A DNA stretch of 64,000 nucleotides from Morinoia aosen. Its lineage: Eukaryota > Arthropoda > Malacostraca > Amphipoda > Talitridae. The stretch is taken from NCBI GenBank assembly GCA_030386875.1, contig CM059559.1, positions 60,650,392-60,714,391 on the forward strand, written 5' to 3'. This document shows, piece after piece, positions 1-64,000 of this stretch. The position numbers were made by a program, and so were the translations under genes. A model generated the notes under the pieces. The model was not told the origin of the DNA. It made no database searches and saw nothing but the letters and a program-made list of their open reading frames with translations. The first letter of the stretch is position 1. Each line of letters opens with the position of its first letter.

Positions 1-1060
1 CTTTCGCGAGCTCTCATTGGTTTAGGTGATGCGGCTTTCTGCTTAAGACATCCCTCGCCCCTTCAAGGCTGCCCCTCGCACCTCCGAGGCTCGACCTTTG
101 TATCGGGATGCTGTTTCCACGCCTGTGCTGCGTCGGCCTAACGGTTTGACATTCCAACGTCTGTTCACGACGCTCTGATCACGGCTTTACGTAATCTAGC
201 CTAACAACATATTACCTAACGAATTAAGGAATTATTTCCTTTCGTTACAAAATCGAGTTAGTCGAAAAAGGAAAATAACTTTCCGGTTAGTTTGACAAAA
301 AATTACTTTCAAACTACACATAAAAACAATAGGCAATAAATCAAGAGGGACCCATTACGAACACACCGGACGAAAAGTCTGAATTATTGTGATTCAATTT
401 TTATTATTAGCGCGGTCAGACCATTGCAGTCTAGTCTCAAGAGACATTCCTCAACATCCTCAAAAAATTGCAAATATATATGAACTTGGCAGCCAAAAAA
501 TGGTGCGCAAAGGTAATGTCAGAAACTGCGATCATGCATCCTTTCTCAAGAAAACTTGGCTGGACCCCAATACCAGAAAGATTCCTCATTCATTAAGCTC
601 AACGAGTGTTCTCGTCTTCCTAGCTTCCTAAGGTTTGCAGAGTTTGTACGATTTCTTCCACCGAATTATTCCAAGCAAAAAGCAAATCGTAGAAATGATG
701 TCGCACGATCCCCGACAAATAATATCGGGGGGCAGACATTCGGGGGGCAATCTTATAATTCTTTTACTGAAAACGTCGACTGAAACTGGCCCCCAGCTCA
801 AAATTTTGCGGGGGAGGGGAAACGCCATGGCTCCCCGTGGTCTCACCACCCTGGCTACGCTACTGCCACTCGCCTTCTGCAAAAGCACTTTCAGTGAGAT
901 CTGCCTGTCTCAGACCCGCCACCTCCGGACAAACTGTCTGGCAGCGCTGTTTCCGTAACCATAGGATGAGAGATCAAGTGACTCTCGTGTCACCCTGGAG
1001 AGTTTGTGAGAGAAATTCTCGCACCTTTTCTCACAACTTGAAAATAATTTACTACTGTAT
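1..1060. other. Unassigned; relatively GC-rich start
   Basis: I recognise no gene here. The first 200 bases are richer in CpG than most of the window and contain an inverted CCAAT box (ATTGG), which would fit a promoter or 5' untranslated region, but no exon can be established. The overlapping open frames between 389 and 1064 are short, lack any family signature and run across one another on both strands. Confidence 0.3.
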
Positions 1061-1860
1061 TTAACGGGAACAACTCAGGGATTTTCGGGCCCACTTGGCC
1101 ATTTTTTCTTTGTTGAAAAAGAATCCTTAGGTGGTGGGCTATTAATTGTGCCATAAAATTTTATGGGGCTACGGGCACTAGACCCCCCCTCCAAGGAGGG
1201 TGTAAGGAAATCAGAAATCATAAATTTTTGACCCCATATAAACAGATGACAAAAAGGAAAAGGAAAAATATGGCTCCTTTAAATTGTTAGCAATGTTGTT
1301 AGGGTTCCAAAACTGTCTTAGGTTTTGTTCTAGCATGGAAACTCATTGACTTGTATTCATTTGATGAATAAATGTAAATAAATATAATTTACGATTCACA
1401 GTGCAAATATGAAATTGTACATGCAGATTATTAAATAAAAAGTGAAAAGAGTATTCAAGTAGAAAATTTGTCCATTATATTACACTTCAACAAAAAAAAT
1501 TATTTTTGGCCTCCTACGAAAAAAAACTCATTTTAAACATTCAAAAGAAAAGAAATCACTGAGTTTTCATGTTAGGAAAAAACAAAGATAGTTTTGAAAT
1601 TCTCGAAACATTTAAAACAAACTAAAGGATTCCGATTTTCCAATTTGCGCATCTAATTGTTCTATCACAGTTCAAACCAAAAATTTGGAATATTTTAGTC
1701 AGTGATCGCAAATCGCACATAAAAAAACGAAAATAGAGAATTTGAATCCTTCAGTTTGTTTGAAATTTTACAAGGATTTTAAAACTGTCATTTCTAGCAT
1801 AAAAAATCACTTCTTCTGTTCTTCTGAAATTTTCCTAATGAACTAAAAAATCAATATTTC
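1061..1860 (-). mobile_element. Degenerate foldback remnant, family A
   Basis: This stretch matches parts of the element at 16216-17358 and the element that starts at 63828. Shared landmarks are the CCTTAGGTGGTGG block near 1128, the AAAATTTTATGG block near 1156 with a C-rich tract just after it, and the GTTCCAAAACTGTCTTAGG block near 1303, which recurs inverted near 1590. It opens at TTAACGGG near 1064, a decayed form of the family's TTAAGGGGG end. The far end is not clear. Confidence 0.5.
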
Positions 1861-2405
1861 AAATTTTTTCAAAAAATAAGGTTTAAATCGGAAAAATTAC
1901 ATGCGTAGCTTGTTTCAGTAAAGTGTTTCATGTCTTTATCTTTATTATTTTTATTTTTCTCAAATATTTTTTCAATTACAATGAGCAAACAAGCTGTCTG
2001 TTCAATGTAGCAGGATGAAAGTTGTATTTTACCATTATTTGCCCTAATTTTATTTTCTATATTTATTTGCATGAAAAAAAAAATTTAAAGTCATGACGAT
2101 TTCATTCAGTTATTGATCTGCAACCAGTTAGCACTGAACCTTACCACCAGGAATAACTTGATTTTTCAGTAAATATACTTATTACTTAAATTAATTAATC
2201 AATTTATTAATTAAATTAAGAAATTGAAATAAAAAATTATTTAATTGTAAATTAATTCATTTTAGTTGAGAGTAAGTGGAGTGTGAGGAGGTGTAAAAAA
2301 GGAGGAGTGGAAGGGAAGTGTTAAAAGTAAGCAAGTAGCATGAATCCGAGCATGAGTGTGAGTATCAGAAGAAGATGATAGTAGAGTATGGGAGGGTGAA
2401 GGTAA

Positions 2406-4430
2406 GTGAGTTTGGTGGAGTGGAAAGGGAATGAAAGTCATTTAAAGATGCGGTGGAGAAATGTGGAAGGGAAGTGTGTGGGTAAGGAAGGTTGGAGGGG
2501 GATTAGAAAGGGGAGTGAATGGTGGAACGGAGAAGTAGAAGCGGCTGTGAAAAGAAAGCGGGAGCGTTCGAAAGGTGGCTGCAAAGGGGCAGCCAGCATA
2601 ATTTCGAAGAGTATAAGGAGAGAAAGAAAGAAGTACAAGGAATGGTAAGGAGAGGAAAGAGGGTGGTGGATGAGGAATGGGGGAGGAAGTTGGGAGGGGA
2701 CTTCATGGAGAGAAGGAAGATGTTCTGGAAAGAAGTGAAGAGGATTAGGAAGGGACAGGTGGAGAGTGAGGAAAGAGTGAAGGATACAAATGGTAGGCTG
2801 CTAGTGGAGGGATGTGATGTGAGGAAGAGATGGACGGAGTACTTTGAGGAACTGCCGAACTAGAAGGATGATAGGGTTGCGAGAGTAGCAGTTGTTAGAA
2901 GTGATGTTAGAATGCTTGTGTTTGGAGAAGTGAACACAAGTCGAATAAAAAGTGTAAAAGTGATAGGTGAGTTGGATGTGATGAAAAATGGGAAAGCTCC
3001 AGGTATGGATGGCTGCACTGTTGAATGTCTAAAGAAGAGAGGAAATGTAGTTGTAGAATGGTTGGTACGTTTGTTTAATGTGTGTTTTGAGGCTAGTAAA
3101 TTGCCGGTAGATTGGAGTAGTGCTGGTGTAGTTCCGTTGTACAAGGGCAAAGGTGACAGGTATGAGTGCAGTAATTCCAGAGGTATAAGTCTCCTGAGTG
3201 TCGTTGGGAAGCTGTATAGAAGAGCGAGAGTGATGACGGATCGTGTGCTTGCTGTAAAACAATGTGGTTTTAGAAGTGGTAGAGGTTGTGTGGATCAAAT
3301 ATTTGCTGTGAGGCAGGTGAATGAGAAATACTTGGCGAAAGGAAAAGATGTATGTTGGGCATTTATGGATATAGAGAAGGCGTATGACAGAGTGGACCGT
3401 GAGGCTTTATGGCAAGTTGTAAGCGTGTATGGAGTGAGTGGGAGACTGTTGAATGCGATCAAAAGTTTCTACATTGATAGTAGAGCATGTGTGAGAGTAG
3501 GGAATGAGGTGAGTGAGTGGTTCCCAGCTGCGAAAAGTACGAGACAGGGATGTGTGATGTCGCCATGGTTATTTAATTTGTGTATGGATGGTGTAGTGAG
3601 AGAAGTGAATGTCAGGGTGTTGGGAAAAGGTGCGCAGTTGGTGGGACAAAATGGTATGTATTGGGAAGTGTGTCAGCTGTTGTTTGCAGATGATACAGCG
3701 CTTGTGGCTGATTCAGAGGAAAAACTACAGAAATCGGTTGCAGAGTTTGGTAGCGTGTGCGGAAGACGTAAATTGAGGGTAAATGTGAATAAAAGGTGAT
3801 GAGATGTTCAAGAGGTGGAGTATTTGGAGTTTTGGATGTGAGGATGAATGGTAAGTGTTAGAGGAGATAGAGCATTTTAAGTACCTTGGGTCGGATGTGG
3901 CTGTTAAGTATGGAAGTAGAAGTGAGACATCGAGGGAGTGAAGGCTGTAAGACATTGGGTGCAATGAGGAAAGTTTTTGAATGCAGGAGTTTGAGTATGA
4001 AAGCGAAGAGGGAAATCTTGATCGTGCCAGTTTTGTTGTATGGAGCAGAGTCTTGGGGTTTGACAGCAGCTGAACGGAGGAAGTTGGGTGTGTTTGAGAT
4101 GAAGTGTTTGAGGAGCATGTATGGAGTAGCAAGAAGATATAGGATCAGGAATGAGTTGGTTAGGGGGCAGACGGGTGTTATCAAAAAATTGAGCAGGCGA
4201 GTGGATGAAAGAGTGCTTGGATGGTTTGGGCATGTTGAAAGAATGAATGTTTAGCGGCTGGTGAAAAGATATATTTATCGGAAGCGAGTGGTCTTCGAGC
4301 GCGAGGTAGACCACGGATGAGTTGGATGGATGGGGTGAAACGTGCTTTGTATGAGAGGGGTCTGACTGTGGATGTGGCGAGAGGGATGGCTGCGGACAGA
4401 AGTGAGTGGGGGCAGTGCATAAGAAGGTAA
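2406..4430 (+). pseudogene. LINE ORF2 reverse transcriptase, frameshifted
   Basis: Three consecutive frames give one broken protein. At 2406-2863 is the linker before the reverse transcriptase (FWKEVKRIRKG). At 2912-3799 is the reverse transcriptase: GKAPGMDG, VVPLYKGKGD, NSRGISLLSVVGKLY, QCGFRSGRG, AFMDIEKAYD (first catalytic Asp), RQGCVMSPWLFN and the FADDTALVADS box near 3680-3715, which replaces YxDD. After a stop and frameshifts the C-terminal region resumes at 3886 (KCLRSMYGVARR, WFGHVERM) and shifts again before RGRPRMSWMDGVKRAL, ending at the TAA at 4428-4430. These tail motifs are typical of arthropod LINE ORF2 proteins. At least three disruptions make this copy inactive. Confidence 0.85.
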
Positions 4431-4734
4431 TTTTATTTTTGACGCGGTACTGGAAGTTGCCCTCATGTGATGGGGTTGACCTGTCCTGTGCAGGGGAGGG
4501 GCTGCACTCAATCAAACGGTCGGGGTAAGCCAGATATGGCTGTCGGGCCTGACTGCGGAAGATGGTTGTGCTGGGCTGCTGCTGATCCTGGCAGTTCTGG
4601 TGCGGCCAGTGCTGCCTCTCTCGCCTCCTAGTGGCCAAGGGTGATGATTGTGGCCTGCTGTCGGCGACCTTCCCATAGTGTGACCTTCGGTGCGATATAG
4701 TTTGAATAACTGAAACGCTAGCAAACCTATGTTA

Positions 4735-4761
4735 CCACTACTACTACTACTACTACTACTA
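4735..4761 (+). repeat. (ACT)n tail of the LINE
   Basis: Nine tandem ACT units end the LINE. Such simple tails mark the 3' end made during target-primed insertion. Confidence 0.85.
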
Positions 4762-4762
4762 T

Positions 4763-7700
4763 CCTCCAATAGGGATGAGAAGCCTGGTTCACGTATGTGT
4801 GGTGCCCGGAAAAATTACTGAATAATTAATACAAATTTAGAATTTAATATTAAAAGTAATTTTGTACCTTTTAAAAGTCTTTTATTTAAAAGATAAATAA
4901 ATATTAAAATAGATAAAATCTACACCGTCTTACGAGACGAGTTGAGTGCAGCTTTATGGCAACATTCACGCTCTTCAAGCATCGTTCGCTGCTCAGCAGC
5001 CCATTATTCCGCTAAACCTCGTAGTGTAAACAAGTGCTCTGATCAACCTCGTGAGTCTCGCTATTCTCGAAGTGATACTTTTGTGTATTTTTGTGATGTA
5101 ATTGATAAAAACCAAATTATGGAAATGTAAATTATTTAGTGAAAGTAGCGAGCTAACCGGCTCGTGAGTAGCAAATAAATTACAATTGACTACCTTCTGT
5201 GCTGTTCGTAATTTTGTGGTGTATTTAAATATAAGGTTACTAGATATCATGAATTTTGGTAAAATCGTGTGAAGTAGAAAATTAGACTAGAGTTTACGTC
5301 CTAATTAGAGTGATGTGTGACCGGCCTGAGCGTGCCGCCATGGAGGCGGTTACGTAGCGGCCCGGTAACTTTGAAAAGACCTGGTCGTTAAGTTAGATGT
5401 GTTTTAACTTAGTTCATCATTCGTGACTTTAGGAGTGAGAGCTTAGAAGTTAGTTTAAAGTGTAACTTAGGTTCAAGTGTGGATTGTGCCAACGATTAGT
5501 GAATTTCAAAGTCGAGAGGATTACCTTATTCAATATTCGAATTCCAGCCTGATAATTGATAATATAGGTTTTGTGATTTAATTATTGATATGCCGTTTGT
5601 TCTACCCGAGTAATTAGGTAATTTTGGAGAATGGATATAATACCGTGTTAACCTTGTTCTATTTTATGAATTGCAGGATCAGCAAAACCAAGCTACCTCC
5701 CCTACTTTTACCCCATTTTTGACGGTCATCTTTATTTGAACTTAACGTGATAACGCATACTTAGAATCCTAAGCCGGTTAGAATATTCCCTTACTATTCG
5801 GATTATAGTACGTTGCGAAGTTCCCCAGTCTTATGTCCTGAATAATTCCGTTGGCCACAATAAATATTTACCTTTTTCGACTAGTCTTTATTCCCTGCTA
5901 GTCGTTGCACGAATAATTGTCCTTGTAGGAGATTCTAAAAAACGCCGCCTTTAGAATCTTCCTTCATATGTATGTAATTTATTATACTCGCTGTTTCAAA
6001 AAGAGATTTATCGCTACCCCAGTGAGAGTTGTACGTTTCTGTTTCCCAAAGCGTATATAAACAAATGAAAAAAGAAGAGCAATCTGAGCTTGGGATTCGT
6101 GAACAAATTATTTTCGTATCCTCACTATGAACAAGCTCTGAAATTAATTTTACGTCTATATTTATTTACATGTTTCTAGATGTACGGGTTGCACTGTTTT
6201 CATCAATTGTAATTATTTTTGGCCGACTGCTTCTCACCATTTGAAAATCACTCACGACGTTTTTCAGTATATTTCGGTATAGCATTTCGTGTCTTCTCGT
6301 CTTTAGTTTTAACTTATAGCGAAGAACTTCCGAGGCATTCTGTAGAAGTATTTAAAGTATTTTTATGCCTTCAGTCATCTTGCCGTGGATAAAATATCCG
6401 AGATAATATGTTTTGATAGTTTCGAACAGGAGCAGTTATGGGGCTGATGGGGACCCATGACTGTCCATAATATTGCTGCCTAAATTATGACCGAACCTTA
6501 CTCAAGGCAGCAAGCAGTCTGCCCCGGAGGGTTGAGACGGCGTTTGCAGCCGTAGACTCAGTCAGAAATTAGAAGTAGTGGGAAACACGGATCCAACCAA
6601 CTGATTTTTCCAGTACTTTTTAGTTCAAGTTTTGTGGTTTCGGCGCTCCATTTCCCTTTTACAAGCATTTGTATTGATAAATGATTTTGTAACAGTACCT
6701 CGCTCTCAAAATTGTTGTATATATAGTTTCTTTCTTACTATTTTGAAGACAGTAGGCTGTAAGACAGTCCATGTTTGAGACTTGACGGATAATGTTTTCC
6801 TGTTATTCCGAGAGCGGCATGAAACTTCTGTACGATGCCATTTGAAACATCGAACACTTCCGCTGCTATGGTAACGAAAAACTCTTACCATACGAGCACT
6901 AACAATTCAGTCATGTTCGAATACACAGAGTTGAGGCATAATGCACTCAAAACTACAAAGAACACTGCTCTGGCGAAGTCTAACACTTACTGCCTGTTGA
7001 GGACATTGTACGGGTTTTGTTGGAGCATATTCAGCAGCGCCTCCAAAAGAATCATTTACGCTCAAGCATGTAATTCCCGAGGTGTTTGTTTCTGACCAAC
7101 CCCTTTAGATGTCAATCATTTGATATATTGATTTGACTTTCTATAAAGTGATACGGAAGGGGTGATATTGCTGCGAACATTTTTGTGACAACTAGATTAA
7201 GAAGAGTTCTAGACCTTTGAGTCCCGCTGGTTCGCGTCATTTAGGATTTGGCAAGTTGGTACGGTACTTGGCTTAGCTGGCCGTTTTTATTCGTTGAGCT
7301 TACATTAAAGTCGCTGAAATCAGAGGAATTTTCGATTGTTCACATTTTTGGAAGTTTTCTACAAAATTTTAATGATTGAATTGCATTATACATTTGTAAT
7401 TTAAGCCCAAATTATTTTCATATTTTAGCAAACTTCGTTTGTTGAAAGTTAGGATGTTAAGCTGTTTTTCACGAAAATACATGATCCACTTGAATCACCT
7501 ATTGATGCTCGCGCATCGATCCGTATCATTTAGAAATTATTTTTACGAAGGCGTTTATCATAGGTTTGTCAGCATTAAGTGATTTCATCTATCGTATCAA
7601 TGTTGCCCAGGTTGTTAATTATAGTATCAGTTACTTTTGAGATATAATGTTAGCGAAAAATAAATTTATTACGAAAGTGATGCATCCAGCTTAGACTTCT

Positions 7701-9177
7701 GCCTTTAGCATCAAAGGCAACATAGTGATCTGCTTCTAGATGGAACATAGTTAGATAACTGTTGACAAATTAAAGGTGGGGTCCGCTATTCTCTTCTAAA
7801 ATCTACGTTCTCTCTTCTCGGAACTCAAAGAAATTCAGGTAGTTGAACGTCTATGATAATCGCTCAACTGGCAGAAGGGGTATACATATAGTACTTAGGA
7901 AAGAATCATTTTCAGAACTGTATACATACGTTTTTATAGAAGAAAAATTTAGGAGTGTAATAATGTTATCCGTATACGGTGTATATTTTGCTATAACTAA
8001 CATGTTAGACGAAATATTTTCAAAGGCGTAGCTAGTATAGGTGCCATTCCTTTTCTAAAGATTCTCATTCCGGGTTCTGGTGCACACACTGTGTACTTCA
8101 CTCTTGCTGGTGCTAGTCTTGATGGCATACTGAAATTAGGCTGAAGACTAATATTTAGTCAGGAGAACGGAATCACACAAGCTAGTGTTAAAGCTAGGTC
8201 TCAAGTTTTGGTTGGAGATCATAAAAAGCCCGCGTCTGGCAAACTGAAAAAGATCAGGTTGCCACGTATGTATGTATGAGCCAGGAAATTGGGTACATTC
8301 AAGTGTTTGGTTGCAGCACGGGTTTTGACTTCCGTGAAATTTAATCGTTTCCATTTCTTGAATGGTCCATAATTGCAGAAACTCTGGTAATTGTATCATT
8401 TAGAACTATTAGGGGAGACACAGCTGGAGTAAGTCCAACTTTCAGGATGAATTTGCGTTACTCGGCGTACGTTTTCTTCATGACCTTATTTCTCAACCAG
8501 AGTAAAATAATCACGCAATTTGATGCGTCTTTGAGGAACACAGAGAGCATCGTTTGGTTGCAACTTTTTCCAAGTCGGAACTTCGACACTTGAGAGAGAC
8601 TGGTCAAAATTATAGAAAAAATGGTCAAAAAGGGAAAATTTCTTCGTTTTAGTAAATGATTGCTTACTTTAAATAGAAGAATTTAACAAATGCCAAATTT
8701 CAATTTCATTCAAATTTGTTAGAAAAGAACGATAGAAAACCAACAAATTTCTTTGCTATGAGAGGGACACCAAGGCTAACACGTGTGCCCCACACTTTTA
8801 CGGACGGATATTTATTGCATCAAATTTTCTCAACTTCCTAGAACATATGAACCAGGATATAAATACAAAAATACAATTAAGAACTAGTTCAACTTAAAAA
8901 TGTGCCTCATTAATCATATCCACAAGATATTTGATAATCAAATGCTACACGAAAAGTGATGCATGAGTAACTCACTCTATTTGAAATTGATGTTGAGAAA
9001 CTGTGAATTACTGACATTTTACTAGAAATTTTAAGCTCCCAGCCTCAACAAAGACGATCACACGAGCAAAGAATAGGGACCATCTGGTTCGGACCGTAAT
9101 AAGAAGGGAAACTATTCACTAGGTGTCTTTACAACCACGACACGCTGCGCTGAGTATATTAGAAAAATTAATTTGAA
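4763..9177. other. Unassigned; possible untranslated exon sequence
   Basis: No coding gene is recognised. Around 4920-5400 the sequence is richer in CpG and contains CCGCCATGG at 5336-5344, but that ATG is followed by a stop after five codons (M-E-A-V-T). A plausible splice acceptor (pyrimidine tract ending TTGCAG at about 5677) opens a 20-codon frame that stops at about 5738. These could be parts of a 5' untranslated region of a plus-strand gene, but nothing ties them together. From 5800 to 9177 I see nothing repetitive or coding. Confidence 0.25.
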
Positions 9178-9535
9178 CCTCTCTAACCATTAAAAAGGTG
9201 TTCCAGGGAGATGTAAAAGGAAGGTACCACTTACTAAGGCGATTAAGGAACAAGGAATCTATGCACAAGATTTGTTCCTACACAAGATCCCCTGCAGAAA
9301 CGGTAAGCAAAGAAAAGCGTTTAAGAAAAAGATCAACGTTGTAGAAAACATTCAGTTATGTTGAAATGCAAGACAGCAGACCAAAAATAAATTATCCAAA
9401 ACAAAACACTAATTTTTTTCTATTTAAACAAAAGGAAGGCCTAACATTCACCTCGGGTCCTCACACTCTCCTCCTGTGAGCGCTAATTCCTATCTGACAA
9501 TAGTTGTATCCTCCTGAGGGAGGATACAACGTGGC
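9178..9535 (+). repeat. R350 retroposon, old copy
   Basis: Matches the ~350 bp family found about 16 times in this window: 'GGTGTTCCAGGG', 'GGAATCTATGCACAAG', 'AGGAAGGCCTAAC', 'GAGCGCTAATTCC', 'AATAGTTGTATCC'. The right end forms a perfect hairpin in which GTTGTATCCTCC pairs with GGAGGATACAAC. Confidence 0.7.
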
Positions 9536-10117
9536 ATCTCCTTCATCCCCACAGAAACGTCATTTTTTATAAGAGATCGTTCAAGATTCCCCAGCCACAA
9601 AAAAGGCGATCTCATAAGAGTAAAGAAAAAAACAAATTTAGTATAGATTGCGGAAAACTGGCAATTTCTCTTACAGAAGAAAACTTCCTCATAGAAACAG
9701 CAAGTTAGGAAGGAAAAGAAAGAGATGAAAAAGACGAGATATGGAAGAACATAAGAAAACAGAAATCAAAGAGGACACTTATGAAAGTAGTCCCAAAGAT
9801 CTATTAATAGGTGAGGCAACTTACTGACAGCAGCCATTTGAGGGTACCAGGCCTGCTACATAAAGCCTATCCTATGTCCCTTCAGGGGAAAACCCGGAAA
9901 TGTTAGGTATTCATAATACCTTTGAATGACAGATGAAGTTAAAAATGTATCCGTTGTAATCTAATCTGCCAACAGCCATAACGTATTATTCTCACAAATC
10001 TCAAATTTTTTCCCTCTAAAATAGAGCTACACAAATGTGTAGCGAGTGCCGAGCGCAGAGCTTTACTGCCAGAGTACTGGAGAAATTATCAGCGAGCAAA
10101 GAAGCAAAAGGATTTGA

Positions 10118-10400
10118 GAAGTTAGTTCAAGTTTCCCTCATCACAACCGAAGTGTTATAAAATGGAGGCACCACGTAGAATAAAGTTTAGGGAACAGGGA
10201 ATTTATACACCAAGTCTGTTCCCGCATAAAATCTCTATCTCATAGCTGTAAGTTAAGATATAAGTTCATGAAAAAAGATAGAAGTTGAAGGAATAAAAGG
10301 TGCTGAAAACAAAGCTTGTTTTGTTTAATAAACAAAAAACCTTCTATTTGAACAAAAAAAATGTAACCATAAGCTAGGGATCTCACTTGCTCCAAAAATA
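10118..10400 (+). repeat. R350 retroposon, diverged and 3'-truncated
   Basis: Shares the landmarks TTAGTTCAAG-TTTCCCTC, GGAGGCACCACGTAG, TTCATGAAAAAAGAT and AGGTGCTGAAAAC with the R350 family. The GAGCGCTAATTCCC end is missing. Confidence 0.55.
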
Positions 10401-11333
10401 CATTAGTGGCATCATACTACTGTAGTGATTACAGGAATTTAACCTGGTAAAATTCAACATGTGAAAAAATTCCATACTTTCTGCATTGTTTACAACTATC
10501 CAATACTTTTATATTGATATAGATTTTTTCAAAAAATGATTACTCCTAAACCACTCTAACTTGCAATAAACAATACTCATACGTAAGGATAGGCCAAATT
10601 TGCAATAAAACACGGAGTAGGCTATTCTTAAGGTAAAATATTTCAAGAATCCTTTTTATGCAGCGAATGTTAACACAATAAGGTAAAAATATCTCCAAGC
10701 AAGACATTCACGGTGGACGTAAAAAAGCTCCTACTCAAAATGTAATAAGTTTTCAGCAAACGCTGCACCTTCACCGAAGTTGACCTTGATCAGTTCGTTT
10801 CTAGAAATACGTTTGAAATTTTTTCGATACCCAGCACTGTAGCACAGTACAAAAGAAACGGCAAGCATATGAGCCACTTAACAAGCATATGAGCCACTTG
10901 TGCCATGTTTGCCACAAAAAAGCGGTTATTTCACAAAGATGGCAGAAATGGTAGAAATCGTCAACACCAATCAATACATACAAGAAATCAAAAGTATGAA
11001 ATAGCGCATTGAGAAGGAAACTCAACAAAATGCGATAAAATTGACAACAATGAAGGTGGATATGCTACTCAAAATAATGAGGGATAGTCAGAATAGCACA
11101 AAACATAAGGCACTAACATGACCCGTTCTCTAATCCACAATGCATCACAGAGAAGTTCTCAAGTAGAATGATGCCATTCGTTGAGCACTCGGTAGAACAA
11201 TGTTGGGCGATGAGCTAATTTGGATTCTTACGAGATAGTGGCTCAAAATCTATAATATAAAGGAGAGTATAATATACATTGTGATAAATACAGCGATTGA
11301 AAAACGTTTACCCAGGTCAACAGATATATATCA

Positions 11334-11339
11334 TTTAAT
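11334..11339 (-). promoter_or_regulatory. Possible poly(A) signal of CHMP2B
   Basis: TTTAAT on the plus strand reads ATTAAA on the minus strand, about 100 bases downstream of the CHMP2B stop codon. It is the commonest variant poly(A) hexamer. No canonical AATAAA is nearer, but such hexamers are frequent in AT-rich DNA. Confidence 0.35.
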
Positions 11340-11438
11340 AATTTATAAAACAATACGAACAGTACGTACAGGTTAATCTTGCAAAAACTACCATGGATCA
11401 AGAATGGAAGGGAATGGAATGATTCGAAGAGCCACAAC

Positions 11439-11656
11439 CTATGTAGCACGTAGCTTGGCTAAGCTTTCCATGAGCTGCTCGTCTGTCATGCCATCTTTCT
11501 CGAAGCCAGCACCCATAGTTTGGGAGACGGGTGCAGGCGCCCCTCTCACAGCACCTCCGATCTCGATACCAATCTCTTCAAGCACCTGGTTGACGATGGC
11601 ATCTCCTTCTTCTTCATCACCCGATTCGTTGAGGATGTCATCCATAGTGTCATTAA
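11439..11656 (-). CDS. CHMP2B: CHMP2B coding exon 5 and stop
   Basis: Preceded by TTCCAACAG; the first two bases complete a Val codon. Encodes residues 143-214: the acidic helix ([19 protein letters not shown]), [11 protein letters not shown], a Pro/Ala linker (APAPVSQTM), and the VPS4-binding tail [11 protein letters not shown], ending at TAG 11441-11439. Confidence 0.94.
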
Positions 11657-14600
11657 CTGTTGGAATAAAAATATTGATTGATGATGGCAATAACTGAACG
11701 CGAAATTCTACATTTTACTTCTGTACTAATTCTAATTTTGATATCAACAATAAGGACAGCCCTTCAATTTTCAACAAAGTTATCAAAAACGCGGAAGTTC
11801 TCGACAGAAAAATTTCATGGAGTAGGAATAACATAAATTTTACATCCGTTATGACTAGACCCATCTTACCTTTAATACTTGGACATAAAGGAATTGGCCA
11901 GTTTAAACTCATCTTCGGCGAATTTGTGAAAGAACACCCAATATCGATGACTTAAAAACTTACTGTTTTGTTGAACTCATATTATTAAGTTTGGCAGAAA
12001 GTCCTGGGGAGTGTTTTCGTAAGAAAAAGACGACAATGGTTCAGCAGATTAGATTAGACGATAGTTTAAGCCTTCCTAACCGCAACTAGGGCGTTCCAAA
12101 GAGAAAGAGGATGGCATCATTTAGTATAGACCTGAGGAAACGTGCAATCTACGCCTAAGCTGCATAGAAAAAGTAAGAAGAGAAAAAAGTTCATGAAACA
12201 AAAAAATGAAATTCTTTCTTCTTCAATTGAAGAAGAAAGTAGTAGGCTGAAATACAGTAGAGCATTGAACCGTAAAAAGATGGTCCCTAACAAAACAAAA
12301 AACATTGTTTCAACGTAAAGAAGGCCTACCTAACCTCTAGCTTGGGACTTCACATTTTCCCCATGGGAGTGCCAATGGTTTAGTAGAGCAAAGAACTTTC
12401 AACCTAATGTGGGATATAAAGAAACGGACTCATCTCACCTTATTGAATGTGGTTTCCATAATGTAGGTAGATTAGATTGTATATTAGTTTAAGCCTCCCT
12501 CACCGCAACAAAGGCATTCCAAAAAGAACAAGGCAGCATTTAGTAAAGACTTGAGAGAACGTGGAGTTCAATGCACGCACGAGGTGCGTAGAAAAAGTAA
12601 GTTGAAAGAAGACCAAGAAGCAAGATAAATATTGAAGATAATAAATGCTGAAAATATATAACAGTTCGCTGAAAAATAGGATGGTGTACAAATAGGTTAA
12701 ATTAGAGGTTAGTTAGTTTAATATCCATAAGCCTTAAAAAAGTGTTCCGAAAAGAGGAAGGAGGAAGGCACTATTTAGTATGGACTAACATGGAACTTAT
12801 GCGGAAGGGGCATAAAAACAGTGAGTTGAGAAAGAAGTAAGAATTTTATAAAACGAGATAAAAGTTGAAGAAGAAAGTAGTAGGCGCTGAAGAACATGAC
12901 AGCAGTGAACCGAAAAAAGTCATCCTTAACATAACAAGAAACATTTTATTTCAACAAAAAAAAGGCCTAACTAACTCTCAGCTCGGTCCATCACACATTT
13001 TCCCCTGGGAGAGCTAATTTCCATAAAGACAGTAGTTGTTTCTCCCTTAGGTATGGCAAAAAAAGATTAGGAACGAAGTGAAGAAAAGGAATCGAAATTA
13101 CAAATTACGGAAATTATGATAGACTAAAAGAGATGTTTGTCGGTCAAACAATAAAATGAACCAGAGAAAAATAAAATGATGACAACTAGCAACAACGGTA
13201 GAACTTTAATGACCAATAATATGGAACTTATAACTGATGCTTTGCTGTAGCATGAAATAAATTGAAGGGTCATAACATGAGTTTTTCGTTATCCATTTAA
13301 TATTAAAAAACGGAAAAATTGTATAGAGAAAATCATTGAAAAAGATATTGATGCAAAACCTGAAGCAGTCAGTCGACACACTTTTGTAGACATAAAAAGA
13401 TAATCAGGAGAGAATAGAGACTGCGTACCACTCTCTGAAAATTCATTCAACTACTTCCATTGATTGACTCGATTTCGAATGGTTCAATATTTAAGTTGAT
13501 TCCGGAGAGTAGACATTCGTTGGTTCTTAAAAACATTTGCCATTGAGAACAAAGTTCTTGCTGAATTCAAATTGAATGTATTATCATGCACATCCAATAG
13601 CTGGGTCATAAAAAACTCACCTATTTCGTCGGTCATGTTCAGCTGAGCTGCAGCTTTTTCGAAATTACGCATATTTTGGGCAACAGCTTGAGGATTCATT
13701 ATTTTATTCATGGACTGCATTGAGGTTGTTGCAGACTGCATTGAGTTCGCGAGCTGGTAACTAGCTCCCATAGCCTTCTGTTGGCAGCTGATGCCAGTTA
13801 TCTGAAATACATTATTATTATTATTATATAAGAAAGTTTTAGCCTCCCTTAACCACGACAAAGATGTTCCACGAGAGGAAAGAGGAAGGCACCATTTAGT
13901 ATGAAGTTGAGGGAACGTGGAATTTATGCACAAGGTGCACAGAAACAGTAAGCAGGAAAGAAGTTCATGAAACAAGAAAAAAGTTGAAGAAGAAAGTAGT
14001 AGGTGCTGAAAAACAGGACAGCAGTGAACCGAAAAAAGATGGTCCGTAACAAAACAAAAACCTATTTTATTACAATAAAAAGGAAGCCTACCTAACCTTT
14101 AGCTCGGGCCCACACATGGTTCCCCTGGGAGCGCTAATTCCCATAGATACAATAGTTGTATCCCCTTGAGGGGTATCTGAAATACATACAAAATGCCACT
14201 CGATGAATAAGATGATTATCCAACGGCGTTTACAAAATACGAATGTAAATTGACAAATGATAATAGTTACTTTTCAATAGAAAAGTACTACAATACAATA
14301 GCATCGTCAGAGTAACAGCCTTTGGATGCCACACTGCATTGGAGACTGTTCGTATTCTAAAACATAGCTGGAACTCAGATCTCGGAATAACCTCTAGCTG
14401 GAACTTATGGCTGCTAGAATTTTTCTGAGAACCGGAATTGACGCACATTGAGGTGATTTTTTCATCTCCGGAAAATGATATGTCACAAAAATTTAAATCA
14501 GGCAAACACAGAGCTTGGGGAACTGCAGGAACGGTTTAACAAGTGAAAAACTCGTTTACTACAACTACAGCGTGACAGGTTACATATATCGTGATGACAC

Positions 14601-17600
14601 ACTCAGTCGTTGTTTAGTCGTACGTGTACAACCTTATTTTGGATTTTCTTCCAAAAATTTTGGGGTAGAAGTGTTCATTTTTCTGTTTTGCCCATGAAGC
14701 AGGAACTATTTGTCAACTTTTTCATGGCTATCATCTGATCTCCAATTTGCTTATTTTTTGATATGGTACGGTACGCTTTGGGAACGTGACATACTTGAGC
14801 TCATCCTCTCCCAAGAAGTTGAAATAAGTCACTTCATGCTTTGGTGGCTGGTTTCCATGTTGTACTCAAACATCCAAGTCTTGTTACCGATAGTGAAAGG
14901 TTCTAGAAAACTGGAATAATTTTCAATTGGTTCAAAAAAGTCCAGAGACCTTTCTCTCTAGATATTCTTTCCATAACGTGAAAGGTTTTTGCAACTATTT
15001 TCGCGCACATTCTTATATCTCCGATTCGAGAGTCAAAGTCTGTTGAACGGTAATATGACCATGTAACCATTCCTTGACTATTCTGATCCACATCAGACGA
15101 TCTGAATGCACTAGATCTCGCTTTCTGTAGACGTTCTGTCTTGGAGATGAAGGCATCGTGGCTTTTCTTAAATGGGAAGTTTTTTCTGAAAAGGCCTTCA
15201 ACCACCCCAAAATTGAGGTTTTGGTTAAACAGTGCCAGTGTAAGCTTCCTGGAAACTTCCAAAAGTTTCTTGAGTTATGAGGTGGCGGTTGAAATAGTAA
15301 CTGATAGCTATGGTTGCTAGGAATCAATGCCAATCATTTTTACGATCTAGAAAAATACTTCTAGAACAAGAAAATTGTTATGGCCAACCAACGAGCGAGA
15401 TCCAACTCGCACTGCGAGCGAATCCCATGTTGGTCAACGACCATTTGAAGTAGTCTCTCCAGGGTTGCTAGATTGTTTAATTCAATATTATAAAAAGTTC
15501 CCACTCCTCCCCTGCGTATCACCGATACCGACCGCCTGGTATCGGTGGAGGATATACTCCTTTCATACTCCTGGAGGAGTATAAAAGTAAGGCCGCTGCT
15601 TCACTTGCCTCAAATGGAACTCGATGGCCGAAGCAGCAACAACAACATGGCTTTACATATTCTTAAGAGTGCCTATGTTGTGGTTAGGGAGTCATGAACT
15701 TTAATAATGATCTTTACTATGTATACAGGATGTCCAACACTGTTATTCATATTTTAAAATAAAATTGGTAACCCCAGAGTGACCAAAAAACGAAACTCAA
15801 CGACTGAAGCAACAACACCTGGCCTTACAAGTGGTGACCCCAGAAGATTGACATCTTACAAACTCAACCAACAGTGCCAGTCTCATTTCTTAGTTTACAC
15901 TCGGTTAACTAAATTCAACCAACACCCAACTCACTGACGCCTCTCGCATACTTGGGAGTAGTGAAATATCAATTCAGTGTCATATGAAACTTGAAGTAAA
16001 GTATATTTTCTAATCAAGTCCAAGTACTTAGTAAAAATTAAATTACTACATAAGTGAATAAAACATAAGCAACAAACTAGTTCGTCTACAGCTTAAAATC
16101 TGTACGTATTTGTACGTAAAAATCTGTACGTATAAATCTACAGCTAGAATTTGTACTACTCGACTATTTTGAGTAGTTGATATTGAGGTCTAAGACTTAG
16201 TAAATGCGATCCAATTTAAGGGGGTCCTCCGGATTGAAAATTTTTTTGATCCGATTGGTCTGAAACTTGGTGAGTATATGTAGTTTTGCCAGACAAACAT
16301 ATTTAAACTTGAAAATTTTTGATTTAGGCTTTAGTTTTTCTGAAAAATTTGAAAAATAGGTTTTTTGGGTCATTTTTATGCATATTTCAAAAGAATAGAA
16401 GTCATTGAGTTTTTATGCTAGAACAAATTCAAAGACAGATTTGGAATCCTTGAAACATTTCTAACAAAGATATATTCGGGGATTTTGCATTTTTTTTTTA
16501 ATTTTTTTTATACGTGAAAATTTACCAATGAATAAAAAAAAACGAAATTTTTGGATTTGAACCATTATAAAAAAAATGAAATGTAAAAATGGAAAAAAGG
16601 GGAATATAACTTTGTTAGAAATGTTCCAAGGATTCCAAAACTGTCTTTGTTTTCTTCCTAGCATAAAAACTCAATGACTTCTATTCTTTTGAATTTTGAA
16701 AGTAAGTAACTTTACAGTATAGGCCAAAAACTAAATTTTTTGTTTTAGTGTGATATAATGGAAAATTTATGTTTTTGAATGCTGTTTTCATTTTTATTTC
16801 GATTATCTCCATGCATAACATCATATTCACACTGTGAATTGTAATTTCCAAAAAAGGAAAAAATTAAAAAATTTTTTACTTATATCATAAAAATTATGAA
16901 ATTTTTTGTTTTCAGTTTGATTCTTATGAAACTTCGACTATTATATGTAACTTTTAAAAAGAAACACAATTTCTTCTATACATTTTTTTGATTCAGGTCT
17001 TAGTTTTTGAAAAAATTTGACATATTGGTTTTTAGTCCACTGGTATTGATATTTCAAAAGAATAGAACTCATTGAGTTTTCAGGCTAGAACAAAAACAAA
17101 GACAGTTTTAGAATCCTTGGAACATACCTAACAACAGTACATTCACAAATTTTTTATTTCTTCTTTTGTTTTCTTTTTATATGGGGTCGAAATGGGCTTG
17201 AAAATTTAAGATTTTGGTCCCCTTACCCCCCCCCCCCTGGGGGGGATCTATTGTCCGTAGCGCCATAAAATTTTAGGACCGAATAGTCCACCACCTAAGG
17301 GTTCTTGTCCAACAATAAAATGAAAAATGACCATCGGAGAGAAAAGGGACCCCCTTAATCAACTATTGTTAATTAGTGTAGATTTACGGAATAGGTCTTC
17401 ATAATTAAATTACACGTTACAACAACAAGCGCTCTAATACAGAAGTTTTTGATAAATAATTAACAAAATAACAGGTGAACGATGATTTTACGACGTACTT
17501 CAGAGTTCGTACTAAACCTTGCTTCAAATCCATAGAAAATAACATTTCTAAACCACCATTAATAACGCACTAATGATGACGTTCGTCTTTCAGCATCTAA

Positions 17601-20600
17601 ACAAAATTGATCAAAGTAAATTAATCAAGCTTCCCTACCTACAACAAAAGTATTCTCAAGGAAGCAAGGAAGAAGGCACCATTTAGTATGATTAAGTTTA
17701 GAGAACAGAGACTCTACTCACATTGGGTGTTCCCAATGAAGACTCCCAACGCATAAATACAAGTTAGAAAAAAGTTTTGAAACTTGATAAAAGCCAAAAA
17801 AATTCATAAAGAGAATTACAGGAGCTGAAAAAACGGAAAGCGCTGAACCAAAAAAAAGAGGGTCCATTCTATTTTATCATTCTATTTCAACAAGAGGAAG
17901 GCCTTCATAAACATCAACACGGGAACTCACATTTACCATTTAGAAGAGCTTATCCCCATTGACACAAAAGTAGTATTTCACCTTAGACGGTTCTAAGGAG
18001 AAATACTACAACGAAGAATGTAAAAGTTGGCAATATGCATAAAATTATCGAGGAATTTCACCCACAAGGTAATGGCTGCCAAACTTAACAAAACATTGAA
18101 CATGTTTGAGCGTACAAAAGATGCTTTCATTCAGAATAGGAAAATGTGAGATACAATGAGAGATATTCAAAGTAAAAAAATCTACCGAATGTGTTTAAGT
18201 GAAAAAATAAAGAAAAAGGTACTTGGTGAAATTCTGAGCGTTAGCTTTCAAGGAAGGAAGACAGCAGTGAAACAATTAGCACAACTCTTACCCTCGTAGC
18301 ATTACGCTCAAGATAACCAAGAAAACCTTCATTGAAATTTGGTCAATGCTAGGGAAGAACATTTTGAATAAATCTTTCCATTGCCTAAAAACAGATTGGA
18401 CGTTAGTTTAAGCTTCCATAACCGCACCCAAGGCGTTCCAAAGAGAAAGAGGAAGGCACCATTCAGTGTGGACTTAAGCAAACGCAAAATCTATGCAGAA
18501 GATGCATAGAAACAATTAAGAAAGAAGTTCCTGAAACAAGACAAAAGTTGAAAAGGAAGAAGTAGGCGCTGAAAAACAGAAAAGCAGTGAACCGAAAAAG
18601 GTTCATAACAAAACACCCTATCTATTTCAACAAAAGGACGGCCTACCTAACTATTAACCAAGGGACCTCACACATTCTTCCTTGGGGAGCTAATTCCCAT
18701 AGATACTAGAGTTTTATCATCCTGAGGGATAAATTCCTGCGTAAGTTAGCTAGAAATGATAGTGATTACTTCAGGCCAAGAGATTCAGGAGATGCATCTG
18801 GAAATATGTAACTAGCAAAAGCTAGCAAAAAATAAAATACAAAAACCCCACTCAATTGAGTTCTTCAGCCCACAATAACAGGCAAGAACATGTTTCACTT
18901 CTAATGAGACATGCATCATGCATACCGTTTCTTAAAATTCGAACATTCTTTAGTCAGAATTCTGTTAGAAAAATTAAATTGAAAAATAGAAAGAAATATT
19001 ATAAGAAAGAAATTCTTACTACGGTAATATGCACAGAAAAGTAAAACACGGGATAATGTTTTGTTTTGGCTCCACGTGTACGCTTATGTTAAGCAACATC
19101 ACGCATGACACGGCAACTCCAAGCCTCGCTTTTTTTTTAACGAAGGTAAAACGACACAAGTAACAACACGTTTTCAGTAGTGCTTCCAGTTGACGATGCT
19201 TTGGTAGAATGACAGAAATTTGAGTCCAGCATCACACTCACAATAACTTACATAATTTATTGAACTAAGAAGAAAAGGTAAAGCCTTTCAAGCTCACCTT
19301 GCTCTGTGCGGTATAGGACCGAGTCTTCTGCTTCCTGACTACCCCCAGTTGTTTTGCGAGGATTCGAAGGGCCTCTTGATTACCAGGAGTCTTGGCAAGT
19401 TTCTTGATTTCAGCTGCAACATACAGATTTCTGATGAAATTACAGAGCATTAAGACGAAAAACTACACATCCTCAACAATCAGGCGTTCTACACAACTAG
19501 AGCTACACTCGCTTTTTGGCTACCAAGTCGCAAAAGCTAACAGTTCCATTGGTCTCAGCCGCAATTAAGTCTCAGCAATTTTAGTAAACAACATATATCA
19601 AGCCAATTATATTCCTTGTTGAGTAATCTTTGCCTTCAATATATTTCCCATCGAATTTGACGAAGATTTAAAAAAAATGAGAGAGAGATGAATACTTCCA
19701 TCTTCTACCAGGTACATACCCAAACCTTGTTCTCACAGATATCTATTTCTAAGAAAGTATTGACATGATCAAACTTTAAATCAAGTTTTGATGTTAGTTA
19801 CATTAGGGACTCTAGCTGCCTACTTCACATGCATTCAATTTCTCGAAGTTGAATACGCGCGTTCAATAGCTAACCTCTCGAAAATCACATGCTAGCAAGA
19901 ATAGCTCTTGACCCACAGAACATAGGAATAAACTCAGGTAACAAGTCCCTGTCTTAAGAAATTTTCCCGTATCCACAAACAAAGAACATTCTGAGTTATT
20001 TTTTGCATCAAATATATTTCAGTTTTCTTTACCGAGATCTGTGCCTCCACTGTTATGAAGGAGGTAAGACCATGCTGCATTTTGGCTAGACTACGAAATT
20101 TTTGGCAAAAATATGGCGCTACAAAGCTGGAAAAATTACCAGAGGTTAAGCTTATTTTACAGTTAGGCTAGCAGATTAGATAAGATTAGTTTAAGCATCT
20201 TTGGCTACAGCGGTGTTAAAAAGGAGAAAGGCACCATTTAGTGTACAATTAAGGGAAAGCCGAATCTATGCGCCATATGCGTTCTTACACAAGATTCTTT
20301 GCGTATAGAAGCAAAAAAATCTGGGAAACGAAATAGAAGTTGAAGAAGATTAAAGGTACAGAAAACAGAACACCAGTATAGTGGGGAAAAATTATATGTA
20401 ACAAAACAAATAACCCGTTCTATTCCCCCCTAAGGATGACCTACCTAACTCTCAGCTTGGGAATTCTAATTTAATCCACGGAAGGAATGATTCCTTTGAT
20501 ACAAGTTATAATCCCTTGATGGACTGTCCCACACTGTAATACAAGTATTTAGCTCATTATGGCTTACAGCTTTGTTTCATATTATATTAATGCTACACTA

Positions 20601-23600
20601 CAGATCATTTTTGCTAGCATGTGATTTCTTGCAGAGTTAGGCTCAAGCTTGCGATAATTTTGTTTGAAAATCACAAGTTTCCTCACATTGCAAACCAATC
20701 CTTAAATTCAAAAATCAGGGTCTGAAAAGTCAACGTGAAGTTGCCTGGGTCTCCGCATTAGATCTCATGGCAGGGCAAGACAAGAAAAGAACAAAGACGC
20801 AATAGGAATATCCCCTTCATATCAAAAGAATGAACCAATAGCTTAATATTTTGATACTACAACTTGAAGAAACACACGTGGAAGAAAAGATGATATTAAT
20901 TACACCAATTACACTTTGATTGCTTACCAAAATCAAATCACAAATGAACAGTTCTAGTTTATTGGCAGTTAGAGTAGAAGAGGCAAAATCATCTTTTCCA
21001 TTCAAAAAGTTTCCAGTCTTGGCATTGATCATCGTAATGAAGACTAAATTAGAGTTCAGTTTAAGACTCAAAACCTGCAAAAAAAGTGATCAGAAGAGAG
21101 GAAGGCACCATTTGGTATGGAGAAACAGGAACGCAGAATCTATGCACAAGGTGCATAGAAACTGTGAGTTTAGAAATAAGTTCATGAAATAAAATGAAAG
21201 TTGAAGAAAAAGTTGTAGGTGCTGAAAAATAAGATAGCAGTGAACCAGAAACAGATGGTCCTCAATAATACAAAAAACATTTTACCTTAAAAAAATGAAG
21301 GCCTACTTAACTCTCAGCTCAGGACCTCACATTTTTCCTCTGGGAGCGCTAATTTACAAATATCCGATAGTTGTATTCCCCTGAACAAGGACCGCATTAG
21401 GTTTAACACTGTACAATATGAACCACAAACAAGTTTCTAGTGACAAAAATCAATAGTTTCTTTTCAAGACACATCAGTGTACAGGCTTTTGTTTTTAAAT
21501 GAGGCCATGAATGAGGCCACGCAGAAAAAGTTTCAGAGTTTTCAAATTCTGATAGATTTTCTACAGCTACATGGGAATTCTTCGTAGATAGATAGCTATA
21601 TTCCGACCAGAATGAAATACCCAAATGAAATAATTATTATTTTATTATTATATTATTAAGAAAGTTTTAGCCTCCCATAACTGCACGAAAAAGATGTTCT
21701 AAGAGAGGAAGGCACCATTTAGTATGGAGTTGAGAAAACGCAGAATCTATGCACAAGGTGCACAGAAACAGGAAGCTAAGAAAGAAGTTCATGAAACAAG
21801 AAAAAGTTGAAGAAGAAAGTAGTAGGTGCTGAAAAACAGGACAGCAGTGAACCAAAAAAAGATGGTCCGTAACAAAACAAAAACCTATTCTATTTCAACA
21901 AAAGGAAGCCTACCTAACCTTTAGCTAGCGTAATCGCATATTGTTTGAGCATTTCCTTTCGATAGCACCGGTGTCACAAGCTCTGAACCCCAGTATGGTC
22001 GAGTTGACCATTGGAAACACCTATCAAGGGCACGATTCAGGGTAAAAAATAAGTCTGTAGGTTATTGATGAATTTTTCTGAGATATTTATCATAGGTGTA
22101 AACTGTTACGAATATTCTTTTAACATGTGTTTCTTTTCATAAATTTGCAAAAAAGATTTTTTTAAATAAAACATGAAAAAATATGTGTAGCACAAAATGA
22201 TTCTTCTTCTACAATTTTAAACTTACAGAACTGAAAAAATGTTTTTTAGATGGCTAATTGTCTTGTCTATCGATCCGGTGCAAATGTTTTTCGATAATTT
22301 GATTTCTTGAATTTTCAGCATTTTTTTCCAAAAATCGACCACTTTTTTTCGCTTTTTCAGAATATTTTGCTTATAATTTTCAACATAAATTGAAATTGAA
22401 AAAACTTTTGCACCGCTTCTCTAGATCTTTTTAATCACTATTGATTTATATGTTTGCAATCCCTCTACTTTTAAAACTGTGGGAGAAGAATAATTTCAAA
22501 GGTCACAAAGTAGAGTTTTCAGGAGTTTTTTTTCTTTCTTTCTTAACTTTTGAATCAATCCTTCTTGTAAAACAAATTCCACTGTTTTTGTAGCTCTATT
22601 TCAGTTCTATCAATTGATATATCAGCAATTCCTGTACCTTCAAAATTGTGGGGAAAGGATCCATATCAAAAGTCAATAAATTCAAGTGTCAGAACAGCAT
22701 TTTTTTAGAAAAATGTTTTTTCATTACAGAATAATTTTTTTCAAAATCAGCTCTATTGCTTTGTAGCTCTTTTTGAGCCCTTTCGATTGATGTGTTTGCC
22801 ATTCCTGTAGCTTTAAAACTCCGGGAGGCGATTATGTGTTTACACAACAAGCTAATTAGCTGATGACTCAGCTACTGAACTCAAAACAACTACTCAGACA
22901 ATCATTAATTATCACTGAGTAATAGAATGTTTCGTTTGATTATGAAAGCATTTCAAGCAAAGCCATGAATGAAAATTTTTTCATTCCCATTGAGGAACAC
23001 TCAAAACTGACTCGTAATAAGGGGGGAAGGAGGAGGTCACCCATCCATTGGCGCGTCCCAAGGTCATGCTAGTGAGCGTCTTCTACACCGTCTAGGAGAC
23101 GAACCAATGGACGTACTTGAGAACTAATTATATCGTCGGATGCGCAAAAAATTCTCTATAAGAATAATTCATAAACCAAAAACCTTCCATTATTTAGAAG
23201 TTGACCCAAACCGTGCCCTTAATATCCCCGCAGTCTGGCTATTGAAGACACTTGGGTGCCTCAGTAAGGAGGCACAACCAAGTTCCTCGCATATTGGATG
23301 TAACTTATTTATTAATGGGTAGTCATGTGATGGGTAGTCATGTGTTATGTGTGATGGGTAGTCATGTGTGTGATGTAATGGGTAGTGCTTCACACAAGCT
23401 TTAAGGGAAGCGAATACTATTTCCTATGAATTCTTTTAGAAATAAATGAAAAATACTTCCGTAGTGAAATAAGCTCTCGGGTATTCACAGTATGTTTATA
23501 ACATTCCACTGAACAGTTGTAGCCCATAAAGTTTTGGGATTGCGATTCTAAATGAACATTATCTACAAAAGTTTGAGACTGTTTTTTGATATTGCCTCAG

Positions 23601-26600
23601 AAAATCTTCCCACATAATTTAGAATTTTTAAAATTAAATTTTTTTTGGAATAAAAAAATTTCTAATCAACTAATCAAAAAACTATCTCTGAAACTTATAG
23701 TACTCACCTTGATCTTTATAATTCAAAAAAAAAAAGATCTCCACAGATGAAAAATTGTAGCTGGAATTGCCCCTCAAAACCAAAAAGCATAATCGGCCAG
23801 AGCGGACTGCTGCATTTGATATTTCAGGCATTTCACAGGACGCAGAAGCACAAAACCACTCACTAAGACCACTAAACCTCTCTAATGAATGGACAGTTGT
23901 ATGAAAATGAAGAAAATTTTTTTGGAGCAGCCAGCCCCAGTTAAGCAGAGCCGCAGCTGGTCTCTCTGAGCGCGTCTACGGGGGAGGGGGCAATTTGGGG
24001 GTAATTATGATAGTTTGGGTTGCCAACACAGGACAAATAACGTTTCTACGTGATAAAAGAAGGGTTTAGGAGCATTTTCAAGCAATAATTTCATTTTCGG
24101 TTTACGGCCCCAGAAAACCGTTCGCTTCCCTTAACTTCAATTTGGACCTACATATGGTTACATGATTACTTCAGGTCAGGTAAGTTGTAGGGCAAAAATT
24201 CATTTTTCCTGAGATGGGAACTTTTCAGTAGGTCAACGGACTTGCTCTCCGTGGGTGGAAGGTGGCTTGACTTCTGTGGAACACCAAATTCCAATTTGAA
24301 GCTATAGCTTTCATTCATGAAATGATTTTTATTTGCAAGACGTTACAGCTGGATTTGGCTTTCACTTTTCACTCGCGGGAAAGAAGTGGGTAAAGACGTA
24401 AACCCCCCACAAGACACATCACAGAGGACCATCACACAAGGTAGTTACTTCGTGACCATCATGGGTTGAATGTCAGTGCTCAAAGGGACAATCCAGAGAT
24501 TGTTGCATCTGTTCCAATCCTCATCAGCTGTAAAAATCTTATCAGAAAAACCTTGGTCATGTTTTGCCATTCCTGTAGCTTTAAAACTCCGGGAGGCGAC
24601 TATGTGTTTACACAACAAGCTAATTAGCTGACTTGTCTTCAACCTGTTCAAAACTTTCTTGCAAACCCTCTAAATGAACTTCTATGCCTTATTAAATAGG
24701 AGATGCTTCTTACCAAGTGCTACTCATATAAACTACTGTACTAATATAAACTGTTTGCTGTCCTAAAACTTGACCTCAGAAAGCCACAAAAGCCAGTGTA
24801 AATCAACAATTTTTCTGAAGGCTAAATGAAGTCAGTAATTATGAAGTAATAGCTGGTACATATATTCTGATCAGAAATGGCTATAAGGAATACTTCAAAA
24901 GCATTTTTAAATACTTATGAAAAAAACCTAAAATGGCAGCAAAAACTCACCTTCTAATTTTTTTTCTTCTCTTTCCAATTCATTTCTATTCCGAGTGACA
25001 TCTCGTCCTGCCTTCCTTAGCTGTTTTTCATTTGTTCGAATTTGATCTGCAGAAAGAAAGATCATGAATATTATGATTCTAAAAATCATTTGGAGCTACT
25101 TTTCAAAAACACAATAAGCTTGTCACACAAGATTGGAAAAGAAGCTCAAGCTTTTCATGAGCTAATAAATAATATAAAATGAAATATAAAATGACCAAAT
25201 AATATTTATCATATATTTTAATGATGAAATACAATGCCACTTCACATCGTTGCTTGACTCAACATCAAATTTCTGCAGTGAATTAGAACTAAAAAGCAAA
25301 AATATTACAGACTTTTTGTGAAGTATGTACCCAGTTCAACAAATACAGTTCAAATTGTAGCCACAACTGATACTACCATTTCCTACAGAGATGTAGCACT
25401 TCAGCAAGCATGAAACAAATATTTATTTCCTAGATATGCTTAGATATGGTGATATAAGTCGTGCAGTGGCAAAAAGGTACCAAGTCCCACTGAGGGCAAA
25501 ATTTTGTTATTTTCCCATCAGCTGCTCCTGGTCTAGATCTACATTATCAAGTGGATGAAGCACCTGTCTTAAACCATCCTGTAGGCTCCAAAATTCCATT
25601 GTTTACAATGGTATGTAGTTCTTAGTGACTTCTTGGTGACTTAAACCTCATTTTCTGGCAAATAATACAGTTGGCACTTAAGCCCTTCTGCCACAGCACA
25701 TTATTTAAAATATTAACCTCAGTGTGTTTATTGAACAAAAATTGTAACAAATTTGGAAATAACGTGCAAGTAATTTAGATAGCTTTTCTAGTTCACAAAA
25801 ACTGTAGAGAACATGATTTTTTGCCATGTGCAGTACATGAATGAAGAAAAAAAAACACATTGAAACATACATCTCAAAGTTGTAACTGTATTTATGTACA
25901 CTTGAACCACCACCAGAAAATTCACAACAAAGTTTTCAATTTATAGAACATAATATTGGAATATTTTCCAAGACATGTTTCTTCTCTCTGTAACGAGTAA
26001 CACCAACACAATTAAAAGAAATCTTAGGAACAAGATTCAAAAGCAATGAAGAGTAAGAGCTCTACTTTTATTTACTAGGAATATAACGCTAACAGGCTTT
26101 AAAAATACCTATGGAAGCACTAAATCTCCCTATACTATAGACCATTCAGGGAATTGCATAATTTGATCTGGATGACAAAAGGGAGACATAGTCAAAGACA
26201 TTGCTGAAAAAATGAAAGGTTTTAAATTTCTCTTTTACAAAGCAGAGAATGATACATCCATTCACCATCTTCGGTATGATGGTGAATATTGCTTGACAAT
26301 TTCTTCCTGCTTACATATGGTTTCAAGGATATTTGTGTAGGAGAAGCAAAGTCAGTGCCAATACAGCAAATAACTGAACTAGCACACAAATCTACACTAC
26401 TCAAGATGAGGTACTTTGGTTACTAGTGAAAGATTATTACACATTGAATCAGGCATCGCAAAATAAGCTTGATTTTCGAAAGCCCAATCCACTATAATTT
26501 TAATGAGCTTTTTACAAAAATTTTTATTCAGAGATTTTTCCATACCTTTTGTTTCATTACTGACCCTTGGTAGATGAATGAATAGAACCTGAATTACAAT

Positions 26601-29600
26601 AAAACAATACCAAACAATAAAGTTTGAATGAGTATATCCAAGTTGCAAATTTTTATTCAGAGATTTTTCCACATTTTTTGTTTCATTACTGACCCTCAGT
26701 AAATGAAAGAATAGAATCTGAATTACAATAAAACAATACCAAACATTAAAGTTTGAATGAGTATATCCAAGAAGGCAATGTTGCAACAACCCACAATCTT
26801 ATAGTTTCCCTAAATTCATTGTAGTTTTCCAAAGATTAAACTCATTCATAAACTACACAAAATCACCTGCAAATATTGAACTAAGAGAAGCTAAAATTGT
26901 TTGTCTCAACTATGCAAGGAACATCCAGCTTGCAAGAGTCAGAGTAACTTGTGTGTGCTTGTGTCTTTTTGAAAGATTTTCAATGTTGAATGATTATTAA
27001 TAAAAGTTTTGACATGTTACATACTTTTAACATGTTTTTAGGAAGATTATTGCATAAGGTAATAGAGTAACCATTGTTGATGAATGCTTGTTTCAGCTGT
27101 GCTTTACTCTTGTGAAAAAAGCTGCCAAAAAGAAGATACTTATTTTGTAGGTCTGGTGGATTAGGGCTTATACTGGTGCCACCTTCAGGTCATTCAAGCA
27201 TTTTGCTGTTAGCATGCAAATAAATGTCTGAATAAAGGGTTTTTGGTAAACTAATGTTTTGTACTGGGTGCCGTTGGCTTTGATGTGGACATCAAGGAAG
27301 TGTTTTTGATTTTCCCCTCTCAACAGATATAAATTTTTTACCAAATTTTCTTCAAATTTGTCTTTTTTCAGGTTAGCCAGTGATTGAACGTTGTCAGTGA
27401 CCACGAAGCAGTCATCAACATAGTAGCAATATACACATGGTTTTAGGCCTGCAGAATTCTCCAGGATTCTATTTTTTAGAGCTTTCACAGGAATTAGCTA
27501 CAGTCATTCCCAGGAAACTCTCCATAATGACACCATCAGTTTACAGGTACAGTTCCGTCTATATGGAAAAACGGATACTCTGTTGTGTAAGCTATTGAAA
27601 GTTTCTCAAGGAAACTGGTTCAAATTGGAGGAGCAGCTACTGAGTTTTTGTGTATTGCTTCACAAATTATGTCAATTGTATGAAGAACAAAAATGTTCAT
27701 AATTAAGGACTCAACGTTGAGTGGTACGATATTTTCTTCTGGACCAGTGGCTCTGATGAATTGCAGGAATTCATCAGTAGAGTTAATTTAGAATTTTGCT
27801 CATCAGTACGGTGAAAATAATCCTGTTGAGTTGTTTTGCTAACTTGTAAGCAGAAGCAGGAACCTGGCAAATAATGGGACATACTGGATGACTTTTCTGT
27901 AGCTTGACTGTTCTGTAAAAATAGCCCAGGCTGTATTTACCATTTATAGGTTTTAATACCTATATTTTCAGATTGATTCTTGTTAACACCAATTAGTTGG
28001 TTGATTTTTGCCAAATGTAGTCTGTTTTTAGTGAATTCTGCTCACAGTAGATGCTTCTTTTCTCATTTAAGTGAAATGTTCCATGTTTCCTAGTTTTAGA
28101 AAAGATTAAACATAATTTCCAGTCAGCTTTCTTTTACAATGGATCAAATTTTGGTTTATACCTGAATTTGTAGCCAAGGGATAGTACTTTTATTTGTGCT
28201 GAAGTAAGGTCGGTATCCGATAAGTCGATGTAACTCTGTTTTTTGTAGGAATAACACCGTCTTGATATAATTTACTGAGCATTATCAATAATTCGTGATG
28301 AGGCAGATGTCTGGAACTGTTCACAGAGGTCCTTGATTTTATTAAACACAGCCGTCTGAAAATCCACACTATCGGCGTTTTGATGGCGTCGGTTAATTGA
28401 TCTATTCTTTAGAACATATTTCCACATACATACAATGAATGCATAAACAGTGGGATGCAAAATTATACAAGACATTGATAAAATTGCCAGATTCTGCTCA
28501 TCTAAGCCATGTTCAATTATGAAAATTCAACTTTATATAAACAATAGCATAAAAAAGTTAATATCTAAAACCCAAAAATATTTAATAGAAAAAATACATA
28601 GAAAGATGTATAATGAATATGTGCACAAAAGTTAACACTACCAGACTTTTTTCTTGATATTATACATTTAAATTATTGTAGGATTATTCCAGAAAGATCT
28701 GATACATTCTACTATTTGGCAATTGTGCTTTTGTCAGCATTCATCTCCATTACAGCATCATTGGTACAGCAGCACTCGTTCTGAAAGGTCGTAAGCATGG
28801 GTATGAATAAGGACCTTAGCCAAGACATTAGAAAAGTATTGTGGAGTTCTATAATGAAGGTTTGGGACATTCAGTAGATGCGTGCACAACTGCGTGTTTC
28901 TATAGCCTCGGTTGGAACCATAATACGTAAATAGAAATGTTGAAATATGACCCTAGGCAAGCCTCAAACTGGCCATCTACAGAAGAATAATGACCGTGCT
29001 GCTCAAAAATTGGTTTGAATAATAGCGCAGAGGCCTAAAACTACTTGTGAAGAATTGAAGGATGATCTCAGGGCATCTGGATTGAAGCTAGCAAACACAC
29101 AATCACTAGGGCACTACGCCATGAAGGTCTTTGCTCTCGCACTCCTAGTAGGACACCTTCTCCAGAAAAATTACATCAGGCTAGGCTGAAGTATGCCAAG
29201 GGCTATATGAACAAGCCAGCAGCATTTTGGAACTTAGTAATGTGGTCCGATGACACCAAAATCAAACTATTTGGGGGAAACAGCACAAACCATGTTTGGA
29301 GGCTACAAAATGGAGAGTATACCACCAAAGTGCATCATAATCACTGTTAAGTTTGGAGGTGGCTCTATCACATTGTGAGGACGTTTCAGCTCATCAGGGG
29401 TAGTTAACAATCACATCATTAAAGGAACCACGAATGGCAGGAAATATTGTGAAATATTGGTAGAGCACCTCCTACCTTCAGCTTGTTTGTTAAAATTGAA
29501 ACATGGATAGATCATCTGACAAGATAAAAACCCAAAGCGTACTGCAACAAAACCAAGGAATGGTTGAGGATGAAGAAGATAAAATATTTTAGAATAGCCA

Positions 29601-32600
29601 AGTCGATCCCCAGATATGAATCCGATTGAAAACTTGAGGAGGGAATTGAAATTGAAGATTCAGAAGAGAGGTCCCAATAACATCACTGAACTCAAAATTT
29701 GCATTGAAGAATGAAATTGAAAATTGAAGAATGAAACTTGTAAAAGGCTGGTAATGAACTACTCTTAACATCTCGAAGCCATAATTAATAAAGGCTAGGC
29801 AACGAAGTATTCATGTATGTATATCTTGACATTTTTTGGATATTTTGATCATGTTTTCATCATACATATTCCAATTTATATTTTTTAAGAAATATTTATG
29901 GATTTTAGATATATTACTCAGCTTTTTATACTATTACTTATTAATAGTCCAATTTTTGTAATTGCATGTTGGCTAAAAATGTGGAATCGATGATTTACTC
30001 AACGTATTATATTATTTTGTCCCCACTGTATATACAGTGCAACCTAGGTTAGTAAATGCATGTGTTAGTGAACAAAACTTTTGATTGTGAACAGCTAATG
30101 TCATCCTCACGCAAGCCTGCATCTCAAACCAAGTACCATTCGTGATCAAAACACAGTGGTGTTTGGTTGGTTATCTTCATGGTACTTCTTTCACCTTTTT
30201 TATTTATTTAGTGCTTAATTTTGATAATATAGCTATCAACCATGGCTCCAAAAATTACATTGAAAAAGAAAATTATAAACGAAGTTTGAACAAGGCATAT
30301 GTATATCTGATCTCGTGACCAAATACGATATGGCAACGTCAACTATCTCGAATATTTTAAAGAAAAAGCAGTAGGGTAAAGGAGCTAATACGTCAAACAA
30401 ATTATTATTATAACGTCTGATGAAAAAGCATACCTACATGGCTTGGACAAAATAACAAATACCTGAAATTTTGGTATGGCATCAAAAGCTCTGAGCATCT
30501 TTTGAGCAATCAAAACATGACATATTTAACCCTTTGGGTACAATATTTTTAATGATTTAGGGAAAAATTTCAGGGCTAAGAAGTTGTCATTAACCTGAAA
30601 TGTCAGTGAAATTGTCATAGTGTGGGTGCTTTCAGCTTAAGCAAGTATGCACTTTTTTATTTAAATTTTAAAAAATTATTAATCTTTATAGCTCTATGCT
30701 TGGTGACGGAAATTTGACGTAGATAATGAAAAAGTTTTTAATTTTACGAAAAAATTATTCACAAGTTTTTGCCTGAATTTATCAAAAACAAACCAAATTC
30801 ATAAAAACTTACTCAACTTTCTCAAAGTTATTGAATATGTAGCATGGACTCCATGGCATGAACTTAGGGGGAGCCAATGGTAATTTACGCAAGCAGGCTT
30901 CTGGTATGTCTAAAAATGGTTTCATGAATGCTTGTAATTTCCCTAATTTTATTACTTTAAAATTATTCCCTCACTAGTAAATTACCTTTAAAATTATGTT
31001 TGACACCCTAAACTGGAAGCACTGGCCATCTTGACACTAGAGTACCTTCAGTACCCAAAGGGGTAAATACTTTTTGTTTATTATTTTGGAATTTGATATG
31101 ATTATTTAAAATGACTGTCTTTAAAAGATATTTAAAAAAACTTTTGTTATATTTTATGAAAATGGCAGATCCCATGGACTTTGAAAGAGGCTTCTTTATT
31201 GGTGCTTGTATGGCAGGCACCAGTGTAACAGAAACTGCCCGAATGCTTGTTATTTCAAAAGGTACTCCCTCAAAAGCAATTAGTGCTTTTGAAAGAGAAG
31301 AAAAAATGTCCTCAGTACAGGACATCTGACCAAAAGGTAAAGTTTTCTGAGAGAGACCATCAACTCTAAAAATCAAATTTTTAGAGAGGATCAACAGACT
31401 AAGGCTCCTAAAATCACTGCAGACCTCAATGAATACCTACAGAACCCAATATCCACAGAAAACTGTTTGTAAGAAGCTGCACAAATTTGAATTTCATGGA
31501 TGAGCTGCAATTAGAAAACCTCTGCTCTTAAAGGCAAACAGTGAGGCAGTGATAGAGCTGCGTAGTTGCATAGCAACAGTTGTCAGAGTGAGAGTGCTCA
31601 GCAACTCGTGGAGTGATCTGTTTACTCCTGTGAGAGGAAGGGTTATGGCTATGAATGTGACTAAAAAAAAAAAAACATGCTGTTTTTTTTACAAAAAAAA
31701 ACATGGCCAAAAAATGTGGATATTTTGGTTTTTTAAATATTTTGTCTGAAAATAACTCAGCAAGAAAAAAAAACACATTACATTATTTTTTTCATGTCAG
31801 ATTATATAATGAAACAGCATACTTCTTAATTCATGGTTTTCTATGGTTTTGTGAAATTTTTCATTTTCTGCGGTTTCATGTTTTGATATTTCATTTATTT
31901 TACAATACATGTGAATGACCTTCAACTCCGAAAATGGTGTGTTATAATAACATATCTTTACTTGTGGTCATTGATAGAGATGTGACCAAAAAAACCATGC
32001 TGTTTTTTTAAAAAACATGTTATTTATACAAAAATTATGACTATAAAACATGGATAGTAATATATTTTATGTGACCTAAAAAATCCAATGCTTTTTTTTA
32101 AAAACATGTTTTTTACAGAAAAATCATGGCTGAAAAAACATGGCTATTATATTTTATGGGACCAAAAAAATTGATTTTTTAGTAATTTTTCTTTAATCGA
32201 ATTGTCTTTAGAAACTTATAAACAAAGAACGCTGTTAATATTGAAATTATATTTATTAGAACTTTACTAGGTCTTAGAATAAAATATCTACAAAGAATCT
32301 ATTCACTCTATAAAACCTTTTGGAGATCAGCTCCATCCTCAGTAAGTCATTCAGTAAAATGTGGTAAAATGGACAGTGAATTTTCACTGTTCCTTTAAAA
32401 AAAATTTTACTGATGTGGGGAAATGAAGCATTCCGTTTTGAACAATCAGTAAAGGAGCCCATTTAAAAACCTTTTACAGGAATAACATTTTTTTCAAAAA
32501 TGCTGATGCGTTATTTTCAAATTATTCTACTTTGAAGTTGGCTTTCACGCACCAAAGAAGTAGCGCGCCATGCGGAATTTAATTAATAATGGAAGCTAAC

Positions 32601-35600
32601 CCCTTATTTCAAATGTAAAGAAGTTGGGTTGTGAGGGGTAGCCACAGTTCTTCTAGTGAAAATTATGAATAAAGCTTCTAACCCACCCATTAGGATGACG
32701 TCCGCAATCGTGTTTACATCAACTCCAAGATGGCGACCACCACGGGCGCCACCATCTTGGGCGCCCGTGGTGGTCGCCATCTTGGAGTTGATGTAAACAC
32801 GATTGCGGACGTCATCCTAATGGGTGGGTTAGAAGCTTTATTTATAATTTTTATAAGAAGAACTGTGGCTACCCCTCACTACCCAACCCCTTTACGTTTG
32901 TAATAGAGGGTTAGCTTCCGTTATTAATTAAATTCTGCTTGGCGAGGCGCTTCTTTTGCCGCACTTGCTCCCGAATGGAGCATCCATGACAGTGTTGCCA
33001 TACTTGCACTTCCCCTTCAAACACTTGAGTTGCGGTAACTAATTCACCGCAATAACTCTAAAACTAAGCATCAGTGCCAAAAATGTCATTTGTGTAAAAC
33101 GTTTTTAAATGGGCTCCTTTACTGATTGTTCAAAACGGAATGCTTCATTTCCCCTCATCACCTAAACTCAATATTGACCTAAATTATTATCTATGTTTTT
33201 TTTACAAAGAAATCATGATCAAAAAATGAATAATGATTTTTTAGTGAAAAATATGTTTTTAAAAAAACAATGATTTATTTGGTGACATATGTATATTAAC
33301 ACGTTAAGTGCGGAGCGCGATATGGAGTGCATAGCAGCATTGCGGTAGATGCCAAGTCTTGCCAGAACAGTTTGCCTGGAGCGTTCACGGAGGGAGGTTG
33401 TGTGCTACTTATTGAAGGTGAGTACTACGCAATAGTGTGATAAAATTGTGTGCCCACCGGTGGCCATCCCGCACTGCGAACTTCACTCATTCTCTGCAGT
33501 GCGGTGTGCCCACCTGTGGACACATCTTTTTCTCCTAATTGAGTACGACTGCGCTGCACTTGCTGCATGAAGTTTATACGTTTGACGTTTGTACTCTTTG
33601 CATTTATAACTTATGCTCTTTTTTGTTTTATATGTTGAAATATATGCAACAATTTCGACGAAAACACGGTAGAAATATGTGAACATTGTGATTTTATAGC
33701 TTTTATTGCATGGGTTAGTATATATATGTATTTGTTCACATCATAAGTTTTACTTCAATTTACTAGAGTGTCAGAACCTGAATGCTTCTCTCATTCACCC
33801 TCAGATATGGACTCTAGAAAATTCTACGGCAGATATAATGCAGTTGATGATGAAAATCAGCCGAGTGACTCATCTTCATCATGTGCTGGAAATGATGAAG
33901 AATCAAACTTCAGCCCAGACGAATTCGAAAGCTAATCTAGCTATCATGAAGTTAGCGAAGCAGAAAATGACAACGCAGAAGATGCTAGGAAATGTGAACC
34001 AAGTTCCCTAGAGCATCTGCTAGAAAAGTGAACACGTTTTGCGCACAATGCGAAGATCAACCTTACCTGTGTCTACAACGTTTCAATGTAAAACATTCAT
34101 AAATATAAGTAACCATTGTCGTAGATAGGTATTGTGACCAGTAAATTAGTTACTGTTTGGGCATATTTTCTGTATTGTCTAGGATACATGCATAAAAATA
34201 GACTTTTATAGCTCTTAGCGCCCAATGAATTAAAAAATGACCTTTATAATGGTATCAGGAAAAATTTATATGTTCTCAAATTTTGGCAAAAGTAAAATGT
34301 TTCAGCATACATTTGTGTATTATTTACGTCCTAAATATTAATACTGAACATTGAAATGAGGGAAACTATCATTCAAATTTACGTTGATTCAATAATATTC
34401 GTTGGTATATAAAATACCCACTTGTGACCACCGGTGGGTCACCCGCACTACAAGAATCCATCCTGTGCCCACCGGTGGTCACACCGCACTTAACGTGTTA
34501 ATATCCATGATTTTAAGACACGATTTTTTACGAAAAACACGTAAAATAAAACAGCATGGTTTTATTGGTCACATAAAATATATTCATATCCAGGTTTTCT
34601 TACACACGATTGTTTGTAAAAAGAATATTTTTAAAAAAACAGCATGGGGTTTTTAGGTCTCAAATATATTCATGTTTTTTTAGTCATGATTTTTTAGTAA
34701 AAAACATTTTTTTTAAACTGCATGGGGTTTTTTAGGTCACAAAATATATTGTTTTTAGTCATGATTTTTTTTTGTAAAAAAAACAGCATGGTTATATTTG
34801 GTACCAAAAAGTATACTAGTATTCATTTTTATTAGTCAAAATTTTTTTGTATAAAAACATGTTTAAAAAAAACAGCATGTTTTTTTGGTCACCTAAAATA
34901 TATTAATATTCATATTTTTTAGTCATTTTTTGTAATGAAAACATGAAAAAAACCATACATTAAAAGTGGTGGCAGATAACCCACAATTACCTTGAGGAGT
35001 CTATGAGGAACAGCAGGAGCCACAGAACTTATATTGATGGAGTCAAAATTCAGAGCTTATTAGCTCTACTATGTCTGTTTTTTTTGTTCACATAAAAATA
35101 AAATCAAACATAGTAGAGATAGTAAGCTCTGAATATTGACTCCATCAATATAAGTTTCTGTGGCTCCTGCTGTTCCTCATAGACTCCTCTAGGTAATTGT
35201 GGGTTATCTGCCACCACTTTTACTGTATGGTTTCTTTTTTGATGTTTTTATTACAAAAAAATGATTAAAAAATGGATAGTAATATATTTTGGGTGTCCAA
35301 AAGAAAAAAAACATAACTAACAAAATGTAGGTATGTGCAAAAATAAACAAAAAAACACAAAAAAAAACTTTTTGGCAAAAAAACACCATCAAATAAAACC
35401 GTTTTTTTTTGCATCACTAGTTACGGCTGCATCAGTGAAAGATCATACAGTTGGGAGAACGTCGTACCTTCGGCACGGTTCTCCACCTGTGAGGACGGCA
35501 GTGAGGAAGGTAAGTCCGGATGCTCGGTAGGCGTGCTACCCTCTCACTCGCAGCTTAATTTTTCGTTTAAAGACCAGAGCAATAATATGCATAAATGTAT

Positions 35601-36720
35601 TCCTCCAGTCTACAATGGTTTATACATTGACAGCACATCCACATGGACCGAGATTTGATTTCTTGAACATTTGAGTACTGTGGACCCCCACTATACGACG
35701 TTAATCCATTCTGGAGTTGGGATTGAGGGCAAAATCATTGTATTACGAGCCAATAGCACATTGGTATCTTAGTGACACCGGCCAATGGCATACCAGCATC
35801 TTATGACATATGCAGTGACGCATATAGGGACGTATAAGCATGGTGTGATGCTCGCACATTTATACGCACGCACACTAACCCCCAGCTTTGAATTTTGGAA
35901 TTTTTTGGCTGTGCAAGAGAAATTGTTGATGGCGTAAAGCAGGAAAAATGCCAAAACAAGGCGATAAAAACTTCTTATTCTACTTTGTAACGTGAAAAAA
36001 GGGTAAGCTAGGGACACCGTAGCACAGGGATGATGGTGTCCTATCCTAAAAACCTTTATCTCACACTTGACCTTGGGCCCACAGCATCTGAATTGACTCA
36101 CAAGCACAATATGCCCGTGTTTCCAATCAACAATACAACCTAAGATACGTCATTTTTTTGTTCTATTGTGTTTTTCTGAAAAGTATAGATTACTGGTATA
36201 ATATTGTTGTACAATTTGCTAGGTAAGTTTTTTCTAATAATTGAAATTCACTGACATTCACTGCTTGTGGCGAGAGTTTCAAAATCAGAATGAAATGAAT
36301 GTCTAGGAAGATATTTTTACCATATCTTACAATTACATTCAAGCAAGTGAAACTGCAAAGTGACTTTTATCACTTTGACCTTTATTGAACTAACAAATAT
36401 TGCAGCACTCAAAAATACTACAGAAGGAAATAACAGTTGGAAATTCAAACAACACTTTTGATTTGTTGGTACTTTAGGTGTTCGACTTATAATATGGATA
36501 GATTTTCCATAAAAATACATTAAAATTCAGTTATACTAACAAATGTGATCCAAAATATAAATTAAAAATATGTGCACATATATGTTTGGGACAATTTTTC
36601 AACATAGGATTTCAATTCTCTTACATGCCTGTGAATAAGAATGCCATAATACCACAAGAAATCATTCACAGTTCTTGATTACCAACCTTTGACAGATGTC
36701 TTTTTTCCAAAAAGACTCAT
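11439..36720 (-). CDS. CHMP2B: CHMP2B, ESCRT-III subunit (five coding exons, spliced)
   Basis: Charged multivesicular body protein 2B, a subunit of the ESCRT-III filaments that remodel and cut endosomal, midbody and nuclear membranes with the AAA ATPase VPS4. It is cytosolic and assembles on membranes. Coding exons: 36687-36720, 24951-25046, 19298-19413, 13621-13801, 11439-11656 (34, 96, 116, 181, 218 nt; total 645, i.e. 214 residues plus stop; human CHMP2B has 213). Phases fit at all four GT-AG junctions. The Snf7 fold is seen as a basic N-terminal half ([19 protein letters not shown] at about 44-62, RKQKTRSY at about 71-78) and an acidic C-terminal half ([20 protein letters not shown] at about 145-164, [11 protein letters not shown] following). 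The last residues, [14 protein letters not shown], form the MIT-interacting motif that binds VPS4. The [21 protein letters not shown] block is closer to CHMP2B than CHMP2A. The introns (about 24.6 kb) are packed with transposons. Non-coding 5' exons may lie further upstream. Confidence 0.93.
12044..12385 (+). repeat. R350 retroposon
   Basis: Starts at CAGATTAGATTAGACGATAG and runs through GGCGTTCCAAAGAG, ATCATTTAGTATAG, GAAGGCCTACCTAACC and CCCATGGGAGTGCCAATG. It lies in CHMP2B intron 4 and the terminal hairpin is lost. Confidence 0.75.
12462..12690 (+). repeat. R350 retroposon, right end missing
   Basis: Starts at GTAGATTAGATTG, includes TTTAAGCCTCCCTCACC, AAGGCATTCCAAAAAG and CACGAGGTGCGTAG, and breaks off after ATGCTGAAAATATATAACAG. 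Confidence 0.65.
12694..13053 (+). repeat. R350 retroposon
   Basis: Full-length but diverged: GGTTAGTTAGTTTAATATCC at the left, GGAAGGCACTATTTAGTATGG, AGGCCTAACTAACTCTCAGC, GAGAGCTAATTTCC and GTAGTTGTTTCTCCC at the right. Confidence 0.75.
13621..13801 (-). CDS. CHMP2B: CHMP2B coding exon 4, with duplicated acceptor
   Basis: Begins at ATA (13801) right after ATGTATTTCAG (13812-13802) and ends before GTGAGT. Encodes residues 83-142: [12 protein letters not shown], then [20 protein letters not shown] and [17 protein letters not shown]. Only 11 bases of original intron remain before the exon; beyond them lies a retroposon (13813-14173), and a second copy of the same acceptor sits at 14187-14177. 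See the findings for the consequence. Confidence 0.93.
13813..14173 (+). repeat. R350 retroposon with 14 bp target duplication at CHMP2B exon 4
   Basis: Flanked by TATCTGAAATACAT at 13799-13812 and again at 14174-14187. The left end is an (ATT)n tract, the right end is GTATCCCCTTGAGGGG. A variable-length duplication with a simple tract at one side suggests target-primed retroposition with the tail at the left, i.e. the transcript strand is probably the minus strand. The family lacks a clear tRNA-like head. Confidence 0.88.
15376..15829 (+). mobile_element. LTR of a Ty3/gypsy-type retrotransposon
   Basis: A 454 bp LTR-like segment beginning TGTTATGGCC and ending GGCCTTACA. It has a TATA box (TATAAAAG) at 15580-15587, preceded by a short palindrome (ATACTCCTGGAGGAGTAT), and AATAAA at 15758-15763. 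Two bases after its end is TGGTGACCCC, a primer binding site. The internal region cannot be followed far past about 16000 and no second LTR is present. Confidence 0.7.
15580..15587 (+). promoter_or_regulatory. TATA box of the LTR
   Basis: TATAAAAG lies in the middle of the LTR, directly after a short inverted repeat. Confidence 0.55.
15832..15841 (+). promoter_or_regulatory. Primer binding site, tRNA-Trp type
   Basis: TGGTGACCCC is complementary to the 3' end of tRNA-Trp (...GGGGTCACCA). CsRn1-type gypsy elements are known for this primer. The match is only to the first ten bases; the following AGAAG departs from the usual GACGT. Confidence 0.6.
16216..17358. mobile_element. Foldback element, family A, bounded by TTAA
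   Basis: Starts TTAAGGGGGTCC and ends GGGACCCCCTTAA, so both sides read inward from TTAA. A ~90 bp block with CAAAAGAATAGAAGTCATTG occurs near 16388, inverted near 16690-16608, and direct again near 17050. A CCTTAGGTGGTGGA block and a C/G-tract hairpin near 17226-17246 match the copies at 1061 and 63828. No open frame. Confidence 0.75.
17620..18010 (+). repeat. R350 retroposon, with long terminal hairpin
   Basis: Contains AAGCTTCCCTACC, AAGGCACCATTTAGTATG, AGGAGCTGAAAAAACGG and GAAGGCCTTCATAAAC. The right end pairs GTAGTATTTC with GAAATACTAC and CCTTAGA with TCTAAGG around a short loop. Confidence 0.7.
18395..18740 (+). repeat. R350 retroposon
   Basis: Starts at CAGATTGGACGTTAGTTTAAG; includes GGCGTTCCAAAGAG, AGTAGGCGCTGAAAAACAG, GGCCTACCTAAC and GGAGCTAATTCCCATAG, ending near ATCCTGAGGGAT. 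Sits in CHMP2B intron 3. Confidence 0.75.
19298..19413 (-). CDS. CHMP2B: CHMP2B coding exon 3
   Basis: Preceded by GTTGCAG and followed by GTGAGC. Encodes residues 44-82, [19 protein letters not shown] followed by [20 protein letters not shown], the helix 2 region with the basic KQKTR patch typical of CHMP2. It ends on a codon boundary (phase 0). Confidence 0.93.
20163..20530 (+). repeat. R350 retroposon
   Basis: Starts at AGATTAGATAAGATTAGTTTAAG; landmarks AAAGGCACCATTTAGTG, GATGACCTACCTAACTCTCAGC and TACAAGTTATAATCCC. Sits in CHMP2B intron 2... that is, between exons 3 and 2 positions 19414-24950. Confidence 0.7.
21080..21386 (+). repeat. R350 retroposon, 5' part missing
   Basis: Begins inside the family at AAAGTGATCAGAAGAGAGG, then AAGGCACCATTTGGTATGG, ATGCACAAGGTGCATAG, AAGGCCTACTTAACTCTCAG and ATAGTTGTATTCCCCTG. 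Confidence 0.7.
21640..21925 (+). repeat. R350 retroposon, right end missing
   Basis: Has the (ATT)n left end, then AAGAAAGTTTTAGCCTCCC and ATGCACAAGGTGCACAG, and stops after CCTAACCTTTAGCTAG. Very close to the copy at 13813. Confidence 0.75.
22385..22830. repeat. Tandem ~170-180 bp modules
   Basis: Three diverged modules begin near 22420, 22591 and 22765. Each has GTAGCTCT(T/A)TTT, then a TCNATTGAT block and a CAATTCCTGTA or CATTCCTGTA block followed by CTT(C/T)AAAA. The same module occurs in opposite orientation near 52169, 52349 and 52533. It has no coding potential and lies in CHMP2B intron 2. Confidence 0.55.
22795..22863 (+). repeat. 69 bp direct repeat, copy 1
   Basis: Identical at 68 of 69 bases to 24563-24631; includes CTCCGGGAGGCGA and CAACAAGCTAATTAGCTGA. 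See copy 2. Confidence 0.85.
23020..23110 (-). repeat. 5S rRNA-like fragment (tentative)
   Basis: On the minus strand the sequence reads GGGACGCGCCAATGGATGGG followed by TGACC, resembling the 3' half of 5S rRNA, where GGATGGGTGACC is nearly invariant. Upstream similarity is loose. It could be a 5S-derived SINE head or chance. Confidence 0.25.
23316..23390 (+). repeat. Minisatellite, GGGTAGTCATGTG units
   Basis: Four tandem, imperfect copies of (AT)GGGTAGTCATGTG with variable TGTGATG spacers. The adjacent minus-strand open frame (23190-23393) is a by-product of this repeat. Confidence 0.75.
24563..24631 (+). repeat. 69 bp direct repeat, copy 2
   Basis: Near-identical to 22795-22863 though the flanks differ, which is unusual in this otherwise diverged intron. 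Confidence 0.85.
24951..25046 (-). CDS. CHMP2B: CHMP2B coding exon 2
   Basis: Preceded by CTTTCTGCAG at 25056-25047 and followed by the donor GTGAGT. It encodes residues 12-43 (D)[20 protein letters not shown] and onward to EREEKKLE, the first long helix of the Snf7 core, and ends one base into the next codon. Confidence 0.92.
26518..26774. repeat. Tandem duplication, period 129 bp
   Basis: Two adjacent copies (26518-26646, 26647-26774) of a unit with TTTTTATTCAGAGATTTTTCC, ACAATAAAACAATACCAAAC and GTTTGAATGAGTATATCC, differing at about a tenth of positions. It creates an apparent repeated peptide in a minus-strand open frame (26397-26789), which I do not regard as a gene. Confidence 0.85.
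27040..28275 (-). pseudogene. Penelope-like element reverse transcriptase remnant
   Basis: Reading the minus strand from about 28210: [16 protein letters not shown] (the 'L...Q..VL..G.KF' block before the polymerase domain), then after gaps [20 protein letters not shown] and VESLI (like VSFDVVSLFT), [17 protein letters not shown] near 27535-27490 (like TDGVAMGSPLSPVIAN), [10 protein letters not shown] near 27430 (the catalytic YVDD box), [11 protein letters not shown] and [13 protein letters not shown] (like FLDV..T.VYRKPT), and [11 protein letters not shown] near 27075. Order and spacing match Penelope-like reverse transcriptases. Several stops and frame changes; no GIY-YIG domain seen. It lies in CHMP2B intron 1 and its upstream side is cut by a Tc1 element. 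Confidence 0.8.
28446..30030 (+). mobile_element. Tc1/mariner-type element
   Basis: Starts CAGTGGGATGCAAAATTAT at 28448 and ends in the matching inverse TTTTGTCCCCACTG at about 30028, followed by TA. The ends are alike over about 45 bases with mismatches. At ~1.58 kb it has the usual size and carries a broken transposase. It interrupts or abuts the Penelope-like sequence at its left. Confidence 0.75.
28815..29690 (+). pseudogene. Tc1-type transposase, heavily mutated
   Basis: Recognisable pieces: the N-terminal KPQTGHL region near 28960, [12 protein letters not shown] near 29250 (second catalytic Asp region of the DDE domain), [16 protein letters not shown], a degenerate NPKRTA near 29530 (DNDPKHTA in active enzymes) and [15 protein letters not shown] near 29610-29655 with the final Glu. 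Multiple stops and frameshifts. Confidence 0.8.
30035..30520 (+). mobile_element. Tigger/pogo-type element, 5' fragment
   Basis: Starts CAGTGCAACCTAGGTTAG just after TATA. From 30242 a frame reads [15 protein letters not shown], then after one frameshift [20 protein letters not shown], the CENP-B-type helix-turn-helix of pogo/Tigger transposases. It ends where a TTAA-bounded MITE begins at 30526. Confidence 0.65.
30526..31066. mobile_element. piggyBac-type MITE (TTAACCCTTTGGGTAC ends)
   Basis: Left end TTAACCCTTTGGGTAC, right end GTACCCAAAGGGGTAA with the final base of TTAA mutated. No coding capacity. 541 bp. Confidence 0.65.
31162..31530 (+). pseudogene. Tc1-type transposase, N-terminal fragment
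   Basis: [20 protein letters not shown] and [20 protein letters not shown] match the paired-type helix-turn-helix of Tc1 transposases (SDFERG.IVGARLAGASVTETA). After a stop at about 31327 the next frame still reads [20 protein letters not shown], the following linker. The catalytic domain is absent because a hAT-type element begins at 31650. It is distinct from the 28446-30030 element. Confidence 0.8.
32410..33170. repeat. Foldback insertion with perfect 83 bp arms
   Basis: Inverted arms of about 370 bp. The centre is perfect: 32668-32750 pairs base for base with 32760-32842 around a 9-base loop (ACCATCTTG). Outer arms match imperfectly (GGGGAAATGAAGCATTCCG at 32416 and its inverse near 33160). 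The centre is GC-rich and repeats CCAAGATGGCGACC on both sides. Confidence 0.9.
33296..34501 (+). mobile_element. piggyBac-type element with 18 bp perfect terminal repeats
   Basis: TTAACACGTTAAGTGCGG at the left is exactly inverted at the right. The host unit elsewhere reads TATATTAATATCCATG; here it is split exactly at TTAA with TTAA on both sides, the hallmark of piggyBac insertion. Subterminal CCACCGGTGG or CCACCTGTGG motifs occur at both ends. Most of a transposase is missing. Confidence 0.85.
33807..34031 (+). pseudogene. piggyBac transposase-like acidic N-terminus
   Basis: ATG at 33807 opens [20 protein letters not shown] and an acidic serine-rich stretch ending SPDEFES at TAA 33933-33935. 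Reading past that stop in the same frame gives another acidic stretch ([18 protein letters not shown]) to 34031. Such acidic N-termini precede the catalytic core in piggyBac transposases. The core itself is absent, so this is an internal-deletion derivative. The identification rests on element context and composition, not on a catalytic motif. Confidence 0.5.
34975..35215. repeat. Palindromic module inside hAT-type element 1
   Basis: Arms of about 115 bp (AGTGGTGGCAGATAACCCAC at 34965 and its inverse at 35220) flank an AT spacer. The same palindrome occurs at 41815-42075 in element 2, so it belongs to the element. Confidence 0.85.
35679..36130 (+). mobile_element. Tigger-like element end
   Basis: Contains CTGTGGACCCCCACTATACG followed by ACGTTAATCC, a pattern typical of Tigger/pogo termini, and matches 45175-45460 along about 300 bp (GTGACGCATATAGGGACGTAT; TTTTGGAATTTTTTGGC). 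No transposase motif is left. Confidence 0.55.
36687..36720 (-). CDS. CHMP2B: CHMP2B coding exon 1
   Basis: Encodes [11 protein letters not shown] plus the first base of an Asp codon, then the donor GTTGGT at 36686 downward. MSLFGKKT matches the start of CHMP2 proteins, where the hydrophobic/basic N-terminus touches membrane. At 34 nt the exon is easily missed; the following base of the next exon completes GAT, which confirms the join. Confidence 0.9.
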
Positions 36721-37959
36721 GTTGAAAAATATAACAAAAATTTTTCAATTCATCTGAAAAAAATAATCTGTATAAGAAAAAAGTAACAATGAACACTTTA
36801 CATGTCATATTCTACTTATACATAATTGCAAATTAAAGTAAAAAACAGCTCTAATGACAACAGGAAATTCAGCTTAAAATTACATCTACCACATTTGCCT
36901 ATTCATTTACACTCAAAGATTTACCTGTCGTTAGTATAGATATTGTTACAAGAATGATAAGATTGAATATTTAGTTCAAATCCAGAGATATGTTATGTAC
37001 AGCCCAAACTAGGCACAAAGAAAACTCCTGGGTAAGCGTTTGAGACACTCAACCTTATAACCTCAACTATTCCTCTTCATCTTATTTATAAGGTCTATGA
37101 ATTGATTTAAGTTTGAAAATCTGTTTTTCCACGTTCTTTCTTGGATCTATTGATCTACTTATAGAGAACTCAGTTTTGGCTGGCCCAAACACATTATATC
37201 CTGAACACAAGGACATAATGAATAGAGGTCATGGATATGAATTAATGACTTGATTCAAGTGAACATGCCAAACCGAAAACTAAACTTAAATGTGAGGTAC
37301 TTTATTTTTCTTGAAAACTGATTAAAAAGATGCTAACATAACCTGGATGTTGGAGTAAAGGGACTGCCCAACTGCAAACATCTAGTGCTACTGAAAATTT
37401 GAAAAATTCTTGTAACCAGGGGTTGCATCATTACTTTTACTAGCACAGCCTTCATGTATGTTTCTAAAAGGTAACTTATCATTATTTTATCTTCCATAAT
37501 GAAAAAATAGTTAAAATGGAATATGTTATGTTATTTCCTTTTTTTTTATTTGTTATTTTTTTTCCCTCCACAACCTAAGTAAAGCATCAGCTGCACTGGC
37601 AAGTTTTCAACATATCTCTTTCAAGGTAACATGAGTAACTTTACTTCATTGTTATTAATTTGACTAATTTTTATTTTGTTTATTAAGGATCCTTAATTCT
37701 CTTGATTGATTTACATTAGTTTTTATTAGATGTGTTGAGTTTTTATTTGGTTTCTAAGTTATAGAATTTATTCTACTTCATGTTCTTATTCAAGTTAAAA
37801 TGGGTATAAGTATGTGAAATGATTCCTTTTAGTTGCACAGGTCCAGTTGAAATTCTTAATTTTTTATTTTTATCACTGTCCTTTGTAAGTATCTTTTACT
37901 CACATCAAGATTACAACTCCAGTTACTCTAATTTCCTCTGTTTATATATGGAGCATGTA
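36721..37959. other. Upstream of CHMP2B; nothing identified
   Basis: AT-rich sequence directly 5' of the CHMP2B start codon. It should contain the promoter or an intron to an upstream non-coding exon, but I see no CpG-rich block, TATA box in a convincing position or repeat. The short frame at 37819-38004 has no recognisable domain. Confidence 0.3.
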
Positions 37960-38302
37960 TTAACCCCTTCCCCAACGGTTAAAAACGTTTCTTTTTCAGA
38001 CTAATTTTTTATTTTGGTTAGGTTGGGTGCAAACACCCATCCGACAACAATGGCTATCGGAGCAAGTCTAGTAACAATGTCCTTGAAATCCCACAGCTCT
38101 ACCCTATCGCCTGTCAGGCATACAATTTGACGGAATACTCATTTCACATGTAGAATGGCTTCCTAAGGCTTGAAATTGACAAGTATATACGTATGTAACT
38201 GGTTTTTGAAGGTAAAGTTTCAGACGAGTATACTCTTCGACGACTGAAAAAAGAACATTTTGTGAAAAAGTATATACACGTTTTTGCCGGGGAAGGGGTT
38301 GA
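37960..38302. mobile_element. TTAA-bounded MITE (TTAACCCCTTCCCC ends)
   Basis: Left end TTAACCCCTTCCCCAACGG; right end is the inverse, GCCGGGGAAGGGGTTGA, with one changed base in TTAA. AAAACGTTTCTTTTTCAG near the left end is partly inverted near the right. 343 bp. Confidence 0.65.
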
Positions 38303-38334
38303 TATATTATTAGTCAAATTAAGGTATGTAATGG

Positions 38335-38959
38335 TGTTGTGGGATGTGCAAATCCCGAGACCCAAGGTCTCAAAGCCGAGCTCGGATCGGCCTCCTAACC
38401 TCCCCTGCAGCCGACACCAGACACACACCTGAGCTCGTGTGTCAGAGGACACACCTAGTGTGAACACACGCTGCCGTGAAACAAACACACTTCACGGCAG
38501 AATGGAAGCACACATAGCTCCAAGCTAGTGTGGTGTGTCTGAACAACACTCAGATACACAGGCACACAACACGCCTGCAGGTCCTACATGCTTGTGTCTC
38601 AGCACAAAGAAAACAACACAACACAAGTATCTTGCAAGATACTTCAAGAGCAAAACCGGAAGCTCAAACACGCTCAACCTCACTCGCCAGCAACAGACGC
38701 AATAACCCCCAAGGCCGGCGCTCAGACCGACGCTCCACACGTCAGGAAATAGATCCCACAAGATATCTCCTGCCACTCAAACGGAGCAGCTTATAACATA
38801 AATACGTCGCTTGTGTAATTCTAAACAGAATAAACACATTGGAACACCAAAGCGTCCGTGAACACAAAATACGATGTGTACACAAGCAACCCGCCGACAG
38901 GTGCCGCCCTGTGATTGGCCGCGCGTAGGAATACATGCCTGGCGTAGCAATACACCACA
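38335..38959 (+). mobile_element. Solo LTR with 5 bp target duplication
   Basis: AATGG at 38330-38334 and at 38960-38964 flank a 625 bp segment that begins TGTTGTGGGATG and ends AATACACCACA. TG...CA ends and a 5 bp duplication are the signs of retroviral-type integration followed by LTR-LTR recombination. An AATAAA lies near 38829 on the plus strand. GC content is well above the surroundings. Family not determined. Confidence 0.8.
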
Positions 38960-39954
38960 AATGGCACATTAGATCTTAAGCTTTCCAGGTTGCATAGAAG
39001 TGTACATTTCTGTTTCCATTTAAAAAAGTCAAATAACTAATGAAGTATCCAAGAGAAGCAAGTAACATGAAATAGTATATGTTCTGTAGAAGTTATAGTT
39101 TGATTCAAAACACAGACTAAAGAAAATGGTTAGTAACAATTAAATGCATATGGCCTCTAGTAAGGGGAAGGTCATTCATCTTTTTTTGGAACAATGATGG
39201 ATAAACATGGTAAGAAAATGCTTTGAAATAAATATGTACTGATGTAGGAGTGGTCTCACTAGAGATGTGACTCAAAAAAACCAAGCCGTTTTTTTTAAAA
39301 AAAAAACACTTTTTTTACATAAAAAAACGTGGTCAAAAAAACGTTGTTTATTTTTTTTTCAATATTTTGTCTGAAAATTACTCAGCAAGAAAAAGAACAT
39401 TACATTATTTATTTTCATGTCAAATTACAAAATAAAACAGCATACTTCTTAATTGATGGTTTTCTATGGTTTTATGAAATTTTTCATTTTCTGCGGTTTC
39501 ATGCTTTGATATTTCATTTATTTTACAATACATGTGAATGACCTTCAACTCCCAAAATGGTATGTTATAATAACATATCTTTACTTATGGTCATTGATAG
39601 AGATGTGACTAAAAAACCATGCTGTTTTTAAAAAAACACGTTATTTATACAAAATTATGAATAAAAACCATGGATATTAATATATTTATGTGACCTTAAA
39701 AATCCAATGCTTTTTTTTTTAAACATTGTTTTTTAACAGAAAAATCTTGACTAAAAAAACATGGCTATTATATTTTATGGGACCAAAAAAATTGTTTTTT
39801 TTTTAAACATTTAAAAAAATCATGACTAAAAAACACCGATATAAATATCAGGAAAGTAATTTTTCTTTATTCGAATTGTCTTTAGAAACTTATGAACAAA
39901 GAATGCTGTTAATATTGAATTGAAATCATGTTTATTAGAACTGTACTAGTTCTT

Positions 39955-40185
39955 AGAATAAAATATCTACAAAGAATCTATTCACTCCATAAAACCTTTT
40001 GGAGACCAGCTCCATCCTCAGTCATTCAGTAAAATTTGTTGAAATGGACAATGAATTTTCACTGTTCCTTTGAAAAACATTTGACTGAATGACTTACTGA
40101 GGATGGAGCTAGTCTCCGAAAGGTTTTATAGAGTGAATAGATTCTTTGTGGATATTTTATTCTAAGACCTGGTAAGGTTCTAATG
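39955..40185. repeat. Palindromic module inside hAT-type element 2
   Basis: CTTAGAATAAAATATCTAC near 39953 is inverted near 40150-40168, with ATTCACT.CATAAAACCTTT between; the arms are about 100 bp. One arm only survives at 32274-32380 in element 1, where the foldback at 32410 begins. Confidence 0.8.
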
Positions 40186-40613
40186 GATATTAATATATCT
40201 TATGTGACCAAAAAATCCATGCTGTTTTTTGAATGTTTTTGTTACAAAAAAGTCATGACTAAACAACACGGATATTAATATACGTTATTTTACCATAAAC
40301 AACCATGCTGTTTTTTAGAAAAACATCTTTTTTTACAGCAAAATCATGATTAAAAAATGTGGATATTAATATATTTCATGTGCCAACAAAAACCATGCTG
40401 GTTTTTTTTAAATCATGTTTTCTTTCCAAAAAAATCATGACTAAAAAACATGGATATTAATAACTTTTTGTGAAAAAAACATGGTTTTTAAAAGGTCATG
40501 TTTTTTTGGTCAGATAAAATTTCATAACACTCATGTTTTTTGTAAAAAATCTTTTTTCATAAAGCATGGTTTTTTGGTCACATAAAATAAATTAATATCC
40601 ATGTTTTTTTTAC

Positions 40614-41178
40614 AGATTAGATTAGTCATTAGTTTTAGTGCTCGCCATAGCGCAAGTGGCTAGGGGTTCTGCCGCCGTGCGGGAGACCCGGGATCGATTC
40701 TCGGCGCTGGCGGTGGCGATTTTCTCTGTTGGGTATAGGAGAAAAATTCCAAGCACAATATCCCACTCCACCCAGGTGTCTGAAATGGGTACCGGTCTTG
40801 ACCGGGGGAAAGCGTCATGGCGCCCTGGCGTTAGTAATAAGGCATTTGAAAATCCAATGTAAAAGGTGATATGTATCAGGCTTGATTGGAAATAAAGCAT
40901 CCGTAGATGCCTTCATTATTTTTAGCCTCCCTACCCAGCAACAAATGCAAACCAAAGAGAGGAAGGAAGATTATGAAACAAGATCAAAGTTGAAGAAGAC
41001 AGTAGTAGGTGCTGAAAACCAGGACAGCAGTGAACCGAAAAAAGGTGGTCCTCAACATAACAAAAACATTTCATTTCAACAAAAAGGAGGCCTACCTAAC
41101 TCTCAGCTTGGGCCCTCACATTGTCCCCCTGGAAGTGCTAGTTCCCATAGATACAATAATTGTATCCCCCTGAGGGGG
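40614..41178 (+). repeat. R350 retroposon with 12 bp target duplication
   Basis: TGTTTTTTTTAC at 40602-40613 and at 41179-41190. Left end AGATTAGATTAG, right end GTATCCCCCTGAGGGGG. The family body is split at 40639 by a tRNA-derived SINE and has a further internal deletion relative to other copies. Confidence 0.85.
40639..40913 (+). repeat. tRNA-derived SINE with 12 bp target duplication
   Basis: CATTAGTTTTAG (40627-40638) and CATTATTTTTAG (40914-40925) flank a 275 bp element. It has a tRNA-like head with A box TAGCGCAAGTGGC (40648-40660) and B box GGGATCGATTCTCG (40690-40703), correctly spaced for an RNA polymerase III promoter, then an unrelated body. Inserted inside the R350 copy. Confidence 0.85.
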
Positions 41179-41799
41179 TGTTTTTTTTACGAAGAAGTTG
41201 TGACCAAAAAATTAATAATAATATTTCAATAAAAAAAACATGTTTTAAAAAACAATGATTTTTTTGATAACATAAAATATGTTAATATCCATGATTTTAA
41301 AATACGATTTTTGATGAAAAATAGATAAAATAAAACAGCATGGTTTTTTGGTTGCATAAAATATATTCATATCCAGGTTTTCTTATACATCATTGTTTGT
41401 AAAAAAAACATTTTTTAAAAAAAGCATGGGGTTTTTTAGGTCTCATATATTCATGTTTTTTTAGTCATGATTTTTTAGTACAAAAACATTTTTTTGGTCT
41501 CATAAATATATTATTCATGTTTTTCAGTCATGATTTTTTAGTAAGAAACATGTTTTTTTTTTAAACTGCAAGAGGCTTTTTAGGTCACATGAAATATATT
41601 ATTTTTTAGTCATGATTCTTTATAAAAAAAACAGCATGGTTATATTTGGTACCAGAAAATATATTAATATTCATTTTTATTAGTCAGAATTTTTTGTAAA
41701 AAAAACATGTTTTAAAAAAACAGCATATTTTTTTGGTCACCTAAAATATATTAATATCTATGGTTTTTAGTCATTTTTTTGGAACGAAAACATAAAAAT

Positions 41800-42085
41800 G
41801 AAACCATACATCAAAAGTGGTGGCAGATAACCCACAATTACCTAGAGGCGTCTAAGAGGTACAGCAGGAGCCACAGAGCTTATATTGATAGAGTCAAAAT
41901 TCAGAGCTTATTATCTCTGCAAAGTCTGATTTTTTTGGTCACATAAAAACAAAATCAGACATAGTAAAGATAGTAAGCTCTGAATTTTGACTCCATCAAT
42001 ATAAGTTCTGTGGCTCCTGCTGTTCCTCTTAGACGCCTCTAGGTAATTGTGGGTTATCGGCCACCACTTTTACTGTATGGTTTCT
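41800..42085. repeat. Palindromic module, second copy
   Basis: Arms with AAGTGGTGGCAGATAACCC and TCAATATAAG-TTCTGTGGCTCC; same module as 34975-35215. Confidence 0.85.
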
Positions 42086-42547
42086 TTTTGATGTTTTTGT
42101 AACAATAAAATGACTAAAAAACATGGATATTAATATATTTTAGGTGCCCAAAAAAAAAACCCAGACATATACTTAAAAAAATTTAGGTGTGCAAAAAAAA
42201 CTAAAAAAAAAAAAAAAACAAAAAACACATTTTTTTGCAAAAAACGCAATCAAATAAAACCTTTTTTTTGCATCACTAGGTCTCACTAGTGTATAAATTG
42301 GTTAGCAAAGCAAAATTCAGGTATATCTTAAAAATTGCGCCGAAAGTTTCAAACACGTTAGATTTATTCAGTTGGTTTCATTACCAACACATCTGAAAGA
42401 TGCCAAACATGTCCACTCTGCCTCATGAAGGAAAAAAAATGAATCATGCACATTCATTCAATAAAATAGTAATTTAGCTTATAAATCAACAATTAGGAAA
42501 TACTTGATAAATATTCATTCTAATTGTCAATTCATCGGCTGGTACTA

Positions 42548-42660
42548 CCAATCCCCTCAGGGGGATACAACTATTGTATCTATGGGAATTAGCGCTCACA
42601 GGGGTACTATGCGAGGGCCCGAGCTAAAGGTTAGGTAGGCTTCCTTTTTGTTGTAATTGA
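42548..42660 (-). repeat. R350 retroposon, right end only, inverted
   Basis: Inverse of the family end: CCCCTCAGGGGGATACAACT, ATTAGCGCTC, GAGCTAAAGGTTAGGTAGGC. The rest is missing. Confidence 0.8.
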
Positions 42661-43160
42661 AAGCTATGCAGCATGAATGGTTAAACACAGCAGCAACATA
42701 AAATTATTAAACTTTTACAACTAAACCCTACATAGTTTGACCCAATTTCCATTTCTAGAAGTATGTGACAGGCTAATAAAAATCAAACCAATTAAATAAA
42801 ATTGAAAGTGCATTTTAAAGTATTTGTAAATTTAATACAGAAGTAGCTAAATATTCTAGTTTAATTAACCTTGTAAATTGTCAAATACTACGAAGCTAAT
42901 AATTTTATTTCAATTTAGCATGTAAATTGCCATGTATAATGAATCTTGCATTTTTCTTCTATTTCAGATACTTGAAAAACTCACAAACAAACTTATTTAT
43001 AGTTGATTACGTGTTCACAGATCATTTTAGTTTTGGGGCCTATCGAATTTTAATGTTTTCTTTTTTTAAAGTATGTATTTTGGTGTGAAAAACGCAAAAA
43101 TGACAACCATTTTGTGAATAAATTATTCATTAAGTGTTACTAACCTAACCAAACCTAACC
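42655..43160 (+). repeat. ~500 bp duplicated segment, copy 1
   Basis: Aligns with 46505-46998: TGAAAGCTATGCAGCATGAA, AGTATGTGACAGGCTAA, TTTTGGGGCCTATCGAATTT, TGTGAAAAACGCAAAAATGA, then CCTAACC. Identity is moderate, with small gaps. No gene seen. Confidence 0.75.
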
Positions 43161-43504
43161 ATTTTTGTTTTGAATTGATTTGAGAGGTTGTTTTGGTCCA
43201 CTTTTGTTGCTATTAGAATTATTAGAAATTAGAAACTGGTTCTAATTCTGAACCAGTTGCTATAATAGCTAATCTACATTACCTTGCAATACAATTAGAA
43301 ACACTTGTCCATATAATGGATTTAATTTTGTTATTTTTTCTCACTAACACAGTTAACATAGCAAGAGCACTTTTACTATTCCTAATCAAAAACTTAGTCA
43401 ATATTATTATATTATTAGATATATTAATAAATTTTATTGTAATACCCATGTAGGGCTTATAATGGTTTTATTTTAATATAATTGTAAAAGTATCAAAATC
43501 AGTC

Positions 43505-43597
43505 GTAGTATCAGTAATTCCAAGTATCAGAGTATTGGTATTGGCCAAAAATGTGTATCAGTATCGGTATCGGTCAAAAAAATTGTTGCCGAACATC
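43505..43597 (-). mobile_element. hAT-type terminus with GTATCGG repeats
   Basis: Inverse strand starts TAGTGATGTTCGGCAACAAT and continues ACCGATACCGATACTGATAC. It resembles the terminus at 45468. The other end of this copy is not identified. Confidence 0.5.
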
Positions 43598-43599
43598 AC

Positions 43600-43676
43600 T
43601 ACTTGGGATCTCAAATAATCCTCCTGAGAGTGCTAATTCCCATAGACACAATGGTTGTTTCCCCTGAGGGGTGCCA
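43600..43676 (+). repeat. R350 retroposon, right end fragment
   Basis: CTTGGGATCTCAAATAATCC, GAGTGCTAATTCCCATAGAC and GGTTGTTTCCCCTGAGGGG match the family's last 75 bases. Confidence 0.75.
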
Positions 43677-43691
43677 ATGTAGGAACATTCA

Positions 43692-44880
43692 AGTTTAGAC
43701 AAACAGATTGTGCCATTCAAGGGAGCCTCTTCAATTGTCATTGAAGCAATACATCCATGAAAACCCTACAAATGGGATTATAAGATCTTTGTTCTTGCAG
43801 GAAGTTCTGAACTGGTAAATGATTTCATACCATGTACTAGTAATTGATTTCACATTAATTTACCTCAGGGTTCCTTACTTAAGCACAAGTGGTAATTTGG
43901 GTCTTTGTCTTGCCAAATGTATTCCTGATGGAAACCATTTCAAACTTTTTACTGACAATTGGTTTACATCAGTAAAATTAGTGGAACATCTAGCAAGTAG
44001 AAAAATCATGACATGAGGAACAGTTCATGAGCAAAGATTGAAAGGATTGAAAGGCAAAACAGACCAACAATTGCAAAAACTTGGCAGAGGTTCCATCAAC
44101 ATATATAGACTTGAGAATGAAGCAACACCAACTGTAATCAAGTGGCACGACAACAAAAATGTTTCTTTGCTGTCAAGCTTTATAAACTCCATACCTATAA
44201 AGAACTGCAGAAAATTTGACAAGAAAACAAAGATTAGATTAGATTATTAGTTGGTTTTAGCCTCCTAATCCACAACAAAGGCTATCCAAAGAGAGGAAGG
44301 AAGGAGGCACCATTTAGTATGGAGTTAAGGAAATGCGGAATCTATGCAGAAAGGGCACAGAAACAGAAAGCTAAGAAAGAAGATCATGAAACAAGAAAAA
44401 GTTGAAGAAGAAAGTAGTAGGTGCTAAAAAAACAGGACAGCAGTGAACCGAAAAAAGATGGTCCGCAACAAAACAAAAACCTATTCTATTTTAACAAAAA
44501 GAATGCCTACCTAACCTTTAGCTTGGGCCCACACATAGTCCCCCTGGGAGCACTAATTCCCATAGATACAATAGTTGTATCCCCCTGAGGAGCAAGATAA
44601 TAAAGAAATATGTTGAAATTCTACTTTCCAATATTGTATCTATCTACAACGCTCGCATGAGTGGCGTAGACCTCCCTGACCAGTTCATGTCTTTTTACAT
44701 GATGAGCTGAATATCTTTTGTGTGTATATTTTTTTTCATCTTTGTTAAGGTTAATGTATAAGCTGCACTGGTTTCTATTTTTGGTTGAAGCATTTATTGT
44801 ATTATGTTGTTGGATAAGGTGTTTGCATGTTGCCTCACAAGCTCCTCGGGTTCCCTCCACTGGTTATTTAGTTGTTTCTA
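43692..44880 (+). pseudogene. piggyBac-type transposase, split by R350
   Basis: Three blocks in one reading direction. 43692-43830: SLDKQIVPFKGASS, then after a stop KPYKWDYKIFVLAGSSELVN (first catalytic Asp region). 43880-44232: GNHFKLFTDNWFTSVKLVEH (second Asp, in the DNWFTS motif), a stop, GTVHEQRLKG, LGRGSINIYR, VIKWHDNKNVSLLSSF. 44594-44880, after the R350 copy at 44233-44593: IVSIYNARMSGVDLPDQFMS (third Asp, in GVDLxDQ), FFFIFVKVNV and a C-terminal region with stops. Order and spacing match the DDE domain of piggyBac transposases. The piggyBac N-terminus and terminal repeats are not found here. Inactive, with at least three stops. Confidence 0.88.
44233..44593 (+). repeat. R350 retroposon with 12 bp target duplication
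   Basis: AAGAAAACAAAG (44221-44232) and AAGATAATAAAG (44594-44605) flank it, 10 of 12 identical. It is full length with ATTAGATTAGATTATTAG at the left and ATAGTTGTATCCCCCTGAGG at the right. It splits the piggyBac pseudogene. Confidence 0.83.
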
Positions 44881-45174
44881 TTACAAGTAATTAATTTATA
44901 GTTTTGGTTTACTTTATACAATTGACATGGCCATTACCATCCATACTCTGTTGACTTCATATTCATCCATTAAATTTTCATTGTACCACTTTTTCAATAG
45001 CAACTTTGCAAATTCCAGGAATTGTGTAGCTAATAAGTATTGAAACTTCCCCACTGCTGAAAGAAATAATAACTAATTAAAAATAGCCAAGTAATGCACC
45101 CAAAATATTACAGATGAGGCATTTAGGTTTGTTTGCAATAGCATCATCTAATCAAAAGAATTGGTTGCCAAGTT

Positions 45175-45460
45175 GGTACAGTGGACCTCACTAAACGACA
45201 TTAATCTCTTACAGAGTTGGGATCGCAAAGCAAAATTGTTGTCCAGCGGGCATATGGGCATCTTAGTGATGCGGACCAATAGCAGACCAGCATCTTGGTG
45301 ACATATCCAGTGACGCATGTAGTGATATATGAGCATGGTGAGGCTTGCACATTCATCTGCACCCACACAGACAACTAAGTTTTAATTTTGGAATTATTTA
45401 GCCTTATGAATGAAACTGTTGTTAATGCTGTACAACCGTATTCCACTTTTTAACGTGAAA
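45175..45460 (+). mobile_element. Tigger-like element end, second copy
   Basis: GTACAGTGGACCTCACTAAACG then ACATTAATCTCTTACAGAG; matches 35679-36130 over about 280 bp. Confidence 0.5.
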
Positions 45461-45467
45461 AGACTAG

Positions 45468-45560
45468 TGATGTACCGATGTATCGGTATCGGGCAGTATC
45501 GGTCATTTTTACTCGTATCGGTATCGGCAAAATTCGGCCGATACTTTACCGATACTTTCC
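45468..45560 (+). mobile_element. hAT-type terminus with GTATCGG repeats
   Basis: CTAGTGATGTACCGATGTAT then CGGTATCGGGCAGTATCGG and inverse copies GGCCGATACTTTACCGATAC. Several GTATCGG units in both directions suggest subterminal transposase binding sites. The other end is not identified. Confidence 0.5.
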
Positions 45561-45869
45561 AATAATAAGTATTTTATCATGAAAACGAAGGTCATAAATC
45601 GTGAAAGTAAACATATCTAACCTAATAACACCTGTTGTGCGTTTATTTGCATATATATTGATTTATTTGTTTGGTGTCCGCTTATTGAGAAACATAGGAT
45701 ATCTGAGTGTGCGGTATCATGAATACCAAATATCTCCGAGTAACATTGTAAAAATGGCCTTTGCATGCATTGATATGTTTGATATTTTATCAGGATAGCT
45801 TTGGTTAGGATACGTTAGGACAGGAAAGGTTGAGTAATGTTGACGGAATTTTTTCACGGGCCACCTAGC

Positions 45870-46098
45870 TCAACACGTTTCCTGCGAAGGGACCCACCGG
45901 TGGTCACTTAGGTGATTTTCATTGTGCTGCTGACTGACCTGCATTGCACAAACTCATTTCTTATTAATACTTAACGAAGTCTAAATGAAGGCCCGATCCA
46001 GTTAATATTTGCTATTTTCAAAGTTGATTACCACATTTGACTTAAAATTTGAATTGAATATTCAACTTCAGTTTAACCCATCGCAGTTAATGTGTTAA
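45870..46098. mobile_element. piggyBac-type MITE, CCACCGGTGG family
   Basis: 229 bp. Left TCAACACGTTTCCTGCG, right CGCAGTTAATGTGTTAA, with GACCCACCGGTGGTCAC just inside the left end. Aligns end to end with 60586-60813; ends match the element at 33296. Confidence 0.75.
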
Positions 46099-46504
46099 CG
46101 ATGACATTGTACACAGAATTTCCACGGGTCCTGCTACTGCCTAAAAATACCCTTGGTTTATTTGTTTGGAGTCCGCTTCTTCCATTTCCCTGTCATGCTC
46201 ATAAATGTAGCCTTAATGACCGTATCTGTGATACAAGTTTCACCAGTGCGCAAGTACAACAATATTTTCTATCACGGGTACTATTATGATAAATATATTT
46301 GTTAGTCATCCACGTCTGGAAAATTTGTTCAAGAAAGGTATTGAATCCCGTCATTTTTGGCGGGCCGTGCACACTAGTAACCAAATAAAGAGCCTATTCA
46401 TACCTAGTAAATTAGTTAGCTAACTGTTCAATTACAGCCTTTAATCGGGCCCGCTAACTGAATTTACTACTTTTAATTTCCGATGAGTCACGTACGGTCA
46501 GTGA

Positions 46505-46998
46505 GTGAAAGCTATGTAGCATGAATAGTTAGCACAGTAAAAACACAGTAGCGACATAAAATTATTATACTTCTACAACTAAAAACCTATATAGTTTGAG
46601 AAGATCTCTATTACTTAACGAATGTGACAGGCTAAAAAAAAGTAAACCAAATAAATAAAGTTGAAGGCAAATTTTAAAGTTTATGTAAATTTAATATAGA
46701 AGTAGATGAAAATTTTATTTTAATTTAGCATGTAAATCGTCGTACATTCCAAATCTTGTTTTTTTTCTTCTATTTCAAGATGTTTGAAAAATTCACGAAC
46801 GATCTTATAGTTGGTTGCATATTTGCGGATCTTTTCGGCTTTGGGGCCTACCGAATTTTAATGTTTTCTTTTCATCAAAATATGTATTTTTATAAAATAT
46901 TTTTTCATGTATTTATGCACAAATATGTATTTTGGTGTGAAAAACGCAAAAATGATAACCATTTTGAGGAAAAATTATTCATTAAGTGTTACTAACCT
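46505..46998 (+). repeat. ~500 bp duplicated segment, copy 2
   Basis: Second copy of 42655-43160, with a ~50 bp extra stretch around 46870-46930. The overlapping short open frame (46756-46995) is not conserved in copy 1. Confidence 0.75.
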
Positions 46999-47573
46999 AA
47001 CCTAACCAAGGGTATAATTTCAAACACCTCACTGTTCATCATGGTGAAAACTTCGTGGACCCTGCAACAGGTGCACACACTTAAATGATTGAGTGTATGG
47101 CATAGTCTAAAAATGAAAAAAAACGTCAGGGAGGCACTCATTGATGAATGATGGTCTTGTTTCTGTGTGAATTTGCGTGGTAAAAACGTACTGCGGGGGG
47201 ACATCAAGGTGACGATTAATTTTGTTTGGTTCCTAAACATCATCAAAATAAATATACACCCTGTCTTGATGTTTTCCGCAGTTTCTTCCTTTGCTTATCA
47301 GTCGCCCTTGATCAATGATTTTCGGCGTGCATGTAAAAATTTAATAAAATGTTTTGTATACTAGATACCCGCGGATACCATAAGAGGTTTTGTTTAAAAA
47401 TGCATCGTTCCCCTGATGACGGCTAGAGCTGATCTAGCCGAAAGCTTGGGTCAAAAAGTTAAATTCGTCTTTGCTGATCCCAAAATTTTTAAATAATGGA
47501 AAAATATATGAGTGTTCTAAACTTTTTCCACTTAATAGCATTCAAAGTCTGAAAGGTAAGAGTTTAAAACTAC

Positions 47574-48404
47574 TTAAGGACAGCGTCCCCCATGCAAAAC
47601 TTTTCTTTATTATTGAATCTAGAGCAATGAAATTTGGTATACTGATAGGAAATGCAAATGAGAATCGATTATCTTCAGTGAAAAAGTGCGATTTTCCTGA
47701 AAAGAAAAAAGGGAAATAGAAGAAAACGATCATTTAGGGGGGTTTTCGAAATGCTTCTTGTCTGACAGTTTTTAAGCTACAGTGATGATTTTGGTATCAT
47801 TGGATGCGGAAAGATGTGGACATTCCAAAAACTCAAATGGTTTTCCTCAATTTTTGAAAAAAAAGTAAAAAAATTTGGAAAAAAATATTGCATCGAAAAA
47901 ATGCGGATTTATGACGTCATATCTTTTGAACCTAAATTTATATTGAAAAACCATTCAAGTTTAAGGAACGCCCTTGCTTTTCCACATCCAATGATACCAA
48001 AATCATCACTGTAGCTTAAAAACTGTAGAAGAAGCATTTTAAAACCAAAAGTTCATTGTTTACATTATAAGAAAACAAAGAAACAAAAACTGTTATTAAA
48101 AATTTTTCAAAATTTTTGGTTCAGGTTAGACCCCTGAAGTCATTATAGAGTAATACAGAGACATAGGAGATGACATAGCAACGTCAAGCCATGAAGGAAG
48201 TGCCATGGGGGAGGTGTAACATGATAAAATACCCCTTCCCCCCCCCCCCTCCCCCCGATTTCTTAAACCCCCGTGGCGGGCGAACGAATGAACGTACAAG
48301 TCTCATATTTACACACGATGTATCTGACCTCCTACACTTCCTACTGCAGCAATAATCCTATAATCATCCATGATCTCATAATATGGGGGACGCTGTCCTT
48401 GATC
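47574..48404. mobile_element. Foldback element, TTAAGGACAGCGTCCCCCAT ends
   Basis: The 20-base left end is inverted at 48385-48404 with one change (TTAA to TTGA). Inside, GATTTTGGTATCATTGGATG near 47788 is inverted near 48000-47975, giving arms of over 80 bp; a C tract follows near 48236. 831 bp, no coding capacity. Confidence 0.8.
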
Positions 48405-48528
48405 TCTTATGCTCACCAACCCGGTTGACAACTGCCTCTGTTATTCTCAGTGCAATCAGATTACTGGGAGAGAATTTTCAGAGTTTCTTTTTTCAAAGCA
48501 CCATCTTCCCTCTGGCTGAGTACTATCT

Positions 48529-48942
48529 TTGTTCCACCAGTGCTCAAAGAACTTGAAAATGACCACTTCCTCATTGCTTCTAGATACTTTATTCGTACTT
48601 CCAAGAATTTATGTGGTAAATTCATTGCGAGTCGTGAAAGTCATTAATATTAATTATTTAGGTGGCCTAAATACCACCTGCCTTGGGTCTTGCTACCAAA
48701 TGATCAATCTGCTCCTAGCAGATTACACAGTAGTATTAGGAGAAAATCAATTAACAGGAAGACAACTCATGGACATGGCTAATCTCAGTCTTCAAGCCAA
48801 TGTGAGAGATGGTAATAGCTCAGTTTGCCAGTTCCCTGACCCAATCTTGAGTATGGAGTGGCACAGCTTACTAAATTTACCCCCCTTTTTTGTTTATGAT
48901 AAATACTCATCAGATAAAAGCACTCAAATTGAAAGTATCTAG
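48529..48942 (+). other. Open frame of 137 codons, unrecognised
   Basis: It has no domain I know. Its stop-free length is unusual for this AT-rich area, and the segment NQLTGRQLMDMANLSLQANV is soluble-looking and low in complexity bias. It may be a piece of an old transposon or of a host exon; there is no splice-site or start-codon context that decides. Confidence 0.15.
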
Positions 48943-49188
48943 AACAGTTCACTTTCATCGTTTTTATTGTTCTTTGCTCTATCTGCACAATAATCCAGCA
49001 AGCAAGGGTAAGGGTAAGCACCACATGTAGTTGCAGGTTGTGTTACTTTTTGTAGCACAGCCTTCATATCATTTCTCAATAACTAGTTTGATTGTGATAT
49101 TTTTACTGCTTATAGCACAATTGTATCTTCTCATTCTTTTCAGTTTTGCTAATAAATTCAAGTTGACTACATGATATTAGTAGTAAGC

Positions 49189-51438
49189 TTAAGGGGACTG
49201 TCTAGTCTGAAGCCCAAAATTTGTCGAATTTTCTTTTATTTCTTAATTGGGTCGAGCAATACACAGTTAATATGCAGGGAAAAATTTGGAAGCATCCGAT
49301 GCACCTAAGGCGAGCAAACGGGAGGCAAAAGAGCATCGGAAAGGGTTGCACGGCGTGTCAGCGTTCATTTGCCAAATCATTTCACCTAGATATTGCTCAC
49401 CGTCTATTTATTTTAAAGACACATGTATTTATTTTTCAGCTGTTCAAGAACTTATACGATTTGGCAACGACGAGTGCTTGTACCTCCCATGGACCTTCCC
49501 CCCCCCCCCTCCACTCCTGTTCTGTTGGCATAAATAAGACTCCTGGCCACAGAGGAGCTCAGTGTGATACGAATGCCAAAGCAATTACGACACAGAGTGG
49601 CTGGTACTGCATCTGCTAATTTAATTAGGATTGAAGCGCACCTCAGGTGCACCTGAGAGATGCGTTACCCCAGAGCCTCGCGCGCGTGTCACTCAGTACC
49701 AGGTCCCTGGAACCACTTGTAGTACCGGTTTTTGCAAGGAACCACAAAATACTTTGATGAAAGAGACTCAAAGTCAAGTCAATATTTCAGAAGAGCTTTC
49801 ATAATGTCAACTGCACTGATTTCTTGGAGCAGTATAGCTTGCAAATGAAAAAACCTGTTTTTCGGTACTAAAATGCATTTTATTGACATTGCAAATGTCA
49901 ATGTTCAAGCCACTTTTTCTCAGAAACTAGCAATTGTTGAGCAATGATTTTGATATCATTGGATGCACAAAAAGTTGTTGCGTAAAGAGTCAGAGAATGT
50001 TTTTGAAATTCATAGTATTATCTTAGTTACATTAAAAATCTACGGAAAAATGAATAACTATTTAAATTTTTTTAAACTTCATAAAAACTAAACTACTATA
50101 AATTTCAAAATAATCCTCTGACTCCGTATGCAACAACCTTTTGCGCATCCAATGATACCTAAACCATTAAGGCCATCGAACGGTTTTTTCCTAAAAATTT
50201 TTACAAAATAAATAAAAATACTTCTGGAGCGAAACAGGCTCTGAGGTTTTAACAGCATGCTTATAACAATCTTATAGACATTCATGGCCCATAAAATTTG
50301 TAAATATACCCTTACCCCCCCTTCCCCCCCCCCCTCAAAGAGAAATTTCTATAAAATCCTATTTCTCAGCCAATATTGTACCTAGAGATGATTAGTTTTT
50401 TGTTCGATTCACAATGAACTGGTCAACAAAGTTAAGATCCAGTTTTCTGATATCGGTTCAAAAAAATTTTAAAAATGTTTGAATTAAAAATTGTTTTTCT
50501 TTCAATTTTTTTTTTCAAATGGTTACAAAAAATTTTCTAATCAACTTACCAAAAAGCTACATCTCAACCTAATAGTACTCACCTTTATCTTTACGATGAT
50601 GAAAAGATCTCCTTCATAAGTGAAAAACTGTAGGAGAAATCAAGCCGCACGACAAAAAAAATCATTTTTCAGGAAAAAGCGCTCAACTTTTTCAAGTATA
50701 TCTCCAACAGTTTTTTACCTATATCTCCAACAGTTTTTTACTTATGGAGATCTTTTTTGCATTGTAAAGATCAAGGTGAGTACTATAAATAAACCTGCAT
50801 AGTTGTTTTTTGATAAGTTATATAGAATTTTTTTATTGCCATTCAAAGTAATAACTAAAATGTAATATATTTAGTGATAAAAAATTCAAAAACTGACCCA
50901 AATTTTTTTGAAGCGATATAAAAAATCTGGATCTTAACTTTGTCGACCAGCTCATTGTGAATCGAACAAAAAAAACTAATCATCTCTATGTACAATATTG
51001 GCTGAGAAATAGGATTTTTTAGAAATTTCTCCTTGAGGGGGGGGGGGAAGGGGGGTATGAATAAATCTAAAAAATTTTATGGGCTATAAATACTTATTAG
51101 ATTGTTATAAACATGCTGTTAAAACCTTAGAGCCTATTTCGCTCCCGAAGTATTTTTATTTATTTTTTGAAAATTTCGAGGAAAAAAACATTCGATGGCC
51201 TTAATCTACCATAACTACTTTCTGAGAAGAAGTGGTTTGAAAATTGTCCATTTCCTGTTTTTTTTATATCCTATTTACTCCGTAATTATGGTGAAAATGG
51301 AAAAAAGTGTACAAAACCACCCCTATTCATTTAATAAAATACATACGTACATCAAATTTCATAGATCTAGATCACATAGAAAAAATGTGAAGTTTCTTTT
51401 TTGACATACACGTAATTCTGACAAGACGGTCCCCTTAA
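49189..51438. mobile_element. Foldback element, TTAAGGGGACTGTCTAGTC ends
   Basis: Left end and the inverse of the right end (TTAAGGGGACCGTCTTGTC) match at 17 of 19 bases. 2250 bp, including the nested element at 50167-51204. The open frames at 49221-49619 cross low-complexity C tracts and have no family signature. Confidence 0.75.
50167..51204. mobile_element. Foldback element, TTAAGGCCATCGAACGG ends (nested)
   Basis: Arms of more than 300 bp: ATACTTC.GGAGCGAAA, AACAGCATGCTTATAAC, a C-rich tract at 50310-50335 against a G-rich tract at 51038-51056, and CAGCCAATATTGTAC against its inverse. Same family as 62813-63831. Confidence 0.88.
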
Positions 51439-52099
51439 GATAATTCAAAGCGAAGCATCAGTTGCACTAGTATTCAAGTTTATACATTCTCCCTTTTATA
51501 GACAAGTGAGTAATTTTGCTACATTTTGTTACTAGCTTGTTGGATTATTGGTTTTACTAATATAGAGTTTTCACTTTCAATTTATGTATTTACATTAGTT
51601 TTATTTATTATTTAAAGTGCTTACTTAATTATTGGGTATAAAATTTGTTTTATTTTATGTTTACATTCAAGTAAAAAAGTGTAAAATGCTTGCTCTAAGC
51701 TATGCACTTCCATTTTTAAATCTCTTATTTTGGTAAAATATCTTGTGTGTAAAATTTTCTTCATCTTACTGAAGTTTACTGTTTATTTTCTGTTTATATA
51801 TGCATCTTATAGAAAATTTTCTTGCGCTTCCATTGGTACTTTTCTTTTTCGTCTACTCCAAATAGTGCGCCCACCAGAGGGGGGAAAGCGATGGGGGTGG
51901 AGTGACCTTGAACCCTCCCCCCTCATTATTGGGAGTCAATTGAGCGTTTCTCTGCGGGAATGGCATTATAGTTCGTTAATGGGCTACTCAAAGTGCTTCC
52001 ATTATTCAAACAAAACATTCTAATGCTGAATAACCATTTTTTTCATAATTTTTGACAATTTCAGAATTTAGTTGTCCTGCCGTATCCATGATACCGCAG

Positions 52100-52939
52100 C
52101 TTTCATTCATAGCTCGATAACAGCTGCAGTATCAAAGCTACAGCTATGGCGAGCACACCAATCCAAAGGGCTTGAAAAGAGCTATAAAACAAAGGAGTTG
52201 ACTTGACAAAAAAACGTATTTTGGTCGAAAAAAAATGAAAAATTAAAAAAATTAATTGTTTTCATGAATTACACCTATTCTCTTTTGTTGTATATTTTTT
52301 GTCAGAGTTACAGAGCTACAGCAATGTAAATTATATCAATCAAAAGGGCTTGAAAAGAGCTACAAACGCTCAAGAGTTCATTGTAGAAAACCCTGTAGTT
52401 CAAAAGATAAAAAAAAAACAATTTTTTTTTGTGAAAAAACTCGTTTTTATGGAAACTTGATATTTGGTTTCTCAAATGCTACTACTTCCACAATTTTAGA
52501 GCTACGAGAATGGTTTATATACCATTTGATAGGGCTCAGCAAGGTGTATCCTCTCGCAATAGCATTTTTTGATAAATTTATTACTTTGAAAATTACACGA
52601 GATGAAAAAAAAAAATGAAATAAAGTTCATTTTTTTTTTCCCAAAATCCACATAAAAAAAGTTATTGAAATTCCCTATTGCGAGTGGTTATATAGACATC
52701 TAAGCAATCTAAAAACGAAGTACTGGTTCTGTAACTTCAAAATTGTAGAAGTAGTAGGATTTTAAAAAAACCCTTATTTTATCATATTTTTTCGAAAATA
52801 AAAAAAAATCCAGTGCAGATACAAAAATTTTGTCGAAATAACAAATGATATTTGGATCATTTCACACCTACTGTGAAAATTTCAGAGAAATCCATCTATA
52901 AATAACGGACTTTTTTTTTTACCTAGACGGTGTCCTTAA
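52100..52939. mobile_element. Foldback fragment ending in TTAA
   Basis: Contains three ~180 bp modules (GGGCTTGAAAAGAGCTA near 52169 and 52349, a diverged one near 52533), inverse to those at 22385-22830. Its right end is GACGGTGTCCTTAA, close to the inverse of the 47574 family end. A ~205 bp part (52600-52810) is repeated inverted at 55168-55372. Left end not found. Confidence 0.55.
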
Positions 52940-53210
52940 GGGAATCTACTACCCAGGACTTGACTTCATTGTTCAAACTTCACTGTACACATTTCTATTG
53001 AACCTAGGGGAACAAAAATTCACTCATAGATGTAAAATCGAATTCCAAACACATTTGCTTACATAAAATTTTTCGATTTTCACAAAAAAAAATAATTTAT
53101 TTTGCAAACATTAGAAAAATATATATACTTGCCTCAAACTTATCTCACTCTACAATTTTCAATGTAGAAGGATGACTTTGGTCTCATTCAACGCAGAAGG
53201 ACAGTACCAA

Positions 53211-54388
53211 TGTTGGGGGACAGGTAGGCTTCCTACCATCAACACGTGTAGCCTAAATCGTACGTGCTCCTATACATTAGTTGTGACCGACCTATGACTC
53301 CTATTTTGTCTCAAGGTGAATAAATAAGCCGACACTCCCAGGTAATGGGTTTACGATTCTTCCTTTTTTTGATTTATTGATACACTATAAACAATGATTA
53401 CAGAAATATACATAGGAAAATAACCAGGTGTGGACAGTAATAAATTCCCTACCTACAATGAACCCTACAAATGAATACCTTCAATTATGACACAGTAGCT
53501 TGCTATATTAAGGGCAATCCAGCGCAGCAGCCCTGGAGCAACTTCCTAAACAGCAATAGTAGTCAACACAAGGCTCGTCCCGCAGGAGCGCAAGAGCACT
53601 AGTAAGGCAACGGCAGCGGCTGAGTAGGCCGGGGCGCGGCAGTGGCAGAGAATGCCAGAGTGCAGCAACGGCGGAGTATGCCGGGGAACCACAGCAGTGT
53701 GAGGTGCCGAAGTACAGCGGCAGCAGGCGGAGTACCGCAGCGGCAAAAGATGCCGGAGGAAGACTCAGCCGTTGTGGGCCGCTCTTCGGTCTCACGTAGT
53801 GGAGGCTGGTACCACAGAGCTCTGGGTGATGGCTCTGAAGTACCCTGGTTGGCCTCTGCTTCTGCTCTCCAATTGGAGGTTGATCGGAGGTTGATCCAGA
53901 AGTTTGGAGGTCTGGAGGTTTGCAGGTCTGGAGTACAGCAGCCACAAGAGATCGGAGGAAGACTCAGCCTTTGTGGACTGCTCCTCAGTCTCAAGTTGTG
54001 GAGGTTTATTGGAGGTCTTCCTGCCAATCCGCACGCATAATAAATAACAACTTCTGATGGTAACATCGGCAATAAGGTACATAGTTTCTCACTCTCGCAT
54101 AACAAATAATCGATATCATTTACAAATAAATATTTCAATAAATCAATAAATCTATGTATTCTTCAATTTCAATCCTATCGCTGCCTATTACTCTTACCCT
54201 TGCTGGATGATGCTGCTCTTAATAATCTGCTCGTATCCTATACTGCTGAACAACGGAATCTTATCCTGAACCAGTTAACATAGATAAATCTGTTCTGAAA
54301 CAGAAGAAGTAGGGGTTAGGGGAACAGGCAGATTGCACCATCTCATTAGCAAACACGGTTTAGGAGACTGGTGAATCCCCCCATTACA
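53211..54388. mobile_element. Probable solo LTR with CCAA target duplication
   Basis: CCAA at 53207-53210 and 54389-54392 flank a 1178 bp segment with TGTTGGGGGACAGG at the left and CCCCCCATTACA at the right. Its removal restores continuity of the foldback element. GC-rich between 53510 and 54020, giving several overlapping minus-strand open frames (for example 53508-53945) that look like low-complexity by-products. A 4 bp duplication fits some Ty3/gypsy elements. Orientation undetermined. Confidence 0.65.
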
Positions 54389-54788
54389 CCAAGACCGTAA
54401 CGTAGGATTTTTTTTTTATTTCAAATTAGAAGAAAATTTGTAGTTACATATATCCAAAAAATATATTGAAAAGAAAAATCTAATATACTTTTTCTAATCT
54501 CAGATTGCAGAATTCTGTTGCAGCTAGGTGAACAAAAATGAATACCGATATGTAAAATTGAATCAACACATTTGATTCTATAAAAAAATTGAAATTCGCA
54601 ATAGAAAAAAGTTATTTTGCGAACATATAATATAGATATTCATATATTTTTTCTGCGCAAAACCGCATCGCTTCCACAATTATCAACGTAGAGGCGTGAT
54701 TTTGGTCTCATTCGATGCAGTTTGACAGTGGGAACAGGAACAGCACAGCAAAGTGAAATTCTATTTTCATTCCAGGTTAAATTTTAAT

Positions 54789-56843
54789 CAGGGTTGGCAC
54801 ATAAAAAACCCACCCAAAAAAAACACACTAAAAAACCCACAATATAGTGGGTTTTTTTGGGTTTTATTATTGTTATGTAAATTTTATTTGTTTTCAAGCT
54901 TATAGAATCAAAATAAGCTTAATATTTATATTGTTAAAAATGTATCTAAGTCATGTATCATGAAGGCACTGGCCGGCAAATTGGAGGGACAAAACATGAA
55001 TCTATTTTCATTTTTTTAACCCTCCCAAACCTGATGCCTCGTACCCAACTGGGAGACGTTAAGCCTCACTAAATCAATCGCAACACATGGGAGCAGACAT
55101 TTGCAGCGGCCAACACTGAGGTTTGACCACCATTTGTTGGTAATTTTCAGTTTGTGACACGTCCTTTTTTATTTTCGAAAAAATATGATAAAATAAGGGT
55201 TTTTTTAAAATCCTACTACTTCTACAATTTTGAAGTTACAGAACCAGTACTTCGTTTTTAGATTGCTTAGATGTCTATATAACCACTCGCAATAGGGAAT
55301 TTCAATAACTTTTTTTATGTGGATTTTGGGAAAAAAAAATGAACTTTATTTCATTTTTTTTTTTTCTATGACAAGAAAACATTGAAAAACAAAACACCAA
55401 CCCTATGTAAGTCAAATTAGAAAAATCTTAATTACAAAAAAACTTGAGGGACTAATATATTTTCATGAATTCCATTTCCAAAGTGAAAAAAACAAAAATT
55501 TAGAAACAAATGCAGTTTGACTACTTGACAATATAGAGACTTCTGAATTTTCCCTGTCTTCTAGACTAGACTGCTACTACAATACTACTGTGTTTCTCGT
55601 TCTACATCCACTGCCATTTCATCATTGTCATCCACATCATGATCATTTCTGTGCGCGTTCTGATCCTAATCTAATTCTCAATTTATTCCACACAATTCCA
55701 AATGTTGAGAAAATTCTCTCAATGGATCCTGAACTTGCGGGGCAAGAATGAAGATTGCTTATAAACTTGCAGAAACCCTCTGCCAGTGTTTTTTCAGGAA
55801 TCTGCATTTTCTACTGTTTCATGTCTTGAATATCCCACCATCAACGAGGAGTCATAGTCTTAGTGATATTCTCATTAAATATGTGTTTTAGGAAGATGTT
55901 GGAGTCCATCAATTTATAGGAACAAAACGCACCAATGAACTCCGGATTGTACTCAGCCAACCACTCTTCAATATCGGTCTCCTGTGAGAGCTTTGTCTGA
56001 AATAAGTCTAACAATATTATTATAGTCAGATGGGGTAAGACACGACCAGAGCCATCATGGGGTGAGAAAGTAAAGAAACAACTGGCCTATGGTGAGCATT
56101 CAAGCTGCACTGGAACAGATTTGACGCTGGAATCTGTTAGAGCATTTACTTTCAATCATTTTAGTGTTTGTAGCTGTTCTGTACTGCGAAAAGTGATTTT
56201 TTTGGCAAATTAAAAAAAAAAATTTGGCATGTCACTACATGTTGTAACATGTAACAGTGTGGTTGAATGACTTGACTTGCGCTGCTAAGAACCCCAGCTC
56301 ACACGATACACATGTTAAGTTGTTAACAGCATGACTGTTAAGTGATGTGCAGCTGTCTTGCTTCAAGTTGCTTGTGGTGGTTACTTATGATCTGCATGGT
56401 GCTTCCCTCTCACATGACTTGCGCCTGTCTGCTGCTAAAACAACTTACTATGAATTGACAAGCATAGCAATTCTCTTTGCACATCTTATATCTTTACAGA
56501 CTGCAGAGCTATGTCTCTATGCATATGGTAATTCGTAAATGGTAATTGTGATGGACAAAATTAATTCATATATTGTTCATATAATGTAATAATAATTCAT
56601 ATAATAATGTAATATAATGTTGGAAATAAAGTAATCAAATAACAATATTTACTCAATAAGTGTATATATATAAATCTGAAATAGGGGCAACTGGAGCCGT
56701 GTGAATAACTCTATGAAACAAAAACAGGTATTACAAAAAAAACAATAAAGCCCCCAAAAAAACAATAAAACCTATAAAACCCAATTTAACCAAAAAAAAC
56801 CCACGTGGGTTTTTTAAAAAACCCAGGGTTTATTCCATTCCTG
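54789..56843. mobile_element. hAT element with perfect 8 bp target duplication
   Basis: ATTTTAAT at 54781-54788 and at 56844-56851. Ends CAGGGTTGGCACATAAAAAA and the inverse of TTTATTCCATTCCTG, with AAAACCCAC repeats just inside both. 2055 bp; carries the remnant of a hAT transposase on the minus strand and a ~205 bp fragment (55168-55372) shared with 52600-52810. Confidence 0.88.
55643..56000 (-). pseudogene. hAT transposase C-terminal remnant
   Basis: On the minus strand: DIEEWLAEYNPEFIGAF, FLKHIFNENI, a WW pair near 55850, then FCKFISNLHSCPASSGSIER and IFSTFGIVWNKLRIRLGSER up to TGA at 55645-55643. The PASSxSxERxFSxxG pattern is the hAT dimerisation motif. Two in-frame stops. The N-terminal zinc finger and most of the catalytic core are missing. 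Confidence 0.85.
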
Positions 56844-57234
56844 ATTTTAATTGGAAAAAACTGACATTGCATTTTTTTTATTTTTACATGTTGGATATGT
56901 GTAATTATAACTTTTTTTAGTATGAAACTCAAAAAATCTTACGTTACGGCGTTTCTACAGCCCTTCAACTTCAAATGAGACCAAAATCACGGTACTAGGT
57001 TCAAAATTGTAAAGTGAGATAGGTTTGGCATAATTATTTTTTCCTCATGTTCGAAATTAACATTTTTATTTTTACAAAAATCGAAAAAATTTATGGAAGC
57101 AAATGTGTTTGGAATTCAATTTTACATAACTGTGGGCATTTTCATTAACCTAGTTGCGGTAGAAATGGGCAAAAGACATTTGTAAAACTCGGTAGTCCAA
57201 GGGTAGTCCAGGGTAGTAGAACCCTCAAGTTGCA

Positions 57235-57588
57235 CCAATTCTTACTTTTTGTTGAAGCATGGGTTATATTATGTAATTGGAAGGTATACCCATGTTGCAT
57301 ACCAAGCTCTTCAGGTTCCCTCCAGTGATCTCTTACCTACTTCCTAAGACAGGCAATTAATTTAAGGTTTTGATTTACTTGCTACAGTGTCTCTTTCCCA
57401 CCTGTCCATGCTTCATTGATAGAGTTATCATCCATACTCTGTTAGCCTAATTCTCATCATCCATGTTCCCTTAGCCTAGTTCTTATCTATGCTCTGTTAG
57501 CCTAGTTCTTATCATCCATACTCCACTTAATCCAGCTCATACCATCTATGTTCAATCAACTTAGTTCTTTACCATTCACATTCATTAA
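57235..57588 (+). repeat. Copy of the piggyBac pseudogene's 3' part
   Basis: TTTTTGTTGAAGCATGGGTT, TTCAGGTTCCCTCCAGTG and CCATACTCTGTTAG match 44770-44960, i.e. the C-terminal end of the transposase and its 3' flank. A short TTAGCCTAGTTCTTATC repeat follows at 57440-57520. Confidence 0.6.
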
Positions 57589-59082
57589 TTAAGGGGACCA
57601 TACAATTTTTGAACTTTTTCTTTATTTGTGAACCAATGCTTATGAACTTTGACGCACTGGTAAAAGCTTGGATTATTAGTTAGTTTAGGCCTCCTCATTT
57701 GTAACAAAGGCAATCCAACGAGAGGAAGGAAGAAGGCACCATTTAGTATGGAGTGAGGGAACACGGAATCTATGAAAAAGGCATGGAAACGGTAAAATAA
57801 GAAAGAAGTTCATGAAACAAGATCAAAGTTGAAGAAGAAAGTAGTGGGTGCTGATAAAACAGGCCAGCGGTTAACCAAAGAAAGATGGTTCTTAACATAA
57901 CAAAAACATTTTATTTCAACAAAGAGAAGGCCTACCTAACTCTCAGCTCAGGCCCTCACATTGTCCCCCTGGGTGCGCTAAACAGACTAGTAAAACGTAC
58001 GTAAAAATAAGGGCAACCCTGGGGAAAATTTTCTATTAGCTTCATAGAAAATGATTTACTGCAAAGAAAATGGAAAATAGTGGGGGGTGTGGCAAACCCT
58101 ACTTCTACTATAAATTTCAACCTATAGACATGAACCTAGAATCATTTAAAAGACAAGACAACACTTTGGCAACACCGCTGAGGTAGGAATGTTAAACTCA
58201 TTTTGTTTTTGGTGATATTTTGAATTAAGGGAACCGTACTCCCAAAAAATCGAGACACTGTCGAGTTTCGTTTTCATTCATTAAAATGTACGTATATATG
58301 TAGCGGACATATTGGTGACGTTTTACACCCTGAAGACCACAGGAAGTGGGTCAAAAAGGGGGTTGGGTTAAAATGTACGTATATATGTTAAATGTACGTT
58401 TTCTTTGAATAACACGTTTTCTATGGGGAGATAAGGAAAACACACGAGTCCAAACTTAATCCTTGTTCAATTTTACATACCTATACCAAGTTTCATGAAG
58501 ATCGGTCGAATAGTTCAGGATTTTTTTGGGAGTACGGTACCCCTCTTTCTCCTGGCTCTCCTGAACAATTGGCTCTCCTGAACAATTGAAATTTACAGCT
58601 TCTACACCTAGGGTAGTTTTCAGTTTTTGAGCTACAGTTATGAATTTAGTATCAAAAGAACCGGAATTTAATCCTCTACAAGATGACGTGGGCTTTTATT
58701 CATTTTCGGAATAGAAAATGAGCTACATTATCTTTTGTCGGGAAAAGTGTGAAAATTTGTCAAATTTTTGTATTTTATCGTTTTTTTTCAAAAAGTATTT
58801 CGAAAATTAAACATAACTCCACGTCACGTTGTAGAGAATACATTTCTGCTTCTTTTGATACCAATATTATCTCTGTATCTCAAAATCTGATTACGTCCAT
58901 AGATTTTCCCCAGACCCCTTATTTTGACGTTTTCTTTGAATAACATGTTTTCTATGGGGAAAATGGGAAAAACACTCGAGTCCAATCTTAATCCTTGTTC
59001 TACTTTACATACCTACACCAAGTTTTATGAAGATCGGTCGAATAGTTTAGGATTTATTTTTTTGGGAGTACGGTCCCCTTAA
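57589..59082. mobile_element. Foldback element(s), TTAAGGGGACC(A/G)TAC ends
   Basis: TTAAGGGGACCATAC at 57589 and inverse GTACGGTCCCCTTAA at 59082; a second left-type end TTAAGGGAACCGTACTCCC at 58225. The ~150 bp right-end segment (TTTCTTTGAATAACA, GAAGATCGGTCGAATAGTT) is present twice, at 58395-58545 and 58930-59082. It looks like one element inserted in, or recombined with, another of the same family. An R350 copy lies at 57665. Confidence 0.65.
57665..57982 (+). repeat. R350 retroposon, extreme right end missing
   Basis: GGATTATTAGTTAGTTTAGG, AAGGCACCATTTAGTATGG, AGTGGGTGCTGATAAAACAG, AAGGCCTACCTAACTCTCAG, GTCCCCCTGGGTGCGCTAA, then truncated. Confidence 0.8.
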
Positions 59083-59370
59083 AAAACAAGTTTTGAATAA
59101 TTGCCAAAAAACTCAAATTTTTTTACTCCGACAACCTGCCATTTTTTCCCCAATTTGAAATTCTCAAATTGCTACCTCAGGACATTGGCCCTGTTCTTCT
59201 TTCAGAAAAACATCTCAATTCTCTTCACCAAAAATTATAGGAGTAGCATTTTGCGTGAGGAAAATTCAAGGTTTCCACATTTACAAAAAACAAAATATTT
59301 TTATAATAAAACACTTTATATGTAAAAAAATTTTATTGTTGTTATTGAGTTCAAATGATTAGAAAAAGAT

Positions 59371-59599
59371 TTAACCCTTTAACGCCCCAGAGGACACCAG
59401 TGTCCTCTTTCAAAATTAACCTCAATATATTGTATTTCTTGTTCAATTAGTTCCCTAATTTGTTCTTTGAAGTTCTCTGCCGGGTGGCAGTTCCTATCCC
59501 ATCCTGATATCGGTTACTGCCTGATGCCAGCGCCAGTTTAGTGACGGTGGTTGTGTTAACGGTAATATGAGTACAAAAATTTGGACGTTAAAGGGTTAA
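59371..59599 (-). mobile_element. piggyBac-type MITE, TTAACCCTTTAACG ends
   Basis: 229 bp, TTAACCCTTTAACGCCCC to GGACGTTAAAGGGTTAA. Full-length inverse match to 59813-60043. Contains a perfect palindrome GAGGACACCAGTGTCCTC just inside one end. Confidence 0.85.
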
Positions 59600-59812
59600 A
59601 AGATGTTATTCAAAAAGAAAAAAGTTTTGTTCAAAAAAAAAACTTTTACAACAAAAACAGTTCCCCTTCACCAACAGTCCATCCCCCATAGTGACCGTTC
59701 TATTGCGGCACTCCTGTAAAATTTATTGTGGACGTTCAGCACATGTATAGCTTCAATTTAAAGCAAAATAATTCTTTGTGAACATTTGGATGAAAAATGG
59801 TTTACCGTGGCC

Positions 59813-60043
59813 TTAACCCTTTAACGTCCACATTTTGTACTCATATATTACCGTTATCACAACCACCATCATTAAACTGGAACCAGCATCAGATATTCAT
59901 CAATTTCAGGATGAGGAAGGATCTGCCACTCGACAGTGCAGTCCAAAAAAACACTTCAGGGTACTAATTTTACAAGAAATACAATGTATTGAGGCTATTT
60001 TTGCAGCAGGACAGTACAGTCCACTTGGGCGTTAAAGGGTTAA
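59813..60043 (+). mobile_element. piggyBac-type MITE, TTAACCCTTTAACG ends
   Basis: 231 bp, TTAACCCTTTAACGTCC to GGGCGTTAAAGGGTTAA. Shares TTGTACTCATAT, ACAACCACC and AAGAAATACAAT with 59371-59599 read inverted. The 66-codon frame inside is not supported as a gene. Confidence 0.85.
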
Positions 60044-60585
60044 AGGAAATTTAAATGCTATATATTTGATGATGAATAAGTTTTTCCTACAGCTCACACA
60101 ATTTGGTGTTTCCAAAGACAATCATAATAGCAAAAGAATGTTGAATATTAGAGTGGAAAATAGCCCCTTATTGTAGTAAGTGGTTGAAAAATTCAAGCAC
60201 TAAGCTAAACACAATTTTGTGCAAATTTAAATCTTCAATTTATTTACTTTTCATTAACCTAATGATTTATCAAATGACAATAATATATTATAAAATTCAC
60301 ATTTCAGAGACTCAATATATATATCATCAAATAAACTTTTCATCATAAAACAGATTTGACACACTTGAAACCAAATTGAATACAGGGAAAAATTAACTAC
60401 TTTTCCAATTGATTGCAAAATTTTTGGAACTTCTTTTTAATTTATGTTCTCTAATCTTTATATTACACCATAGCCAGCACCCAATAATACATTTTGTTGT
60501 AATAGTGATCTCTAACTGTTATTGATCATAGTACCCTGTTATTGACACAGTGGAAGAGAATGAAGGATTGTCAAGCTTTGATTTC

Positions 60586-60813
60586 GTAACACGTTAAGTG
60601 CGGCATGACCCACCGGTGGTCATTTAGGTGATTTTCATTATGCTGCTGGCCGACCAGCAGTCACTGACTCAATTTTCATGAATACTTAATGAAAGTTAAA
60701 TGAAGGCATGATCCAGTTAATGTTTGCTATTTATAAAATTTCTTACTACAATTGTATCTAAATTTGAGCTGGATATTGAATTTCAGTTCAACCCGCCACA
60801 CTTAATGTGTTAA
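60586..60813. mobile_element. piggyBac-type MITE, CCACCGGTGG family
   Basis: 228 bp: GTAACACGTTAAGTGCGG to CCGCCACACTTAATGTGTTAA, with GACCCACCGGTGGTCATTTAGG inside the left end. Close to 45870-46098. Confidence 0.8.
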
Positions 60814-60959
60814 AATATGATGACAGGAAGAGGAAAATAATAACTCATAGGACTTAAAGTTATGTAAACAACTTCATTTGACATGCAATTTACCAGAGAA
60901 TTGTCCAAGTTTGTCAAGCAAGTTTTTTGGTTTTTGTTTACCACCGGACACTAATCAAT

Positions 60960-62220
60960 TTTTCAATTTCTGTTGCTTCTATATAGGTAATGAGACCAAG
61001 ATAAACAACTTTTATTAAATTAACTTTCTGTCGTAAATCAGTATTAAACGAGCTATAATGGTATTATAACTTTTGTTCTTCATGGCTTGAATGAGCATTA
61101 CCTTAGGTTGGGTAGGTTAGCTTAGGTTATCTTATTTAAACAGTTTTACTACCCAAGAAATGCAATTTCTTCATCATTTTTTTCTATAAATTTACTGATT
61201 GTTCAAAAATAATATGATTTAGAGAATGATAAGTGCACATCAGGGCAGCCATGACGTCACTAGTGGCAACACAGCCATGACGTCACTCACGACATTTGAA
61301 TTATTTGCAGTTTTATATTGCTATAATTTATTAAGCACTCATTTGTGACAGAAGGTGCATAGAAGGAAAGTTGTTTATTTCAATTCAATTACCATTAAAC
61401 AAGCAATAAAAATTGAAAAATTGTGCATTTGAGAAAATTCAGGCCATAGAAGATAAAAATCAACATAGCGCTCTAATTCTTCAAGTACTGATTCACAACG
61501 GAAAGCGTATAGAAGAAAAGTTGTTCATTTTGATCTCATTACCATAATATAAGAAACATATATACGAAAATCAATTAGTGTCCTGGCTAACATTCATTAT
61601 ATTTTTGGTCAATATTTACATTGATGCGCTCAACAATTTTTAAAGTTTTGTTCCCAGACATCGGTAATAGGAAACATTTTAAAACGTTTTACACAATGAC
61701 ATTTCGCTCCCAAATGCTTACTTTTTGAGATATAATACTAATAATGTTCAGGTAAAAATAACATTATATAGTCTGCTACACTGTTGCTGCATTATTGGAA
61801 CACGCACATCTTTTTTGCCAAAAAAAAGTCTCAGTATGGCTTAGTTAAGTTATTATAGTTTTACTTAGGTTAGTTTATTCAACTAGCCTAACTTTACTTC
61901 ACCTATTGTTACATCAATTCCGTATTACAGCATATTTATGTTTCAATTTCTTCACTTTCATATACAACCTTCCTATAACTTCAAAGTTGAACAACTTGCA
62001 CATTACGCATTAGCAAGGAAAATGTTATTTGTGTAAAAAGTCTATAAACGTGTTATACTACCAATTCTTGGGAACAAAATTTTGAACATTGTTGGTCAAC
62101 GCACTACAGTAAATGCTGAAACTTGTTAAATACGCATCTGCAACGGAAAGTGCATAGAAGAAAACTAGTTTATTTACATCTAATTAGCTATGTTTAGGCA
62201 TCAAAAAGTGAAAAATCTAT
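60960..62220. repeat. Complex inverted and direct repeats
   Basis: A block like ACAACGGAAAG(C/T)G(T/C)ATAGAAG + AAAGTTGTT occurs near 61350, 61490 and 62145, and inverted near 61030-60970. A second pair (TTTTGTTCCCAGACATC near 61640 and its inverse near 62090) faces the other way and also resembles 33060-33110. No gene found. Two TGACGTCA palindromes sit at 61252-61259 and 61278-61285. Confidence 0.55.
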
Positions 62221-62812
62221 TATGGTCCATTCCTTAACAGTTACTATAATCCTAAAATAAAATATATAGGTACCAAGAAGTTTGAACTCATGTTACAATG
62301 TTCAAGGAAATATTTTGAATGTTTTTAAGGTTGTTTAAAATGCACTACATGTTATTTTCTAAGATATAGATCAAGGATTACCGAGATTACAAATTTATAA
62401 TTCTTAAAACATTGGTAGTCTGTATCAGCTATCTTGTTTACTCAATAATCTATTTAGGCTTCATAAAGTTTACTCAGGGTATACTGTACATATCTCTTTC
62501 CAAGGCATTGTACATGATTTTTTCTAGTTAATCCTCAGGTATCCTACAGCAATCTCAAGTTATCACAGTTTTCAACTAACTCTATAAGGGAGATTTTTTA
62601 ACAAATGGCTGGCATAGGCAAGTTTCACTTCAATCAATCATATTTTACATGTCCTAAACTGGTACATAGACAACCCCAAACAAATTCCCATCATACAGTT
62701 CATTTACTTGATCATGGCCAGCCAGTAAGCCTGACATTGATCGTTGCCTAATTCAGAACAGCGTAATATCATCTGCATGTTAAAGAAGGCTGACACCATT
62801 TACTCTTGAGTC
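62221..62812. other. Unassigned single-copy-looking sequence
   Basis: No open frame of note, no repeat within this window and no RNA gene seen. Confidence 0.3.
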
Positions 62813-63831
62813 TTAAGGCCATCGAACGGTTTTTTCCTCTAAATTTTCAAAAAATAAAAAAAATACTTCCGGAGTGAAACAGGCTTTGAGGTATTAACAG
62901 CATGTTTATAACAGTCTAATAAACATACATAGCCCATAAAAATTTTAAATTTACCCATTCCCCCCTTCCCCCCCCCCCCTCAAGGGGAAATTTCTAAAAA
63001 GTCCTATTTCTCAGCCAATATTATATATAGAGATGATTAGTTTTTTTTGTTCGATTCAAAATGGACTGGTCTACAAATTTGAGATCCAGTTTTTTGATAT
63101 CGCTTCAAAAAAAAAATTAGGAAGTTTTGAATTTTTTATCAAAAAATATATTATATATTAGTTATTATTTTGAATGTCATTAAAAAAAATTCTATTCAAC
63201 TTATCAAACCACAACTGTGCAGGTTTATAGTAATCACCTTGGTCTTTACAATGCAAAAAAGATCTTTTCCATAAGTAAAAAACTGGTTGAGATATACTTG
63301 AAAAAGTTGAGCACGTTTCCATTGAAAAAAATTTTTTTTGGCTGTGCGGCTTTATTTCTCCTACAGTTTTTTACTTATGAAGGAGATCTTTTCTGCATCG
63401 TAAAGGTCAAGGTGAGTACTATAAAGTTGAGATGTAACTTTTCAAAAAGTTGATTAAAAAATTTTTTATTGCCATTTGAAGACAACAAGGTTGAAAATAT
63501 ATATTTTTTTAAATTCAAATATTTATTAAAAGTTTTTTTGAAGCAATATCAAAAAACTGGATCTCAACTTTGTAGACCAGTCTATTGTGAAACGAACAAA
63601 AAAAACTAATCATCTCTATGTATAATATTGGCTGAGAAATAGGATTTTTTAGAAATTTCCCCTTGAGGGGGGGGAAGGGGGGTATGGGTAAATTTAAAAA
63701 ATTTTATGGGCTATATATGTTTATTAGACTGTTTTAAACATGCTGTTAATACCTCAAAGCCTATTTCACTCCGGAAGTATTTTTATTTACTTTTTGAAAA
63801 TTTAGAGGAAAAAACCGTTCGGTGGCCTTAA
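62813..63831. mobile_element. Foldback element, TTAAGGCCATCGAACGG ends
   Basis: Left TTAAGGCCATCGAACGG, right the inverse CCGTTCGGTGGCCTTAA. Arms exceed 350 bp and include C and G tracts (62957-62980; 63667-63682). The sister copy is nested at 50167-51204. Confidence 0.9.
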
Positions 63832-64000
63832 GGGGGTCATCCAGGCCCCTATTGGTCCGGTGAGTTTTTTTGTTTTGTTGTTGGAAAAAGACCCTTAGGT
63901 GGTGGACTATTTGGTCCTAAAATTTTATGGTGCTACGGACACTAGATCCCCCCCCCACCCCCCCAAGGAGGGAGGGTAATATAATAGGACTATAAATCCT
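63828..64000. mobile_element. Foldback element, family A, cut by window end
   Basis: TTAAGGGGGTC, then GACCCTTAGGTGGTGGACTA and AAAATTTTATGG with C tracts, matching the inverse of the right end of 16216-17358. Its first TTAA (63828-63831) is also the last TTAA of the preceding element. Confidence 0.8.

Follow-up and report, generated by a model that had tools for sequence, protein, structure and literature searches.

A probable retroposon insertion that appears to have duplicated the splice acceptor of exon 4 in an amphipod CHMP2B gene

In the stretch of DNA analysed here (64,000 nt, referred to below as the window), the acceptor of exon 4 of CHMP2B is found twice. ATGTATTTCAGATA forms a perfect 14-bp duplication around a 361-bp repeat copy and holds this acceptor, an arrangement that supports an insertion with a target-site duplication by which the splice site was doubled. 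In the explanation that we consider rather probable, a retroposon inserted at the border of intron 3 and exon 4, the proximal acceptor would still be mainly used and give the normal protein, a third site within the element, with an exon start at 14005, would contribute a minor product, and transcripts spliced at the distal acceptor would be decayed. The gene likely still makes its normal protein, and some altered versions would be expected as well. The locus offers a natural test of the choice made by the spliceosome in a conserved gene, between two identical acceptors 375 bp apart and the third site of the element.

The CHMP2B gene and its product

The gene lies on the minus strand, and its coding exons were assigned by homology and translation. 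They comprise the coding part of exon 1 (36687..36720), exon 2 (24951..25046, acceptor TTTCTGCAG followed by ATC), exon 3 (19298..19413), exon 4 (13621..13801, with homology to amphipod CHMP2B), and the coding part of exon 5, which carries the C-terminal motif (11442..11656). Joined via 13801, the five coding exons encode 214 residues without a stop, exon 3 passing in frame into exon 4, and the 170 residues of exons 3–5 contain the Snf7 domain (PF03357, E 1.2e-25). This product, with its intact frame, bears out the expectation of an earlier note on this DNA that the proximal acceptor gives the conserved protein.

Over the whole query, the protein of exons 3–5 is 81% identical to a protein of Hyalella azteca, and over 58% of the query it is 95% identical to a protein of Trinorchestia longiramus. 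By these matches the host is likely an amphipod related to Trinorchestia and, since the window protein and that of Trinorchestia longiramus differ at several positions encoded by exons 3 and 4, likely another species. A nematode host, which the TTTCAG-type acceptor had suggested, was rejected in view of the amphipod matches. Among the 120 matches listed of the 334 obtained in the protein search, many of the named ones are charged multivesicular body protein 2b, others are hypothetical or Snf7 proteins, and the name CHMP2a is absent. The best match among solved structures is CHMP2a (E 1e-9), with none of the seven matches named 2b. By these sequence comparisons the gene would be closest to annotated CHMP2B over other CHMP proteins, and it is treated here as CHMP2B. 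The first residue after the proximal acceptor, isoleucine, is the same in all seven relatives aligned, and five of the seven share ITGIS.

Immediately beyond exon 4, the database protein of Trinorchestia longiramus (P0016) diverges from its relatives, and the C-terminal part is missing. Its annotation is likely incomplete, the protein reading as though intron 4 had been translated.

The insertion and its target-site duplication

The word TATCTGAAATACAT has two exact occurrences in the window, at 13799–13812 and 14174–14187, and the same word search returned two further places that match it with two mismatches. On the minus strand both copies read ATGTATTTCAG followed by ATA, corresponding to the last 11 bases of the intron and the first three bases of the exon, which the two sites thus have in common. 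The proximal copy (13799..13812, minus strand) carries the AG at 13803–13802, with exon 4 starting at 13801 and the spliced product being the intact 214-residue CHMP2B. The distal copy (14174..14187, minus strand), identified by the exact match and by translation, carries an identical acceptor with an exon start at 14176. The account in the earlier note of a 14-bp duplication that flanks the copy at 13813–14173, contains these intron and exon bases, and leaves two identical acceptors 375 bp apart holds to the base.

The DNA between the two copies is a 361-bp member of the R350 repeat family (13813..14173, minus strand), in the same orientation as CHMP2B and with a TAATAAT-type tail. It was recognized from its self-match and 17 further aligned pieces in a blastn comparison of the element body with the window, some of these pieces being parts of one copy, as well as from a 5' start shared by copies whose flanks differ and from the alignment of copies. 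The 14-bp word directly adjoins the element at its 5' end and recurs after the 3' tail. Here the element begins with CCCCTCAAGGGG; in two other copies, whose flanks are unrelated, the start is CCCCTCAGGGGG, and a further three begin close to this. Since this 5' start is common to copies with different flanks, the 5' border of the element is set independently of the duplication, and for the copy at 13813–14173 the border set in this manner coincides with the end of the duplication. None of 500 shuffles of the two flanks reached a shared word of 14 bp, and a chance duplication was rejected on this count.

No clear target-site duplication was found at the seven other copies of the family that were tested, as would be expected if those copies are older. 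The copy in CHMP2B has private differences from its two nearest relatives at 12 of the 273 columns compared; together, the perfect duplication and this small number of private differences point to an insertion that is not old, and by the same count it is not brand new either.

The R350 family

The element is likely a non-autonomous retroposon, judging from the 14-bp target-site duplication at the copy in CHMP2B, from the simple-repeat 3' tails (TAATAAT or CTAATC), and from the occurrence of 5'-truncated copies, three of which (b, c, and h) match the element only from position 36 to 70 onward. A tRNA-related head, as in a tRNA-derived SINE, was looked for in the 64-kb window, where no tRNA was found, a result that would also fit a decayed head, and no RNA family reached the gathering score on 8000–25500. 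An origin of the element from a tRNA or a known RNA is on these two results unsupported.

A LINE extends over three ORFs at 2519–4254 on the plus strand, the middle one with an RVT_1 domain (E 2.5e-31); the reverse transcriptase, at 2864–3799, was found by a domain scan of three of 24 ORFs. In a search for a partner LINE with a matching 3' end, this reverse transcriptase region gave no blastn match to the element, and as a partner of the R350 family it is unsupported.

The profile of the family has 18 matches between 9024 and 57981, of which 17 are on the minus strand. Within the span of CHMP2B all nine run in the direction of the gene, yet introns would be expected to disfavour sense copies that carry acceptor-like sites. 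Several matches lie close together head to tail (9024–10393 and 12055–14172), some of them perhaps parts of one copy, and for this reason the matches may not be independent. The 5' end of the element in CHMP2B (14146–14173, minus strand) contains two hairpin-like inverted repeats in tandem, CCCC-TCAA-GGGG and GATACAA-CTA-TTGTATC, which are not perfect palindromes.

Candidate acceptors and their products

Sixteen AGs from 14287 to 13801 were read as acceptors, and seven of them keep the frame. Three of the seven read into native exon 4, namely 13801, which gives the normal protein, 13843, a very weak site that would add 14 residues, and 14005, which would add 68. The in-frame sites 14287, 14269, and 14164 meet a stop after 6, 0, and 21 codons, respectively. 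The distal site at 14176 is likewise in frame, 375 being divisible by three, and is followed by 25 codons and a TAA at 14101–14099; the translation agrees with the 107-residue product that had been proposed earlier, and this product would consist of residues 1–82 of CHMP2B and 25 foreign residues. An early stop far upstream of the end of an exon is expected to lead to nonsense-mediated decay, and as the stop of the distal product lies 478 nt before the end of exon 4, decay of this mRNA is expected.

Two donor-like sites are present in the element (14092..14097, minus strand), AAG/GTTAGG with 14097 as the last exon base and TAG/GTAGGC with 14092. On a frequency-based score they reach 3.2 and 3.7, as compared with a range of 6.5 to 8.2 at the ends of exons 2–4 and 1.9 at that of exon 1, and in the rest of intron 3 seven and five of the 320 GTs, respectively, score as high. 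A short stop-containing exon that would begin at 14176 and close at 14097 or 14092 is a weak candidate.

The acceptor-like site inside the element (14006..14028, minus strand, exon start 14005) consists of a TTCAC branch-like motif, a T-rich tract, and TTTTTCAG, and it reads TGTCCTGTTTTTCAG followed by C at 14005. The frame stays open for 68 codons into exon 4, and use of this site would place 68 residues between residues 82 and 83, yielding a product of 282 residues. The presence of this site qualifies the view of the earlier note that the choice lies between two acceptors: both duplicates are there, but the third, internal site is the best-scoring one, in frame and open.

This site is a feature of the family, the AG being found in 12 of the 14 copies aligned (14 of the 18 profile matches); copy k is without it. 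Conservation around the site is good, although not the best in the element (rank 10 to 68 of 337 windows). Among the nine copies checked, one of which (copy d) is cut short and partly of unrelated sequence, the reading after the internal AG is open to the end solely in the copy at 13813–14173, with stops in the eight others. Among 5000 dinucleotide shuffles, 212 were likewise free of stops over 68 codons, apart from the one-in-three chance of being in frame, and the openness of the reading in the CHMP2B copy is suggestive at most of a meaning. A protein search with the 68-residue insert gave seven candidates, none with an E value up to 1, in a database without the protein of this species (best whole-query match 81%), so that the blank says little.

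Strength of the acceptors

Acceptors were scored with two weight matrices, not fitted to crustaceans, and compared with those of exons 3 and 5, which are functional, that of exon 2 being left out. Among the 288 AGs of the region, 14005 ranks 6 and 11 under the two matrices, 14176 ranks 37 and 18, and 13801 ranks 139 and 45. With both matrices the proximal site at 13801 comes last of the three and is outscored by the acceptors of exon 3 and exon 5, and 14005 is outranked by five and ten other AGs. Of the five AGs that the first matrix places above 14005, those at 18568 and 17824 (minus strand) represent this family site in two other copies within intron 3, with no known use. A high acceptor score is no proof of use, and the sequence by itself would leave the ratio of the sites unsettled.

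Pyrimidines at positions -20 to -5 number 12 of 16 for the internal site, 10 of 16 for the distal one, and 7 of 16 for the proximal one; the corresponding counts are 13 of 16 for exon 2, 8 of 16 for exon 3, and 11 of 16 for exon 5. At least 12 of 16 pyrimidines precede 24 of the 268 AGs of intron 3. The base that follows the internal AG is C, an unfavourable one after an acceptor.

The consensus of a branch point is yUnAy. The end of the element contributes a branch-point-like CTTAT (13828..13832, minus strand), whose A precedes the last intron base at the proximal acceptor by 27 nt without an intervening AG, and the 40 nt upstream of this acceptor, derived from the 3' end of the element, are free of AG. 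The distal copy has CTTAT at a similar distance, 31 nt, with one AG between. The earlier statement that an AT-rich tail replaced the original sequence upstream of the proximal acceptor is correct with regard to the pyrimidine counts of the proximal and distal sites given above, but the branch region was not simply lost, as the element supplies CTTAT. Because the duplicated sites share the last 11 intron bases and first three exon bases, any difference in their use must come from farther sequence, distance, or order.

Mechanism and alternative explanations

Target-primed reverse transcription probably placed the element across the acceptor, with both copies of the duplication keeping ATGTATTTCAG and the ATA that follows it. 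The 3' end of the element would then have provided the proximal acceptor with CTTAT and 40 AG-free nucleotides in place of the sequence that was pushed 375 bp away. Exon 4 would be joined mainly at the proximal 13801, giving the normal 214-residue protein, whereas a minor share of transcripts is predicted to start exon 4 at 14005 and to carry the in-frame insert of 68 residues between residues 82 and 83. Use of the distal site is predicted to lead to the early stop and to mRNA decay, with little or no 107-residue protein formed. Continued use of the proximal site is favoured by the CTTAT and the AG-free stretch, together with the intact conserved reading frame, whereas its last place in the scores and its poor pyrimidine tract argue against it as the main site.

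These last two features bear on the possibility that 14005 is the main acceptor, in which case mostly a 282-residue CHMP2B with a retroposon-coded insert would be made, as in the long-tailed merle alleles of dog PMEL. The internal site has the top score of the three under both matrices and the most pyrimidines, is transcribed before the proximal site, and is in frame and open, the sole open copy of the nine checked. We nevertheless consider this unlikely: 68 additional residues after residue 82 would interrupt the conserved Snf7 region, no such block is present in any of the seven relatives aligned, the relatives among the 120 matches listed of 334 are 138 to 260 residues long, the C after the AG is unfavourable, and, if the insertion has become fixed, purifying selection on CHMP2B would be expected to preserve normal splicing. 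Decidedly unlikely, too, is a more elaborate proposal, in which the 282-residue form would be a second, stable ESCRT-III subunit with an element-coded insert, its ratio to the normal form depending on how long the TAATAAT tail is that separates the branch-like motif of the element from the proximal acceptor. The distal site at 14176 could be used enough to produce a 107-residue, dominant protein resembling those of frontotemporal dementia (FTD), since it keeps its original upstream sequence, with pyrimidines at 10 of 16 positions, and has a higher score than the proximal site. This is very improbable in view of the decay expected from the stop 478 nt upstream of the end of exon 4 and of the retention of only residues 1–82, as opposed to the human FTD C-terminal truncations that lose the VPS4-binding part (PMC13374510). 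The parallel with FTD-3 drawn in the earlier note is accordingly weak, as the distal product would lose far more of the protein.

The remaining explanations concern the insertion itself. It may be a heterozygous or rare allele caught in the assembly, with the species mostly having the empty site; the perfect duplication and the 12 private columns of 273, which speak for an insertion that is not old, agree with this, and nothing direct opposes it, the copy being by the same count not brand new; we regard such an allele as improbable. A 14-bp match by chance, or an assembly error as the source of the copy, found no support and is hardly credible, given that no flank shuffle among the 500 matched the length of the word and that the border of the element is set by other copies. 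Returning to the reading preferred here, an insertion that doubled the acceptor and left the proximal site in main use, its features can be compared with those of several known systems.

Comparison with known systems

Literature searches for CHMP2B together with crustacea and retrotransposons found nothing, and further searches, taken mostly at the level of the papers listed, met no doubled splice sites in arthropods other than that of Yaoer in CHS2, described below.

Alleles of CHMP2B itself are known from FTD, where C-terminally truncated proteins arise via intron 5 retention or the stop Q165X (PMC13374510). The gene is the same, and in FTD a change at an acceptor alters the product (PMC13374510), but the exon 4 acceptor is duplicated here and not destroyed. 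Introners, in turn, show target-site duplication as a source of splice sites, with some families taking the 3' splice site from the insertion site (PMC9860276). In contrast to them, an existing intron of CHMP2B has been extended at its acceptor, and the normal protein needs no new intron.

A closer likeness is found in the merle alleles of dog PMEL (PMC7349775, PMC6091007). There, a SINEC_Cf element lies at the border of intron 10 and exon 11, in the original acceptor; the 5' end of exon 11 shows a 15-bp target-site duplication together with the original acceptor; and a cryptic acceptor linked to the element leads to an in-frame insert of 52 residues, with a normal or altered product depending on tail length. 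Both a short element, likely a retroposon, at an intron–exon border and a duplication holding the acceptor are found in CHMP2B as well, and an element acceptor with an in-frame insert would have its counterpart in 14005 with its 68 open codons, here predicted from sequence. The two cases differ in that the SINE of PMEL is antisense and its oligo(dT) tract is the proposed determinant of the ratio (PMC7349775, PMC6091007), whereas the element in CHMP2B is in sense orientation and belongs to another family. Moreover, it is the TAATAAT-type tail that adjoins the proximal acceptor of CHMP2B, the acceptor-like site is a feature of the family, and splicing is predicted.

Among arthropods, the CHS2 gene of the fall armyworm carries the LTR retrotransposon Yaoer, whose duplication GAAGG spans and doubles the donor of intron 21; one way of splicing would give back the normal sequence, and the other runs into the element and meets a premature stop there (PMC11249258). 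In both arthropod genes a target-site duplication doubles a splice site, although CHS2 involves a donor, an LTR element, a 5-bp duplication, and an allele of known effect (PMC11249258), whereas CHMP2B involves an acceptor and an additional in-frame site in the element. The doubled acceptor would be an apparent mirror case, in another arthropod, of the doubled donor of the armyworm. The kind of event is already known from merle PMEL and from Yaoer in CHS2, and what CHMP2B would add to them is a well-preserved further case.
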